Shown here: piece after piece, positions 1-64,000 of the stretch | How the letters are laid out: every line of letters starts with the position of its first letter | How positions within the stretch are numbered: the first letter of the stretch is position 1 | DNA from: Pomacea canaliculata | Lineage: Eukaryota; Mollusca; Gastropoda; Architaenioglossa; Ampullariidae | DNA length: 64,000 nt | Reading direction: 5' to 3' | NCBI RefSeq assembly: GCF_003073045.1 | Contig: NC_037593.1 | Span: forward strand, 11,146,735-11,210,734 | Notes under the pieces: model-generated | Told to the model about the DNA's origin: nothing | What the model saw: the letters and a program-made list of their open reading frames with translations, nothing else | The model's database searches: none | Position numbers and translations under genes: made by a program

Positions 1-2717
1 GGAAGCAAGCCGACTTCTGGTAATGGTGCAGCGCAGACTCACAAATTCTCCTGATTAAGATCACTTGATCATTATTTTATTGCGAGCAGGTATTTGTATG
101 TGGTCAGAACCAGACACACCTGAGAATAAACGTTCCTTTTTTTCTAAAGTAAACGGTTTGGTTAACTAGCAAGTGGTTAAACATCCGTTTTAAGGGATAT
201 GCATGCACCTGGTCAGTCGAGGTTAACGATCTCAAGAAAGGTAAGGGTTACAGCGGTCTGTCAGTCAGTCAACCGTGTGTACACGAGAAGCAGTGGATGG
301 CACACACACAGACACACAGACACACAGAGGGGCGTAGACCTGTCGCACGTAGAGCAAGAGTTGTTCCACCTCTGGACCGTTTCTGATAGCAATACAAACA
401 TCAAGGATGCTGAAGGGCAAAGGTCAAAGACAATTAATTCAAAGATTCATGAGCGTGTTGTGTTTAGATCGTGCACGAACCACTGACACGTGACCACTTT
501 CGTTACCCCAGACAAAGACTGACGGCAACCTGGAAAATGTGGGCCGACTGGCCAAACTTGTTGCAGGTGCAAGATGCCTGTCTGAAACCACCGACGAGTA
601 ACACGCTGCAGTGACTTTTGTAATTTTACTTGGACTTGGAGCCAGAAGGGTACAGACTAAGAGATAGTCGAAGGAGAATATTGAGAGAGTAGGAAGTAAA
701 GGAAGGAACGAAAGAAGATGGTGAAAAAGCACAATTCAAACACCAGAAGCATCTATAGACGAAAGAAAGAAATAAACATTTTCTGCTTGATATTTTTTTC
801 GGACTCTTGTAAGGTTGCACTCAAAATACTGCTGTTAAAATAGTCCACTTGAACCGACCATTTGGAATGCATTACCAGTAAGTCTCAGGAATATCACAAC
901 AGAGACATCATCATGATCATCATCATCAATCATCATCATGATCATCATGATGATCATCATCAGCCTAGCCCATCAACATGATTAGTGTCTGTGGGAACTT
1001 TTCCTCTTGTTCTATAGGAGTTGAATGGAAGAGGAGAAAACGCCAAGAACCAAATAATTTAAATGTCTACAACATATTTTTCTGACAACATTAGGAAACC
1101 ACTACTGATGTGTTCTGTAGAAGATGCTGTGGCAGTGATGTAGTGAACACATGAACACTGGCTTTGGCCTTTACACTGCCTTTACTACTCCAGTCTATGT
1201 CTCTGAATAGAAACGTGTGTGTCTGTGTGTGCGTGTGTGTGTGTGAGAGAGAGAGAGAGAGAACTAATAATGAAATGGAAAGGCTACAGACACTTTATGT
1301 AAACAAATTGACTGTGAATACTCCTCCAAACCCTTGGCAGAGCGCCGTACAGGTAAGATAGGGGTATGGAGAGACCTGACAAGCACAACTGCTAATCAAG
1401 ATCGTCTGCACTCAGGCCAGGGTGAAACAATGTTATACACATGCACACACACACACAAACAACCGAAAATCAGGTCACACGTGTCAAAACAAGACTACAT
1501 TATGCTTTTCAGAAAGCATTGCAAGGTAAGCTGTTTCTCTACGTTTATTTAGTTAATTTTTCTCTGAGGGGTGGTGTAAAGATAGCAGTCATCTGGGTCT
1601 GCTTACAAATGCTAAATTAATAGATGAAAGAAGGCTGAACACATTTCTTTTGTCTTCTTGATTGTTTATAACCTCAAAGTAGGAATGTACTGCAATGTAA
1701 TACATTATTCTTATACGTAATCCGAGTACATATACTTCGGATGAACCATAGGTCTGTCGGGCATAAGCAGGTATGCTTATCACTTCCACACCCATCAGAA
1801 CTTTCAATTCTTTCTAATGTAAAATAAATGTTTCCGTGTGAATTACTTCACAATTGATAAAGATATCTTCTCTCAACTTTATTAAGAGCCATCGTCTTGA
1901 CTGACGAAGACATTTGTCACACCTTTGGTTTATCTTTTTAACCCTTTCTCTGCATGGTTCGGATGCCTGATGAAGTCACCTGATAAGGTTGGCACTGCGC
2001 ATGCGCCGATCTACAGTGTAGCCCTTATTCCCGGGGCGCACTGCGAGACGGAGGATGGAGCCGTCAGCAGACAGGACCTGCATGATGCACGCGCGCCCAA
2101 CACAGAGGCATAAACACAACTATGACGTGCATACTCGCTGTTGGCAAGTTGTTGGCAAAGCCAAGGCCGGGGTGCGAGATGGGTGGCGAGGCTCAAACCA
2201 ACGCTCGCAGACGTAGGAATGCAGATCCAAGATGTCTGCGACGTGACACCTGGACGGAGGACGCGCACTGACGTCACGCACCAGGTGAAGCAGGTACGGA
2301 GCTTAGCGCGGAGAGGCGGAAGCGGTAAATTTCAAAGTAAATAAAGTGGATGGTAACCATGGCACCACAAGAAAGGGTGTTAAAAAAAAAAGAAAGAAAA
2401 AGCGCTGAGAAGACATTCGACTGCCAAAGGTGTGTAGGTGTAGAGTGACCCAGCTACAAGCTGGCATCGTCGGAACACACTGGAAGCAGAGTCGACTCGT
2501 ACAACCTCTAACCTCTTTGTCGTTGCTAGGTGCGTGCGTTTTGGAAGACGTACAAGATTGTGAAGTTTGATGGCAGCAGAAGGCGAGCACATGCACGCAA
2601 GTACACAAACACGCACACAAACACATGCACATCGCACAGGTGTGTGAGTGCAAGCGCTTCTGCGATAGGGGGTGTGCACAGTCACAAAACAACCAGGGCA
2701 AGAGTGTGTGAACTTAC
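1..2717. other. intron/intergenic DNA left of the claudin-like exon
   Basis: No supported coding exon was found here. It should include the first intron of the claudin-like gene, which runs leftward. A patch at about 1980-2330 is GC-rich, but neither strand gives a recognisable domain or a phase-compatible exon. Simple repeats occur at 906-963 (ATC/ATG trinucleotides, partly palindromic) and 1213-1262 (GT then GA). Confidence 0.5.
906..963. repeat. ATC/ATG trinucleotide microsatellite
   Basis: Short runs of ATC interrupted by ATG make the tract partly self-complementary. It is a simple repeat with no visible function. Confidence 0.8.
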
Positions 2718-2949
2718 CCGTGAGGGGGAAGGGTCCGCACCTGTCCTCATCAGAGGTGCCCCGCTGGAGGCGAAATCTGGGCAGCAGACATTGCCGCCAG
2801 ATGCCGTAGCTGATGTTGGCGCTGGCATTGGAGGCCGTGACATTATAAGACCTGCGCCAGTGAGGTGCGGTGAAGGCGATGAGGTGAAACAGGAAGCCTA
2901 GACACATGCAGACGAAGGCCACCTGGATCATCAGCTGGACGTCCGCCAT
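2718..2949 (-). CDS. first coding exon of a claudin/PMP22-like tetraspan membrane protein (partial gene)
   Basis: The exon encodes 77 residues starting MADVQLMIQVAFVC and ends in phase 1 at a strong donor (GTAAGTT from 2717). Residues 7-28 form a hydrophobic first membrane segment. Then come W31 and, within the first extracellular loop, G49-I-W51-x2-C54 and C71. This is the W-(G/N)LW-C-C signature of the claudin/PMP22/EMP/MP20 superfamily, with Ile replacing the usual Leu. Potential N-glycosylation sites are at N36, N41 and N45. Family members normally have four membrane segments in about 180-250 residues, so the other three must lie on exons beyond the left edge; none was found in 1-2717. 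A role in cell contact or as an accessory membrane subunit is inferred from the superfamily only. The DNA just upstream (2950-3060) is GC-rich and could hold the promoter. Confidence 0.7.
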
Positions 2950-5900
2950 GACACTACTTCCTGTCCGTCAGCTTTCGTGTGGCCCTTCCACTTCCGCTTT
3001 GCGCCGCGCTCCGGCCATCGTTTCAACGCGATTTTGAGAGGCAGGGAGCAGGAGGTAATGATACAGGAGTTGAAAGGGTGAGTAGGGGGTGGGGGGATGC
3101 TGTTTTTCACGCCCCTTTTTCTGAGAGAAGACGGACGGACTTATCAGTTTGTTACTAAATTTAGCTTAACGACTCATCAGGCGGTGTGCTGTGTAACCTG
3201 GGACGCACGTCGTTTAGTGTGTTCGTTTTGTAATCAGTGAATGTGAATGTGAATGATGCTGGCGTCTGACATTGTTTGATGAGTTTTTGTTAGTCTCTCT
3301 CTTTCACACACACAAAGAGTAGCGTGTATGTGTGATTAGAACGAGGAGAACATCTAGTATCGTCTAGCAGGCCATCAGCAGTTACTCTTCGCCATCTTTC
3401 TCCCGACAATATACCTGTATCTTTGTTCCATACGTGTGTGTGTGTGTGTGGGGGGTAAACCAGTGAGGTTGCGGGTACCTATATGCATGCATGTCTACTT
3501 GTTCACAGAGATAACCAAGAAACGACCACGTAACTGTTTCATCGTACTTTGCCTGTTTGTCTATGTGTGCGTACATTTGTCTGGGTACGCTTACATACTG
3601 TTAGGTCGCATACATACCTACTTCCTCTACCCTTATAAGTGATTCCAAGACGTCTGCCGTGTTGTCATCTTCTTCCAACGTAGACCAAGATTTGTCGAAT
3701 GCTCACATGAGTCCCTCGATAGCTTCTTGCCACCCAATCTGAGTGTAATTCAGCCTAAAGCCCACTAAATATAAGTCAGTCCTACAAATTTTGAAGTCCG
3801 ACGATTAAAAAAAAATCATACAAAACACCTGCAAGGTGGCATTCAGTCACGTGTTCATGACGCCGCTAATGGTGTATGAGTTATGGCCGACCCCTCTGAC
3901 TCCAGGAACGCCCAAAGTGCCGGCGGTTTTTTCTTTCTCTAGTCTGTAAGGGATCTTTGCCAGGAAAGCATGTCAAATTTAATGCAGGAAACATTTTTCA
4001 TTTCCAGTTCTGACTTTGGATTGAACAGACTAAGTGACAAAACTGTCTGCCTAATATGCACAGCATGTTATTCCATTAGATGATGTCAGCCCTGAAGCCA
4101 GTACAGCATCCACGTTCTCTCACTACCCTCACCACAAAGAGACTGTGTAGTGCCACCAGACCCTCAGTACAGTGCATGCTTGTGCTAGAAGGTTGCAGTC
4201 TGTGTTTCGCCATTTCTCATTTCGTTGTAGCCGTCGAGGCGGGTGGTAGACAGTGGTCTGAGTGTTGGCGATCTCAGGGATGGCAGAGACAGGGAGACCT
4301 ATACACTTCGCGGAGTTGTGGAAGATTCTGGTCAGTTTCTTCTTCGCAGAATGGGACATCATTTGATGGATAGTGGTACAGCGTGTATTTGATACATTTT
4401 GATGGTGACGACGAAAGTCAGAGCCGAAACAGCGAAGATCAAGGAACTACAAGAATTGGCTGCAGCAAAAAAGAAACAGACCGGGGGAGGAAGGAAAAGA
4501 ATTGGCCAGCTTCTGTAAGTTTGTCTTCTGCCCATAAGTGTTTCTCCAGCACTACGCATGTGCATCCACATCCCGCGCCCTGCTGCTGACGCCAGAATAT
4601 TCGCCGGGCCGCGTTCAGACACGTGCTACACGTCACGTGGTGCTGGTACCCCGTAGCGTGACAGAGTGATGCGGATTGGACGGGTATGAGAGAGGCAGGG
4701 GTGGGAGTGTACCTCACCTTATGAGCAGCGAGCAGACCATTTCATGGAGTTTACAGGGCGGTCCAGCTGATGAACTCCTGGTCTGAGTACCGGAGACTTA
4801 TGCATGCAAGCCACCTTCACCATGTTTGACCTCTTTTGGTTTTGATGTCGGCTGATGTGTCCTTTAAAAAAAAGATTGGGAAGTATGATCTGAGCACACC
4901 GCGAGCATGTCCACAACATGCGCACGTTCCCCTCCCCACAGACTGTCTGAACCACGTCTGTGCTAGTAAGCAATCGCCATCAGAACATTGTTAGCAATAT
5001 TAGTCTCATTGTTAATAATTGACCTAGTTTCTCCTGAATGTTCTAAACATAGCAAACAAGAAAAAAAAAGCTTTGACTAATTTAAAATCAACATTTACAG
5101 CAGACGATGGACGTCTCTGGTTTCAGCGGCGTGATGCTTCGTCGACATCAGCACTTTCAGTTTCAGAGATTTTCTTTTCTACAAAATGTTAGGGTACAGA
5201 CACCCTGCTCCCGACTCGATGCTCGAGCGCAGCTTCTGATGAGGGCGTGCATCATAACAAGCTCTTTTTTCGCAAATACAGTGTTAAGGTAAAGGTCGTG
5301 CCCTCATCTTTTGAGGTCGTCGGAGGTGAGGTGTTTAGAAACCTCACTTTTCTCGCAGCCAGCTTTACAAGAGGGCGGTGCCAATCTCCTCTCCCTCGCT
5401 GCCTTACCTTCCCCAACCCTCTAAGGTGTCAGGTACCCATTCCAGCCAGTGGGTCAACCGAGGAAAGTTTGCTGCGCTCAGTTCCGACGCTAACGCTCTC
5501 ACCACTCGGATATCCGCTTCCCTAAGTATAGTGTACAAGGTTCTTTTGCTGTCTTCACTTAGGCTCCCTTTTATTTATTCAGCTTTGACACGCTAAGTAT
5601 TCAGTTCAAGGAATTGTTGCTTTAGTGTACGCGGAAATATGCCCACCTCAAAACTGTATACCAGTGGACTGTATGTCAGTGACAAGGTTGACCGCTTCCT
5701 TACCTGCCCCTAAATGTTTTTAATTTTCTCATTCTAGCAGCTTGCAAAGCCTTGCCGTTCTACATACCCCATAAAGTTTTATGCAGATTGGTGTTCTGAG
5801 CTGCTTTTGTCTTCTTAAATGACCCATTCTCTCTCTTCACACACACACAGATGGTTCCTGTACACCTTTATTTACAATGCAAGAATACAAGTATAAACCT

Positions 5901-6430
5901 GATTTTCCACTAAAAATATCTTATGGCTTAGCAGTTATCCTCATTCTTTCCAAACAGATTATTCTCCCCTGGCATCTGACCCTCACCCCTACGCCGTTAA
6001 AGAACATTTCTTTCAACAGTAAAAGGCAAGTGTCTCAAGGTGGTGTTAATGCGTGCTAAACTATTGGTCTGCAGTTTTCTTTAATTTTTTTTATAATGAG
6101 CAGTTCGGTTACTAATGATGTATTCATTTTCATTTCATCTGAATGCATGTGCATACCTGGATAAATTAAAAATTTGTCAAAAATGAGAAGTTATTTCATG
6201 CTTGTTCTTTTCGGCCATATATGAAGTACTTCTCATTTAATGAAAGTTGTCTGTGAATAGTGTAGCACTGCATCAAATGCCTTGAATGTGAACCAGGAAT
6301 TATTAAACGCAGTATACAGAAACACCTGGCAAATTCCACCCATTCTTACCACTACAATTTATACATAAACCCCCAAATGCCACAGAACATGTAGAATTTT
6401 TGGAGAAATCATTTTTGCTGTTTTTCTTGA
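2950..6430. other. intergenic, with a GC-rich putative promoter next to the claudin-like start
   Basis: The first ~110 bases are GC-rich and sit directly upstream of the claudin-like ATG, a likely 5'UTR/promoter for the minus strand. The rest has no credible exon. Overlapping open frames on both strands around 4080-4720 look random. A tRNA-derived SINE lies at 5285-5522. Confidence 0.5.
5285..5522 (-). repeat. tRNA-derived SINE, copy 1
   Basis: Read on the minus strand, the element starts GGAAGCGGATATCCGAGTGG, which matches the A-box half of a class II tRNA (D-arm with GAGTGGT..AGAGCG). It continues to a B-box-like CGGTTGACCCAC about 55 bases on. The 3' part has a pyrimidine/purine-rich body and ends near GGCACGACCTTTACC. 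A second diverged copy in the same orientation is at 63172-63441. It shares the head, the CCCCAACCCTCTA segment, the GAGGTG(T)TTAGA segment and the tail. Two independent copies with an internal pol III promoter support a SINE. The tRNA of origin (Ser or Leu) is inferred. Confidence 0.7.
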
Positions 6431-6431
6431 T

Positions 6432-6437
6432 TTTATT
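6432..6437 (-). terminator. candidate polyadenylation signal of NDUFV1
   Basis: AATAAA reads on the minus strand about 120 bases downstream of the NDUFV1 stop codon. It is the nearest canonical signal to the gene's 3' end. Confidence 0.45.
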
Positions 6438-6559
6438 ACCAGTTTTTCTGATGTCCAGATGCACACACATATAAGATTTTATGAAATTTTTTGAATGGTG
6501 TCTTATTAAATAAAACAAACAGTCCAACAGTAACAAGGTTAGGCAAAACTAGGAGTCAC

Positions 6560-12311
<5,752 letters not shown>

Positions 12312-15300
12312 TCAATCACTACTTCACTTTCAGCGACCAATGATAGCCAAATACTTCACCTAATGATGGTGCAATCACAGGCGAAAGTCGGGAGAGACTC
12401 GCCATGACTGTTTACTGAAATATATGTGACACAATTATATGTAGTCGCTGGAATTACCGAAACGATAGGGGTTATATAGGTAATGTCGACCTTTACGTAA
12501 CCTACAGTATGGAGGCGCCCATTGTATGACAGTCCCGCAGAAAGAAACACAAATAAAGCAAAATAAAATATAGTCAAAAACAATTCTCACTAAGCAAAAA
12601 AAAAAAATCCGGAGTAAAATATCACAATTGTACTGATAAATATAGCCTAAAATCGTTAATTTGCTGAAGTCCACAATTTTCTCCGGCTCTTGAATAGGGG
12701 TGTGTTCTTCTAAGGTACGCGCTTGCAAACGTTTATGAACGTTTGGGACAAGCAGGTCATATATACAGTATAGATGTTTGACACTTATATTCAAGAATAA
12801 TTTCTGGACTGCATGATAGTATATATATATATATATATAACTTACAGAATGTATGTTTTTTTCTCTTATTTAAAATATATTACTCTATTGCCGCTGTTCT
12901 CAGCCCGTACCCTTAGGGGTAGGGTTATACAAGGGTACGCAGAGACGTCATAAAAAGGCGTCGTCTGCATGAGCTCAATTTCGTAAAGGAAAGATGTAAA
13001 TTCATAAAAAGGAAGGAGATCAAGACACGATGTACTGTTGCTGAATTTTCTTTTCTACACTCAGATGGAATTACCTTGTCATGTCCTAAAGATATATATT
13101 GGCACTAATCACATGGAAAAATTATAACTCAATAATGCACCACTTACAAGAGAGAAAAATAATATTAATATACGTGTACTGCAATGACCGTGATTATCAC
13201 CCATTACATTTTGATCTGAAGAAAACTTACTTACAAGTCTGTTGAGTGGATTTGGTTTGGACCTTTTATTTTTTAACTGAAGTCAAGCTTAATTGGGCTT
13301 TTAAATAGAATTAAATCGTAGGGCTCTATTCAAAACTTAGCCTTTTCATTTTCTGGCCAGAAAATCGCTTCTTGATCGCGACAACCTGAGCGATATTTCT
13401 TCATTTGACATGTTTAAATTTGTTGAACTGATCAGTTCACACCACACCAGGGACAGCGAAGCTGTTACAAACACTTACTCACAAGCAACGGAGCTCTCCA
13501 GTGTGTGAGTGTAATTTTCGTCTGCTTTCCCAGTGGCAGTTCAGAAAATGCAGATGTTTGCAGACTTATATCTTGAAAATTAAACACCATCGTGCACTCA
13601 AATTGTGGGAATTATTATTTTAAAATGAAAGTAACCCGATTATAAAGGGAAAAAACCCCCCAACTGTTTCGCTCGAATGTTAGCCGTTTATAGCGATAGC
13701 GGTAATCAACACTCAAAGGGAAAGAACTGCCTGCGTTGTTCATGAAATCAAACGCCGCGCGTCTTTTGGAATTGTTGCACGGATGTCTTTGAAAATCTGC
13801 TCATTACATTTGCTCGATGAGATCAAAAGTTGTTATTAAAGAGATAAAAGCACTAAAAAACTGATGCACGGTTTTCAGATCGATGAGTTGACCACAAACA
13901 GACTTCTTGCGCCCTTCTATTACAAAAAAAAAAAAAAGCATTGCGCACTTTGCGACCGAACTAAGGATCCAGTGCTAAGTGCAGATCGACGCTCTCGTGG
14001 TTCACGCGCCATCTAGAAAATTATCACTCGTCCCCTGCACTCATTAACAGCACGGAGTTAAATATAACAACAAGTAACCAGAGGGCACACTCCGCGTGCT
14101 GATTAACCTGCGTCGATGAAGATTCGTCAGAATTAAGCTTTCACAAGAACATGCCATTCAAATCGCATTGGCCTTGGTTCATCTTGTCCTGCAGAAAACG
14201 GTTAATTAGTGGGTTAATTTAGGATCGAGTTTTCAACGATAAATCTTGGTTTTCGAAAAAAAGAAATACGCGTTGGTGAACACGACATGAAAGAAGAAAC
14301 AAATTTACATTTTTGAAAATTAATAGATTTTGAGTAAACAAAAGGAGTTAAACTCGCTGTTTCATTTTTATCACCCTTGCATGAATGCATGTATAGGTGG
14401 TTTACCACAATAGTACATAGTGGCGACAGGAAAAGTCTTACCACTGCGCTACCGCGCCTATCCGTGATGACGTTTGGCATCTCGCTCAAGGCTAGTTAAC
14501 GAACGTCACAGGTGAAGATTGACAGGTGAATAAAATACTCAACCATCTTGGTGAGTGCGCAGTCACCCCAAAACATCAAATTTACGAAGAAGACAACTAG
14601 AGCGTGGAGAGAGAACTGACAATGAAAGGTCGTTCACTGTTTTCACCAGCGAGGTTGTTTTCCTCTCACCAACAATTATGTGCAGCAGTGTTGTCATTCT
14701 TAAGCCGCAGTTCGACCTGAACTTCTTGTTTTGTGTTAGCTTTTGTTCTTCTTTCTTCTTCTTCTTTTTTTTCCAGGTTGTGTCCATGCTTTCCATTCAC
14801 ATATAAAACGATTGCTTTGCCGAGGGCCAATTACTGGTTCTTGTGGTTAAGAAAGCGCACTTGAAGGGTGTAATGTTTACCTTGCGATGTTAGAGGATTG
14901 ATTGGTGTGAAGAGGTGCGAGTGCGACAGCTGGTGGAGGGGGACGGGGTAGGAGCAGGTAACCCGTGCTGCAGCTTTCATCGTCGTTGTTTCCTGTCCAC
15001 ACATCTCTTCGCACGCTAAAGGAATATCCAATCTACCCGAACTGATCAAAGCAAACTCGAATAAAACCACCACCACCCAAATAACCCAAACAACATTTTC
15101 AGTGTGCAGGAGCTAGCTGTGAGGCGGGGGAGACAGAGGCCACGGTCCGCTAGTCCGTTGTTTCTGTTCGCGGCAACTGGGTCCGTAGTGATGAAGCGAG
15201 AGTAAGTCGCTTCCCTGAAGCAAAAGTTGGAACTCAAGAAGAAGCAACTTGTTTCCAAAGCTGTAAAGCGGTTTCCAGACTCCACAGACATTGCTTTTTT

Positions 15301-17555
15301 TTTTAACCCTATGACACCTTTGCCACCATTTTATAACTACAGCTTGAGGGTACAACAGCTGGGTGTATACATTATTTATAATTTTGGAAACAAGACGCTT
15401 TTCCTTCAATTTTCCATGTTGTCCCAGGGCAACAACTTACCCTCGATTCATGACTATGGGCACTGGAGGTTAAATCAGATCAGACTGAATTACCACCCTT
15501 AAAGAAAGTGAGTTTAGTTGCAGTGGGTGTAGTTGTCGGTGGTCAGGGAGAAATAAAAAGAAGGCTACCATGATCATTGCTTGTCAGTCAAATAACAACA
15601 TGTCGACCAGTTCCCATGACCTTCGCATTGTCCTGTGTAATAAAGAGAACAGGCTGAATGCACCCTTGACATGTCAGAGAAAAACAGCTTTTATTCCCGT
15701 GCTTTGCTTACAATTACTTAAACTGTTTTTCTCCTGAAGATTGGCCTATGAAAGTGCACTTTTTAAACTAATTTATTTCCATTACACTTAATGTCTACAA
15801 GACCAGATCTGGAGTTCGCTATGTTGTGTTCAACCGCAGATAGTGAAATAAAATTCGGAACAATTCCACGAAAACCTGATATCTCTCTCACACACGCACA
15901 CAATAGTCACACACACACACACAAGTTCTCTGTTTTTGTTGTTATGAACGCATCATTAGTGTTGTAAGGAATATTTTGTCTGGTATATACAGAGGAAACT
16001 ATTAACCGATCCCATCATGTAATTGCATGGATTGTATTTTTATTTACCTGTTAAGTTGGAGTTCCTTAGGGTGTAAAGCTTCAGAAAGAACAAGATGCTC
16101 TGACTGTTTATTGCAAAAAAACTGTAGTTTAAATACTAAATAAACGCAAACTGTAATACGTCCGTGAGGCAAGAGAAGAAAAGTTCTACATCCATTTTTT
16201 AAACGATAAAACTGGCATTGGATAATAAGTAAAAAGGAACACTGCTTCATAACAACAAATATCAGTAAATAACGATATGCTCACAATCACGAAATGCAGA
16301 AAATTTGAAATACCCAATGGCGCTCATGTTGATCTCTGACGAGGCGAAGTTGAGATTTATGAAAATGTGCTAAGTGTAAAAACTATCACACCAACATGTA
16401 TAGTAATGGGGGAGGTAGGCAATTTTTCCGTGTCACTTTTTGCAAAGTACAGGTCATTCATTGTGCTTCTAGCATAAGCTATGTCTCGACACAACTCTTA
16501 ATCATAAAAATTATGTATCCTTCTGTTTCATCTGTACAACACTGTGTTGAGTAATTCGTCATATAAACTATCCTGATTCGGATATACAAATCTCACAAGA
16601 AAGCTATGTTTGCGCGACATTTTCTGCATTACTCCCAAGCCCTTCAACTTCATCAACTTATTGATTGTAAATCTTAAACAAAACTTAAAACTTGTAGCAC
16701 ATTCATCCTTTTATCAATGTTCATGTTTAAGTAGTTCTTATAGTCCTTTTTGTCTCGTTTAGTTCTCTCCCCTTGTAAATGTCTCTTTGCTTGTTTGCCA
16801 TATTGTATATTTTGTGTCATCTCGTTGGTCTAAACTCTAAAGCATACCACGTACACGTAATTATTATTGCATTATATATATATAAACTGTATTTGGCTAA
16901 GATGTCTCACGGGGTTACACCCACCTGATGAAGCCAAAAAAAAAAAATATGTAAGCGTTGAGCCAAGACATAAGAGGAACATACTTTTGAATATTTTCTT
17001 GGAAAATAGATTTTCCATCTTAACCAATGCGTGTACCGATGTTTTGATTATCGATTTATCTGACGATGAAAGTTTACCTAACGCGTTAACGTGTTTTAAT
17101 GTTATGTATCTTGTGAATATTTCCTGGTTTGTCCCTCCTACAGCTATTTCAAAACATACCGAAGTGATAAACACTCGCACATTCTGTATCTCTTCCTCTC
17201 TTTGTCTCTCAAGGCTGATGTGATAATTGGCTGCACAAGCCCACCCCTGTCTTTCCCTCTCACACAAAGAGCAAATTACAGGGTCCGTAAACATAAACAC
17301 CCTGAGGTCTCAGGCGGTCAGACCTTCCTACTGATCGATCTCTAACCACACCAACACATAGATTTTTGTACAGTTTCCAAGGAAAGAAGAAGCATAGACA
17401 GGCTCTTCCTTTGTCCAACTTCTATAACCTCGACCCTGGCGTGTTTGTTAGTCACAACACATGATCTGAAGGTGTTTATGACAGTGCGGTCGAGGTCTCC
17501 ACTCTCTACAAACACTCAGCACAGAGAGCAGGAGAACCCGCCAACGTTTCCTGAT
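12312..17555. other. intergenic region between NDUFV1 and the GABA-B receptor gene
   Basis: No coding exon is supported. The bases just above 12311 are the likely NDUFV1 5'UTR and promoter. There is an AT dinucleotide run near 12820-12840 and a hairpin near 12908-12941 (9-base arms CGTACCCTT/AAGGGTACG). An imperfect inverted repeat lies at 15188-15455. Open frames on both strands around 16870-17300 show no family resemblance. Confidence 0.5.
15188..15455. repeat. imperfect inverted repeat, arms of about 85 bases
   Basis: The left arm (about 15185-15268) and right arm (about 15369-15455) are reverse complements at roughly 70% identity by eye, with a ~100-base spacer. Both share the core TTTGGAAACAAG and later CTTA.CCTCG.TTCAT. 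It resembles an old foldback or MITE-like element, or two opposed copies of one dispersed repeat. No clear target-site duplication was seen. Confidence 0.5.
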
Positions 17556-20500
17556 TTAGAAATGGATACACTCATTACTAGCATCCGGGTGCATTATGTC
17601 CAGTCTGAATAAATTAGCTTGGATCGTGTAAGCCAGACGCACCGGGTCATTAGTTGATGGCCATGAAACACGACGACAGCGTTGTCTCTGTGTCCCGAGT
17701 TCTTTCTGGTGGGGCTTGGCGATGGTGGAGGGGCTTAACCCTGGAGTCGACATCCCAGGGTCGTTACCAACAGAAGAACGTTTATCAGTAGTCCAGCTTC
17801 CGTTGGAGGACTCCTGGCACTGAACTCCCTTGTCGGAGGTGACAGGGTTAGGACAGCTTTGAGTTCGAGACGCTTGTTGTCTTCCCTCGTTCAGAGGCCA
17901 CTCTCCGACTGAGTCATGGACGATGCCAGAATCCGAGGTCAGTGACCCGTGACGGTCTGGGGTGTTCTGCCTTGTTACCTGGTCTCTGGGAGGCAGAGTG
18001 TAGGTGGTGATGTGGAAAGTTTTGATGCCCAGCACTCCGCTTTTATTTTTACACACCTTGCGGTACTGGATGTACGTTAGTAGCTGAAACACGCATGCGA
18101 ACAGCAATGGTCAAACATAGCACAGACTAACATAAAATGCGGAAATATATTTAAATTCAAACGACAAAGATCTGTCTAGTCCCTTCTGGCATATGCCAGG
18201 TTGTATTTGAATTATTCTTAAGTTATTTTGGAAAAAAATCACAACAGTAGCACGTGAATGTTTTGTACTAATTGTTGAGATGATTATTGTGATACTACTG
18301 CTACTACTACTACTACTTCTTTTGCATTAAACAAGTATTAAAGAGCGTATTTGACTAATTAAAAACAGTGTAATATTAAACGACACTGATGCAAAATACA
18401 AGAAAAACGTGACACAAATAGAGATATAAGTAAAAAAGAAAGAAAAACAGAAGAATGAAAGAGATAATGAGATAAAAAGAAAGATATAATAATAACGAAA
18501 GAAAGCGACAGAAAGAGAGATACAAAAAATAAAGATGAAACGAATAAACAAAATGATGGAAAGGACGAAAGAAAAAGGAACGAAAGAAAACTAAAAAGAA
18601 TAAAAAAAGACATTCTAAACAAGACTAATCATATCTAGGAGTCATCGTAAGGAGCAGTATAACACGGACGAGGACTGCAAGGCACGCTCCTTAGTAACAA
18701 GGAATGGGTTTCACTTCGGCTGCTGATAAAACCAATTACAAACGTGCAGTCTCCTCCTTCTCCTCATCATCATTACACCAACAATAATAGACCAATAAAC
18801 AAAAAACAAAGAAACCAATGGAAAATTTCCAAAGAAGCAGAACCTTAGGAACAAAGATGAAGCACTGGGTGAGCGTTGTGGCGGCGAAGACGATGACGGA
18901 CTGGATGAGAAAGTTGACGTGAGGAGGCTGGGTAGTGGTCAGCGTGAAGATGATGCCCAGACTGCCCAGCACCACCACGTTGTAGATGCACATGCCGATC
19001 CAGCGGGAGTCGTTCAGCTCCGGGATGGACGTCTACGAGTGAAGGACAGACTTAGGGTACAGGCCCCGTATGCAAGAAACACCGTTAGCCAATCGTAGCG
19101 ATAGAGCCTTTCGGTCCGAAAGCTATAGCAGCGATAGTCTCCCAACTAACGTGGTAAGCAGGGACACACCGATAGAGCTCCACTAGCTTTCGGCGCGGGA
19201 AGGCCGTTCTATAAATAGCTTCCGGGTAGGCCCAATTTTCATGCGCTACTGCGCATGTATTTGTTTTAAAAGTAGCGTTTACTTTTTCTCCCTGACGATG
19301 TCCTAGTTGCAGAAAAACGGGAAACGAAACGTATGCGAAAAGCCAATTTCAGTGACATGGAAATAAAAATTTTGTTAGAGGAGATATCCATGGAAGACAA
19401 AATTCTTTCCAGCTGCTTCTCCAACAAAAGAACGATACCCCCCCCCCCCAAAAAAAAAAAACAAAAAAAAACCCACCAAACAAACAAAACAAACAAAAAA
19501 AAAAAAAAGAAATTTGGAAAAAAAAATCGCGGCCAAGGTGTTGGCAAGCAGGGTGGCTGTTCTGTACCAGAAATAAAAGATAAATAGATCTACAAAATAG
19601 ACAATGCTTCAAAAAAAAAGCGTTAAGTAGCGTGAAGTTGGAGTGCGCGGCGTGATACTCATTACATTATTGTAGTATATATTGTTATATGATACGTGGC
19701 ACTACATGGCATCGCTCGGAATTGCTATTATTACTAGGCATGGCATCACACAATGTTACACGGCACTACATTGTTTTTGCACTACACTATATTGCATTAC
19801 ACACCATAATATTACATGAACAATCGTAACATTGGTTAAGATAAGGTGAAAATTTATGGCAAGCAGCCATTGCTGTGTGTCTTAACTATCTATCTATCTA
19901 TTCCTCTTTGTGCATCAGGTTGCACATAAGGCCTCAACCAGAGTCCGCCACCGATGTCGATCGGCTGAAACCCGCTCTAGGTGACCCCATGTCCAGCCCT
20001 TTCCTTTCATCTCCCTTTCCACTGTTCTTCTCCAAGTTTCCTTTGGGCGGCCTCGTTTTCTTCGGCCGTCTGGAGTCCATCGTAGGGCGACTCTGGAAAG
20101 GTCTGCTGTCTGCTGGCGGAGCACATGTCCAATCCATCGCCAACGCCTTCGTTGAACCTGCGTGGTGATGGACTCGGTTTCACTTCTTCGGTGGAGTTCT
20201 TCGTTGGTGATGGTGTTTGGCCAAAAGATGTTAAGTATGCGCCTGAGGCATCTGTTTTGGAAGACGTCAAGCTTGTTACTGATGGTTTTGGTCATCTTCC
20301 AAGATTCTGATCCGTAAAGGAGGGTGCTGATCACATTTGACTTGAAGATTCTCAGCTTGATCTTCTGGCTGATGTTTTTTGCCTTCCATGTGCTCCTGAG
20401 TGAGGCAAAGGCCTGACTGGCTTTCGCCAGTCGGGCTCGAATCTCCACCTCCGCATCCCCGGTGTTTGACATTTTGGACCCAAGATAGGTGAAACTGTCA

Positions 20501-23500
20501 ACTTCCTCAATCTCTTCTCCATTTAGTTTGATGCTGTCTTGGACTCTGGCGTTCACTCTCATACTGTTAGTCTTTTTTGTGCTGACCTTCAACCCAAGGT
20601 TTCCAGCTGTTTCTGAGAAGGCCTTTGTTTTTTCCTGCATGTCTTGGTGGCGGTGTGACAGCAGGGCAATGTCATCAGCAAAGTCCAAGTCTTCCAGTGC
20701 GTTGTTGCTGTCATAGTCATGGTCCATCTGAGCCCTCTCCTCTCGCTGTCGGTGGAAGTCTTCATGATCCAGTCCATGGCCAGGATGAAGAGGAACGGCG
20801 ACAGAATGCAGCCCTGCTTCACCCCGGTACTGACGTTGAAGGGTCTGTGAGCTCCGTGTCACAGACAACCTGGGATTTGAAATCGCTGTACAGCATTGCA
20901 ATGACCTGAACAAGTTTTGCAGGGACTCCGTAATGCCTCAGGATCTTCCATAAGGACTCGCGGTGGATGCTGTCAAAAGCCTTCTCCAGGTCGATGAAAT
21001 TGATGTACAGCGGTGTGTTCCATTCGTTGCTCTGCTCCAGAATCTGTCGCAGAATGAAGATGTGTTCGGAGCAGGATCGCCCAGGGCGAAATCCTGCTTG
21101 CTGTGGTCGGAGGTCTTCTCAAGAGTTGCCGTCAGTCTTGACAAAACAATCTTGCTGAAGACCTTGCTGGTGAGGGAAAGAAGTGTTATGCCCCTCCAAT
21201 TATTGCAGTCTCCAAGATCTCCTTTCTTGGGTAACTTGAAGATGAGCCCTGTCTTCCACGCAACAGGGACCTGCCCTGATTCCCAAATTTGCCTGAAGAT
21301 TTCAGTCAGCTTGGGAGCTGTCACATTCACGTCTGCTTTCAACATCTCTGCTGTTATTCCATCTGCCCCTGGTGCTTTGCCGCTCTTCATTGTCTTGACT
21401 GCTGCTGTCACTTCTTCCAGGCTTGGTGGGTCTGTGCAGATGTCAAGGTCTATAGCTGCTGGCTGGATGTCTGCAAGCTGAGGGGGATCTGGTCTGTTCA
21501 GAACCGACTCAAAATGCTCCCTCCAGCGCTGTAGTTTTCCTGCCTCTCCCTCAACGACATTACCGTTCACGTCTTTCACTGGCACATCACTGTTCTTAAA
21601 CCCGTTGTTTAGCTGTTTGTTTATCTTGTACAGTGTCTTCAGGTCATTTTTACTTGCTGCATTTTCTGCTTCATCTGCCAGTTTCTCTATGTGATATCTT
21701 TTGTCGGTTCTTGTCATCCTCTTTACCTCTTTGTTCAGTTTTGCATATCTTTGTCTGTGTTGTTCCTTCAGGCGTTCAGATCTGGTGCTGTTGATTCTTT
21801 GTTTGGCTAACTTTCTCTCTTCTATCTTCCTCCATGTCTCTTCTCTGATCCACTGTTCTTTCTTTTTCCGTTGGAAGCCCAGTATTTTCTCTCCTGATTC
21901 CTGTAAGACTCGATTGAAGTCGTCTAAGGTCATCTCTTGTTGGTCTCCTAGTGCCTGGAACCTGTTCTTTACTTCCATAGCAAAGGCCCTTTCGGTGGCT
22001 GGATTTTTTAGTTTGCCGGAGTCCACTCTCTGCTGACGTGCCTGTTTTCCTCGTGATCGACGCAGCTTCAGAGAAACTGTGGCTATCACAAGAGTGTGGT
22101 CACTGGCAATGTCTGCTCCTCTGTAGGCTCTAACATCTTGAAGTGAGCTCCTCCATTTTCGGTTGATGATGACATGTCTATCTGGTTCTTTGTGATCCCA
22201 TCTGGTGATGTCCATGTTGCCTTGTGGATGTCTTTGTGTGGGAAGAGTGTGCCTCCAATCAGTAGGTTGTTTTCTTCACAAAAGTCTGCCAGTCTCTCTC
22301 CGTTGTCATTGATGGTTCCGATTCCATGTTTGCCCATGACATGCTCCCTGCAGGTGTTGTCACTTCCCACCTTGGCATTGAGATCGCCGATGATGAGCAA
22401 CATGTCGTGGGCTGGAACGCTTTCTGAGGCTGCCTGGAGCTGATCGTAAAAAGCATCCTTGTCTTCTGCCTCAGAGTCATTTGTTGGTGCATAGCAGGCT
22501 AGCACTGTCAGCTTGGTGTACTTGAATGGAATCTTGCTCTCAAAAGCCTGGGTCCATAAGGCTTCCATTCCAGCAGTGCCTTTTCCGTTTTCTTGTTGAG
22601 GAGTAGAGCTACTCCTTCAGAGTGCTGAGCGTCTGATCTTCCTGAGAACAAGATGGTATGTCCTGACGCTAGTCTCCTCTTTCCCGTGCCGGTCCATCTG
22701 ACCTCACTGACTCCCAGGATGTCCAAGTTGTAGTTGTCAAACTCCTTGACTAATTGGAGCATCCTGCCAGTCTGGTACAAGGTCTGGACGTTCCAGCACC
22801 CCACCCTCAACTTCTGCCTCGGCTTCAGTAAATCCACTGTCGGGGCGCCAGCTCCCTGTCGGTTTGGCTGTCGTCCGTCATTAGTCCAGTCTCCTGGTGT
22901 GCTTCATTACCTTCGCCATCTGTGACGAGTTCTCTGGTTTTAGTTTCTGTAACAGGATTTTTTTTACATGGTGGGGTTGTTAGCCCTACCACAACCTATT
23001 TTACCTCTAGGTGAGGTGTCCACCTTAGTCGCCTCTTACGACATGCCTGGCTGGATGGCAGGGACCCTATTCTTGCAATGCTTGCTAGGCAAGCATACCC
23101 CGGGGTCCCACAGGGGACATGTGTGTCTTAACAGTCCACAGAAAACATGCCGAATCGTGACATTTTTATTCGACTTCAAATCCCTTTACTGCTTCTTGCT
23201 TTCTGTTTTTAATCTTTTTACCCCAGGACTTATAAGGGTAAAATATCACCTGACCATTGGGCAGGGAGTGAGGTGGTAAAGATTGCACTTACCCTGGGGG
23301 AACTTTTTTGTGAGAAAGAATATATATCCTTTCCCTCCCCAAACGCTTCTAGGAATCAGGTTTTCATTCAACACGAGAATCACCTCTATGGAAGCGAAGC
23401 ACATCCGGGTTAAGATGTCAGTTCTGTAATTACCCGGATATCTGTTTCTAGTATATAAATTAAATGGACAACCAACTAACGAACATAAAGATAAGTTAAG

Positions 23501-26500
23501 TAAACCCCACCAAAAAAAAATTGAAATGAGAGAATGATAACGCCACCTTGCGGGTCTGCCAAGCCAGAAAGACCCCAAAGAGGATGAGAAGAGCCTGCAG
23601 GGAAAGTATGGCGGCAGTAAACTGTTCCATGTACAGCGAGCGACACACCAGGCTCTGCTCCTGCACCGCGTACTCGCCTACGTCGATCTGCGCCACACAG
23701 AACGAGATCCGCACTGAAAGGAAACTTAGACAGGTGTTATTGAAAGAAGCTAATAAAAATAATCATCATCCTCCACCATCACCCATCATCCATCCATCAT
23801 CATCCGTCCATCATCATCCCATCCATCCATCCAACCATCCTCATCCTCATCATCAAGATAACAACAAATTAGCTCCAAAAGGAATGTTAGCTTTCACGCC
23901 AAGCTGTTCGTTCATTTGTTCGTTCATCATCTCTTCAAATGAACCAGCAGCCACCGCGGCCTCTCCATGTAACGATCACCCACTGGGTTGCCGACGTCCA
24001 CGGGGACCACGGTGATGTGGTCCAAGACAGTTCTCAGAACGAGCACGCCCAAGTTCACCACCACCAGCGCTCCCACGGTCAGGAACAGACGGCTGTCGCG
24101 CAGCACCTGCCATGAACAATGAGACGAGACCTGTGTCATACTAGTGCCTGAGCTGTGCCTTCAGACCTCTCATTACGAGTAAATTACATGGTGTAACAGG
24201 TATCAGGTGTAACGGGTGTATAGGTGACAGGCGCGTGCATAAAACGTATGCAACACTGCAGTAAGGAAAAATGAAAAAGAAAAGCAGATAAGCAAGGAAC
24301 GAAAAAAAAAAAATGCAGTGGAGTGCAGAGTCTGTGAGTCGCAAGTTGACTTTTGCCCGCGAAAAATATAAAGATCGAGGGAACAGAGGACGATTTTTCG
24401 ATCTTTTTAATTAAAGAGTTTGCTGCAGGAGGTGCTGGGCGTTGCTGTAGTCATCAGCTACAAGACGAGGCCGAGGAGATTACGTCATGTTCTATTTTTA
24501 ACCCGCACCCGGCAACCTTCCGCCATTTTGACACCTATGATTTTTTCTGGTTGTTGCCTACCCTCCCTTCTTCAACCTCCCCCCGTAGTTAGCCGTTTCT
24601 TCAGTTGTTCTCTCTTCTCTTAATATAAAAGGATGCTTGTTCTTGCCTACCGATTCCTTTACTCTAGAGAAGGTTCTGGTTTGGAAGAACTGACAGCTTT
24701 TCTTTTAGGGGACTTGCAGAGGGTGAGCTTTTAGGAAATATTTTCTTCTGGAAGACATTTTATTTGTTCACTGACACTTGGCTGCTGGGTGCATTACAGG
24801 GGGTGTAGCAAGGGCAGAAAAGTCGAATAATGTGCGGTTTGAAGTACTACAAACGGCTGGCAGCGTGACCCCTACTAATGAGTGCTTACCTTTGACTTGA
24901 GTCTGACACTGGCGGTCATGATCTCATAAACCCGCCATGTCTTGGCGAAGAGGGCTCCATAGGCAAGGGAGAAACCGAGGATGAGAAAATACTGCCGCAG
25001 CTGAAACCGTGCAACGCATTACACAGGACTGAAATATCGGTTAAAACGCACGCGCGCACACACACAGACGCTCACGCACAGGTGAATTTTGTAAATCTTT
25101 AAGGTCTTTGATGCCATTCGGTACCTTTAGTAGCGAGAGATTCCAAAGACAGATGACTGAATGAATAAAGAACAAAAGGAGGAGCACACATTGATTGATT
25201 GATCGAAGGCATAACCACCGCTTACGTAGCAAAGGACACGCAGTCCTTCGGCGTTGATGTCCTCCATACCGATGGTGCAGTAGACGAGGAGGCAGCCCGC
25301 CAGGATGAGGTTATTGATGTTTGGGGACGACATTTTGATGAGTCTGCCGACAGCCAGCGGACACTAAGCAAGCTACACACTGAGACATTCATCGTCGTCT
25401 CCACATACCTGTCGGGAACATCTGTGCCTACCTTGGTGCCTCTTGAACTTACAAAATGATGTGAAGTACCTTATAGACCCCACCAAGTAAACTACCCAAG
25501 CTGGACAGAATCTATACCGACCCACCAGTTACACAACATATAACAGAAAACAGAAGATATATTGGTTTTGAAGAAGTGCCCCTAACGCAAGCAGATTTCT
25601 AAAAGTCCTTGCTAACAGGATGAACATGGGTTAGCTTTGACTAAGTCTGGAAAAATATTTAAGCGATAGTTGTATAAACACTTTGCCTACCCATATCGTG
25701 TCCATATTTTTCTCCGGTTAATAAAAGAACACTCGATACACAAGAACAACGTGGGTATCACTCCAGCCACGTCAGATTTTGTTAGCGCATGCACCCTGAT
25801 TTAACCAATTCAGATCGAACTCTATCAGTAAATAAACTAATTTTCTATCAACTTATAATTATGTTTCTATAAATGTCTGTTAAACTGCTACTTTTAAAAC
25901 GTACAACTGTGTTAGTCAGATCCGTACATACGCAAACCACATTTCGCACTAAATGGAGGAAGTGTGGGAGAGATAATGAAAATGGTTTGAATTGGGAGAG
26001 GCGAAGAAGGCAACCAGAATACCCAGATAAAACACCAGATGGCCACCCTTGAGAACAGATGTTACAGTTAGTGATGTTCTTGTATTCCGAGATTAGATCC
26101 TCACTACACCGCCCTTCCACCCTTTGACCATACCTTCTCCCCCTACCCCCGGTCCCCCACCCTATCTTTTCCTTCGGCAGTGCTACCCGTTCAAAGCTTC
26201 ACCTTCCGACATCTGTTCCACTCGTCTGTCCACACCGCACGTCATCAGGTGCAACCTTGGGGAGGGGAAAGGTAAACACACACGCACGTGTCACGCAGGC
26301 TCGACAGGTGGTTGTCATGGTCATGACCGGCGTTTTGCACGTGAGAACCGTTGCGCTGCCAGTCTTAATATTTTGATATTGCATTGATGATTTGATATTG
26401 CGGTAGCTTTACTAATAATGCAGAAATTAACAGACTTGGGGTATGTGTATCAATGCCAACATGCCTGTTTAGATGTCGCACTGGGTGTTATGGCACAGTG

Positions 26501-29372
26501 CGGACAGCAGTCTCATCACCTAGGTGTTAACGTCTTGAAGGGGTTTACGTTGCCACTGGCATGTAAGGTAAGCTGCTCTGACGTCACCTACCTGACTTTC
26601 CGGCAGATGAGGTTGAAGGCGAGAAACATAAAAGACAGAAGGATCCCCGCCGCTGCCATCGAACTCAAACCGATGTATAGTTGCCTTGGCAACGGCTTCC
26701 ACATGTAGTTCGTGCGTTTGTATGAATAAGGTACTTTACCTGCAAGGAAAACATAAAAACGAACAAATAAAATATTGAAAAAATCTACTTTACATTTATG
26801 GGCATAATAAACTAATGACGGTTGCACAAAAGACCTGTTAAATCACTCAGAAAATGTCGGAAGTGTATAAAAGTGTCTGTGAAAAAGGTGAATGAATTCA
26901 ATTTCATGTAAGGGCGCGGTGTTGCTAAGGGATGTTGTTATATCCTGATCATGATTTTGTCCGAAAACTAGATGACAAATCTCCGACATACTTGTAATAA
27001 AGGGGAAAGGTCTTCAAATATTTTGAACAGCAAAATCAATCAAGAAAAACAGATCGAGAATCCAAAATTCGATTATTATCTAAATGCACATCTATGCCAG
27101 TTGCACATACACTTATCAGAAAAATCGAACTCCTAACAAGACACCAATTATCAAGAAATCTCACATAAAATGTTCCACAGAATTATTTAAAAAAAAAACC
27201 CTTCAAATGAGAACCAAGATTTCAAAAGATTAAAAATCCATTTTGATGCAAAGGTGATCCTTTCTTCTTAATACGCTTACTATTCACTTTGGTTTTAAAG
27301 AACTTGCACAATTTCAATACATATTTGAAAAGAAATTCGTAACTAAGAGCCTTCAGTTTGAGGGAACAAAGAAAAGAACTTTCCGTTATGATATTTCTTA
27401 CTATGTTTTCACAAAATATTTAAGCTTGAAGTAATTATTTGCGGTACCACAATATTTATTCATGCATACACTGAGCTTTTACTTGCGAAAACTATAGTTT
27501 TTTTTCTGTAACCTGCCTTCGTTTCTAGGGATTTTCCTAGACGATAAAATATACATTTATACCCGATTTGTTCTACAATAAAAGTTAACAGCAATAGAAA
27601 TCGGCAGGAAATTGAAGCTGGCTTTAGTGTCTTTGATTTCACCAACTCCCATCAAACAGCTTCACTTAAAGAAAGGATCCATTAAGGCCTCTTCACTTTA
27701 TGGCAGTTCATCGATATTCTGGTTAGTGTTCAGGACTAATAGCACTATAAAACCCTTCTTGAGTGCGATTTCTCGAATGAAAGACCCCGGGACTAGCAGC
27801 AATGGTCGACAACAAAACTGGAACAAGACCATTGGAGAGAAAAATCAATCAGTGTAACGAGAGCAGTAAATGTACAAAACTTTCCCTTTGCTGAGTTTCT
27901 TCCTGCTTGGATTAGAGAAACGTTCAGCACAGGTAGAAGTCACAGGTGTGTTTCCTTCCTCTCTTCATTGGTATCATTACTCGTGCAGAGCTCCTTCATC
28001 CCAGCTGTACACACTTCGGACAAGCACTCATTCTCTCGTTCACGTGCAAACACGTGTGCACGCTCTCTCTCTCTCTCTCTCTCAACTACACGTATGCACG
28101 CAGATGTACACCTTTATTCACAAGCACCAGATAATGATGGCTGCACTTGTTTCCTCCATCGTGTACTCATTGTGTTACTTCGATTACCATCACCTCCACC
28201 TACTCACGCACGCATTCATGCATGCACACGAGCTCAAGCACACACACACAGAGGAGATAAGAGAGTGGGCGGGAGAAGGCCATAATTATAGATGCTAATT
28301 TCCGTCCTTTGCCATTTCCACAAAAAAGTTACCTACCGTCTCTCCACCGGATGTTGGCATCAATCCAGACCATTTTCTCCGGACACCCGTTATACATGCC
28401 CACCTCCGCAGTGCTGCAACCTACAACAACCCGCTTCGTAAAATGTGTTTGCAAACTCTAAACCAAAATCTTTGCAGTTAAAAGGTTTTAGCTTTACACA
28501 TGATGTTGACATGGTTTTCAGGCTAATGATGACAGGGTGCCATCAGGGACAGGATAATTCACAACTTCATGCTAAATAAAGAGATTTTCAAAGTTAAACA
28601 AAATGTGAGTTAGTCATACAGCTCGAATATAAAACAAAAAAATGTGAGTGTATGCGTATATATAATATATGTCTGTGCGCGCGTGCGTGCATGTTTGTGT
28701 GTATTTCTTTGTGAATTTACTCTCTCTGCCTCTCCTAAATCTCCTTTATGAGCTCAGCTCACTGTCTAACGAAGTTTATCTTTAGTTCAAATTACTAGAT
28801 TGTGTACTAGATACCCTTCTACCAATAGTACCATGCGCAGAAAAAAAGGTCAAACCGGTAAGTCCCAAATGTTCCCGGGTAGGACTAATTAACATATGAT
28901 CTCAGCTCTCCCATTGGTTGTATCCTTGACATTGTACATTTCTGATGTCAGTGAGACTAACCTCTTTCTGCTTACTTGATACCCGTATCTTGCGAACGGA
29001 AAGGGTGCTGTTAGCTCTGGATCTGCTTAATAGCTTGGTATCGAGCTCAACCCAGTGAGTCATTCAAATCCACCCAGGGTGAATCAAACAATATGGAATA
29101 ATCCCGTTAGCCCTTCTCACCTTCTGACCACGTGCTCTGACACGTTTCCTTGGACCACACGATTTCCGCCGGGCAGTCGTCGTAAACAGCAATCTTCACA
29201 AAGGTGCCATCTGCCACAGAGCAAGGACATTAACTGTGAGTCACTCTTGTTTCCGAGGGTAGCTTCAAGGTAGGCTGTAGTGACACCTTTTTTCGTGACA
29301 ACGGGTGCTAGTCTTATTAAAATGCTGCTGTAAGGTTGAAAAATTTTATCAGAGGGTAGCGATCATCATCAT

Positions 29373-29417
<45 letters not shown>

Positions 29418-31570
29418 CCACCATCATCATTGCAGCACTCTTGCTCCTTCTATCATTCTAAGACATGCACATGTATCGGCAAACAAAGTTATTCATCCAT
29501 CTCTAAATGTTCATCAACAAACTTGGATGATTTGGACGATTTGTTATTATTTATTTATAGATTTATTGTTCATTACATTGCTAATAGATAAATAGCATGA
29601 AAGAATGTCTGACATAAATTACTTGATTACCACCTAATCATTACGCATACAGCCACACAAGAAGACAGGGAAGACAGCAAGACATGAAGACTCGGGTGGT
29701 TCTCTTACTTTCGTAATGAGAGTTGCGCTGGAACTGCCGGACCACTATCGTAGACATGCTGTCGCCCGAGCTGGAGAAGGAGATGTTTCCCGTGATGCCC
29801 TTGAATGATGTGTTCTTCATGTTGTGGAAAATGAGCTGCGCCATGGCCTCGTTCTCGTAGGTGAACTCCTCCAGACGGTGACCTCGACCTACGAGATGAC
29901 AGAGGAAGAGAAGAGAGGAACTAGCGGGACATGACCAACACATTCCTGATGTTTAATCCTGGCTTTGGCACATTTTTCAAACAGAGATAAAGAATGACAG
30001 GCTATAATGACAATAATTTAATTCTCATATCAACTAAACGGTTTGACGAAGTAAATTTACAACAACAATTAATTAAGTTATCTATGATTCTCTGGGGTTC
30101 AGGATGTGATTTAAACTTTAGGCGTGCAAGTCCATCCGGTTTGTTTTGAAGATCGATCTGCAGATTAAAAGGAAGCCCCTATCTCTCCTAACAGCAGCCT
30201 ACGAACAAACGATCCATCAGAAGCCATGACTGAAAACTGTTTCCTTGGTTACAGGTTCTCTTGACCTCTCGCGCTGCGCGTGCATATTACACAATAAACC
30301 ATCTACCGCACCTCCACCCACACTTGAACATGACACAAAAATATCACAGAGAGAGAGAGAGCGAGAGAGACGAGAGAGAGAGAACGCAAGTGCAAACACA
30401 CCTATTCACACAGGTGAACAGATATATGTGACCGCACGTGCAGAAGCAATCCGTCCGCTCCCTCTGCTGTTTAGTGATTTGTCATTTTTCTTTCTCTCAA
30501 TTTTCCTTCATGTCTTAACTTTCTTTATTACCTTCAGGTCCTGTCTTGGTGCCACTAGCAAGAGTATTTTTGAAAATACTTATTGCATACACATGAGCGC
30601 CATTTTCGCTTGGAAGCCATTGCTCTAACTACAGACTACCGCTTCCCCAGCCAATGAAACCATTATAAATATTACAGTTAAAGTAATTTAAAATAAGAAA
30701 TAGTCAAGGAAAAATAAAGCGCGAGAGGGGAAAGGCCATGTGAGAAAATACGAGCCATTAAAGTGTACCTTCAGCAAGGAGGTCAGTAAGTGTCCCGTTG
30801 AGGGCCAAAGCCACGGCCCACATAGCATCGTAGGCCAACGGAGCTCGATTGGAACCCGACAGGCTGGCATGCAGGTCACACTGACAGTCGTCCATCCATG
30901 CATCCTGGCGGAGTCTGTGGAAATGAGCGCAGAAGCGGCAATCAAACTCCGAGGTCGGCCAGCCGCTGATGGTGTCATTCATGGCCTCGTTGATGTCCAC
31001 GTTCACGCTGGTCACTGAGAAGTACCCGTCGATGACCTAGGAGAAGAGATCGAAGTATGGGAGGGGAGGGGAGAGGAGGGAGAGGTGACAGTAGGCTTGG
31101 TTGTAAACTGTGGAGAGGTCTGTAATCACTTTTCTATCCCCTACACTTACAATAACGATTACGATTGCGATTATGCACTCATAACCAGCCAGTTAATACC
31201 GTTTCTCCTCTGACGAGTGGATCAGTCACTGATCTGTTATTATCCTCCGCTGTTTGAATAGATTGGTTATTATTGATGTTTTCGTGGCTATTATAATTGA
31301 TGAGCTTTTTCCAGTGTCCAATTTCCCTGAGGATCAATATTGTTATTGTCATTCTCATAGTAAAATCCTTTCTCTGGAGTAAACAAAAGACTCGAAACTT
31401 ACCTGCAAAATTTCGTCCACCGTACAGTTGACGTCTCTCCTGAGATACCATTTTCTGTCATAGAAGCCTGGGAAAATCCACACGATGTGAGGTCCATAGT
31501 ATTCGATGTTAAACGCCTGTCGATAGAAACCAACCAGTTGGCTGATGTCAATCACATTTTCGAGTTCGAG

Positions 31571-31612
<42 letters not shown>

Positions 31613-34600
31613 CCATTTGTATATCGAGGGCGGAACGGGTGGGTGAGGGTGGGGTAAGTATTCACACAGATTTGGGGAAATAGTTTCTGGAGCAGTAGCT
31701 GGGCCCAACCAACTAGGAAGAAATCCCATCACACTTTACTCAACCTTAGCGTTTGCCATGCAGTATTCTAAAATATTAAGAGTACATTGAATTTACAGAT
31801 GTATATAACTGTAAAGCAAACCCAACAAACGAAACCATCATGAATTGTTAAGCGGGGTTAATATTACGGTTGGGAAATTTTATCGTATTGAAATGGTTTG
31901 TGGCTTCTATCAACGCGCAAACAAAAAAGTATAAAAATAGTTTTATAATAGTTAGCGTGGACAAAATATTTTAAAGCGGTTAAAAAACTGGGGCTGATGT
32001 ATTGAACAGATCTGAGAGGACAAACAAGTGACGGTTGACATGTCCGTGCATAAACATGAGAGAATATTGAACGACAGGATTAGAAGAGGACGGAAGTCAG
32101 GTCGTGCTAAGAAATTAAGCGTGTTTCTTGAATACACAGTAGCATGTACACTAGAGCTCACCTTGTATTGTTACATGTACACTGGAGCTCACCTTGTATT
32201 GTTACATTACACTGGAGCTCACCTTGTATTGTTACATTACACTGGAGCTCACCTTGTATTGTTAAACATTACACTGGAGCTCACCTTGTATTGAAACATT
32301 ACACTGGAGCTCACCTTGTATTGAAACATTACACTGGAGCTCACCTTGTATTGAAACATTACACTGGAGCTCACCTTGTATTGAAACATTACACTGGAGC
32401 TCACCTTGTATTGAAACATTACACTGGAGCTCACCTTGTATTGAAACATTACACTGGAGCTCACCTTGTACTGTTACATGTACACTGGAGCTCACCTTGT
32501 ATGAAACATTACACTGGAGCTTAAAACTAGAGGCTCACCTCACAACTTGCCTGTCTGGCCTGCTCCTCATAGCAGGCAACATAGATTATACGTGCGTCAT
32601 GATTCTGTAATTAAAGCAACAAACAAAAATATAATTTATAAAACAAGAAGAATTATTATTATGAGAATGTTATTGTGAAATATGTATTTTTGTAGTATTT
32701 TGTTAGTGGCTGTAGCATTGAAGCAAGTACATATTTTTCAATCCTACATTTTTATGTGGGAGGACATGGAATAAAACATAAAATATAAAGTTTTGCTGAC
32801 ATGTCAAGGGTTTGTTTGTAAATAGCAGATCTGATTACTCTTTCTCTCTGAGAGAGAGAAAGAAAACATGCTCTTTATTTCCTAAGCTGTAACTCATGTA
32901 ACTAAATAAAAATGAGCATTACAAAAATCACAGGATTTATTGAAATCATTAAGCAAGACAAAATTCACTTGTTTACTTAAAACCATCTAGGTTCTTTTCT
33001 CAATCTTAATTGAACACTTTTACAAAACTGTTGTAAAATTATAAATTTACATAGTATCCTATTAGTATATATTATTATCAGCATTTTAAATATAATTTAT
33101 AGTTATTTACATTTCAAAATCAAGAGGTTTAAGATATTAAGAGCGACAGCAACACAGATTTATTCTACCTAAATGTCAGACAGTTTAAGTGTGCATCGGA
33201 TAGTTCCTGGTCTCACCTTCATGCTTCTCACTGCTTGCCTTGGATCACTGTCAAAGTTTTCGGTGTAATCCAGTTTTATGTTGCTTTTCTCCAGCGCCTT
33301 CTTCATCAGCTCCACACCCTGGTCACACACACACACACAAACGCGTAACCTTTATGCATAGTTGTCTTGACCATACAATTTTCTCATAATAAAAGCAAGT
33401 ATTGCAGCTACTAACACTAGAAACAATGTTTGTGTATTTTCTCTTTAATTAAAAACTGTGAGATACTTTTAATGATTTGGTTAAGCTTTTTGATCTTTGT
33501 AGTTCAGTGTAATACATGTAATAATCTGTTACTATTATTTACAAGGGAAAACAACACAATAGTCCTTATGTGATTGAGGTTTTAAAGATTTCTATGTCGG
33601 TGCCATTTGCTTTGTGGGGGACGGTGTCCATAGTCTCTCTCTCTCACACATTCCACAGCACTCTAAAGACTCAAATGGGAACTCTACAGCTGGACTACTT
33701 AAAAAATACGCTGGCCACACGGGTTTCGAACCCGTGAGCGTGTGCGGCTTCGGAAGCCTTTTGAATCGTCGTGCTCTAACTAGTAGACTAAATGCTTCCA
33801 TTCTACTATTTTTTTCACTGATCGTGTCGTTCACAAGATGGTGTGTTGAGAGTGCTGTGTGAGCGGGAGACTTACTGTTGTGAACACTTGATAGTTTTGC
33901 TGAATAACCGACACGTTGGTCCAGTTGAAGTGGACAAACAACTCGACCGACACAAAGGACAGGACGTTTTCAGGGGCTACAACTCTGAAGAACCAAGGGA
34001 ACACATCCTTGTTTGACAGCGTGGGCGACAGGGCAGAGTAGGTTATCTGAAGAAAAATAAAATCACACACACACAATGGTATTTATACTCTACTTTATTC
34101 ATTAAATGCTCACTAACTGGGTAAAGGTTTATTTGAGTCTGCTTGAATAGCTTCCCTTAGTGCATTTAGGTCAGAGGTCAGAACTTAGGTAGATCAGAGG
34201 GTGGTGATTAAACCACTTGAATGATGAAGGCTAAAAATTAGCGACACAGGAAGAGACACAGAGAAAACAAAACCCAGGTAACTCGATCACGTGATGTCTT
34301 TGCTGACCGTTCTCACCTGTACTAGGTTCCACTTGCGCGACACCTGTGCTGTGATTTCGGTGACGTGTGAACAGGTTTCTCCGAGGACCATGAGGACGGT
34401 GGCGCTCTTGTTGTACAACCTTTTGTACACCTCGTTTACACCTTCTGCCGACTGGCACTGGCAGTTTAAAAGTGTACTGTACGTTTTAAAATGAACGGCG
34501 ATTGGTTTGTATTCTTTACCCTAATTTCAGGTTAGAGGGAGGAGGTAAGTTTTAATTATTTAATTACTTTTATTGCCTCGACCTGCATCAGCTTAAAATA

Positions 34601-35408
34601 ATGCGAATTACCATATGTTTGAAAATGAAGAAGACGTAGGAAACTTTTATTGAGCTTATTGTGGTGTTAGAATTCAAATATTAGTACATGTAGTGTATGT
34701 ACATGTACATAATGTAACATTAACCAATATTATGAATACAAATATTACAGACAGTTTGTAGTACATTCATGATGCAGTCCTTGGCAGTAAAGGTGTTTAC
34801 CAAGCAGGAAAGGTGAAACTAAATTGTCTTGCCCATCAATAATCTGTTGTGATAATTTTTTTTCTTTCTTGGCTGGGATAAACTTTGTGTCTGATATGTG
34901 ATAATAAAGTTTTATTATTGTCTTCTATTTTTTGGATTCTTTTCTTCAAAGTCCTAGACGTTCCTTTACGTGGTTCCTGAGATTATTTCGAGTATTTATC
35001 ATCAGGGAATCACCTCGTACCAAGGAGATGTTTCTGGAATCTACTCGTGTGTGATAAACATCATACCTTTGTGTCTGCTGTATCCAGCTCAATGGTGTAG
35101 CCAGGAAGCATGTCCGCTCGTTTGTTGATGTCCTCGACAGCCATCTCGGCGGCCATTTGAAATGCTGTGCCCGCGGGGTACTCCCCGGTCTTGCCAAACA
35201 AGCCCAGCACCAGCAGCCTACTCTCAGAGCCACCCGTCAAGGCACCCGACGTGCTCTGGCGAACTGACAACGGGGTCGATGCTGCTGGTGATGTCGGAGA
35301 CGATAAAAACAAAGACTCGTTGATCGTACTGATAGTCTGAGCACTGGCCAGCAAGAAGAGTATTTTTAGAGGAGACCTGAGGTAAAGTTTAGTGACCATT
35401 CTAGCCAT
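17556..35408 (-). CDS. GABBR2-like: GABA-B-type class C G-protein-coupled receptor subunit, type 2-like, 17 coding exons
   Basis: Coding exons: 35067-35408, 34317-34457, 33876-34046, 33217-33318, 32539-32604, 31403-31516, 30769-31036, 29709-29888, 29121-29210, 28337-28420, 26592-26739, 25226-25343, 24890-25000, 23980-24106, 23547-23713, 18844-19032, 17556-18083. All splice phases agree and no frame break is seen over about 2.9 kb (981 residues if all exons are used). Exon 1 has a signal-peptide-like start and the first lobe strand; exons 2-8 form the Venus-flytrap domain (Cys at FDCRF and NCTVDE are visible); exons 9-10 encode the linker; exons 11-16 carry seven membrane segments. LIKMSSPNINNLI in loop 1, FAKTWRV after TM3 and NDSRWIGM before TM6 resemble vertebrate GABBR2 more than GABBR1. 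GABBR2 does not bind GABA itself but couples the heterodimer to Gi/o. The 175-residue tail shows no coiled coil. A LINE sits in intron 15. Confidence 0.9.
19874..19886. repeat. left target-site duplication of the LINE
   Basis: The 13 bases TGTGTGTCTTAAC here are repeated exactly at 23120-23132, bracketing the LINE. Such a duplication is expected of target-primed reverse transcription. Confidence 0.85.
19887..23119 (-). mobile_element. full-length-looking non-LTR retrotransposon, RTE/BovB-like LINE
   Basis: The element is 3.2 kb, on the minus strand, flanked by identical 13-bp duplications, and ends 3' in a GATA microsatellite tail (TATC on plus, 19887-19901). After a 5' leader of about 280 bases, the coding part begins with an APE-type endonuclease from 22837 (VGCWNVQTLY, VSEVRW, YAPTND, GDLNAKVG, TWTSPDG, SDHTLV). 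A reverse transcriptase follows, with GKAPGADGI, a LPKKGD..NWRGITLL block, KQGCILSP, and the catalytic box FADD (in DLDFADDIALLSH, near 20.68 kb). A C-terminal region has YGSESW and RRWRWIGHVLRQ. Frame changes are seen near 22.55 kb, 22.19 kb, 21.1 kb and around 20.8-20.95 kb, so it is not coding-competent as written. It is in the same orientation as the host gene. RTE clade is assigned by resemblance to BovB. Confidence 0.9.
23120..23132. repeat. right target-site duplication of the LINE
   Basis: Exact copy of the 13 bases at 19874-19886. It fixes the 5' end of the minus-strand LINE at 23119. Confidence 0.85.
26740..28336. other. intron 10 of the GABA-B receptor gene
   Basis: About 1.6 kb between the second linker exon and the TM1 exon. 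It is AT-rich, with a CT-rich run near 28060-28085. No exon or element was recognised. Confidence 0.6.
28337..28420 (-). CDS. GABBR2-like: GABA-B receptor linker exon B (homologous pair with exon A)
   Basis: This 84-base exon is in phase 1 at both ends (acceptor TTGTTGTAG, donor GTAGGT). It encodes CSTAEVGMYNGCPEKMVW followed by IDANIRWRD. It aligns with the vertebrate GABBR2 segment containing VGEYN and the IRFQGSEPP turn before TM1, so it looks like the ancestral linker exon. The neighbouring exon at 29121-29210 encodes a clearly related peptide. Using this exon alone, exon A alone, or both keeps the frame. Confidence 0.8.
29121..29210 (-). CDS. GABBR2-like: GABA-B receptor linker exon A (homologous pair with exon B)
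   Basis: This 90-base exon is phase 1 at both ends (acceptor CTGTGGCAG, donor GTGAGA). It encodes GTFVKIAVYDDCPAEIVW followed by SKETCQSTWSE. It shares the pattern (V/I)(G/A)(M/V)Y(N/D)xCPxx(I/M)VW...W with exon B 700 bases downstream. Both join to the same flanking phases. It is probably an exon duplicate that can substitute for exon B or be used together with it. Confidence 0.8.
29373..29416. repeat. (AATC)n microsatellite
   Basis: About eleven tandem AATC units, inside intron 8 of the GABA-B receptor gene. Confidence 0.9.
31575..31611. repeat. (GT)n microsatellite in intron 5 of the GABA-B receptor gene
   Basis: An uninterrupted GT run (CA on the coding strand), about 60 bases upstream of the exon 6 acceptor at 31516-31518, hence close to its branch-point region. 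Confidence 0.9.
32149..32520 (-). repeat. 30-bp minisatellite in which every unit carries a consensus 5' splice site
   Basis: About a dozen units of roughly 30 bases run from 32149 to 32520, most of them near-identical. On the minus strand (that of the receptor gene) each of 12 units contains CAAGGTGAGCTC, a near-perfect match to the donor consensus MAG|GTRAGT. The array begins within about 20 bases after the real donor of exon 5 (GTGAGCC from 32538), in intron 5. If an array donor were used, translation would stop at TAG, 32529-32527, three codons past the normal exon end. The last unit on the right is degenerate. Confidence 0.9.
33700..33800 (-). repeat. tRNA-like sequence, probably a SINE head or tRNA pseudogene
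   Basis: On the minus strand the piece has a perfect T-arm (ACGGG-TTCGAAA-CCCGT), a variable-arm-like hairpin GGCTT-CCG-AAGCC, and a D-arm TCTA-CTAGT-TAGA. No anticodon stem or acceptor stem pairs properly, so it is not a working tRNA. Its head GGAAGC..TTAGAGC recalls the SINE at 5285 and 63172. It lies in intron 3 of the GABA-B receptor gene, about 75 bases downstream of the exon 3 donor. Confidence 0.6.
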
Positions 35409-35415
35409 GCTGAGC
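35409..35415 (-). other. 5'UTR stub of the first coding exon, with acceptor
   Basis: Seven bases (GCTCAGC) precede the ATG at 35408 and follow a strong polypyrimidine acceptor TTTTTTTCCAG. The start codon exon is therefore spliced to an upstream noncoding exon. Confidence 0.65.
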
Positions 35416-36388
35416 CTGGAAAAAAACTTTAAAAGTTATAAACACTTGAAAAATTCATTATCGTACACGGAATAGTTTAAGATATATAAATTCTACTTAT
35501 AATACGGTCCATTAAAACATTAGAATTAGATGAAAATAATGAATCATTATCATTCTTTTTCCTAGTTTTAAGTAAAATATACATGGGGATACACAGCTTG
35601 ACACACTCCACCCTTAGTGTATGACATCGATAAAGCTGCAAGTGCCAGCGAGCCTACTCCATCCACCCTTCCCTGTCCACAATCTTCTGGTCAGTACAAA
35701 GCTCGTGAAAACAGGATGAAAAACACTCTTCCGACATCCGTATCAGACTCCACTCCACCTGAAGGTCGGTTTGTAAAAGGGTCGAGGTCATCGCCACCCA
35801 TCTGTAGACTCAGCTTTGTTCAAGTGACAGTTCTGATGATGCCAGAGTGTGATTAATGTAGGTTTTGTGACACGTCTGATAGGGTTAATGAGCCTGTGGT
35901 TCTGTCTGCCTTGAGACTCTTTTCTCTCGTGTTGCGGGAACCTGTTTACCCTCTTGAATTACTTGGCAACTGTTCTATTCATTATATCGGCTTCTCAGTG
36001 TATCTGCACGCATGTACTAATTAATTGAACAGACCCATATGCAGTGTGTGTGTGGATGTGGATGTGTCATATGTGTGTATGTGTGTGTGTTGTGCATCAG
36101 AAAAACACAGGGGTCAAGTAAAAACAGTAGGTGGTACATTTAGAAACAGACCAGCGTGCCTCAGACATAAGTCATCATAGTCTTGGTGACAAGTTAATAG
36201 ATAGAAAAGAAAAACATTTTTTCTCTTATCTACTTCTAAGAAGCCTGGGCTCGCAATGGGAAAATCCCTTGATTGAAACTCTTCCTGGTCTCTGCAGCCG
36301 TCTTATCACCTGAATGCTCAGTTATAGATCAGTCAACAACAAGTCAATTTTAAATAAACACATCAAGACGACTGTTGTGACACCTTCA

Positions 36389-36566
36389 CCTGGGGCCGTA
36401 TGCATGAGCTAGACCTTGTCTTACCTCTCCATCACCTACAACCCCATGCAAACCGCACACATGGAGCATCCGCAAGGCGAGGACTTTACTAAGAACAGCG
36501 CACGACTTGAGGTCCCAAGCTAACCCCAAGTTAACTATATCTGCTTTATGACTACGGCCCCTGGGG
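36389..36566. mobile_element. MITE-like element with terminal inverted repeats
   Basis: The left end CCTGGGGCCGTATGCATGA and the reverse complement of the right end (CCCAGGGGCCGTAGTCATAA) match over about 16 of 19 bases. They enclose a ~180-base noncoding body. The size and inverted ends suggest a non-autonomous DNA transposon. The target duplication is unclear, and a related terminus may occur near 19065. Confidence 0.5.
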
Positions 36567-37454
36567 TACGTTTACTGGGCTTGTGCAGGCGGCATACAAA
36601 GTCCTTGATATGGGGACTGGTAGACCTTAAATGTTCAGACAATAAACTAACATCAAGGGGCTGGATTCCCGTTTCTTCATTACAGACAAGGTCGCCGTCA
36701 CTGTCATGATTCCATAATTGCTGAACTTGGTAGGTGGGTGGTTACGAGCATAACATGGTTTTAAACTTGAAACTTTAAGAATAAAAATATACTTTTATTT
36801 TTTTTAAATCCGTAAGTATAAAATTACTTATATTTATACACACACAGCAATAAATGTATGTTTAAAGCAGCACAGCTGTAAGTATTAGATTACAAGAAGT
36901 AGAGAATTTCTTTGATGAAAATCTTCCTTCATTTCTTGCTAACCTAGTATGTGATCAAAAATGTAACTGACTGAGATAAGGCGAACTATTAAATTAAGAG
37001 GTACAGATGGAGTGCACGACCTTTTCTTATTAACATGAGTGTTTGAATCTCCTCGCTGTGTAAAGCAGTTCTTTCTCATTGTTTTCTTTTTTCCTATCTC
37101 TACCCTACATGAACTTTATTCTAACTCTAATCGCTGTCATATTTTTAAATCTTTGGTAAGCAAAGGTCCCTCCTCGTGACCAGTTGCACACACCAACACA
37201 TACACTGAATAAACGCACGTGTTTCTTACTAAATAAATAAGCAAATAAAAAATGTCAATCATTCTAGAATTGATTAATGATCACTGTCCTTTACACTCTG
37301 ACTCTGAGATATATGTGTGCACGCCTTACAGTTGATTGTAAACATTTGTGTCACGTCCGACAACATCTGATAACACCACACAACAACAAGCCAATAGGGC
37401 TTCACGAAAAATGCACCGATCCTACCACGTGTGTGTGAGTGGTTGTAACATAGC

Positions 37455-37503
37455 ATGATGATGATGATGATGATGGATGATGACGATGATGATGATGATG
37501 GAT
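37455..37503. repeat. (ATG/ATC) trinucleotide microsatellite
   Basis: Tandem ATG units interrupted by single GG and AC changes, in the probable first intron of the GABA-B receptor gene. Confidence 0.85.
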
Positions 37504-37606
37504 TAAAAAATTTTTTTACATCGAGAAAAAAAAAAAAAAAATAAAATGTCAAAAGCATGCACACACACACTACTCAAGGTAGCGTCAAGGTATCTTACCC
37601 TCTCAC

Positions 37607-38050
37607 CTTAGTATCCACCCTGGAACCATCTGGACACTCGTTAACCGTTAACTGCCTCCAATGTCGTCGCAGTCACAGCTTGTCACAGAAAGCAAACCCT
37701 TGCTGGCGATAATCTGCTGGTCCTCCTCCCGCCCACCCATCCGCCACAATGTGTCGCCACGATCGGCAGCAACATCCGGGTGCTGCGTCCTCGCTGGCCA
37801 CCGCTCTCCGGCATGTCGCGCGCAAAATATTCGATCGTGGCCAGCCCAGTGGCGCGTGCCTTCTGTCTGTTACTTGGTCAGAAATGTTTATTTTGTCCAT
37901 TCTCTTTTGTTTTTTCTCCTCATCCCACCCATTGTAGCCCAGAATGTTCGCGAAGTCATTCACCCGGGAGTAAGTTATGACTGTCGTAATCAATATCTCA
38001 GATAAGAAGGGTCCACGGTGGTCGTCACCGATCACTTCTATTTTTTTTTC
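37607..38050 (-). promoter_or_regulatory. probable 5' noncoding exon and promoter region of the GABA-B receptor gene
   Basis: A strong donor ACTAAG|GTGAGA lies at 37607/37606 on the minus strand. It follows a GC- and CpG-rich stretch (about 37650-37870) in otherwise AT-rich DNA. The first coding exon has an acceptor 8 bases before its ATG, so an upstream exon is required, and this is the best candidate. The left boundary (37607) is the donor; the right boundary is only a guess. A 126-codon open frame on this strand has no family resemblance. Confidence 0.4.
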
Positions 38051-39646
38051 CAATGAACAAATTATGAATTACAACACTAAATGAAGAATACAGTATGGGA
38101 GTTGCTGTACTGGCCTGCAATCGGTTGCATGTTTATTAGTTAATCTGACACAGAGGCTGTATAAAATAACTTCAAATATCAGATTCACGTTTGTTGAAAG
38201 TTTAATTAATCTTTAACAAATGTTAGCATTGTAAATGTAAAAAAAGATATTAAATAGTATACTAATATTTACAGAAATATGTTTTGAAAAAGCTTTAGGA
38301 CACTAAAGATAAATTGGAAAACAGTTCACGCCTCACCACGATGGTCAACGTGACATTCTATTTACTGCAGACATTAGTAAACCATTCCATGTCAACAGTA
38401 ACACAATATCTCACAAAATCTGTCATACTATCTGGGGACCTCAAAGACAGGAGTGGATGATGTAAACGTGCATTTATCGCACAAATTAACATTTACAATA
38501 CAACCGACAAAGTGAACAGATGTGAGCAAACTATCCCTGACCTGGTAATGACAGGTCTGAGGTCATGTTACAGAGTCCGTGGATGCTGTTGAATGAACTT
38601 CAACAGTCACTATGTTTGAATGTGAGAGTGGTCCAAGGTTTTATTTGAGGGAGAAGATTGTGTTTTGGTAGACTGAATGCTTTGCTATCTACCCTTGAAG
38701 CTACCAGGGTGTGGTGGTTTGTATTTATTGCATCCACCCTTCCGTACACAACCTTGTCCACCCGCATCACATCGCGCACAACCTTGCCGACTGGTCACAC
38801 GAGCAGGGTTTTCTCAAAACTATGTTTACACTTTTATGCAGGATTTATTTCTCCATTGATGGGAAATATTTTTATAAAGCCATAATTTTATTATCGTCAA
38901 ATAAGTTTTAAATTTTAAACTTTTCGCTTTAGTAATAATGTACATTCTTCTTGTTGTCTGACACTTTAATATTTTATTTCTTTTTTTCATCTTCTTCGCT
39001 TAAAGCTATGCCACTGCTCTGTTGTCTTGTCCTGAGATTGTATAAAAAACTGGTCTGTAAAATATTAGAGAACAGTGAAATTAGCATCATAAAGTTTAAT
39101 AAACGCCCACACAAACCTTAGCCACCATCATTAAATGAGGAGAAATGAGTTGTCGGGCGACATCATGTCTGTGAGAACATCACAAAATAGAAGTGTGTCT
39201 GGTCTGTCCTTGACACTCAGCATGCGGCGTGAGGTACGTTATTGCTAATTAGCTATTTATTATAAAGATAATTAGAGACACAAAGGGTTTGAGACTATTG
39301 GAAAGTTTTCTTTCTCACAAATACTTTCAAACACTCACGTTTGTCACACAACGTCCAGTTTTTAATTCTTCATTTGAACAATCGTCACGAAAAGAAAAGG
39401 TTGACCTCTCTCTTCTTTTTAGCCAATGTTATCTGACTTTAATTCCTTGTAATGGTGTTAGCCTCTTGCCACTGATCAAATACAGTGTGAGTACTTAGAT
39501 GTGGAAATGTAACCCTTTGTTTCTCTATTGTTCTCATTCTCTCTACTTTTTTCCGCTGTTAAGTTCACTTCTACAAAATAACAACATTATAATTAAAAGA
39601 TTAATTTTGATAACCTTTTGAAAATTGTTCCTGATTGTGATTTTAC
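38051..39646. other. gene-poor DNA
   Basis: No exon, RNA gene or mobile element was recognised. The open frames near 38660-38910 overlap one another in several frames and look random. Confidence 0.5.
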
Positions 39647-39718
39647 CTGGGATCAAAGGAGTAGAGGGTGCATCCTATGCCTGCCATCGCATCATCAAAG
39701 CTATAGTCATAGTTGATG
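39647..39718 (-). CDS. single exon of a METTL24-like methyltransferase
   Basis: A 72-base stretch has a clean acceptor (ATATTTTCAG) and donor (CAG|GTAAAATC). It encodes INYDYSFDDAMAGIGCTLYSFDP with entry phase 1 and exit phase 2. This is the start of the SAM-binding fold in METTL24-like/Methyltransf_21-type proteins, where animal members read roughly (F)GINxDxSFDDAMxxxGCxVxSFDPS; the FDDAM and SFDP elements are well kept. I found neither the exon before it (ending YSFG) nor the one after (DH..H motif) in the window. It may belong to a gene with long introns, or be an isolated duplicate exon. Confidence 0.6.
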
Positions 39719-40409
39719 CTGAAAATATATTTTACGGACGGATTGGTGTTTATTCTTATTTTTATTTTCCAAGATAATCTCGTTTTGTAATGTTGTACAT
39801 AGGCATCTCTAGCTCTCAAGCCTTAAATTGCGAAAGAAAAATGTACACATGTGTTTGTCAATATAGTGTGTGCGTGCGTGCGTGCGTGCGTGTGTGTGTG
39901 TGGTTGTGTACGTGCGCGCGTGCGAACAAAGCAAAATAGAGACTTTCAAAAGCAAAATTTATAATGCCATTTCGAGCTTTAAATTAGTTCATTATATTTT
40001 CGTGTAATATCACTTTCATTTTTTCCAAACCCATTTTGTAATGATGTGAACATGTAAAAAATACAAAACTGTCGACACGTTCGTTGATATACTGAATAAA
40101 TATGTTTTACAAAAAAAAAAAAAAAAAAAAGTTTATTAGCATACATTTTCTTATTTGTAACATAAATGCATTTCACTCTTAGAGAAATTAGTTTGCAAAA
40201 AACTGTTTCTAAAACCTTTAAACCGTAATTTAAAACAGTTCACAAGTTCTTTTGGTTTGCTATTTGGATAGGAAAGTTTTGTCATGTAATGGCTATTTCT
40301 AGCTTTAAGTGGAAGGAGTAATGAAGGTGGGGACAACCAGAGTACCTTAGAAACAGGTGTTTCATTCAAACAGATCGACTATGATTCATCATCATCATCA
40401 TCATCGTCG

Positions 40410-40441
<32 letters not shown>

Positions 40442-41516
40442 ATGACAGAGATGACTGAACCAAGCAACTCTACAATGTCAGTCAGCGGACTGCCCGACGA
40501 TCATAAAGGGAAAGAGGACTGTATGGAACCTTCAACAGTTATGGCATCGTGATAAACGATAATAACTGCGAGGACAGAATGCGGTTGATTTAGGGCTCAG
40601 TCAGGGAGGCATATATTTTGTTCCAGCATGTACAATCACAGGAAAAACCATAAGATTACTCAAAATCGGAATTAATGTTCCGCCTCTACGTTCAAAAGAT
40701 TAATAAAGTGTGTAAATCAACATCTTTGTCAGTTTGATTACTTTTCTCTGTAAAGTATTCCCATCTCGCACAGATTCATCAAAGACCCTCGCTGTGTGAT
40801 CTTCTGTATGTTTTGATTGAATGTGGAATAGTCAAAGGTTGATTTGAATTAAGTAAAGATAATAATTATCATCACAAGCATTTTCGTCATTCTCTGGCTT
40901 TACGCAGCACCTTGATAGTGTTGCAAATGGAGTATCTTCCTGTCAGCCAATCGCTGAACGCGTTTCTTCTCGTTTCCAAGGATGTCAGTATTTTATGATC
41001 CCATTGGATAGAAACAGCGTTAGATCAACGGTTAGATGTACTCACGTTTTTTTTTATAAACGCTTGCAGGCAGGTCTCAGTCAAATCAGGCACTAAAAGG
41101 ATACTGGGCTCTCCATCAAGTTAAAATGTGATGGAGGTCTGACGGGTATACGGCACTATATATATTATAATACCAGGAACGGTCACTGCCAAACGTATTT
41201 TTCACTAGCCGCCGCCATTGCGACGTTTTGCTTTCATTGTTTCCTAACCTCAACACTTTTAATTCAAAGATGTCAGGACCAACTGATGATAAATCAGCGA
41301 AGTCATTTCGATGAGTAAGTTTTGTTTGATCCCAATATTTGTAGATTTTTGTATGGGTTAAATCATGCATCACAAGTAGCACCTCGTCCCCTGTAATTTA
41401 CATTGAATTTACTGGCATTTGTGTTTATATGTATAGCATTACCTATAAAGAAGTATTGTCATGAGATCGGATGTAACGTAGCATCATCTTAAATGCATCG
41501 TGACTTTTGTTCTCAG
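39719..41516. other. intergenic DNA with microsatellites and the likely 5' end of the following plus-strand gene
   Basis: Contains a GT/GC-rich run at about 39868-39920, an A-run near 40111-40130 and an ATC/GTC tract at 40386-40444. A short frame beginning ATGTCAGGACC at 41269 ends in a stop overlapping a donor-like GTAAGT (41313). It could be a 5'UTR exon with an upstream open frame for the gene starting at 41517. Confidence 0.45.
40386..40444. repeat. ATC/GTC trinucleotide microsatellite
   Basis: ATC units pass into GTC units and back, within intergenic DNA. Confidence 0.85.
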
Positions 41517-44087
41517 ATCAATGGACGAAAGAGAATGACCTCTCTCAGTGGATTTACGAAAGAAGGAAACCCTGATGAAGGTAAGTTAATATGTCAATGG
41601 GTCCTTATTCTGTTATGAATGTGTTTACATTTTACTTCAGTACGAAACGCTTTTATGTGTAAAAACGATCCCCTTCAGTAGCTGATTTATTTTGCAGTGT
41701 CATGTGGCTGGGTCATAGCTGTCTTATGTTTCTTCCAGTATATGGCATGTTAATGTAGACGTATCTGTTGACCAGGAGAATAATATACATGTCTTGTGTA
41801 AAATAAAAACAGCAAAGCTACTGAATACATTGATGAGATTTTTATGGTGTGTGTGAATCCATGTACCCACGTAGGCTATCAATTAAATAGCTGAATGCAA
41901 TGTCCCTCGGTAAATCATAATTGCTCCATTAAAAATGTGTATTTTTGGATACTGTATTGCTTACACCATGTGGATTATGTTAATTTTCAGACCAAAACAC
42001 TTTTCTTAAACGAATGAGGTTGGAGTGGAGCAACTTAGGTGAGGAGGGCAGGAGAAGTTTCCAAAGGAAAGCTTTCCTACAAAAGCAGCAGGTTCCTGAA
42101 GAAGAAAAGGCTGCCTACCTGCGCAGAGTATGCAGTGAATTACAAAACCTGGTATGTAACATATTGATACAAAACGTATGATATCTTACGATGTATAGCT
42201 CATTATAGACTATTTTGTAACTGCAGATAATACAGAAGTGAAAAAAAGATGTGAAACTTAGTTTAGTTTATTCCTTGTTGCTCCTTTGAGGAGGATAGGG
42301 TATTAACAACACCTCGCCAGCGGACCCGGTTCTGGGCAGCCCCTTCAGTTGGGCCCATGTGGTTCTCATATCCTTTGCCTCACTTTTTGCTGTTCTTTTC
42401 CAAGACTCCAGTCAAGATGTGAAACTGCTTAGCTGTATTTTTTTATTTTCAGGCTGATTTCATGAAGCAACTGGGGTGGACCTTTTACTTTAAAATATCA
42501 GCAGGAAGCCTAATTGCAGAATCATCATCTGCCCCAGCTGCAACAACCATGACAACTGCCCCAGCTGCGACAACTACCACAACCACTACAACAGATCCCA
42601 AACAAACCTATGAATTTAAGCGAAACCTGCGCCGGCAGGTTCAAAGACTTTTTAATGGATTGTATTGTGAGTTTGCAGTATTACTAATGATGCTTTGTTT
42701 ACTTTATTGGGTTGTATGTAAGTTTGTAGTATAACTGAAGATGAATTAGTTTGTGTTGTCTTCGTTTTTAATTTTTTTGGTTTCTTTGTTATTGGTTACT
42801 TTGTTTTCAGGTAAAACCATGGGAAATAAAGAAAATTTCCCATATAAACGGCAGAGATATCAACCCAGAGGTGGATGTCCTTGGTATGCCACATGGCATT
42901 CCTTTTAAGGAACCCTTTAGTTATGGGCTGTCTTCACTGCAGGCAATGGTAGACAATGGCAGCCAGACAAAATGGTAATTCTTCATCAAAGGTGATTCAC
43001 TATTGCCTTTTGTTCTTGTTATACTTTAAACTCCCAAGAGCTTGAAATTAAGATGTAGAAATTTTGCCAACAAAATTTTGTGAATTTTATTGTTACTGTA
43101 AACCTGTACACTATTTGTTGACAGGACATCAGAACCAGTCATGCCAGCAACAAGTGAAAACACAAGTGGTAATGTCAGGTACTGTAAGAGAAATTTTTTG
43201 TTTCACGATATGGATTCCTTCTTCTGTTTTGCACATAATATAACAAAGTAATGTGTCCTACTTTTATTAATATGTCAAATAATAAGTGTTGTTCTGCAGT
43301 GCTAGATAAAGGAAATTTTAACTTTTCATGTTATGTATATTTTTAATGTATTCAAATATGTCTTATGGAATTGTTTGTGAAGAAATAGTTCTGTTTATCT
43401 GCTCAGAGGTTTGTGGGATGAATTCACCGCTGGTATATTTAGCCAGCCTGAAGGAGGAGACCACGGGCTTGCCCTGTCCCCAGATCAGGGTGGAGATACT
43501 GCTGTCCATTCGTATGTAAAGCATTTAACTATACAGACTAAACACATGCTCAAGATTTTAGCAAAGTTTTAACTGACAGTAATGAGCTCCACTGAGTTGA
43601 AAGAGATTAAGACTACTCGCCAAATGTGTCTAAGCCAAAAGAGGTTGTAATGGAATTTGGCGAAAGAAAGTACTGCTCTTGTCTTGTAATCATTGACAAA
43701 CCTTTAAAACACAAAACCTTGTTCAAGTGTGTTGCAACAACAATCTGAAACAATTAGAATTTGGAACACAATATTATGAAGAACAGCAGTTGTACTATGT
43801 GAGATTGTTGTGGATATTTTGCATATGTAGTGACCTCGTCGTCATCTTTTTTCATGCATTTTCATGCTACACACATTTAGAAAATACACTTTTTTCTTTT
43901 ACTTGCACACTTCCATGTGTAACCAGAACCAAAGAAACTAGAGATTTCTATTTTGAAAGTAAAGGACATATTCTTCTAGTGTCTTAATTTTTCGGCTTCA
44001 GATTTTTAAAATGTATTTGTTAATATTAATTCTTGCTTTTTAATTGCTTCTCATTTCAGAAAAGAGAACACAGCAAAAGGCAATTAA
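41517..44087 (+). CDS. unrecognised spliced gene, 7 coding exons, about 247 residues
   Basis: Exons 41517-41580, 41991-42151, 42453-42638, 42811-42974, 43125-43178, 43407-43511 and 44060-44087 (stop TAA 44085-44087) join by GT-AG introns with consistent phases. I do not recognise the family. The second exon encodes a basic, amphipathic piece (MRLEWSNLGEEGRRSFQRKA, then KQQVPEEEKAAYLRRV) faintly like part of an HMG box. The third has a threonine-rich low-complexity run after GWTFYFKISAGSL. The fourth contains HINGRDINPEVDVLGMPHG. The sixth is acidic and Gly-rich. The start is uncertain: the frame is open from the first exon edge and the first ATG is at 41535. Exon 3's donor (CAG|GTTCAA) is weak but is the only one that keeps the frame. 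No signal peptide or membrane segment is seen. Confidence 0.6.
42255..42412 (-). mobile_element. 3' fragment of an RTE-type LINE
   Basis: Blocks such as CTTCAGTTGGGCCCATGT and CTGTTCTTTTCCAAG occur in the same order and spacing as in the 3' end of the LINE at 19887 (GACCCCATGTCCAGCCC ... CTGTTCTTCTCCAAG), on the same strand. It is a 5'-truncated, diverged copy in an intron of the unrecognised gene, antisense to it. Limits are approximate. Confidence 0.45.
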
Positions 44088-44759
44088 GGTAAAACATTCT
44101 TATGTCATTAGGAGTGAAATGTTAGAGATTACACTTTTTATTCAGTACTATATAATCATCATATGGTGGACATTCTATTAGTTTATCAGTTGTTGCTATC
44201 ACACATGATAAAAATGTGTGTAAATTGCTTAACCGGCTACTGAAGTTTGAAAGCAGAATTGATTAGGATAGTGAATCTGAAAATGCAAAAGAATTTAAAT
44301 CTCACATTGGATCTCTGGATTTTCCCTGCTCAATGAGAACATCATTTAACATGTTAAGTTTGGGTCTGACTTGCACTGGACTGTGAGAAAGTTTGTGATT
44401 ATAATGTAATTAACAAGGCCGGGGATGGAATAACTTTGCTGTTTTGTTTTTTTCACATTTATTTTACTTTACAGTACATAGCAATATAATCGCACAGATA
44501 CATTTGTACAGTTTAGTTAATTATAACAGTAACACCCTTTTTGCTGGTCTCAAACGCATTTATATATTACACATAACATAAGCAAGAAAACATCCTTCAG
44601 TCCTCTCCCTTCACTCTCCTGTACATTACCTTGTAAACAATGCAAAGTGCAAGCAAAAAAGTGATCACGAAATCACTACACATACCGACATCCCTAGCTG
44701 CTCCTTGATGCTTGCAAATCATGGTTTGTCTTTTTTCTCTCTTTCAGGATTTAGAATCG

Positions 44760-44827
44760 ACACAGTTGATTTTCAACATTTGAGGAGTGTTGCAATTCGA
44801 CTTTTTTGTTGTCTGTTTTTAAAATAA
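44760..44827 (+). terminator. 3' end of the unrecognised gene with polyadenylation signal
   Basis: An acceptor (CTTTCAG at about 44748) and an AATAAA at 44822-44827 suggest a short 3'UTR exon. It would join the donor that immediately follows the stop codon (AAG|GTAAAAC at 44088/44089). Confidence 0.45.
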
Positions 44828-47775
44828 AATCAGTTTACAAGCTGTTCATTTCTTTGATTATAATTGACCAATATATATGCAGATGCATGAGCAAGTGACT
44901 GTGGAGTAGTGTAATAATAAGTTAACATTTTCACAGGGAAAATTTTTTGTGTGTAGAAAGGCTGCAGAAGAGCTAAAATAACATCATCTGGATAAAGACA
45001 CTTCCAAGTGGACCATATTTTGCAATGAATAGATATTGTGGAATGAATTGTGACTGTATTTTCACAAAGTTTTGCAATAGTCCTGTTCTGGCGTTGATTT
45101 TATAGCGTATAACAGCAGAGTAGTTAAGATACTAGGCACATTCAACATGGGACAGCATATGCACCATAACATTGAACTCTGGAAAACAGCACAACCCTTT
45201 ACAAAGCTATACCCTCACCTCTCGTCCTCTTCAAACGATATTAAGTGCGACAAGACATGATTGACTAATGGGTTTGTGCGAAAGAAAGAGAAACGGCACA
45301 ATTAATCAATGGCTGACTTTAGGGAGCTGGCAAAAGCTAGAGGAAAGGAAAGAGCTGAGCTAGAGATCAACCAATGTCAAGACCATGTCAGCTCGGGTGG
45401 CTTCACAACTCACACCAGACAAATGCGCGTTCTTTCAAAACACAACAAAACGATTGCCGGAGGCTCCCCAATTCTCCAATTATTCACACATCTTTCTCTC
45501 ATGTTCTTCTTTACAATTTTCAAACATCAGTAAGTGCTAATACAATTTCATAAGCAATAACAGAAAAAGATGTCATACCTCGTCTAGGCGAGGTGAATCC
45601 AAAAGCGGGTCAGTGCCGCGCCGCATCTTGCGTCGATCGACACTGTACCCTCCTCTACTGTACACAAATCTCAACTCGAGAGATTTACAACAAGAGGGCT
45701 TGCACTACCTGTGAGAAGACTGCACTACCAGTGAGAGGGTTTGCACTACCTGTGAGAGGGTTTGCACTACCTGTGAGAGGACTTGGCACTACCTGTGAGA
45801 GGACTGGCACTACCAGTGAGAGGACTTGGACTACCAGTGAGAGGACTTGCACTACCAGTGAGAGGTAGACATTCGACGCCAAGGCCAGAAAACGTTCTCA
45901 AGGGAGGAGAACGTCTGCTGGGTTCGCGCAAAAGTCGGAAAACTTATTGTTCGTTCAAGTCGCATTAGTCGTCGGATAATGTTCCTGGACTGGGACAGGC
46001 TCTCTGCGCCGGAGAGAGTCGTCAGTCTCTGACGAGGTTTGGCAGATTCGAGGGCAATCATAAGAGTGCTGTGAAACATCCGACATCATTGTGAAGCCAC
46101 AATAGCAAGAACAGATTTATCATCAGAGCTAAGTTAATGTGCATATGAGTGCAAATGACAGAGATGGATGTAGCAGCACTGGAATAGTGGAAGTACGATG
46201 GCACTGGGACTCCCCTAGACGAGTCTTTACATCGTTTTCTCATCCTGACTACAAGCGCTACAATCTTTTCTTTAAAACATTAACATTTAAGCGCAATTTT
46301 TTCTTAGTCGTTACAGTTTCATTCGGTAGCTGATGAAGCAGTTGTCAAGATTATGTTTATTTTTACAGCTTGCGAATAAAAGAAGTAATAGTCTTACTGT
46401 TGGTGGCAGGCCGTCAAGTACTTTTCGTTAGTGTCCAGTGGGGATAAGTGTACTGGACACCTGTACAATTAAATAATTCAACTGTTGGCCAACTTAGTTG
46501 AAGCTGTTGTTGCGCAGATAAGAGTGTGGCTTTCTGTGATAGTGTAGAAAAATAAACAAAAATAATCTTTACATTAGTTTTACACCTTTGTGCAGCGTGT
46601 AGCCTGCTGCACCATCTGCTGCTTTAGACTAAAAAGAAAAAAAAATTGTGATATCAACATAAGTGTTGTCAGGCGGTCAGCTTGAGATCACGAGGTATGA
46701 TTTAGGGAAGAGAAAGAACGCAGAGAAAGGTGTAAAGGTCATGTCACAGGTGGTAAACGAGTGCGGGTGGGTCTGTGGGGTGGGTGCATGTCATCACTGA
46801 TGAAGCACAGCCTGTGGTCGGGTGAGGCTACAGCGTGTGATATAAAGGCATTTATGTGACACAAATGATACAAAGACTAGAAGCACTTGGATGCACTTGC
46901 CACCTGCCCACCTACCCCCAACTTCAAAGAGAAACACACACACACACACGTTCATGTATACTCACGTGCAGACAACAAATACACAGATTTCAGTCATCTT
47001 GCTGGCGACTTAAAAGAAAATCCAGCTAGAATGTATCACATCCCCTTAAATCTTCCGGCATCTTTAGCATACACTTACTTCAAGCTGATTTGACTGAATA
47101 GCTGTTCTCCCACAATGCTTTAGTCGTAGTTGGAACTAACGGTCACTAAATATGTCAAATAGGAAACCCTGTCTGTCTGTCAAGCACTTTGTATACAAAA
47201 CACTATAAAGAAATACCAGTAATATATAATATCACTGTATGTAAATACACACTTGTATCTACTAGTGCTAAACCCAACAGGGTGATGTGTTTCTGAAGTC
47301 GCTGTTATTGTGTTGTTTAAGCTACATTTAAACATTCGGTGTTTATGAACCTCAGTAACTGTAGATGTTACATCTATCCCAAGCATTTTGTGTCATCACG
47401 CATGTCAGAAAAATTACAAAATTGACCTTTTCTTCCTCTGAAGTTTCCGGAAGGTGTATCCGGAATAAAACTATTCAATGAAGTCTGAGCTTCTGGGTCT
47501 CACGGTCCCACGATAAACACATCTTTGGTGTGATATCGAAAGATTTTGGTGTAAGACATACAGAAAGAGAGATACTGGTTTGATATAAAAAAATGTTGGT
47601 ATCAGACATACAGATACAGAGCTGTGTTCAGGATTATACACCACATACATGACTAACATCCTTGTGGCGGAAGCAGAAAATTCATGAATATTCAGTCGCT
47701 GTGTGTACATGTCTACTTGGTATCGTAGCGATCCAGAAAGAACATCCTTGATGAGCCCAACATGATGACACTGCA
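44828..47775. other. intergenic DNA with a minisatellite
   Basis: No exon is supported. Apart from the minisatellite at 45690-45868, only random open frames are seen. Confidence 0.55.
45690..45868. repeat. minisatellite, about eight units of 21-23 bp
   Basis: Units of the form GCACTACCTGTGAGAGGACTT or GCACTACCAGTGAGAGGACTT repeat head to tail with one- or two-base length changes. All three frames stay open, giving false repetitive peptides. It lies about 2 kb upstream of the receptor cluster. Confidence 0.85.
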
Positions 47776-50416
47776 TTGAGAAAGCAAACCACAGTTATCT
47801 TGTTCAGCTCGGAGCAGCCATGTCTGACACCAACAGTCTCACCGGCAACATGCACAACGAGACATCCAGCGGTCGCCACACGTCTACAACCACTCTTTGC
47901 TTCTCGAGTACAACAAAATGTATGCCGAGCTCTCCTCCCGGTGATCATCTACATCGTTTTCATGATAGTTCTCGGGACAGTGGGCAACTCCGTGGCGCTG
48001 GTCGTCTACTACAAGCGGTTCAAACCCAGCTCCACCAGGACATTCATCATGTCTCTCTCCGCCATCAGCCTTCTTGCAAGTCTCGTGTGTTTCCCGGAGA
48101 AGATCGCCGAGTACTGCCTGCATTTTACCTTCACTAACCGCTCAGCGTGCCAGGTCTTCTCCTTCTTGCGAGGGTTCACCACCTACTCCATGGGACTGAC
48201 CCACACCGCCATGGCCTTTGACCGCCAGCGTAGGGTATGTTCGCCCTCCGTCCGGCAGTGGAAGATGCAGGACATCTACATTGCCGTTGGCATGTGTGTC
48301 GCTCTGAGTGTCTTCATCAGCATCCCTATGTATGTCCTGTACGGCTCACGGACTGTGGACTGGACCAGTAACGTCACTGGGGTCATGTGCGGCGAGGACG
48401 ACAGCTACGTGAGGACCACAGGGCTGATATTATACTACGTGGTCCTGAAGGGAGTGTTTGTTACCGGCATGGTCGTCATAGTTATCAGTTATGTGAAGGT
48501 TGGTCTCAAGGTATGGGAGCACAAGAAGCAGCTTGAAAAACGATATCTCGCGACATCTTCCTGTCGGCACCAGGCTAGAGACCGCGACAGGGAAAGCTTT
48601 CAGGTGCCGGCGATGTCACAGCTGGAGGTCACAAGGACTGATAATAACATCACGCACGGAGACAGGTGCTCCACGAGTTGCGATCTCGACTGCACTGGAA
48701 GGAACCTGACAAGCTTCGAAATAAACAGCACATTTAGTTGTGGTGACAGAGCTGAATGTCACGTGACGGGAAAGCTGTATGACGTCACCTCGTTTGACCA
48801 TGTTGTGCCGAACCCACCTTGTGACTGCCTTAAGCTCGTGACATTCACACCACCTAGTGTTGCCCACTCGAGTGCACTCTCGCAACCGAGTCGTCGGACC
48901 TTGCGATACCTGTGCTCCATGAAGTACGCATGATGGAACAGGCGGGTCCAACATGGAAGCTGACACGTCACCTCAGGTCGTGACACATGTCACCAATTCG
49001 TTATTCTGTCTGTGTTTCCTGTAGGTGGGGCTCATGAGCCTGACATTCCATTGTGCCCAGCGTCAGCAACAGACTCGGAGTCTCACGAGAGGACACGTGA
49101 GGTGTTGGGGGAGTCTCGGACAGGACTCAGTTCTCAAGACGTTGATACCATTGAAGCTGCTGTCGAAACAGCTGAGACTGTAGTCGACATAACCGAAATA
49201 ACTGTCGACAAAAGCGACTTTTACCGTCACTACATGCGAATCAAACATACAGACAGCTGCACTCCACAGACTCTCTACAGAGCACCGACACACGTTTACA
49301 ATTTGACAGACACAGACAAACTATACTTGAGCCCACCTACACAACAACCGAACCTACTTCCTCTTCATTCGAGCCCAACGTTGAGACGCACCACGCACCC
49401 CGGGTAACATTGGCGGTAGTGTGACCGGCACTGCAGAATCCACACGTGACTACCAGAAGCAGCGCCACTGGACAGCCACACTGCTCTTTGTCTCATCTTA
49501 ACACTAATGCCAAGGTTACAGGCGTGTCATTGCCCGATGTTCGCAGAACTGGCGAACCGACCGTTAAAATACAAACTGCCGCTGACGTCAGCAGGAGCAC
49601 GTCTGTTCCTGTATTCTTACTTCCTGGCATCATGAGCAGAGAATTACGTGAGGTTACTAAAACCGGAACTGACCTGGCAAGCAGCCCGTCCTTTGTCGAT
49701 GACAGGATGACACCGAGCGACCGAGCCTGCGACTCACTAGACGAGTCCATGGAGAGGTTAAGGAGGTCACCTGCACTTTACAGAGATAAGCCTTTGACCT
49801 CGATGACTTCCATTTTTGCTCCAGTCCTCGGAACAAACCATGCACCACAGCATCAGATATCCAGCCGACCAACCCTGCCTCCCATGCAACCGTCACTTCA
49901 CAATATGTCGGCGTCGGCTTGGAGGAGATGTCAGAGGGCGGGTGCGAAGAGATTTCCTTGCATCCTGAAGTGAACCGAGGTGGACCTGGGTGCATTCCTT
50001 GTCCAGGGTGTTGCCAGGCTGGACTCGGAACTTTGCTGTGCTGCATCCTGGGGAGGATGAAATCTTTGACAAAACCTTCGCGAGATCGACGACACGACAG
50101 GCGGATCCCCGCGAAGAGGATTCCCTCCCGAACGACAGTCACTCTCGTGGTGATGAGCGGGATTTTCATTCTGAGTTATCTCCCTACGCTAGTCATATTA
50201 GTTTTGCGCTCGATTGCAGGTCTATCAGAGAAGTCCATGTCGACAGAAATGTTAAACTTGATTCAGTTCTGTCTGTTGTCCCATTACATCAACTTCACCA
50301 TCGGCCCCATCGTCTACAGCGTGTGCAGCGTTCGATTCCGACAACAGCTGTGCTACTTCCTGTCTGGACTGTGTAAGAAGCGTAAACTCCGGGAGGAGCT
50401 AAGCTTGAAATTATGA
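47776..50416 (+). CDS. rhodopsin-class GPCR, cluster member 1 (frame broken in loop 3)
   Basis: An open frame from 47776 to 48933 encodes TM1 (IIYIVFMIVLGTVGNSVALV), TM2-TM5 and the beginning of intracellular loop 3. TM6 (TTVTLVVMSGIFILSYLP), TM7 (INFTIGPIVYSV) and helix 8 (RFRQQL) lie in another frame at about 50100-50416. The ~1.6 kb between encode a very long loop 3 spread over several frames (roughly four changes: near 48.93, 49.02, 49.42 and 49.81 kb). Signature motifs: DRQRRVC in place of DRYxxxx, loop-2 CGED, and GPxxY for NPxxY. The sodium-site Asp of TM2 is absent. No intron restores the frame. The true start may be the ATG at 47820 in another frame. AATAAA follows at 50504. The family resembles the lophotrochozoan orphan receptors often labelled CCK- or orexin-receptor-like; the ligand is unknown. 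Confidence 0.75.
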
Positions 50417-50503
50417 TGAAAACGCTTAGCAGCTGAATTTTTCCTGAGAGAAGAGAGAAAGAGGAGCAAGCCCGGAATGTGGTTTCTGAATCTCTTTCGA
50501 TGA

Positions 50504-50509
50504 AATAAA
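50504..50509 (+). terminator. polyadenylation signal after GPCR member 1
   Basis: AATAAA about 90 bases after the stop codon at 50416, consistent with a short 3'UTR. Confidence 0.5.
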
Positions 50510-51263
50510 TTGTTTTCTGTTACAAGAAAAGAAGTGTTTATAATGGGAAAGTTTAAAAAGTGAAAACAAATCATTTTCATCCAAGGATTTCGTTGAGTTA
50601 CAATTTTTTCCTCTGTAATAAATCTGCAATATTTTGTAGGTTCGCTTGTCTGTCTGCATCTGCTTCATGGATCGCGTAAAATAGCTACATAATAATAAAA
50701 CAGAACACAAATTTCGCAATAATCGAAAGAGAAAATAATGGGATGAAGGAGGAATGCTTTATTCTAGTACTGTGTCCAGCCTTGTGTCCAGTTTGTGGTG
50801 TTGCATGGTGAGGACCATAGCCACATTTCAAAGCTAAGACAAAGTGAAAGAAGGAGACTAGTTTTTGTGTTGGCTTATGTTGTTCGTCCTGCAATGCTCC
50901 CCCTTAGCCAGAATCAAACATCGATATTAGTTGATATAAAAAGTCGAAGTTTTACTCCAAACACTCCTCTCCTCCTACAAAATGTGTGGACACTAAATAT
51001 GAAGAGAAGTACTCCCTCTATCACATGCCAGTTGAAGGTTGTGTCTTCATGCAGGGTGTTAAGGACAGTTTTCCCCATTCCGCCTTTCTCACTTAGCAAA
51101 TCCGCTTAGAGAGCCGCCGTTAAAACCCGGGACTTAAATAAAAACCCTCGTACCACTCTCTCACTGCTCAGACACCAAAGCGCCGCTAGTCAGCGGTCCA
51201 GCGCCACCTGGGACCACTCGACATCGTCAGTGAAGAGTGCAGCAGCGCCCTCTTTCCACCAGA

Positions 51264-52826
51264 ATGGCCGATGACACCGCCAAGTATTTCTTCCCGACAG
51301 TCGTCTACATCGTCGTGCTGATGATCACAGGCCTGCTGGGCAACAGCCTGGCCGTCGTCGTGTACTCCAAGAGGTTCAAAGGTAGCAGCACGCGGACGAT
51401 GACTCTAGGGCTGAGTGTGGCTGGCCTGGCGGCCAACCTCGTGTGCTTCCCACAGAAGCTGGCCGAGCTTTCCTTGCAACAAGCCTTCAACTTCAAGGTT
51501 TGTCCAACCTTCAACTTCATCCACTCCTCGCTCAATCTCTTCTCCGTTGGCCTGCTGACTGTCGTGGCTCTCGACCGCCAGCGGCGAGTGTGCTTGCCTT
51601 CTAAGCGACACTGACGGACAAGCAAGCAAGGGTGGCCGTGTGCGCATGCGCAGTGGTCGCCGTGTTTTTAAGCGCTCCTTTCTTCGCGCTCTCGAAGGAG
51701 GAACAGCGGATCCCTGTTGACGACGATAGCAGAACCACCGACAACCCGAACGCCTCTATCGTCTTCTCCTGCTCCATGTATTGCGATGACTTGAAAGACC
51801 ATTGGCAATACCTACACTTCATCCTCATCGTCGTTTTCATCATTTGTAGCATCGTCGTCATCACCGGGTCTTACGTTCTCCTCGCGCGTCACATCCGGAA
51901 CACCAGAAAGCAACGCGGACTCGGATGGCAGCAGTGTGGCCTGAGCGGAGACCCTTTCCCAGACCGTTCTGCTGCGTGGACATGGCGCCGGGTACCTCCT
52001 CCCAGGTCCCAGCGCCCACCCAGCAACCCGGAGACGTCTGTACGGACTGCGAGTGCCACCCGGGGCGACCAGAGGTTGACGAGGTGAATGCGAGGACTAC
52101 AGCAAGCCAAGAGGACCAACCGCTAGTGACGTCACTGCACAAGTGGAAGAATTGTGTTGTGACGCCATTGCACCGGAAGTTGTCGTCACGACAGAAGTGC
52201 AGTCAACAACAGCAGCAACAGAGATGGCATCAGAGCCACTCGGCGATAATTCAGCGCTGGCTGTTACGGTGGGTGGTGTTCCCGACCACACCAACAGGTT
52301 GTGGGTGGACACAGTCCGCTGGGCTGCCTGGCAGGGAGGGGCGAGATGCATCCAGGCCGTCTCAAGCATGTTATCTCCCTTTGTACAACGAAACTCTACG
52401 GTTACTGCGGCGATGTCGGAGGAGCCCGACATGGTCCCTCCACACGGTGGGTATGACCGCCGACCCCGCAGAGACGCAATACTATCGCGGACGACCAAGA
52501 TGTTGTTCGTGGTGACGGTGATCTTTGCGTTCAGCTACCTGCCCAGGCTGATCATAATCGGCATGCATCTGTCCAGAAGTCACGGTCACGGTCAGGGTCA
52601 GGGTCACGGTCACGATGCTCATGCCCTGTCGCTGACACAGCTGAACGTGCATTTCGTGTTCCTCTACTCCAATTTCATCAGCTTCACCGTCAACCCCATC
52701 GTCTACAGCGTATTGAGCGCCACCTTTAGGCGAGACTGTCGTCGCCTCCTTCTGGACCTCCGGCGGAAGTACGAAGCGAAGCAGCGCGGCGCAGAGACTT
52801 GCTCGAGCGCCTCCTGTGACCTCTGA
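51264..52826 (+). CDS. rhodopsin-class GPCR, cluster member 2 (frame broken)
   Basis: The start is ATG 51264 (MADDTAKYFFPTVVYIV). TM1-TM3 with DRQRRVC run to 51614. TM4-TM5 follow in a second frame (KQARVAVCACAVVAVFLSAP, about 51610-51930), then part of loop 3 in a third frame (to about 52140). TM6 (MLFVVTVIFAFSYLPRL) and TM7 (FISFTVNPIVYSVLS) lie in the original frame to the stop at 52826. About three single-base shifts are needed. This is the only member with a canonical NPxxY. Extracellular loop 3 holds a His/Gly tract (SHGHGQGQGHGHDAH, 52577-52621) absent from the other three. Loop 3 is shorter than in member 1. It lies 0.85 kb after member 1, in the same direction, and the four genes look like tandem duplicates. 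Confidence 0.75.
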
Positions 52827-54620
52827 CCCTGGCACACTAAGATGTTGTCTGACAAGAGAAGGACTAAAGTTTCTCTTGTCCTGCCGAAAATCTTCACCAT
52901 CTCGCTTTCTCCAAAGTTCGACATCAAGCAGTTGCAAAAATAGTTTTTTTCTCGGAGGCATGCGCTCTGTCTGCCGGGCTGTGTGGACAACATAAATGTC
53001 GGACGACATGTGCACGACATACATCACGGACATGTACATGATATACTGTTAACTCGGGTCAGGTGATCAAGTCCATGTATTACCTTTGCCTATGGTATAG
53101 GACTCTAGGTGATCTGCACAGCGTTCATCAACTCAAGGTGTAAATACAAAATATTTCTAGGCTAAAAGTGTTTTATATATATATATATCTTTAAAATGAG
53201 TATGTAATTATCGCTGTATATTATACAGATTTAATATTTTCATAAGTACATCACAAAGGCAGTACCTGTAGCCAAACATTTGATTTCTGATTTAATGTTC
53301 AGCTCTCAAAAGACGATATTTCTGAACATTATTTTCTTTTGCTGATGCCTCTTCAAAATGACATTTCTGTCTCCGAAGTAATAAAGAAAACTTTGTGATG
53401 TGATATTTGTGAAAGTTTATGTTATTGTTGCTATTAGTAACAAATATTTCTAGTCTGGTTAAGAATGTTTTTACTGTGAAAGTGTTCGATAATTTATTAA
53501 ATTGCATTTCTTTGCGTGAGAAATACTATGTCATGAGCTTACTGTCAGCATGAATTGATTGTTTATACATGCAGACTGAGATATCTTGTTGACATTTATT
53601 GTATAAACGTTTGATTACATGGTTATTACAGACCTCGTGCTCGGTGCCTTTTGTGTGAAGGAGAGGAGGAATCGGTGGATGAGAGACAAAGTGAAAGATG
53701 GACAGAAGGACAGAATTACTCGGTGTGTGTGTGTGTGAGAGAGAGAGAAGAGATTTGTTTCAGTTTGGAATAAGAGCGAAGGAAGAGATTACATGGTCTG
53801 TAGTTCACTCAGCTCACCCGCGAGTAACACGTGTGTGGGGTGAGAAAGTAGCTTTCATTAACTGACAGGGAACAAATTTTTTATCACTAATTGGGGGTGG
53901 ACAGCGAAGATATTATTTCCTCAAATATGAATAAACACATACTTCTGTTGTCGAGATACAGACTCACAAACATCCCCACAAGCAAAAATCAACATTTTCG
54001 TCGGGACAGTGCGTGGATACCCATGTCACCCATGTGAGAACTACGATCGTATGATTGTGTGTAACTGTGGACAAACTTTGAAAGATACACAAAAGACCAG
54101 CTACATAAAAAGGAGATACATAGAGACCCTTCTTCGACAAACTGGTTCCTCGAAAGTAAATTTAAATGAAAAATAACAAAGGGTTATCTTCTTCCTTTCA
54201 GCTTTCTCTTCCTTGTGATAATCTAGTCTCTGCACATGTTTCGAAACCGGGGAACAGCTTAACAATCAAACACTTTGACCTTTTCACCTGCATCGTCTAG
54301 TTCCCGAATCCGAGTTCGAAAGATAAGTACATGCTCCTCTATTAATATTTCACACGTTGCTTTAAAGAGGAAGAGTTTGACAGTTTGTTCACTATTGAAA
54401 ACAAAAAATCCTTTCCTGGTGACCTCTGCCAGTTACCAGATGTAAACAGTAGGATGTAGGGCGTTCGGTCGAAACAACTAAAGAGTGAAGAAGGTAGCGC
54501 AGTTAAAGAATTCATTTGATTAATTTTTGTGATTATTTATTTACAATTTTTGCCCAAATAAGATACAAATACTTGGTGCTAATAGAGACACTGGAGCTGA
54601 AGACGTCCAGACCTTATCTC
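52827..54620. other. intergenic spacer between GPCR members 2 and 3
   Basis: AT-rich. A short GT/GA microsatellite occurs near 53723-53748. No coding sequence or mobile element is recognised. Confidence 0.6.
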
Positions 54621-56168
54621 ATGACCATCAGCATTGATGCGACAAGGATGACGACGAAGCCCTCTACTGAGTTCAGATCACATGATCTTCTCGACCTCAA
54701 CATGGACTATGCCCGCGTTCTTCTTCCAACCATCATCTATATCATCATCATGATATTCGTCGGGGGTTTGGGTAACTCCGCGGTCTTACTGGTTTACTAT
54801 AGGACTTTCAAGCCGAGCTCCACCAGGACCTTCATCCTTTCGCTTGGTGTCATCAACCTCGTGGCGTGTCTCCTGAACTTTCCCTCGAAGATCGTGGAGT
54901 ACTGCTACCACTACACCTTCCACAGTCCCGGGGCGTGTCGGTGGTTGTATGTGTTGAGAGCGGCGCTGGTGATGTCCACGGGCTTCATCTGCGTGGCCAT
55001 CGCAATGGATCGTCACAGACGAGTGTGTCGGCAGTGCACCGGTCAGTGGTCGGCCAAGGAAGCGAGGAAGGTGGTCGGTGTGTGCGTGATGCTGGCAGCT
55101 ATCGTCAGCGGTCCGTACACCGCCTTCACGGGTGCACGCGAGGTCAGCACGCGCCATCCAAACGTGACGGGGATCACGTGTGGGGTGGAGAACCGCCACC
55201 TGGGGTCGACCCTGCTGGCGTGGTACCAAGTCCTCCTGATCGTCATGTTCCTGTGCGGTTTAATTGTCATAGTAACGTGCTACGTGCAAATAGCTCACAA
55301 AGTCTGGAGGCAAACGAAGAGGGTCTCCGAGATTCAGCGAAAGTCGGTTGAAATCTTCTGGGGTGAGGAGACACATCTCAGAAGCGGAGTTTCTTCCGTC
55401 AGAGCTGCATTCGGCAACGGAAGGATCCCGCGTTGAGGTTGACATTCCAGTGGAGAAATGTGCTGGCACCCAGGGAATCCAACTGCAGGATCTGAAGGGA
55501 CGACTCGGCAACGTCCATTCGACTGACGCCTCACAGGACATCAGCAGGCCTACCCTTGTAGTTACCCAAAGTTCGTCAGACACAGCAGACAGAACCGACT
55601 CCATGGACGTCAACATCAACGCAGATCGTCAGCAGGCTCCCGTTCACGTGGTGGCTGTGGGGTTGTCACCGAGCCCTGCTGGCAACTCGCAGCTCGCAGA
55701 CACAGGTTTCCAACTACCCTTGCCTGCGTCCCACGTGACCGGATATTCGTGGCCTCTGTGTTCAACTTGTCAGCCACTGCTCAGAACACTAAAGTGCTGC
55801 ATCGGAGATAACTGCATGTCATCGTCATTTTCATCGTCATCCACCCCGATAACGCCATCACCCACAGGTCGAACGTTTCGAGCCGAGGGTAACGCACGTG
55901 CGAAGAAGATTTTCTCAACAACGACTCTCACTCTCTTGGTGATGACCTTCATATTCCTGCTGGGCTACGTCCCCACGCTCGCCATCTTGTCCATCCAGGC
56001 CGCCTCGAGAGCTACTCCGAGGACATCACAAGGCCGTGGACGATGAACCTCCACCAGCTGTGCCTGCTGTCCAGCTACCTCTGCTTCTGCGTCAGCCCCA
56101 TCGTGCACTGCATCTGCAGCATAAGGTTTCGCCGACAACTGCGAAGGATGTTCTGCAGGGACATTTAG
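54621..56168 (+). CDS. rhodopsin-class GPCR, cluster member 3 (frame broken)
   Basis: Starting at ATG 54621 (MTISIDATRM), the frame covers TM1 (PTIIYIIIMIFVGGLGNSAV) to TM5 and stops at 55436. Loop 3 and TM6 (TTLTLLVMTFIFLLGYVPTL) continue in a second frame from about 55345 to 56046. TM7 (YLCFCVSPIVHCIC) and helix 8 (RFRRQLRRMF) lie in a third frame to TAG 56166-56168. Two single-base shifts explain this. The first is in loop 3. The second is just after TM6, where one base is missing before LESYSED. Motifs: DRHRRVC after TM3, loop-2 NVTGITCGVE, and SPxxH instead of NPxxY, so the TM7 tyrosine is lost. Loop 3 is about 200 residues. Confidence 0.78.
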
Positions 56169-58384
56169 AAGAGAAAGAAATGTTTGGCTGAAAAAACATC
56201 TGAAAGTTGAACAGCGAAATGTATCTCTCGTAAATGTTTCGTTTGACCCTTAAAGATTACAATCCTCTTTTGACCAGGGTTTTTTACTTTTTAATTTTCA
56301 CAACTTAAAATGATTGATCTTTGGTATAACAATTGTTAAAAAATGTGGCTCTGTAGTAAACCCTGTACCCTATCATCTTCAAGTGTTATCGAAGGATTAA
56401 ATAAGGAATACACGTCACCAAGTAACAGCAACACATTGTTTATTATTCTACCAAACACCAGTAGATAAACAATCGTTTAACGTGCTTTCTTTAAGTGACT
56501 GCGTTCTTACAAATATCTCTCTGTCGAATTATTCTTTCTAAAATTATCACTTAAAAGATTTTACATTATTTTTAATGGTTAGTGTGTTCTAAATAATTGT
56601 TGTGTGGCTGGATCGTTGTTTGTCGAATCCTGACATTTCTGGTTAACGGACTTCTTGTTGATATGGTGCTGGTGTTCGACATCGTGAAGTCCTGTAGTGG
56701 GAAGTGATTGGTATCTTAATCTCTTTACACTTCAGAACCTATGTCTGAGTTATTGGGAAACTGTTGGCAGTGCAAAATAGTTCCCTGTCTGGAGTGGCAA
56801 CTTAAGTTTGGACACTTTCTTAGAAACGAGATTTTGACGTACAGTTGTGTGCAGGTGTCTGTGAAGAAAATCCAAACTTCAGTAAAGAACCAAAGCCACT
56901 ACTTCCATCAGAGCGAGGCCTTTAATTCCTCCTTTCACGTGTTCACTTTCATACTGCACACTTCACATACTTCACTAACAGATTAAAGAACGAAACTTTG
57001 AGTCTTCATCGTTGTTCTCCAGACTTGTCTTCTGGTTTCATCTTTCATTTCAAAAGTTGATGTCTTGTTTTTTCTTTCTTGTTTGTTTGCTTGTTTGTTT
57101 GTTTGTTTGTTTGTTTGTTTGTTTGCTTAGTTTCAAATAACGCCAATATAATGTACGAATGTGAACTTTTTTTTTTTGAGCTCATGAGACATCATTCTAT
57201 ATGAGTATTTATTCTAGCGGTCAGACATAGAAACGTACTTTGTGACCATCTACATAGCTACAAGTATAAATTCCCGAAACAGGTTTGTTTAAATAAAATA
57301 AATTGTCTGATTAGAAATGAGGTACGATGATAACAAATAAACATTTCATATAAATATAAAAGTGTTTTCTTCCTCTTATTTTTGAAACTAACTTTATTAC
57401 TGCACAACACTGACGATTGTCGAGAAAGGAAAAATAAATAATAAACAAGGGAGGCTATACATTATAGACAAGAAGAAGACGGTGTGCGTTCTCTCCCTTG
57501 TATAGAGTGGGACAGACCAACATGATGCAGTTTACAACTTTAGGTCAATCTTATTTGCACTGTTTACAAAGTCTTAAAAAAGGACACCGTAATATATATA
57601 TATAATAAAAAAAAATAAAATAAAGAACTTTTTATGTTGCATAAAGAAATTTAGATTATACTAAACGAACGAGAGTAATAAAGGAAAATGAGATGGAGAT
57701 TGAAATGAGACAGAGGGAGGGGTAAAAATCATATAGAATGAACGGGAGAGACAGTAGTGCTGAAACTTTTGTCGAGTCCCACTCATGGCATGAATCATTT
57801 TAAGGAAATACAAATACAGCAAGTCTTCATTAATTAACTATGTTGATAGGTTCATGGAAACTCTGACTTTAAGAGAAACGACGTAGAAACCAAAATTTTC
57901 CGTTGCTGATTGATAGAAACAAAAGTCAAATAAATACCCAAACACTTCCAGAATTCTTGTATTTTCAGAAAACCAAGAAAGACCGGGGGAAAATCCAATC
58001 AGTGTGTCTAGTCGGAAAATAGTTTTATTTCTCATCAACGTCGATATCAAGCAAGGTTAATCTCAACAAGACTTAACTGAGGACTCAGTGCATTGAAGGC
58101 AATCAAGGTTCAAAATACTTCCTGTTCTTCCATATAGAGGCTATCAATGGATCTCGGGCTCAGTTTGAACTTCCTGTGCCAGTGCCGGAAATGGATGACT
58201 TTCGTGAAAAAAAAAATTGCCGATCATCTGTCAGGAAGTGATACGACCCTCGCACCGAGGATCGTGTGTTCGCATCTCATAGGTTCAGCGGACTGAGATT
58301 GGCGACTTTCTTCCAGCTGGAGTCAAAGTTTAAGACTACAGCGATGTTGGCAGACGGCGACGAAGTCCGCGAGTACTGCAGCTG
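56169..58384. other. intergenic spacer between GPCR members 3 and 4
   Basis: AT-rich, with a GTTT microsatellite at 57080-57124. No coding sequence is supported. Confidence 0.6.
57080..57124. repeat. (GTTT)n microsatellite
   Basis: About eleven GTTT units with one C interruption. Confidence 0.9.
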
Positions 58385-58424
58385 TGACGTTTACGTGACG
58401 CCCACGTGAGTACCAAATACGTCA
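58385..58424 (+). promoter_or_regulatory. cluster of CRE-like and E-box sites upstream of GPCR member 4
   Basis: Within 40 bases there are TGACGT (58385), ACGTGACG (58393), CACGTG (58403) and TACGTCA (58418), ending 18 bases before ATG 58442. They resemble cAMP-response half-sites and a bHLH E-box. Function is inferred from the motifs only. Confidence 0.35.
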
Positions 58425-58441
58425 CCAGACTTCCGAAAAAA

Positions 58442-60149
58442 ATGGCGGACGCAGAAGAGAGTGAGGCGAGTGTTGCTGAGGATTTTGTTGCAGTGTCCTC
58501 CGTCGGAGAACTTTACTCAAGAGGCGACATAGACAATGCACTTGACGATCTCATCAAGCAGCACACCCTCCTCGTCCTTCCCGCCGTCGTTTTCGTCGGC
58601 CTTGTGATGATCCTGGGACTGGCGGGCAACGCCCTGGCTTCCCTGATGCACTACAAACATTTTCCACCCAGCGCCATTCGCTCTCTCAACTTGTCGTTGA
58701 GCGCCGTGGGTCTGGTGGCGAGTGTCGTCTGCTGTCCGGAGGAAATAGTGGAGATGTGCATGAAGTACACCCTCCACAGCGCCTGGTCGTGCCGCGCCTT
58801 CAGGGGGTTAAAGGGCGCGCTGACGTTCTCCTCGGCGTTCTTGCTGGTGGCGGTGGCCGTGTACCGCTACAACACCGTGTGCTGCAAGTCACGGAGGCTC
58901 TGGACGATCAAAGATGCGCGAGTCGCCGTCGTCGTCTGCGTGATCGTGGCCGTTTCATTGAGCACTCCTCTTGTGGTCTTGTCGGGGAGGCACACGATAA
59001 CGATGACGGCAATAAAGAGAACATCGACGAGCGTCTTGATGCCGAATGTCTCCGTTTACACGTGCGGGGTGGAGGACGCTTTCGTGGGCTCGACTTTCGT
59101 GCTGATGAACAACGTTGTCATGGCTACGGCTTACATCTGTGGTGTGGTAGTCGTCACGGTGTCCTACGCGCAAATCTCTCGTCACGTGCTGCGGCGCAGG
59201 AAGCGCTCAAGCCGGAAGTTGGTGCTGCGCGCCCGTGAAAATGGCACCTGCGTTATCTCCCCCATCGAGCGTCGGGGTGGATTCCACGTCACGCTGTCCA
59301 CGCTGTTCGTGGATCCTGTGGAGGGTACGTCGAGGATATCAAATGAATCTTCTCCAGTGCCTGCTCGCCTTTGTATATCACGTGACACTTGCACGCAGGA
59401 AACTAGCTTTGTAAACGAAAAGTCAGACACCATTGGTATGACCTGTTCCAGTGACGGCATCAAGGAAGTCTTCCCGTCGATCCTGCTTGACGCACGTGCG
59501 CCGAAGCCTGGCGAGGAAGCAGGGCTGTCACGTGACCACCAAAAACAAGACACCATGACACGTGTGATCTGTGGCTCACCCAGTTATCATTGCGAGCCCA
59601 TAACTCGCTTCTCTTGAGTGTACCTGCATCCTCGAGTAAGGCATCCGAATGTGCAAGCTTGCAAAACAGCGAGGACTTTATTTCAGACGATGAAGACGAT
59701 GGAGATGAACACCCGAGACCCCACTTGCGGAGGTCTTGCCCGTCCTGGTGCCAACCATTCTGTCGGGTCTTCCTGTGCTTTATCTTGAATTGTCGATGTA
59801 GCACCACCACCGACCCCACCTTCACCAGTGAGGGCAATGGACGCCGGAGACGGTCCAGCCTGCTGGTGTCCAGGACAGTTCGAACACTTGTCATCTTGAT
59901 CCTCGTGTCCACCATCAGCTACCTCCATTCCTTCTGATCTTCGGTTTGCGCGCTGTTGGTCTCATCTCGGAGGAGAGCATGTCGCCATCCGCGAGAATCG
60001 TGTACGAGCTGTTTCTGAGGTCCTACTTCATCAGCATCTCCCTCAGCTCCATCGTCTACAGCTGGTGCAGTGGCAAGTTCAGGAGGCTGTGCCGAGCTGC
60101 CTTTGCTGGCATAATTCCAGATCAGGACGACAGACCTACAAACACATGA
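58442..60149 (+). CDS. rhodopsin-class GPCR, cluster member 4 (frame broken, divergent motifs)
   Basis: From ATG 58442 (MADAEESEASVAEDF) the frame runs through TM1 (AVVFVGLVMILGLAGNALAS) to TM5 and most of loop 3, to a stop at 59617. The loop continues in a second frame (59590-59937, with an acidic SDDEDDGDE stretch) into TM6 (RTLVILILVSTISYL). The end of TM6 and TM7 (FISISLSSIVYSW) are in a third frame to TGA 60147-60149. Two single-base shifts suffice; the second falls inside the SYLP motif of TM6. TM3 ends VYRYNTVC, so the acidic residue of D/ERY is a Tyr. TM7 has SSxxY, so both N and P are lost. Loop 2 keeps CGVED. It is the most diverged member. Confidence 0.75.
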
Positions 60150-61373
60150 TATACCACAGTCGCCATTTATTGTCTTGGTGTTGCTGTCAACACGCGCGAG
60201 GTTTCGATAACTTCGATAACAGCACGTGCACTGGTTGATGCGGAACTTGATGTTCAAAAGAATGACAAAGATGTCTTCGTGCTTCTCTCACTCGTCATTC
60301 ATGAAAGGAGATGGTTTTGTGTTAAAACATTTGACATCTATTAACTGTCAGACTATTTAATTAAAGATGTTGAATGTCGACATTAAATTGATTTTCTCAT
60401 AGACACAGACAAAATATATGAAGAAAAATATTTTATCGTCACGTGACACTACAGAAGTATTTTAGCATCACGTGACGTTAGTGTACCAGTCTGTACTGCT
60501 TCAAGGGAAGGTCTGTACATTGCAATCACATGTTTGGGGTAAGAAATGAATCAACAAACAATTAAATAAATAAAACTTTGTCACATTTATTTATTGTAGC
60601 AAGTCCAAAAGTAAATTAGTATTTTTGTATAATTTTGCTGGGAGAGTAGTGCTTATAGTGGTGTCAGTTCGATTGTCTCTATCGTATATAGATTTTCCCT
60701 CCCTGTTTTTTATTCTTATTGTGATTTCTAGACGAAAGAGACCCGTAAACGGTGGATTTATGTATGAGGGTTAAGGAAATTTGCGCAACATAAAATATTT
60801 GGCTTTTCTCGCTAGGATCAACTGTTTCTATAAACGTTGGAAACTTTGACGACCTTTTTACACTGGATCACTCACTCCTGTAGATCCCCTCACAAGCACA
60901 ATACAGAAACTTTCATACCACAACCCATTATCCAACAAAGCATCCGACATAAAGAAGGAAACAGAAATGAACATAAATGAGGTCGACATTATTTATTTAT
61001 TTACTTGAATACTGAATTATTCTTGTTTGTCGGCATTACCAACACTTCATTGTTTACCATACTTCACTCGCTCCTGTTTGTACTCACTCACCAAACTGTG
61101 GGTGAGGTGTAGACAGGTGGCGCTGTGGGATCAAACCTAAAGTCGTATATCATCAATGGTTTGCACCAGCACCATGTGACGTCAGTGGAGTACTGTGTGG
61201 TGCTGCCATCTTGACAACAAGTCCGTGCAATGAAGTGCACTTGCAAAGCGGAACTGTATCAGATGATGGAGGGCGCGTGGGTCAAGCCCAGAGTATCGCA
61301 CTTGCATTGTCTTTCTAGTGTGAAGCAGGAACAGAGAAGTGTCATCGCCATGTTCCTGTGGGAATTTCGCTGG

Positions 61374-61455
61374 CTTTGTGTCACAGATGTGCAGGCTCTG
61401 TTTCACAGATGTGCAGGCTCTGTGTCACAGATGTGCAGGCTTTGTGTCACAGATG
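61374..61455. repeat. short tandem repeat, about 3.5 units of 23-24 bp
   Basis: The unit TCACAGATGTGCAGGCTCTG repeats with small changes. The frame is open through it, but no gene context is seen. Confidence 0.8.
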
Positions 61456-61866
61456 GTTTCCGCTGATAACCGTAAACCCAACGAGGAAGTCTTAATGGCG
61501 ACCATCAGGCGCAAGGCCACAGGAAGGTTCAGTACCCTGTGTGGATGCCAACAGGGATGATCTGACTAGGACACACTTCCTACCACATCTGGTCTTTAAA
61601 AGAAATTTTCAGAAATGAGTGAATTCAAATTTTTCCTTGGATTTGATGGACGTAGTGGAAGTCACGTATGACAAGGGCGCGGGGGTCAGGGCATCCGTTT
61701 GAAGCGTGTACCTGAATAATACAGAATCTAATGTGGACCATAACATTTTAAAGTTAAATAGACGTTTAGAGCAGAAAGTGCTAGAAAATCATTTTTTAAA
61801 AGGAAAATGTCCTTCTACAGGTTGAATTCAATCAATGGCTAAAAAACCACGTGATCTTTGTCATCC

Positions 61867-61938
61867 TCATCTCAAAGTTGCGGTATTTGACAGTTTTTGT
61901 GAGCGAAAGGCTCGCACGTGGACACAACTTTGAGATGA
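61867..61938. repeat. perfect 14-bp inverted repeat with 44-base spacer
   Basis: TCATCTCAAAGTTG (61867-61880) and its exact reverse complement CAACTTTGAGATGA (61925-61938) could form a hairpin in RNA or mark the ends of a small element. Confidence 0.7.
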
Positions 61939-63171
61939 ACTATATTTCTCAACCTACACGCCAAGCATTTTTGTAAGTGATTGTCATGGATCAACCCCTT
62001 CTCTAGTTTATTTTAACCTGGGTATCATTGTCACCATGAGGCCTGTCTCCCCGTGAGAACTTGTTTGGAGTCTGTGGCCACCTTGCTGAGCTTAACCTAC
62101 TTGTCTCGTGAATCTTGCTCACCGACAACCACTTCTGTGACCCTGGGACCTGAGTTTCATCATCAACATTGTATGAATATCTGCTTGACTAGTAGTTTTA
62201 TTGTGCAGCTGACTGTGTGTATGTCAGTGTGTCCAAGCGTCAGGGATTCCGAAGAAGTGTGACTATTTAAATTATTCTTCACTGGATGCTCAGACCACAA
62301 CGGACCCGTTAGACTTTAGAGACTTAAATTAACTGTTGACATTAGTATTTATGAGTGAGAGTGATCAAACAAGCGAGACATGGTACTTGAAGTACTTCAC
62401 GATTAGTGGTGGTTCAAATCCAAGTAGACTGATGTTTGTTTGTTTGATGATTCAAGGTGCACACGGAGCTAACTGCAGCTAGTGATCTCTGGTTTTATTC
62501 AGTGAGGGTGAACCTTATGTGGTTCAAGGTATCTATGTTAACTGTGTATCACTTCCCCCATACACCCCGCTTTGTTGTAATCAGTTTCCACCCGCCATTT
62601 GTCCTCACCAAGGTTTGTGTAGCTGCCAAGCGCTGATCAAAGCGGAATTTTGTTGTTTATTGTCTTGTGGAAGTCCTTTGACCAGACAGCCATACCTGTG
62701 CAGCCAAAGGTGGAAATAATGTCTGGAGTGAATAAGTTTAAAGACCAATTCATCCTTGACACTGATTTTCACACCGACTGGCAGCTACTGGCAATAAACA
62801 CCAAACCTTTTATTCCAACTCTTTTTTCTTTCTTCCTCTTACTCTCTCTATCTCTCTCTCGGCTACAAACGAGCCGATTTAAGTGAGTCGAACCTCGAAC
62901 AGTAGACAGTTTTAGGAAGAAAGAGCGAAGGTAGGGTATACACAGGTCTTTGTCGACTGAATGACTGGTCGTGACGAGTGAGTGGTGCTTACACACTGCG
63001 TGGAAACAAACGGTAACCGCTGCCACCCTGAACTGGTCCTATACCCGATGTCCTCTATACCTCCTCTGTTTAAAAATGATCTACAAATGAGGAAACCATG
63101 AGGTCGGTAGTTCGTGACAATGTTAGCATGCTGTAGCACCTTTTGTTGTTTTGAACAAATTTGGTTACAAT

Positions 63172-63441
63172 GAAGGGCAAAGGTCGTCCCCTAACCTTTT
63201 CAGGTGTTTGTGGAGTGAGGTGTTAGAGACTTCACTTCTCTCGGGGCCAGATCAAGGTTAGGGTGGGGTCCATGTCCTCTCTCTCCCCAACCCTCTATAG
63301 AGCCAGGTCCCCATTCCCGACAACATTTGAAGTGTGTGTGTGGGGGGGGGGAAGGGGTGTGAGTTTGTTCAACCCCACGGGTATCACAGGGTTAGTCGGA
63401 GTTCATACACCAACGCTCTAACCACTCAGATATCCGCTTCC
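63172..63441 (-). repeat. tRNA-derived SINE, copy 2
   Basis: On the minus strand it starts GGAAGCGGATATCTGAGTGG, followed by TTAGAGCGTTGG, a class II tRNA A-box half. A B-box-like GGGTTGAAC follows, then the same body and tail as the copy at 5285-5522. It also has an internal GT/G run absent from copy 1. Confidence 0.72.
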
Positions 63442-64000
63442 ATTGATAAACACATGTCATACATAATTCTTTCCCGGGTAGCTGGCCCAAAAATAGAAGA
63501 CACCTGTGGAAGTCAACGTTTTCTCACTCCCTTTCTCCCATCATCTCGTCCCCCAACGGTCTCGCCCACACCGTGTAGACTGGAGTCGACTCGACCTCAT
63601 TCCTCACCTTCTCCGTTTTTCACTTTGTGTGAAGCGTCTGTGCCCTGCCGCTACTCCTACAATTATTTACAAGTTCTTGGCTACCTGCCTCACCTGGCCA
63701 CACCTTAACCACCTGGTCAAACACACTCGACATGAATGGATAGTTAGCAACAACAAAGTGCAGTGCGCTCGACAGTCATAAAGACAGTCTGAGAGGTAAT
63801 GTCTGAGCACCGCGGGATTCTCCAGGGGCCACCGTTATAATAATAATTATTATATTTTTTCAAGAAGGCATAGCTAGCTGGTTGAATGGCATGGCTGATT
63901 GGCTAGGAAGGTGAACAAGTAGTACACAGGGTTGTTTAAAAGCCTGATCTGTCGAGTCTCGACAGGAAGAAAGGCGAGCTCGGCCAGGCTTTGAATTGCT
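63442..64000. other. unassigned right end
   Basis: No exon or repeat is recognised to the right of the SINE. Confidence 0.5.

Follow-up and report, generated by a model that had tools for sequence, protein, structure and literature searches.

Two homologous, phase-matched exons for the end of the Venus flytrap in a GABA-B-like receptor gene of Pomacea canaliculata, probably spliced as alternatives

A receptor gene on the minus strand of a 64,000-nt stretch of the Pomacea canaliculata genome (C4:11146735-11210734, the whole of which is called the window here) carries two neighbouring exons, 9A and 9B, that encode related peptides. This raises the question of which part of the receptor the two exons encode, since when both have been kept, and whether one or both of them enter a transcript. 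A preliminary description of the locus had regarded them as duplicated linker exons of a GABA-B receptor gene and as candidates for mutually exclusive splicing.

Gene structure and receptor family

The gene was modelled with 16 exons between positions 35408 and 18844 of the window (Table 1). Exon ends were placed at AG/GT sites compatible with the reading frame and with the homology, and the C-terminal tail lies outside the model. In a profile search the protein matched PF01094 (Venus flytrap, 174.1 bits) and PF00003 (7tm_3, 159.5 bits), with the family 3 7TM domain C-terminal to the Venus flytrap as in class C receptors, and no cysteine-rich domain was found between the flytrap and TM1 (three Pfam families in total at E 0.001).

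Table 1. Modelled exons of the receptor gene and the intron between exons 9A and 9B (positions in the window)
Feature	Position	Strand	Remarks
Exon 1 as modelled	35067..35408	-	First Met chosen, true start not secure
Exon 2	34317..34457	-	Gene model
Exon 3	33876..34046	-	Gene model
Exon 4	33217..33318	-	Gene model
Exon 5	32539..32604	-	Gene model
Exon 6	31403..31516	-	Gene model
Exon 7	30769..31036	-	Four-cysteine loop (CxxC...CxC) common to paralog L039
Exon 8	29709..29888	-	Constant, flytrap upstream of slot, ends phase 1
Exon 9A	29121..29210	-	90 nt, phase 1-1, peptide NGTFVKIAVYDDCPAEIVWSKETCQSTWSEG, isoform residues 462-492
Intron 9A-9B	28421..29120	-	700 nt, holds short dispersed repeat
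Exon 9B	28337..28420	-	84 nt, phase 1-1, peptide SCSTAEVGMYNGCPEKMVWIDANIRWRDG, residues 462-490
Exon 10	26592..26739	-	Constant, stalk (KVPYSYKRTNYMWKPLPRQ) and TM1
Exon 11	25226..25343	-	ICL1-TM2
Exon 12	24890..25000	-	TM3
Exon 13	23984..24106	-	TM4, donor uncertain
Exon 14	23547..23687	-	TM5
Exon 15	18844..19032	-	TM6-TM7, end not secure

The best matches of the protein were the GABA-B subunits GB1 and GB2 (393.9 and 348.9 bits for the form with 9A, as compared with 105.2 bits for GPR156 and at most 69.2 bits for mGlu receptors), and by its sequence the gene belongs to the GABA-B receptor family of the class C GPCRs. The protein is far from both subunits, with 390-394 bits for GB1 and 349-359 bits for GB2 over about 700 residues. 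A reading of the gene as GABBR2 was given up, and an orthology to that gene rejected, as the GB1 score is higher than the GB2 score with either exon and a separate GB2-like gene is present on C3 of the same genome (one exon, 110.4 bits to human GB2 versus 52.6 bits to GB1). A GB1-like gene was found on C11 (one exon, 89.6 bits to GB1 versus 46.7 bits to GB2). Seven GABA contacts of GB1 are listed in the accessible text of PMC12499500, in the numbering of that paper: W65, S130, S153, H170, E349, Y250 and W278. In an alignment read by eye, S130 and Y250 are kept in the window protein and the other five are replaced (W65Y, S153L, H170V, E349R, W278F), so that the product is unlikely to be a GABA receptor in the sense that GB1 is one.

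Several further elements were observed in and near the gene. The intron between 9A and 9B contains, at about 28847-28945, a short repeat that matches at least 25 other places in the genome. Intron 5 holds a minisatellite at 32147-32521 (30-bp unit, 12.4 copies) which on the sense strand of the gene comprises 12 copies of AAGGTGAGC, a good match to a 5' splice site, shortly downstream of the donor of exon 5; the receptor gene has no further copies, and the 12 are possible decoy donors. In the 4.5-kb intron 14, non-LTR retrotransposon-like open reading frames lie on the minus strand at about 19918-22903, and one of the two tested gave matches to RVT_1 (28.2 bits, weak and below the cut-off) and DUF6451. 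On the plus strand, opposite to the receptor gene, a rhodopsin-type GPCR (PF00001) is located at 47755-48930 and 49790-50413, with 68.9 bits and, for the second piece, 29.1 bits, just below the cut-off of 30.5.

The exon pair and the protein segment it encodes

Exons 9A and 9B are each GT-AG exons with an open frame, and the preliminary description was confirmed in their coordinates on the minus strand, AG/GT flanks, phase 1 ends and lengths divisible by three (90 and 84 nt). All four splice forms, with 9A, with 9B, with both and with neither, are open through the last modelled TM exon. The relatedness of the two peptides, claimed there as well, was borne out by a Smith-Waterman score of 46, which was reached by 2 of 20,000 shuffles, and by a scan of 32,526 open 31-residue windows on both strands of the whole 64 kb, in which the two are reciprocal best non-self matches (46 and 47). 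The next-best window scored 39 for 9A and 43 for 9B, so that by the window scan alone the margin of 9B is small; the latter match lies in intron 10 at about 25528 on the sense (minus) strand, where no clear exon shape was found, and is probably due to chance. As a control, 21 chunks of constant exons were compared with 31,781 windows, and none reached 46 with an unrelated window (highest score 44). A chance resemblance of 9A and 9B was rejected on the basis of the scan, this control and, above all, the same pair in a paralog. Similarity at the DNA level was not significant (169 of 2,000 shuffles), which indicates that the resemblance was kept at the protein level. In the introns from exon 8 to exon 10 no third copy was detected, judged by candidates of phase 1-1 and 60-150 nt in length (the next in rank scored 29), and a search of viral contigs with six peptide patterns gave no match.

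When both exons are included, HMMER returns two overlapping alignments to human GB1 (6uo8_A), one with 9A at 384-402 and the other with 9B from 383, and this overlap on the same human segment means one slot and two exons. The bit scores of the best chain for human GB1, human GB2, fly GB1 and fly GB2 were 393.9, 348.9, 346.6 and 325.7 for the 9A form; 390.2, 358.9, 349.0 and 329.3 for the 9B form; 372.9, 340.0, 330.1 and 313.2 with both exons; and 366.2, 333.9, 321.5 and 311.1 with neither. Each one-exon form thus outscores the other two forms for 4 of 4 solved subunits, which is supporting and not decisive evidence, since any insertion of about 30 residues would cost bits and the penalty on the form with both exons is only partly specific. 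Of the two, 9B had been described as the one closer to GABBR2, and this is borne out with human GB2, for which the 9B form scores 10 bits above the 9A form.

The proposal that the exons encode the linker between the ligand-binding domain and TM1 had to be revised. The slot lies inside the solved flytrap construct 4mqe_A, the matches to which reach query residue 494, and it ends at residues 490-492. The linker, described in the text available from PMC7411975 as about 20 residues long and in that from PMC9360005 as forming a sheet with ECL2, corresponds to the stalk of about 19 residues in constant exon 10. The piece that would be swapped is therefore the end of the flytrap, its last approximately 30 residues, just before the stalk.

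Conservation of the pair among paralogs

A search of the genome (24 contigs, 440,159,624 bases) with the window protein gave 63 matches with several GABA-B-like genes. The slot was scanned in the window gene and in seven paralogs chosen from the best matches. The scan was limited to exons that enter in phase 1 and have a length divisible by three, and the shared phase is consequently not an independent result there. The closest paralog, L039 (C6:1115000-1124900; 394 of 703 covered residues identical to the window protein), has two slot exons, A' at 5788-5871 and B' at 6138-6218 (together C6:1120787-1121217), in the same order as in the window gene, and this pair was found by tblastn without any phase requirement. 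The six other paralogs (L040, L042, L044, L046, L047 and L048) have one slot exon each, in a scan that a strongly diverged second copy in any of them would escape. The candidate is clear in L040, L042, L044 and L048; in L046 and L047 it is weak (score 27, with noise of 28 in L046) and was picked on the strength of its splice sites and because the two genes are nearly identical there. Judging by these six paralogs, the ancestral transcript probably had a single slot segment. In the GB2-like gene L052 on C3 one slot exon is readable (start 5307), the 3' phase of which was not fitted to the next exon, and the gene was left out of the slot-exon counts.

The window gene marks an expansion of GABA-B-like receptors in the snail. 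On C6, a tandem cluster of about three GABA-B-like genes at C6:1800325-1848739 is part of this expansion beyond one GB1-like and one GB2-like gene. L046 and L047, about 0.77 Mb apart on C6, are near-identical GABA-B-like genes whose slot peptides (L046 3672-3764, L047 4257-4349) agree at 31 of 32 residues, and this pair is a recent duplication.

In a tree calculated without the slot, from query-anchored tblastn rows of unequal coverage and without the C3 gene L045 (low coverage), the window gene and L039 stand apart from the rest with a local support of 0.88. Their flytraps, again without the slot, are identical at 207 of 396 positions (about 48% of the aligned residues differ). In the slot, 9A is identical to A' at 14/27 residues and 9B to B' at 13/26, as compared with 6/27 between 9A and 9B and 8/26 between A' and B'. 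The quartet joining 9A with A' and 9B with B' received 1999 of 2000 column bootstraps when complete codons were used, and 2000 of 2000 with peptides that had arbitrary junction residues. This grouping points to an exon duplication older than the gene duplication, and the simplest history would be an exon duplication followed by a gene duplication, after which neither gene lost either exon. No grouping is apparent at third codon positions (9A/A' 14/27, 9B/B' 11/26, 9A/9B 14/27, A'/B' 10/26), and pS between 9A and 9B is 0.54, lower than between 9A and A'; we read both as saturation noise in 26-27 codons.

The comparison with A' and B' is one of paralogs within the genome of one species. Values of pN were 0.27 for 9A/A' and 0.29 for 9B/B', as compared with 0.04-0.30 for seven hand-picked constant-exon pieces (exons 1, 3, 6, 8, 10, 11 and 15), and those of pS were 0.81 and 0.96, saturated, as compared with 0.51-0.79. 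A pN like that of constant exons together with a saturated pS indicates continued selection on both copies in either gene. Such a retention of both exons is difficult to account for unless each of them is translated. The duplicated, phase-matched alternative exons of the preliminary description are thus well supported by the pair that L039 keeps under constraint.

The two cysteines attributed to each exon version are present in the window gene; in the paralog only that of the YxxC motif is conserved and the second one of each version is not. The YxxC cysteine is common to 9A, 9B, A' and B' and is present at that position in 0 of the six single exons. The four-cysteine loop of exon 7 is shared by the window gene and L039; L044 has no cysteines there and L042 has two (the translations of L040 and L048 were in another frame and are left out of this comparison). 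With either exon, the modelled ectodomain has 11 cysteines in the window gene and 9 in L039, whose protein was assembled from translations without its N-terminal end, which is an odd number in all four forms. The choice of exon leaves the count unchanged and moves only the second, unconserved cysteine. A role of the slot and loop cysteines in disulfides is possible.

Splicing of the pair and known systems

Adjacent homologous exons of the same phase for one slot, with both copies kept under selection in the paralog pair, agree with the arrangement of mutually exclusive exons, and we estimate at roughly three in four the probability that 9A and 9B are alternative exons, probably used in a mutually exclusive manner. 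Two diverged copies of the slot, and the same two in the sister gene, suggest that the snail makes two receptor versions. Exon 8 would be followed by either 9A or 9B and this by exon 10, with one slot exon only per transcript; the two resulting receptors, of 768 and 766 modelled residues, would be distinguished solely by the piece handing over from the flytrap to the stalk and TM1. The acceptor of 9A has the highest score of 15 modelled ones and its donor is good; the acceptor of 9B is the poorest in pyrimidines (7 of 17), and only that of exon 2 scores lower. These strengths make 9A the likely default, and 9B may be the regulated choice; the still lower score of exon 2 means that a weak acceptor is no proof of regulation.

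Exclusivity would not be enforced by a frame shift, as both lengths are multiples of three and double inclusion or skipping keeps the frame. Steric exclusion depends on a short intron, and the introns of 700 nt in the window gene and 266 nt between A' and B' in L039 are too long for it. Local RNA structure at the 9B acceptor gave no signal (z 0.18), and a comparison of the window gene with L039 revealed no conserved blocks in introns (E 0.46 for the best match outside exons). Nine splicing motif patterns were counted in introns 8-10. TGCATG, which we take to be a Fox-type motif, occurs four times in the window gene versus 1.2 expected (fraction 0.03 of 200 resamples), twice at about 110 nt downstream of 9B, and once in L039, elsewhere; GCACG occurs five times versus 1.1 expected (0.005) and once in L039. 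As nine patterns were tried and neither motif is conserved, they are a weak lead only.

A constitutive use of both exons, resulting in a doubled terminal flytrap segment and 796 modelled residues, would meet no mechanical obstacle, as the frame is open with both, and the exon order is the same in L039. We consider it unlikely: the doubled form loses 9-21 bits against the one-exon forms over four solved subunits, a cost that any such insertion would bring, and each exon keeps the start and the end of the slot, with a W near the 3' end, like the exons of single-exon paralogs, in which one copy is evidently enough. In a fixed tandem the inner ends would be dispensable, so that the kept ends count against this reading. 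Slightly less probable again is a cassette arrangement in which 9B is added to a constitutive 9A, or the reverse, and receptors with one and two segments coexist. The pyrimidine-poor acceptor of 9B beside the strong sites of 9A and the frame-neutral lengths would suit it, but the arguments against stacking apply equally, 9A and 9B are similarly constrained, and the match to solved receptors is about equally complete with 9B or with 9A as the only slot exon. That one exon is a dead relic, still intact in appearance, is highly improbable, given that both copies persist in two genes as diverged as these, with a pN like that of flanking exons and a saturated pS, a constraint that a relic would have lost.

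Under mutually exclusive use, the swap would tune the coupling of flytrap closure to the membrane domain, with the ligand pocket unchanged. According to the available portion of PMC12499500, the flytrap C-termini of the fly receptor approach each other from 46 to 31.5 Å on activation and the stalks move, and a change in the last flytrap residues could therefore alter resting activity, efficacy or partner choice. Changes in the linker were once reported as non-critical (PMC7411975), and later structures give the stalk a role together with ECL2 (PMC9360005), as far as the accessible text of both papers goes. It is conceivable, though very doubtful, that one gene supplies both halves of a dimer by splicing, the 9A form as GB1-like and the 9B form as GB2-like partner; that such halves would substitute for the two-gene GABA-B heterodimer is equally doubtful. 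Support for this idea is thin: for the human proteins, the gain is 3.7 bits on GB1 with 9A and 10 bits on GB2 with 9B, and for those of the fly the 9B form scores slightly better on GB1 and GB2 alike.

The receptor resembles the solved human and fly subunits GB1 and GB2 in its PF01094 and PF00003 domains, in that no cysteine-rich domain was found, and in having them as its best PDB matches; it differs in its distance from both, in the replacement of five of the seven GABA contacts and in the extra four-cysteine loop of exon 7. Alternative splicing of a GABA-B receptor gene is also known from GABBR1, for which the consulted part of PMC2987798 describes the N-terminal variants 1a/1b, 1c without exon 4, and 1e without exon 15, truncated before the membrane domain. 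The variants covered there arise from alternative starts, skipping and truncation, and none of them swaps homologous segments in a full-length receptor. Among the open-access papers listed as matches, we recognised no description of a mutually exclusive exon pair in GABA-B or other class C receptors. If confirmed, the pair would be a GABA-B-type splice switch between the ligand pocket and the membrane domain that leaves the pocket and the G protein face unchanged, and would offer a natural swap experiment on the transmission of flytrap closure. Exons 37a and 37b of Cav2.2, an example of tandem exon duplication in signalling genes, are likewise adjacent and homologous. They are mutually exclusive, and their isoforms have been described (PMC5405051, in the text available), whereas for the snail gene we infer exclusivity; both systems have two adjacent homologous exons for one slot of the protein.
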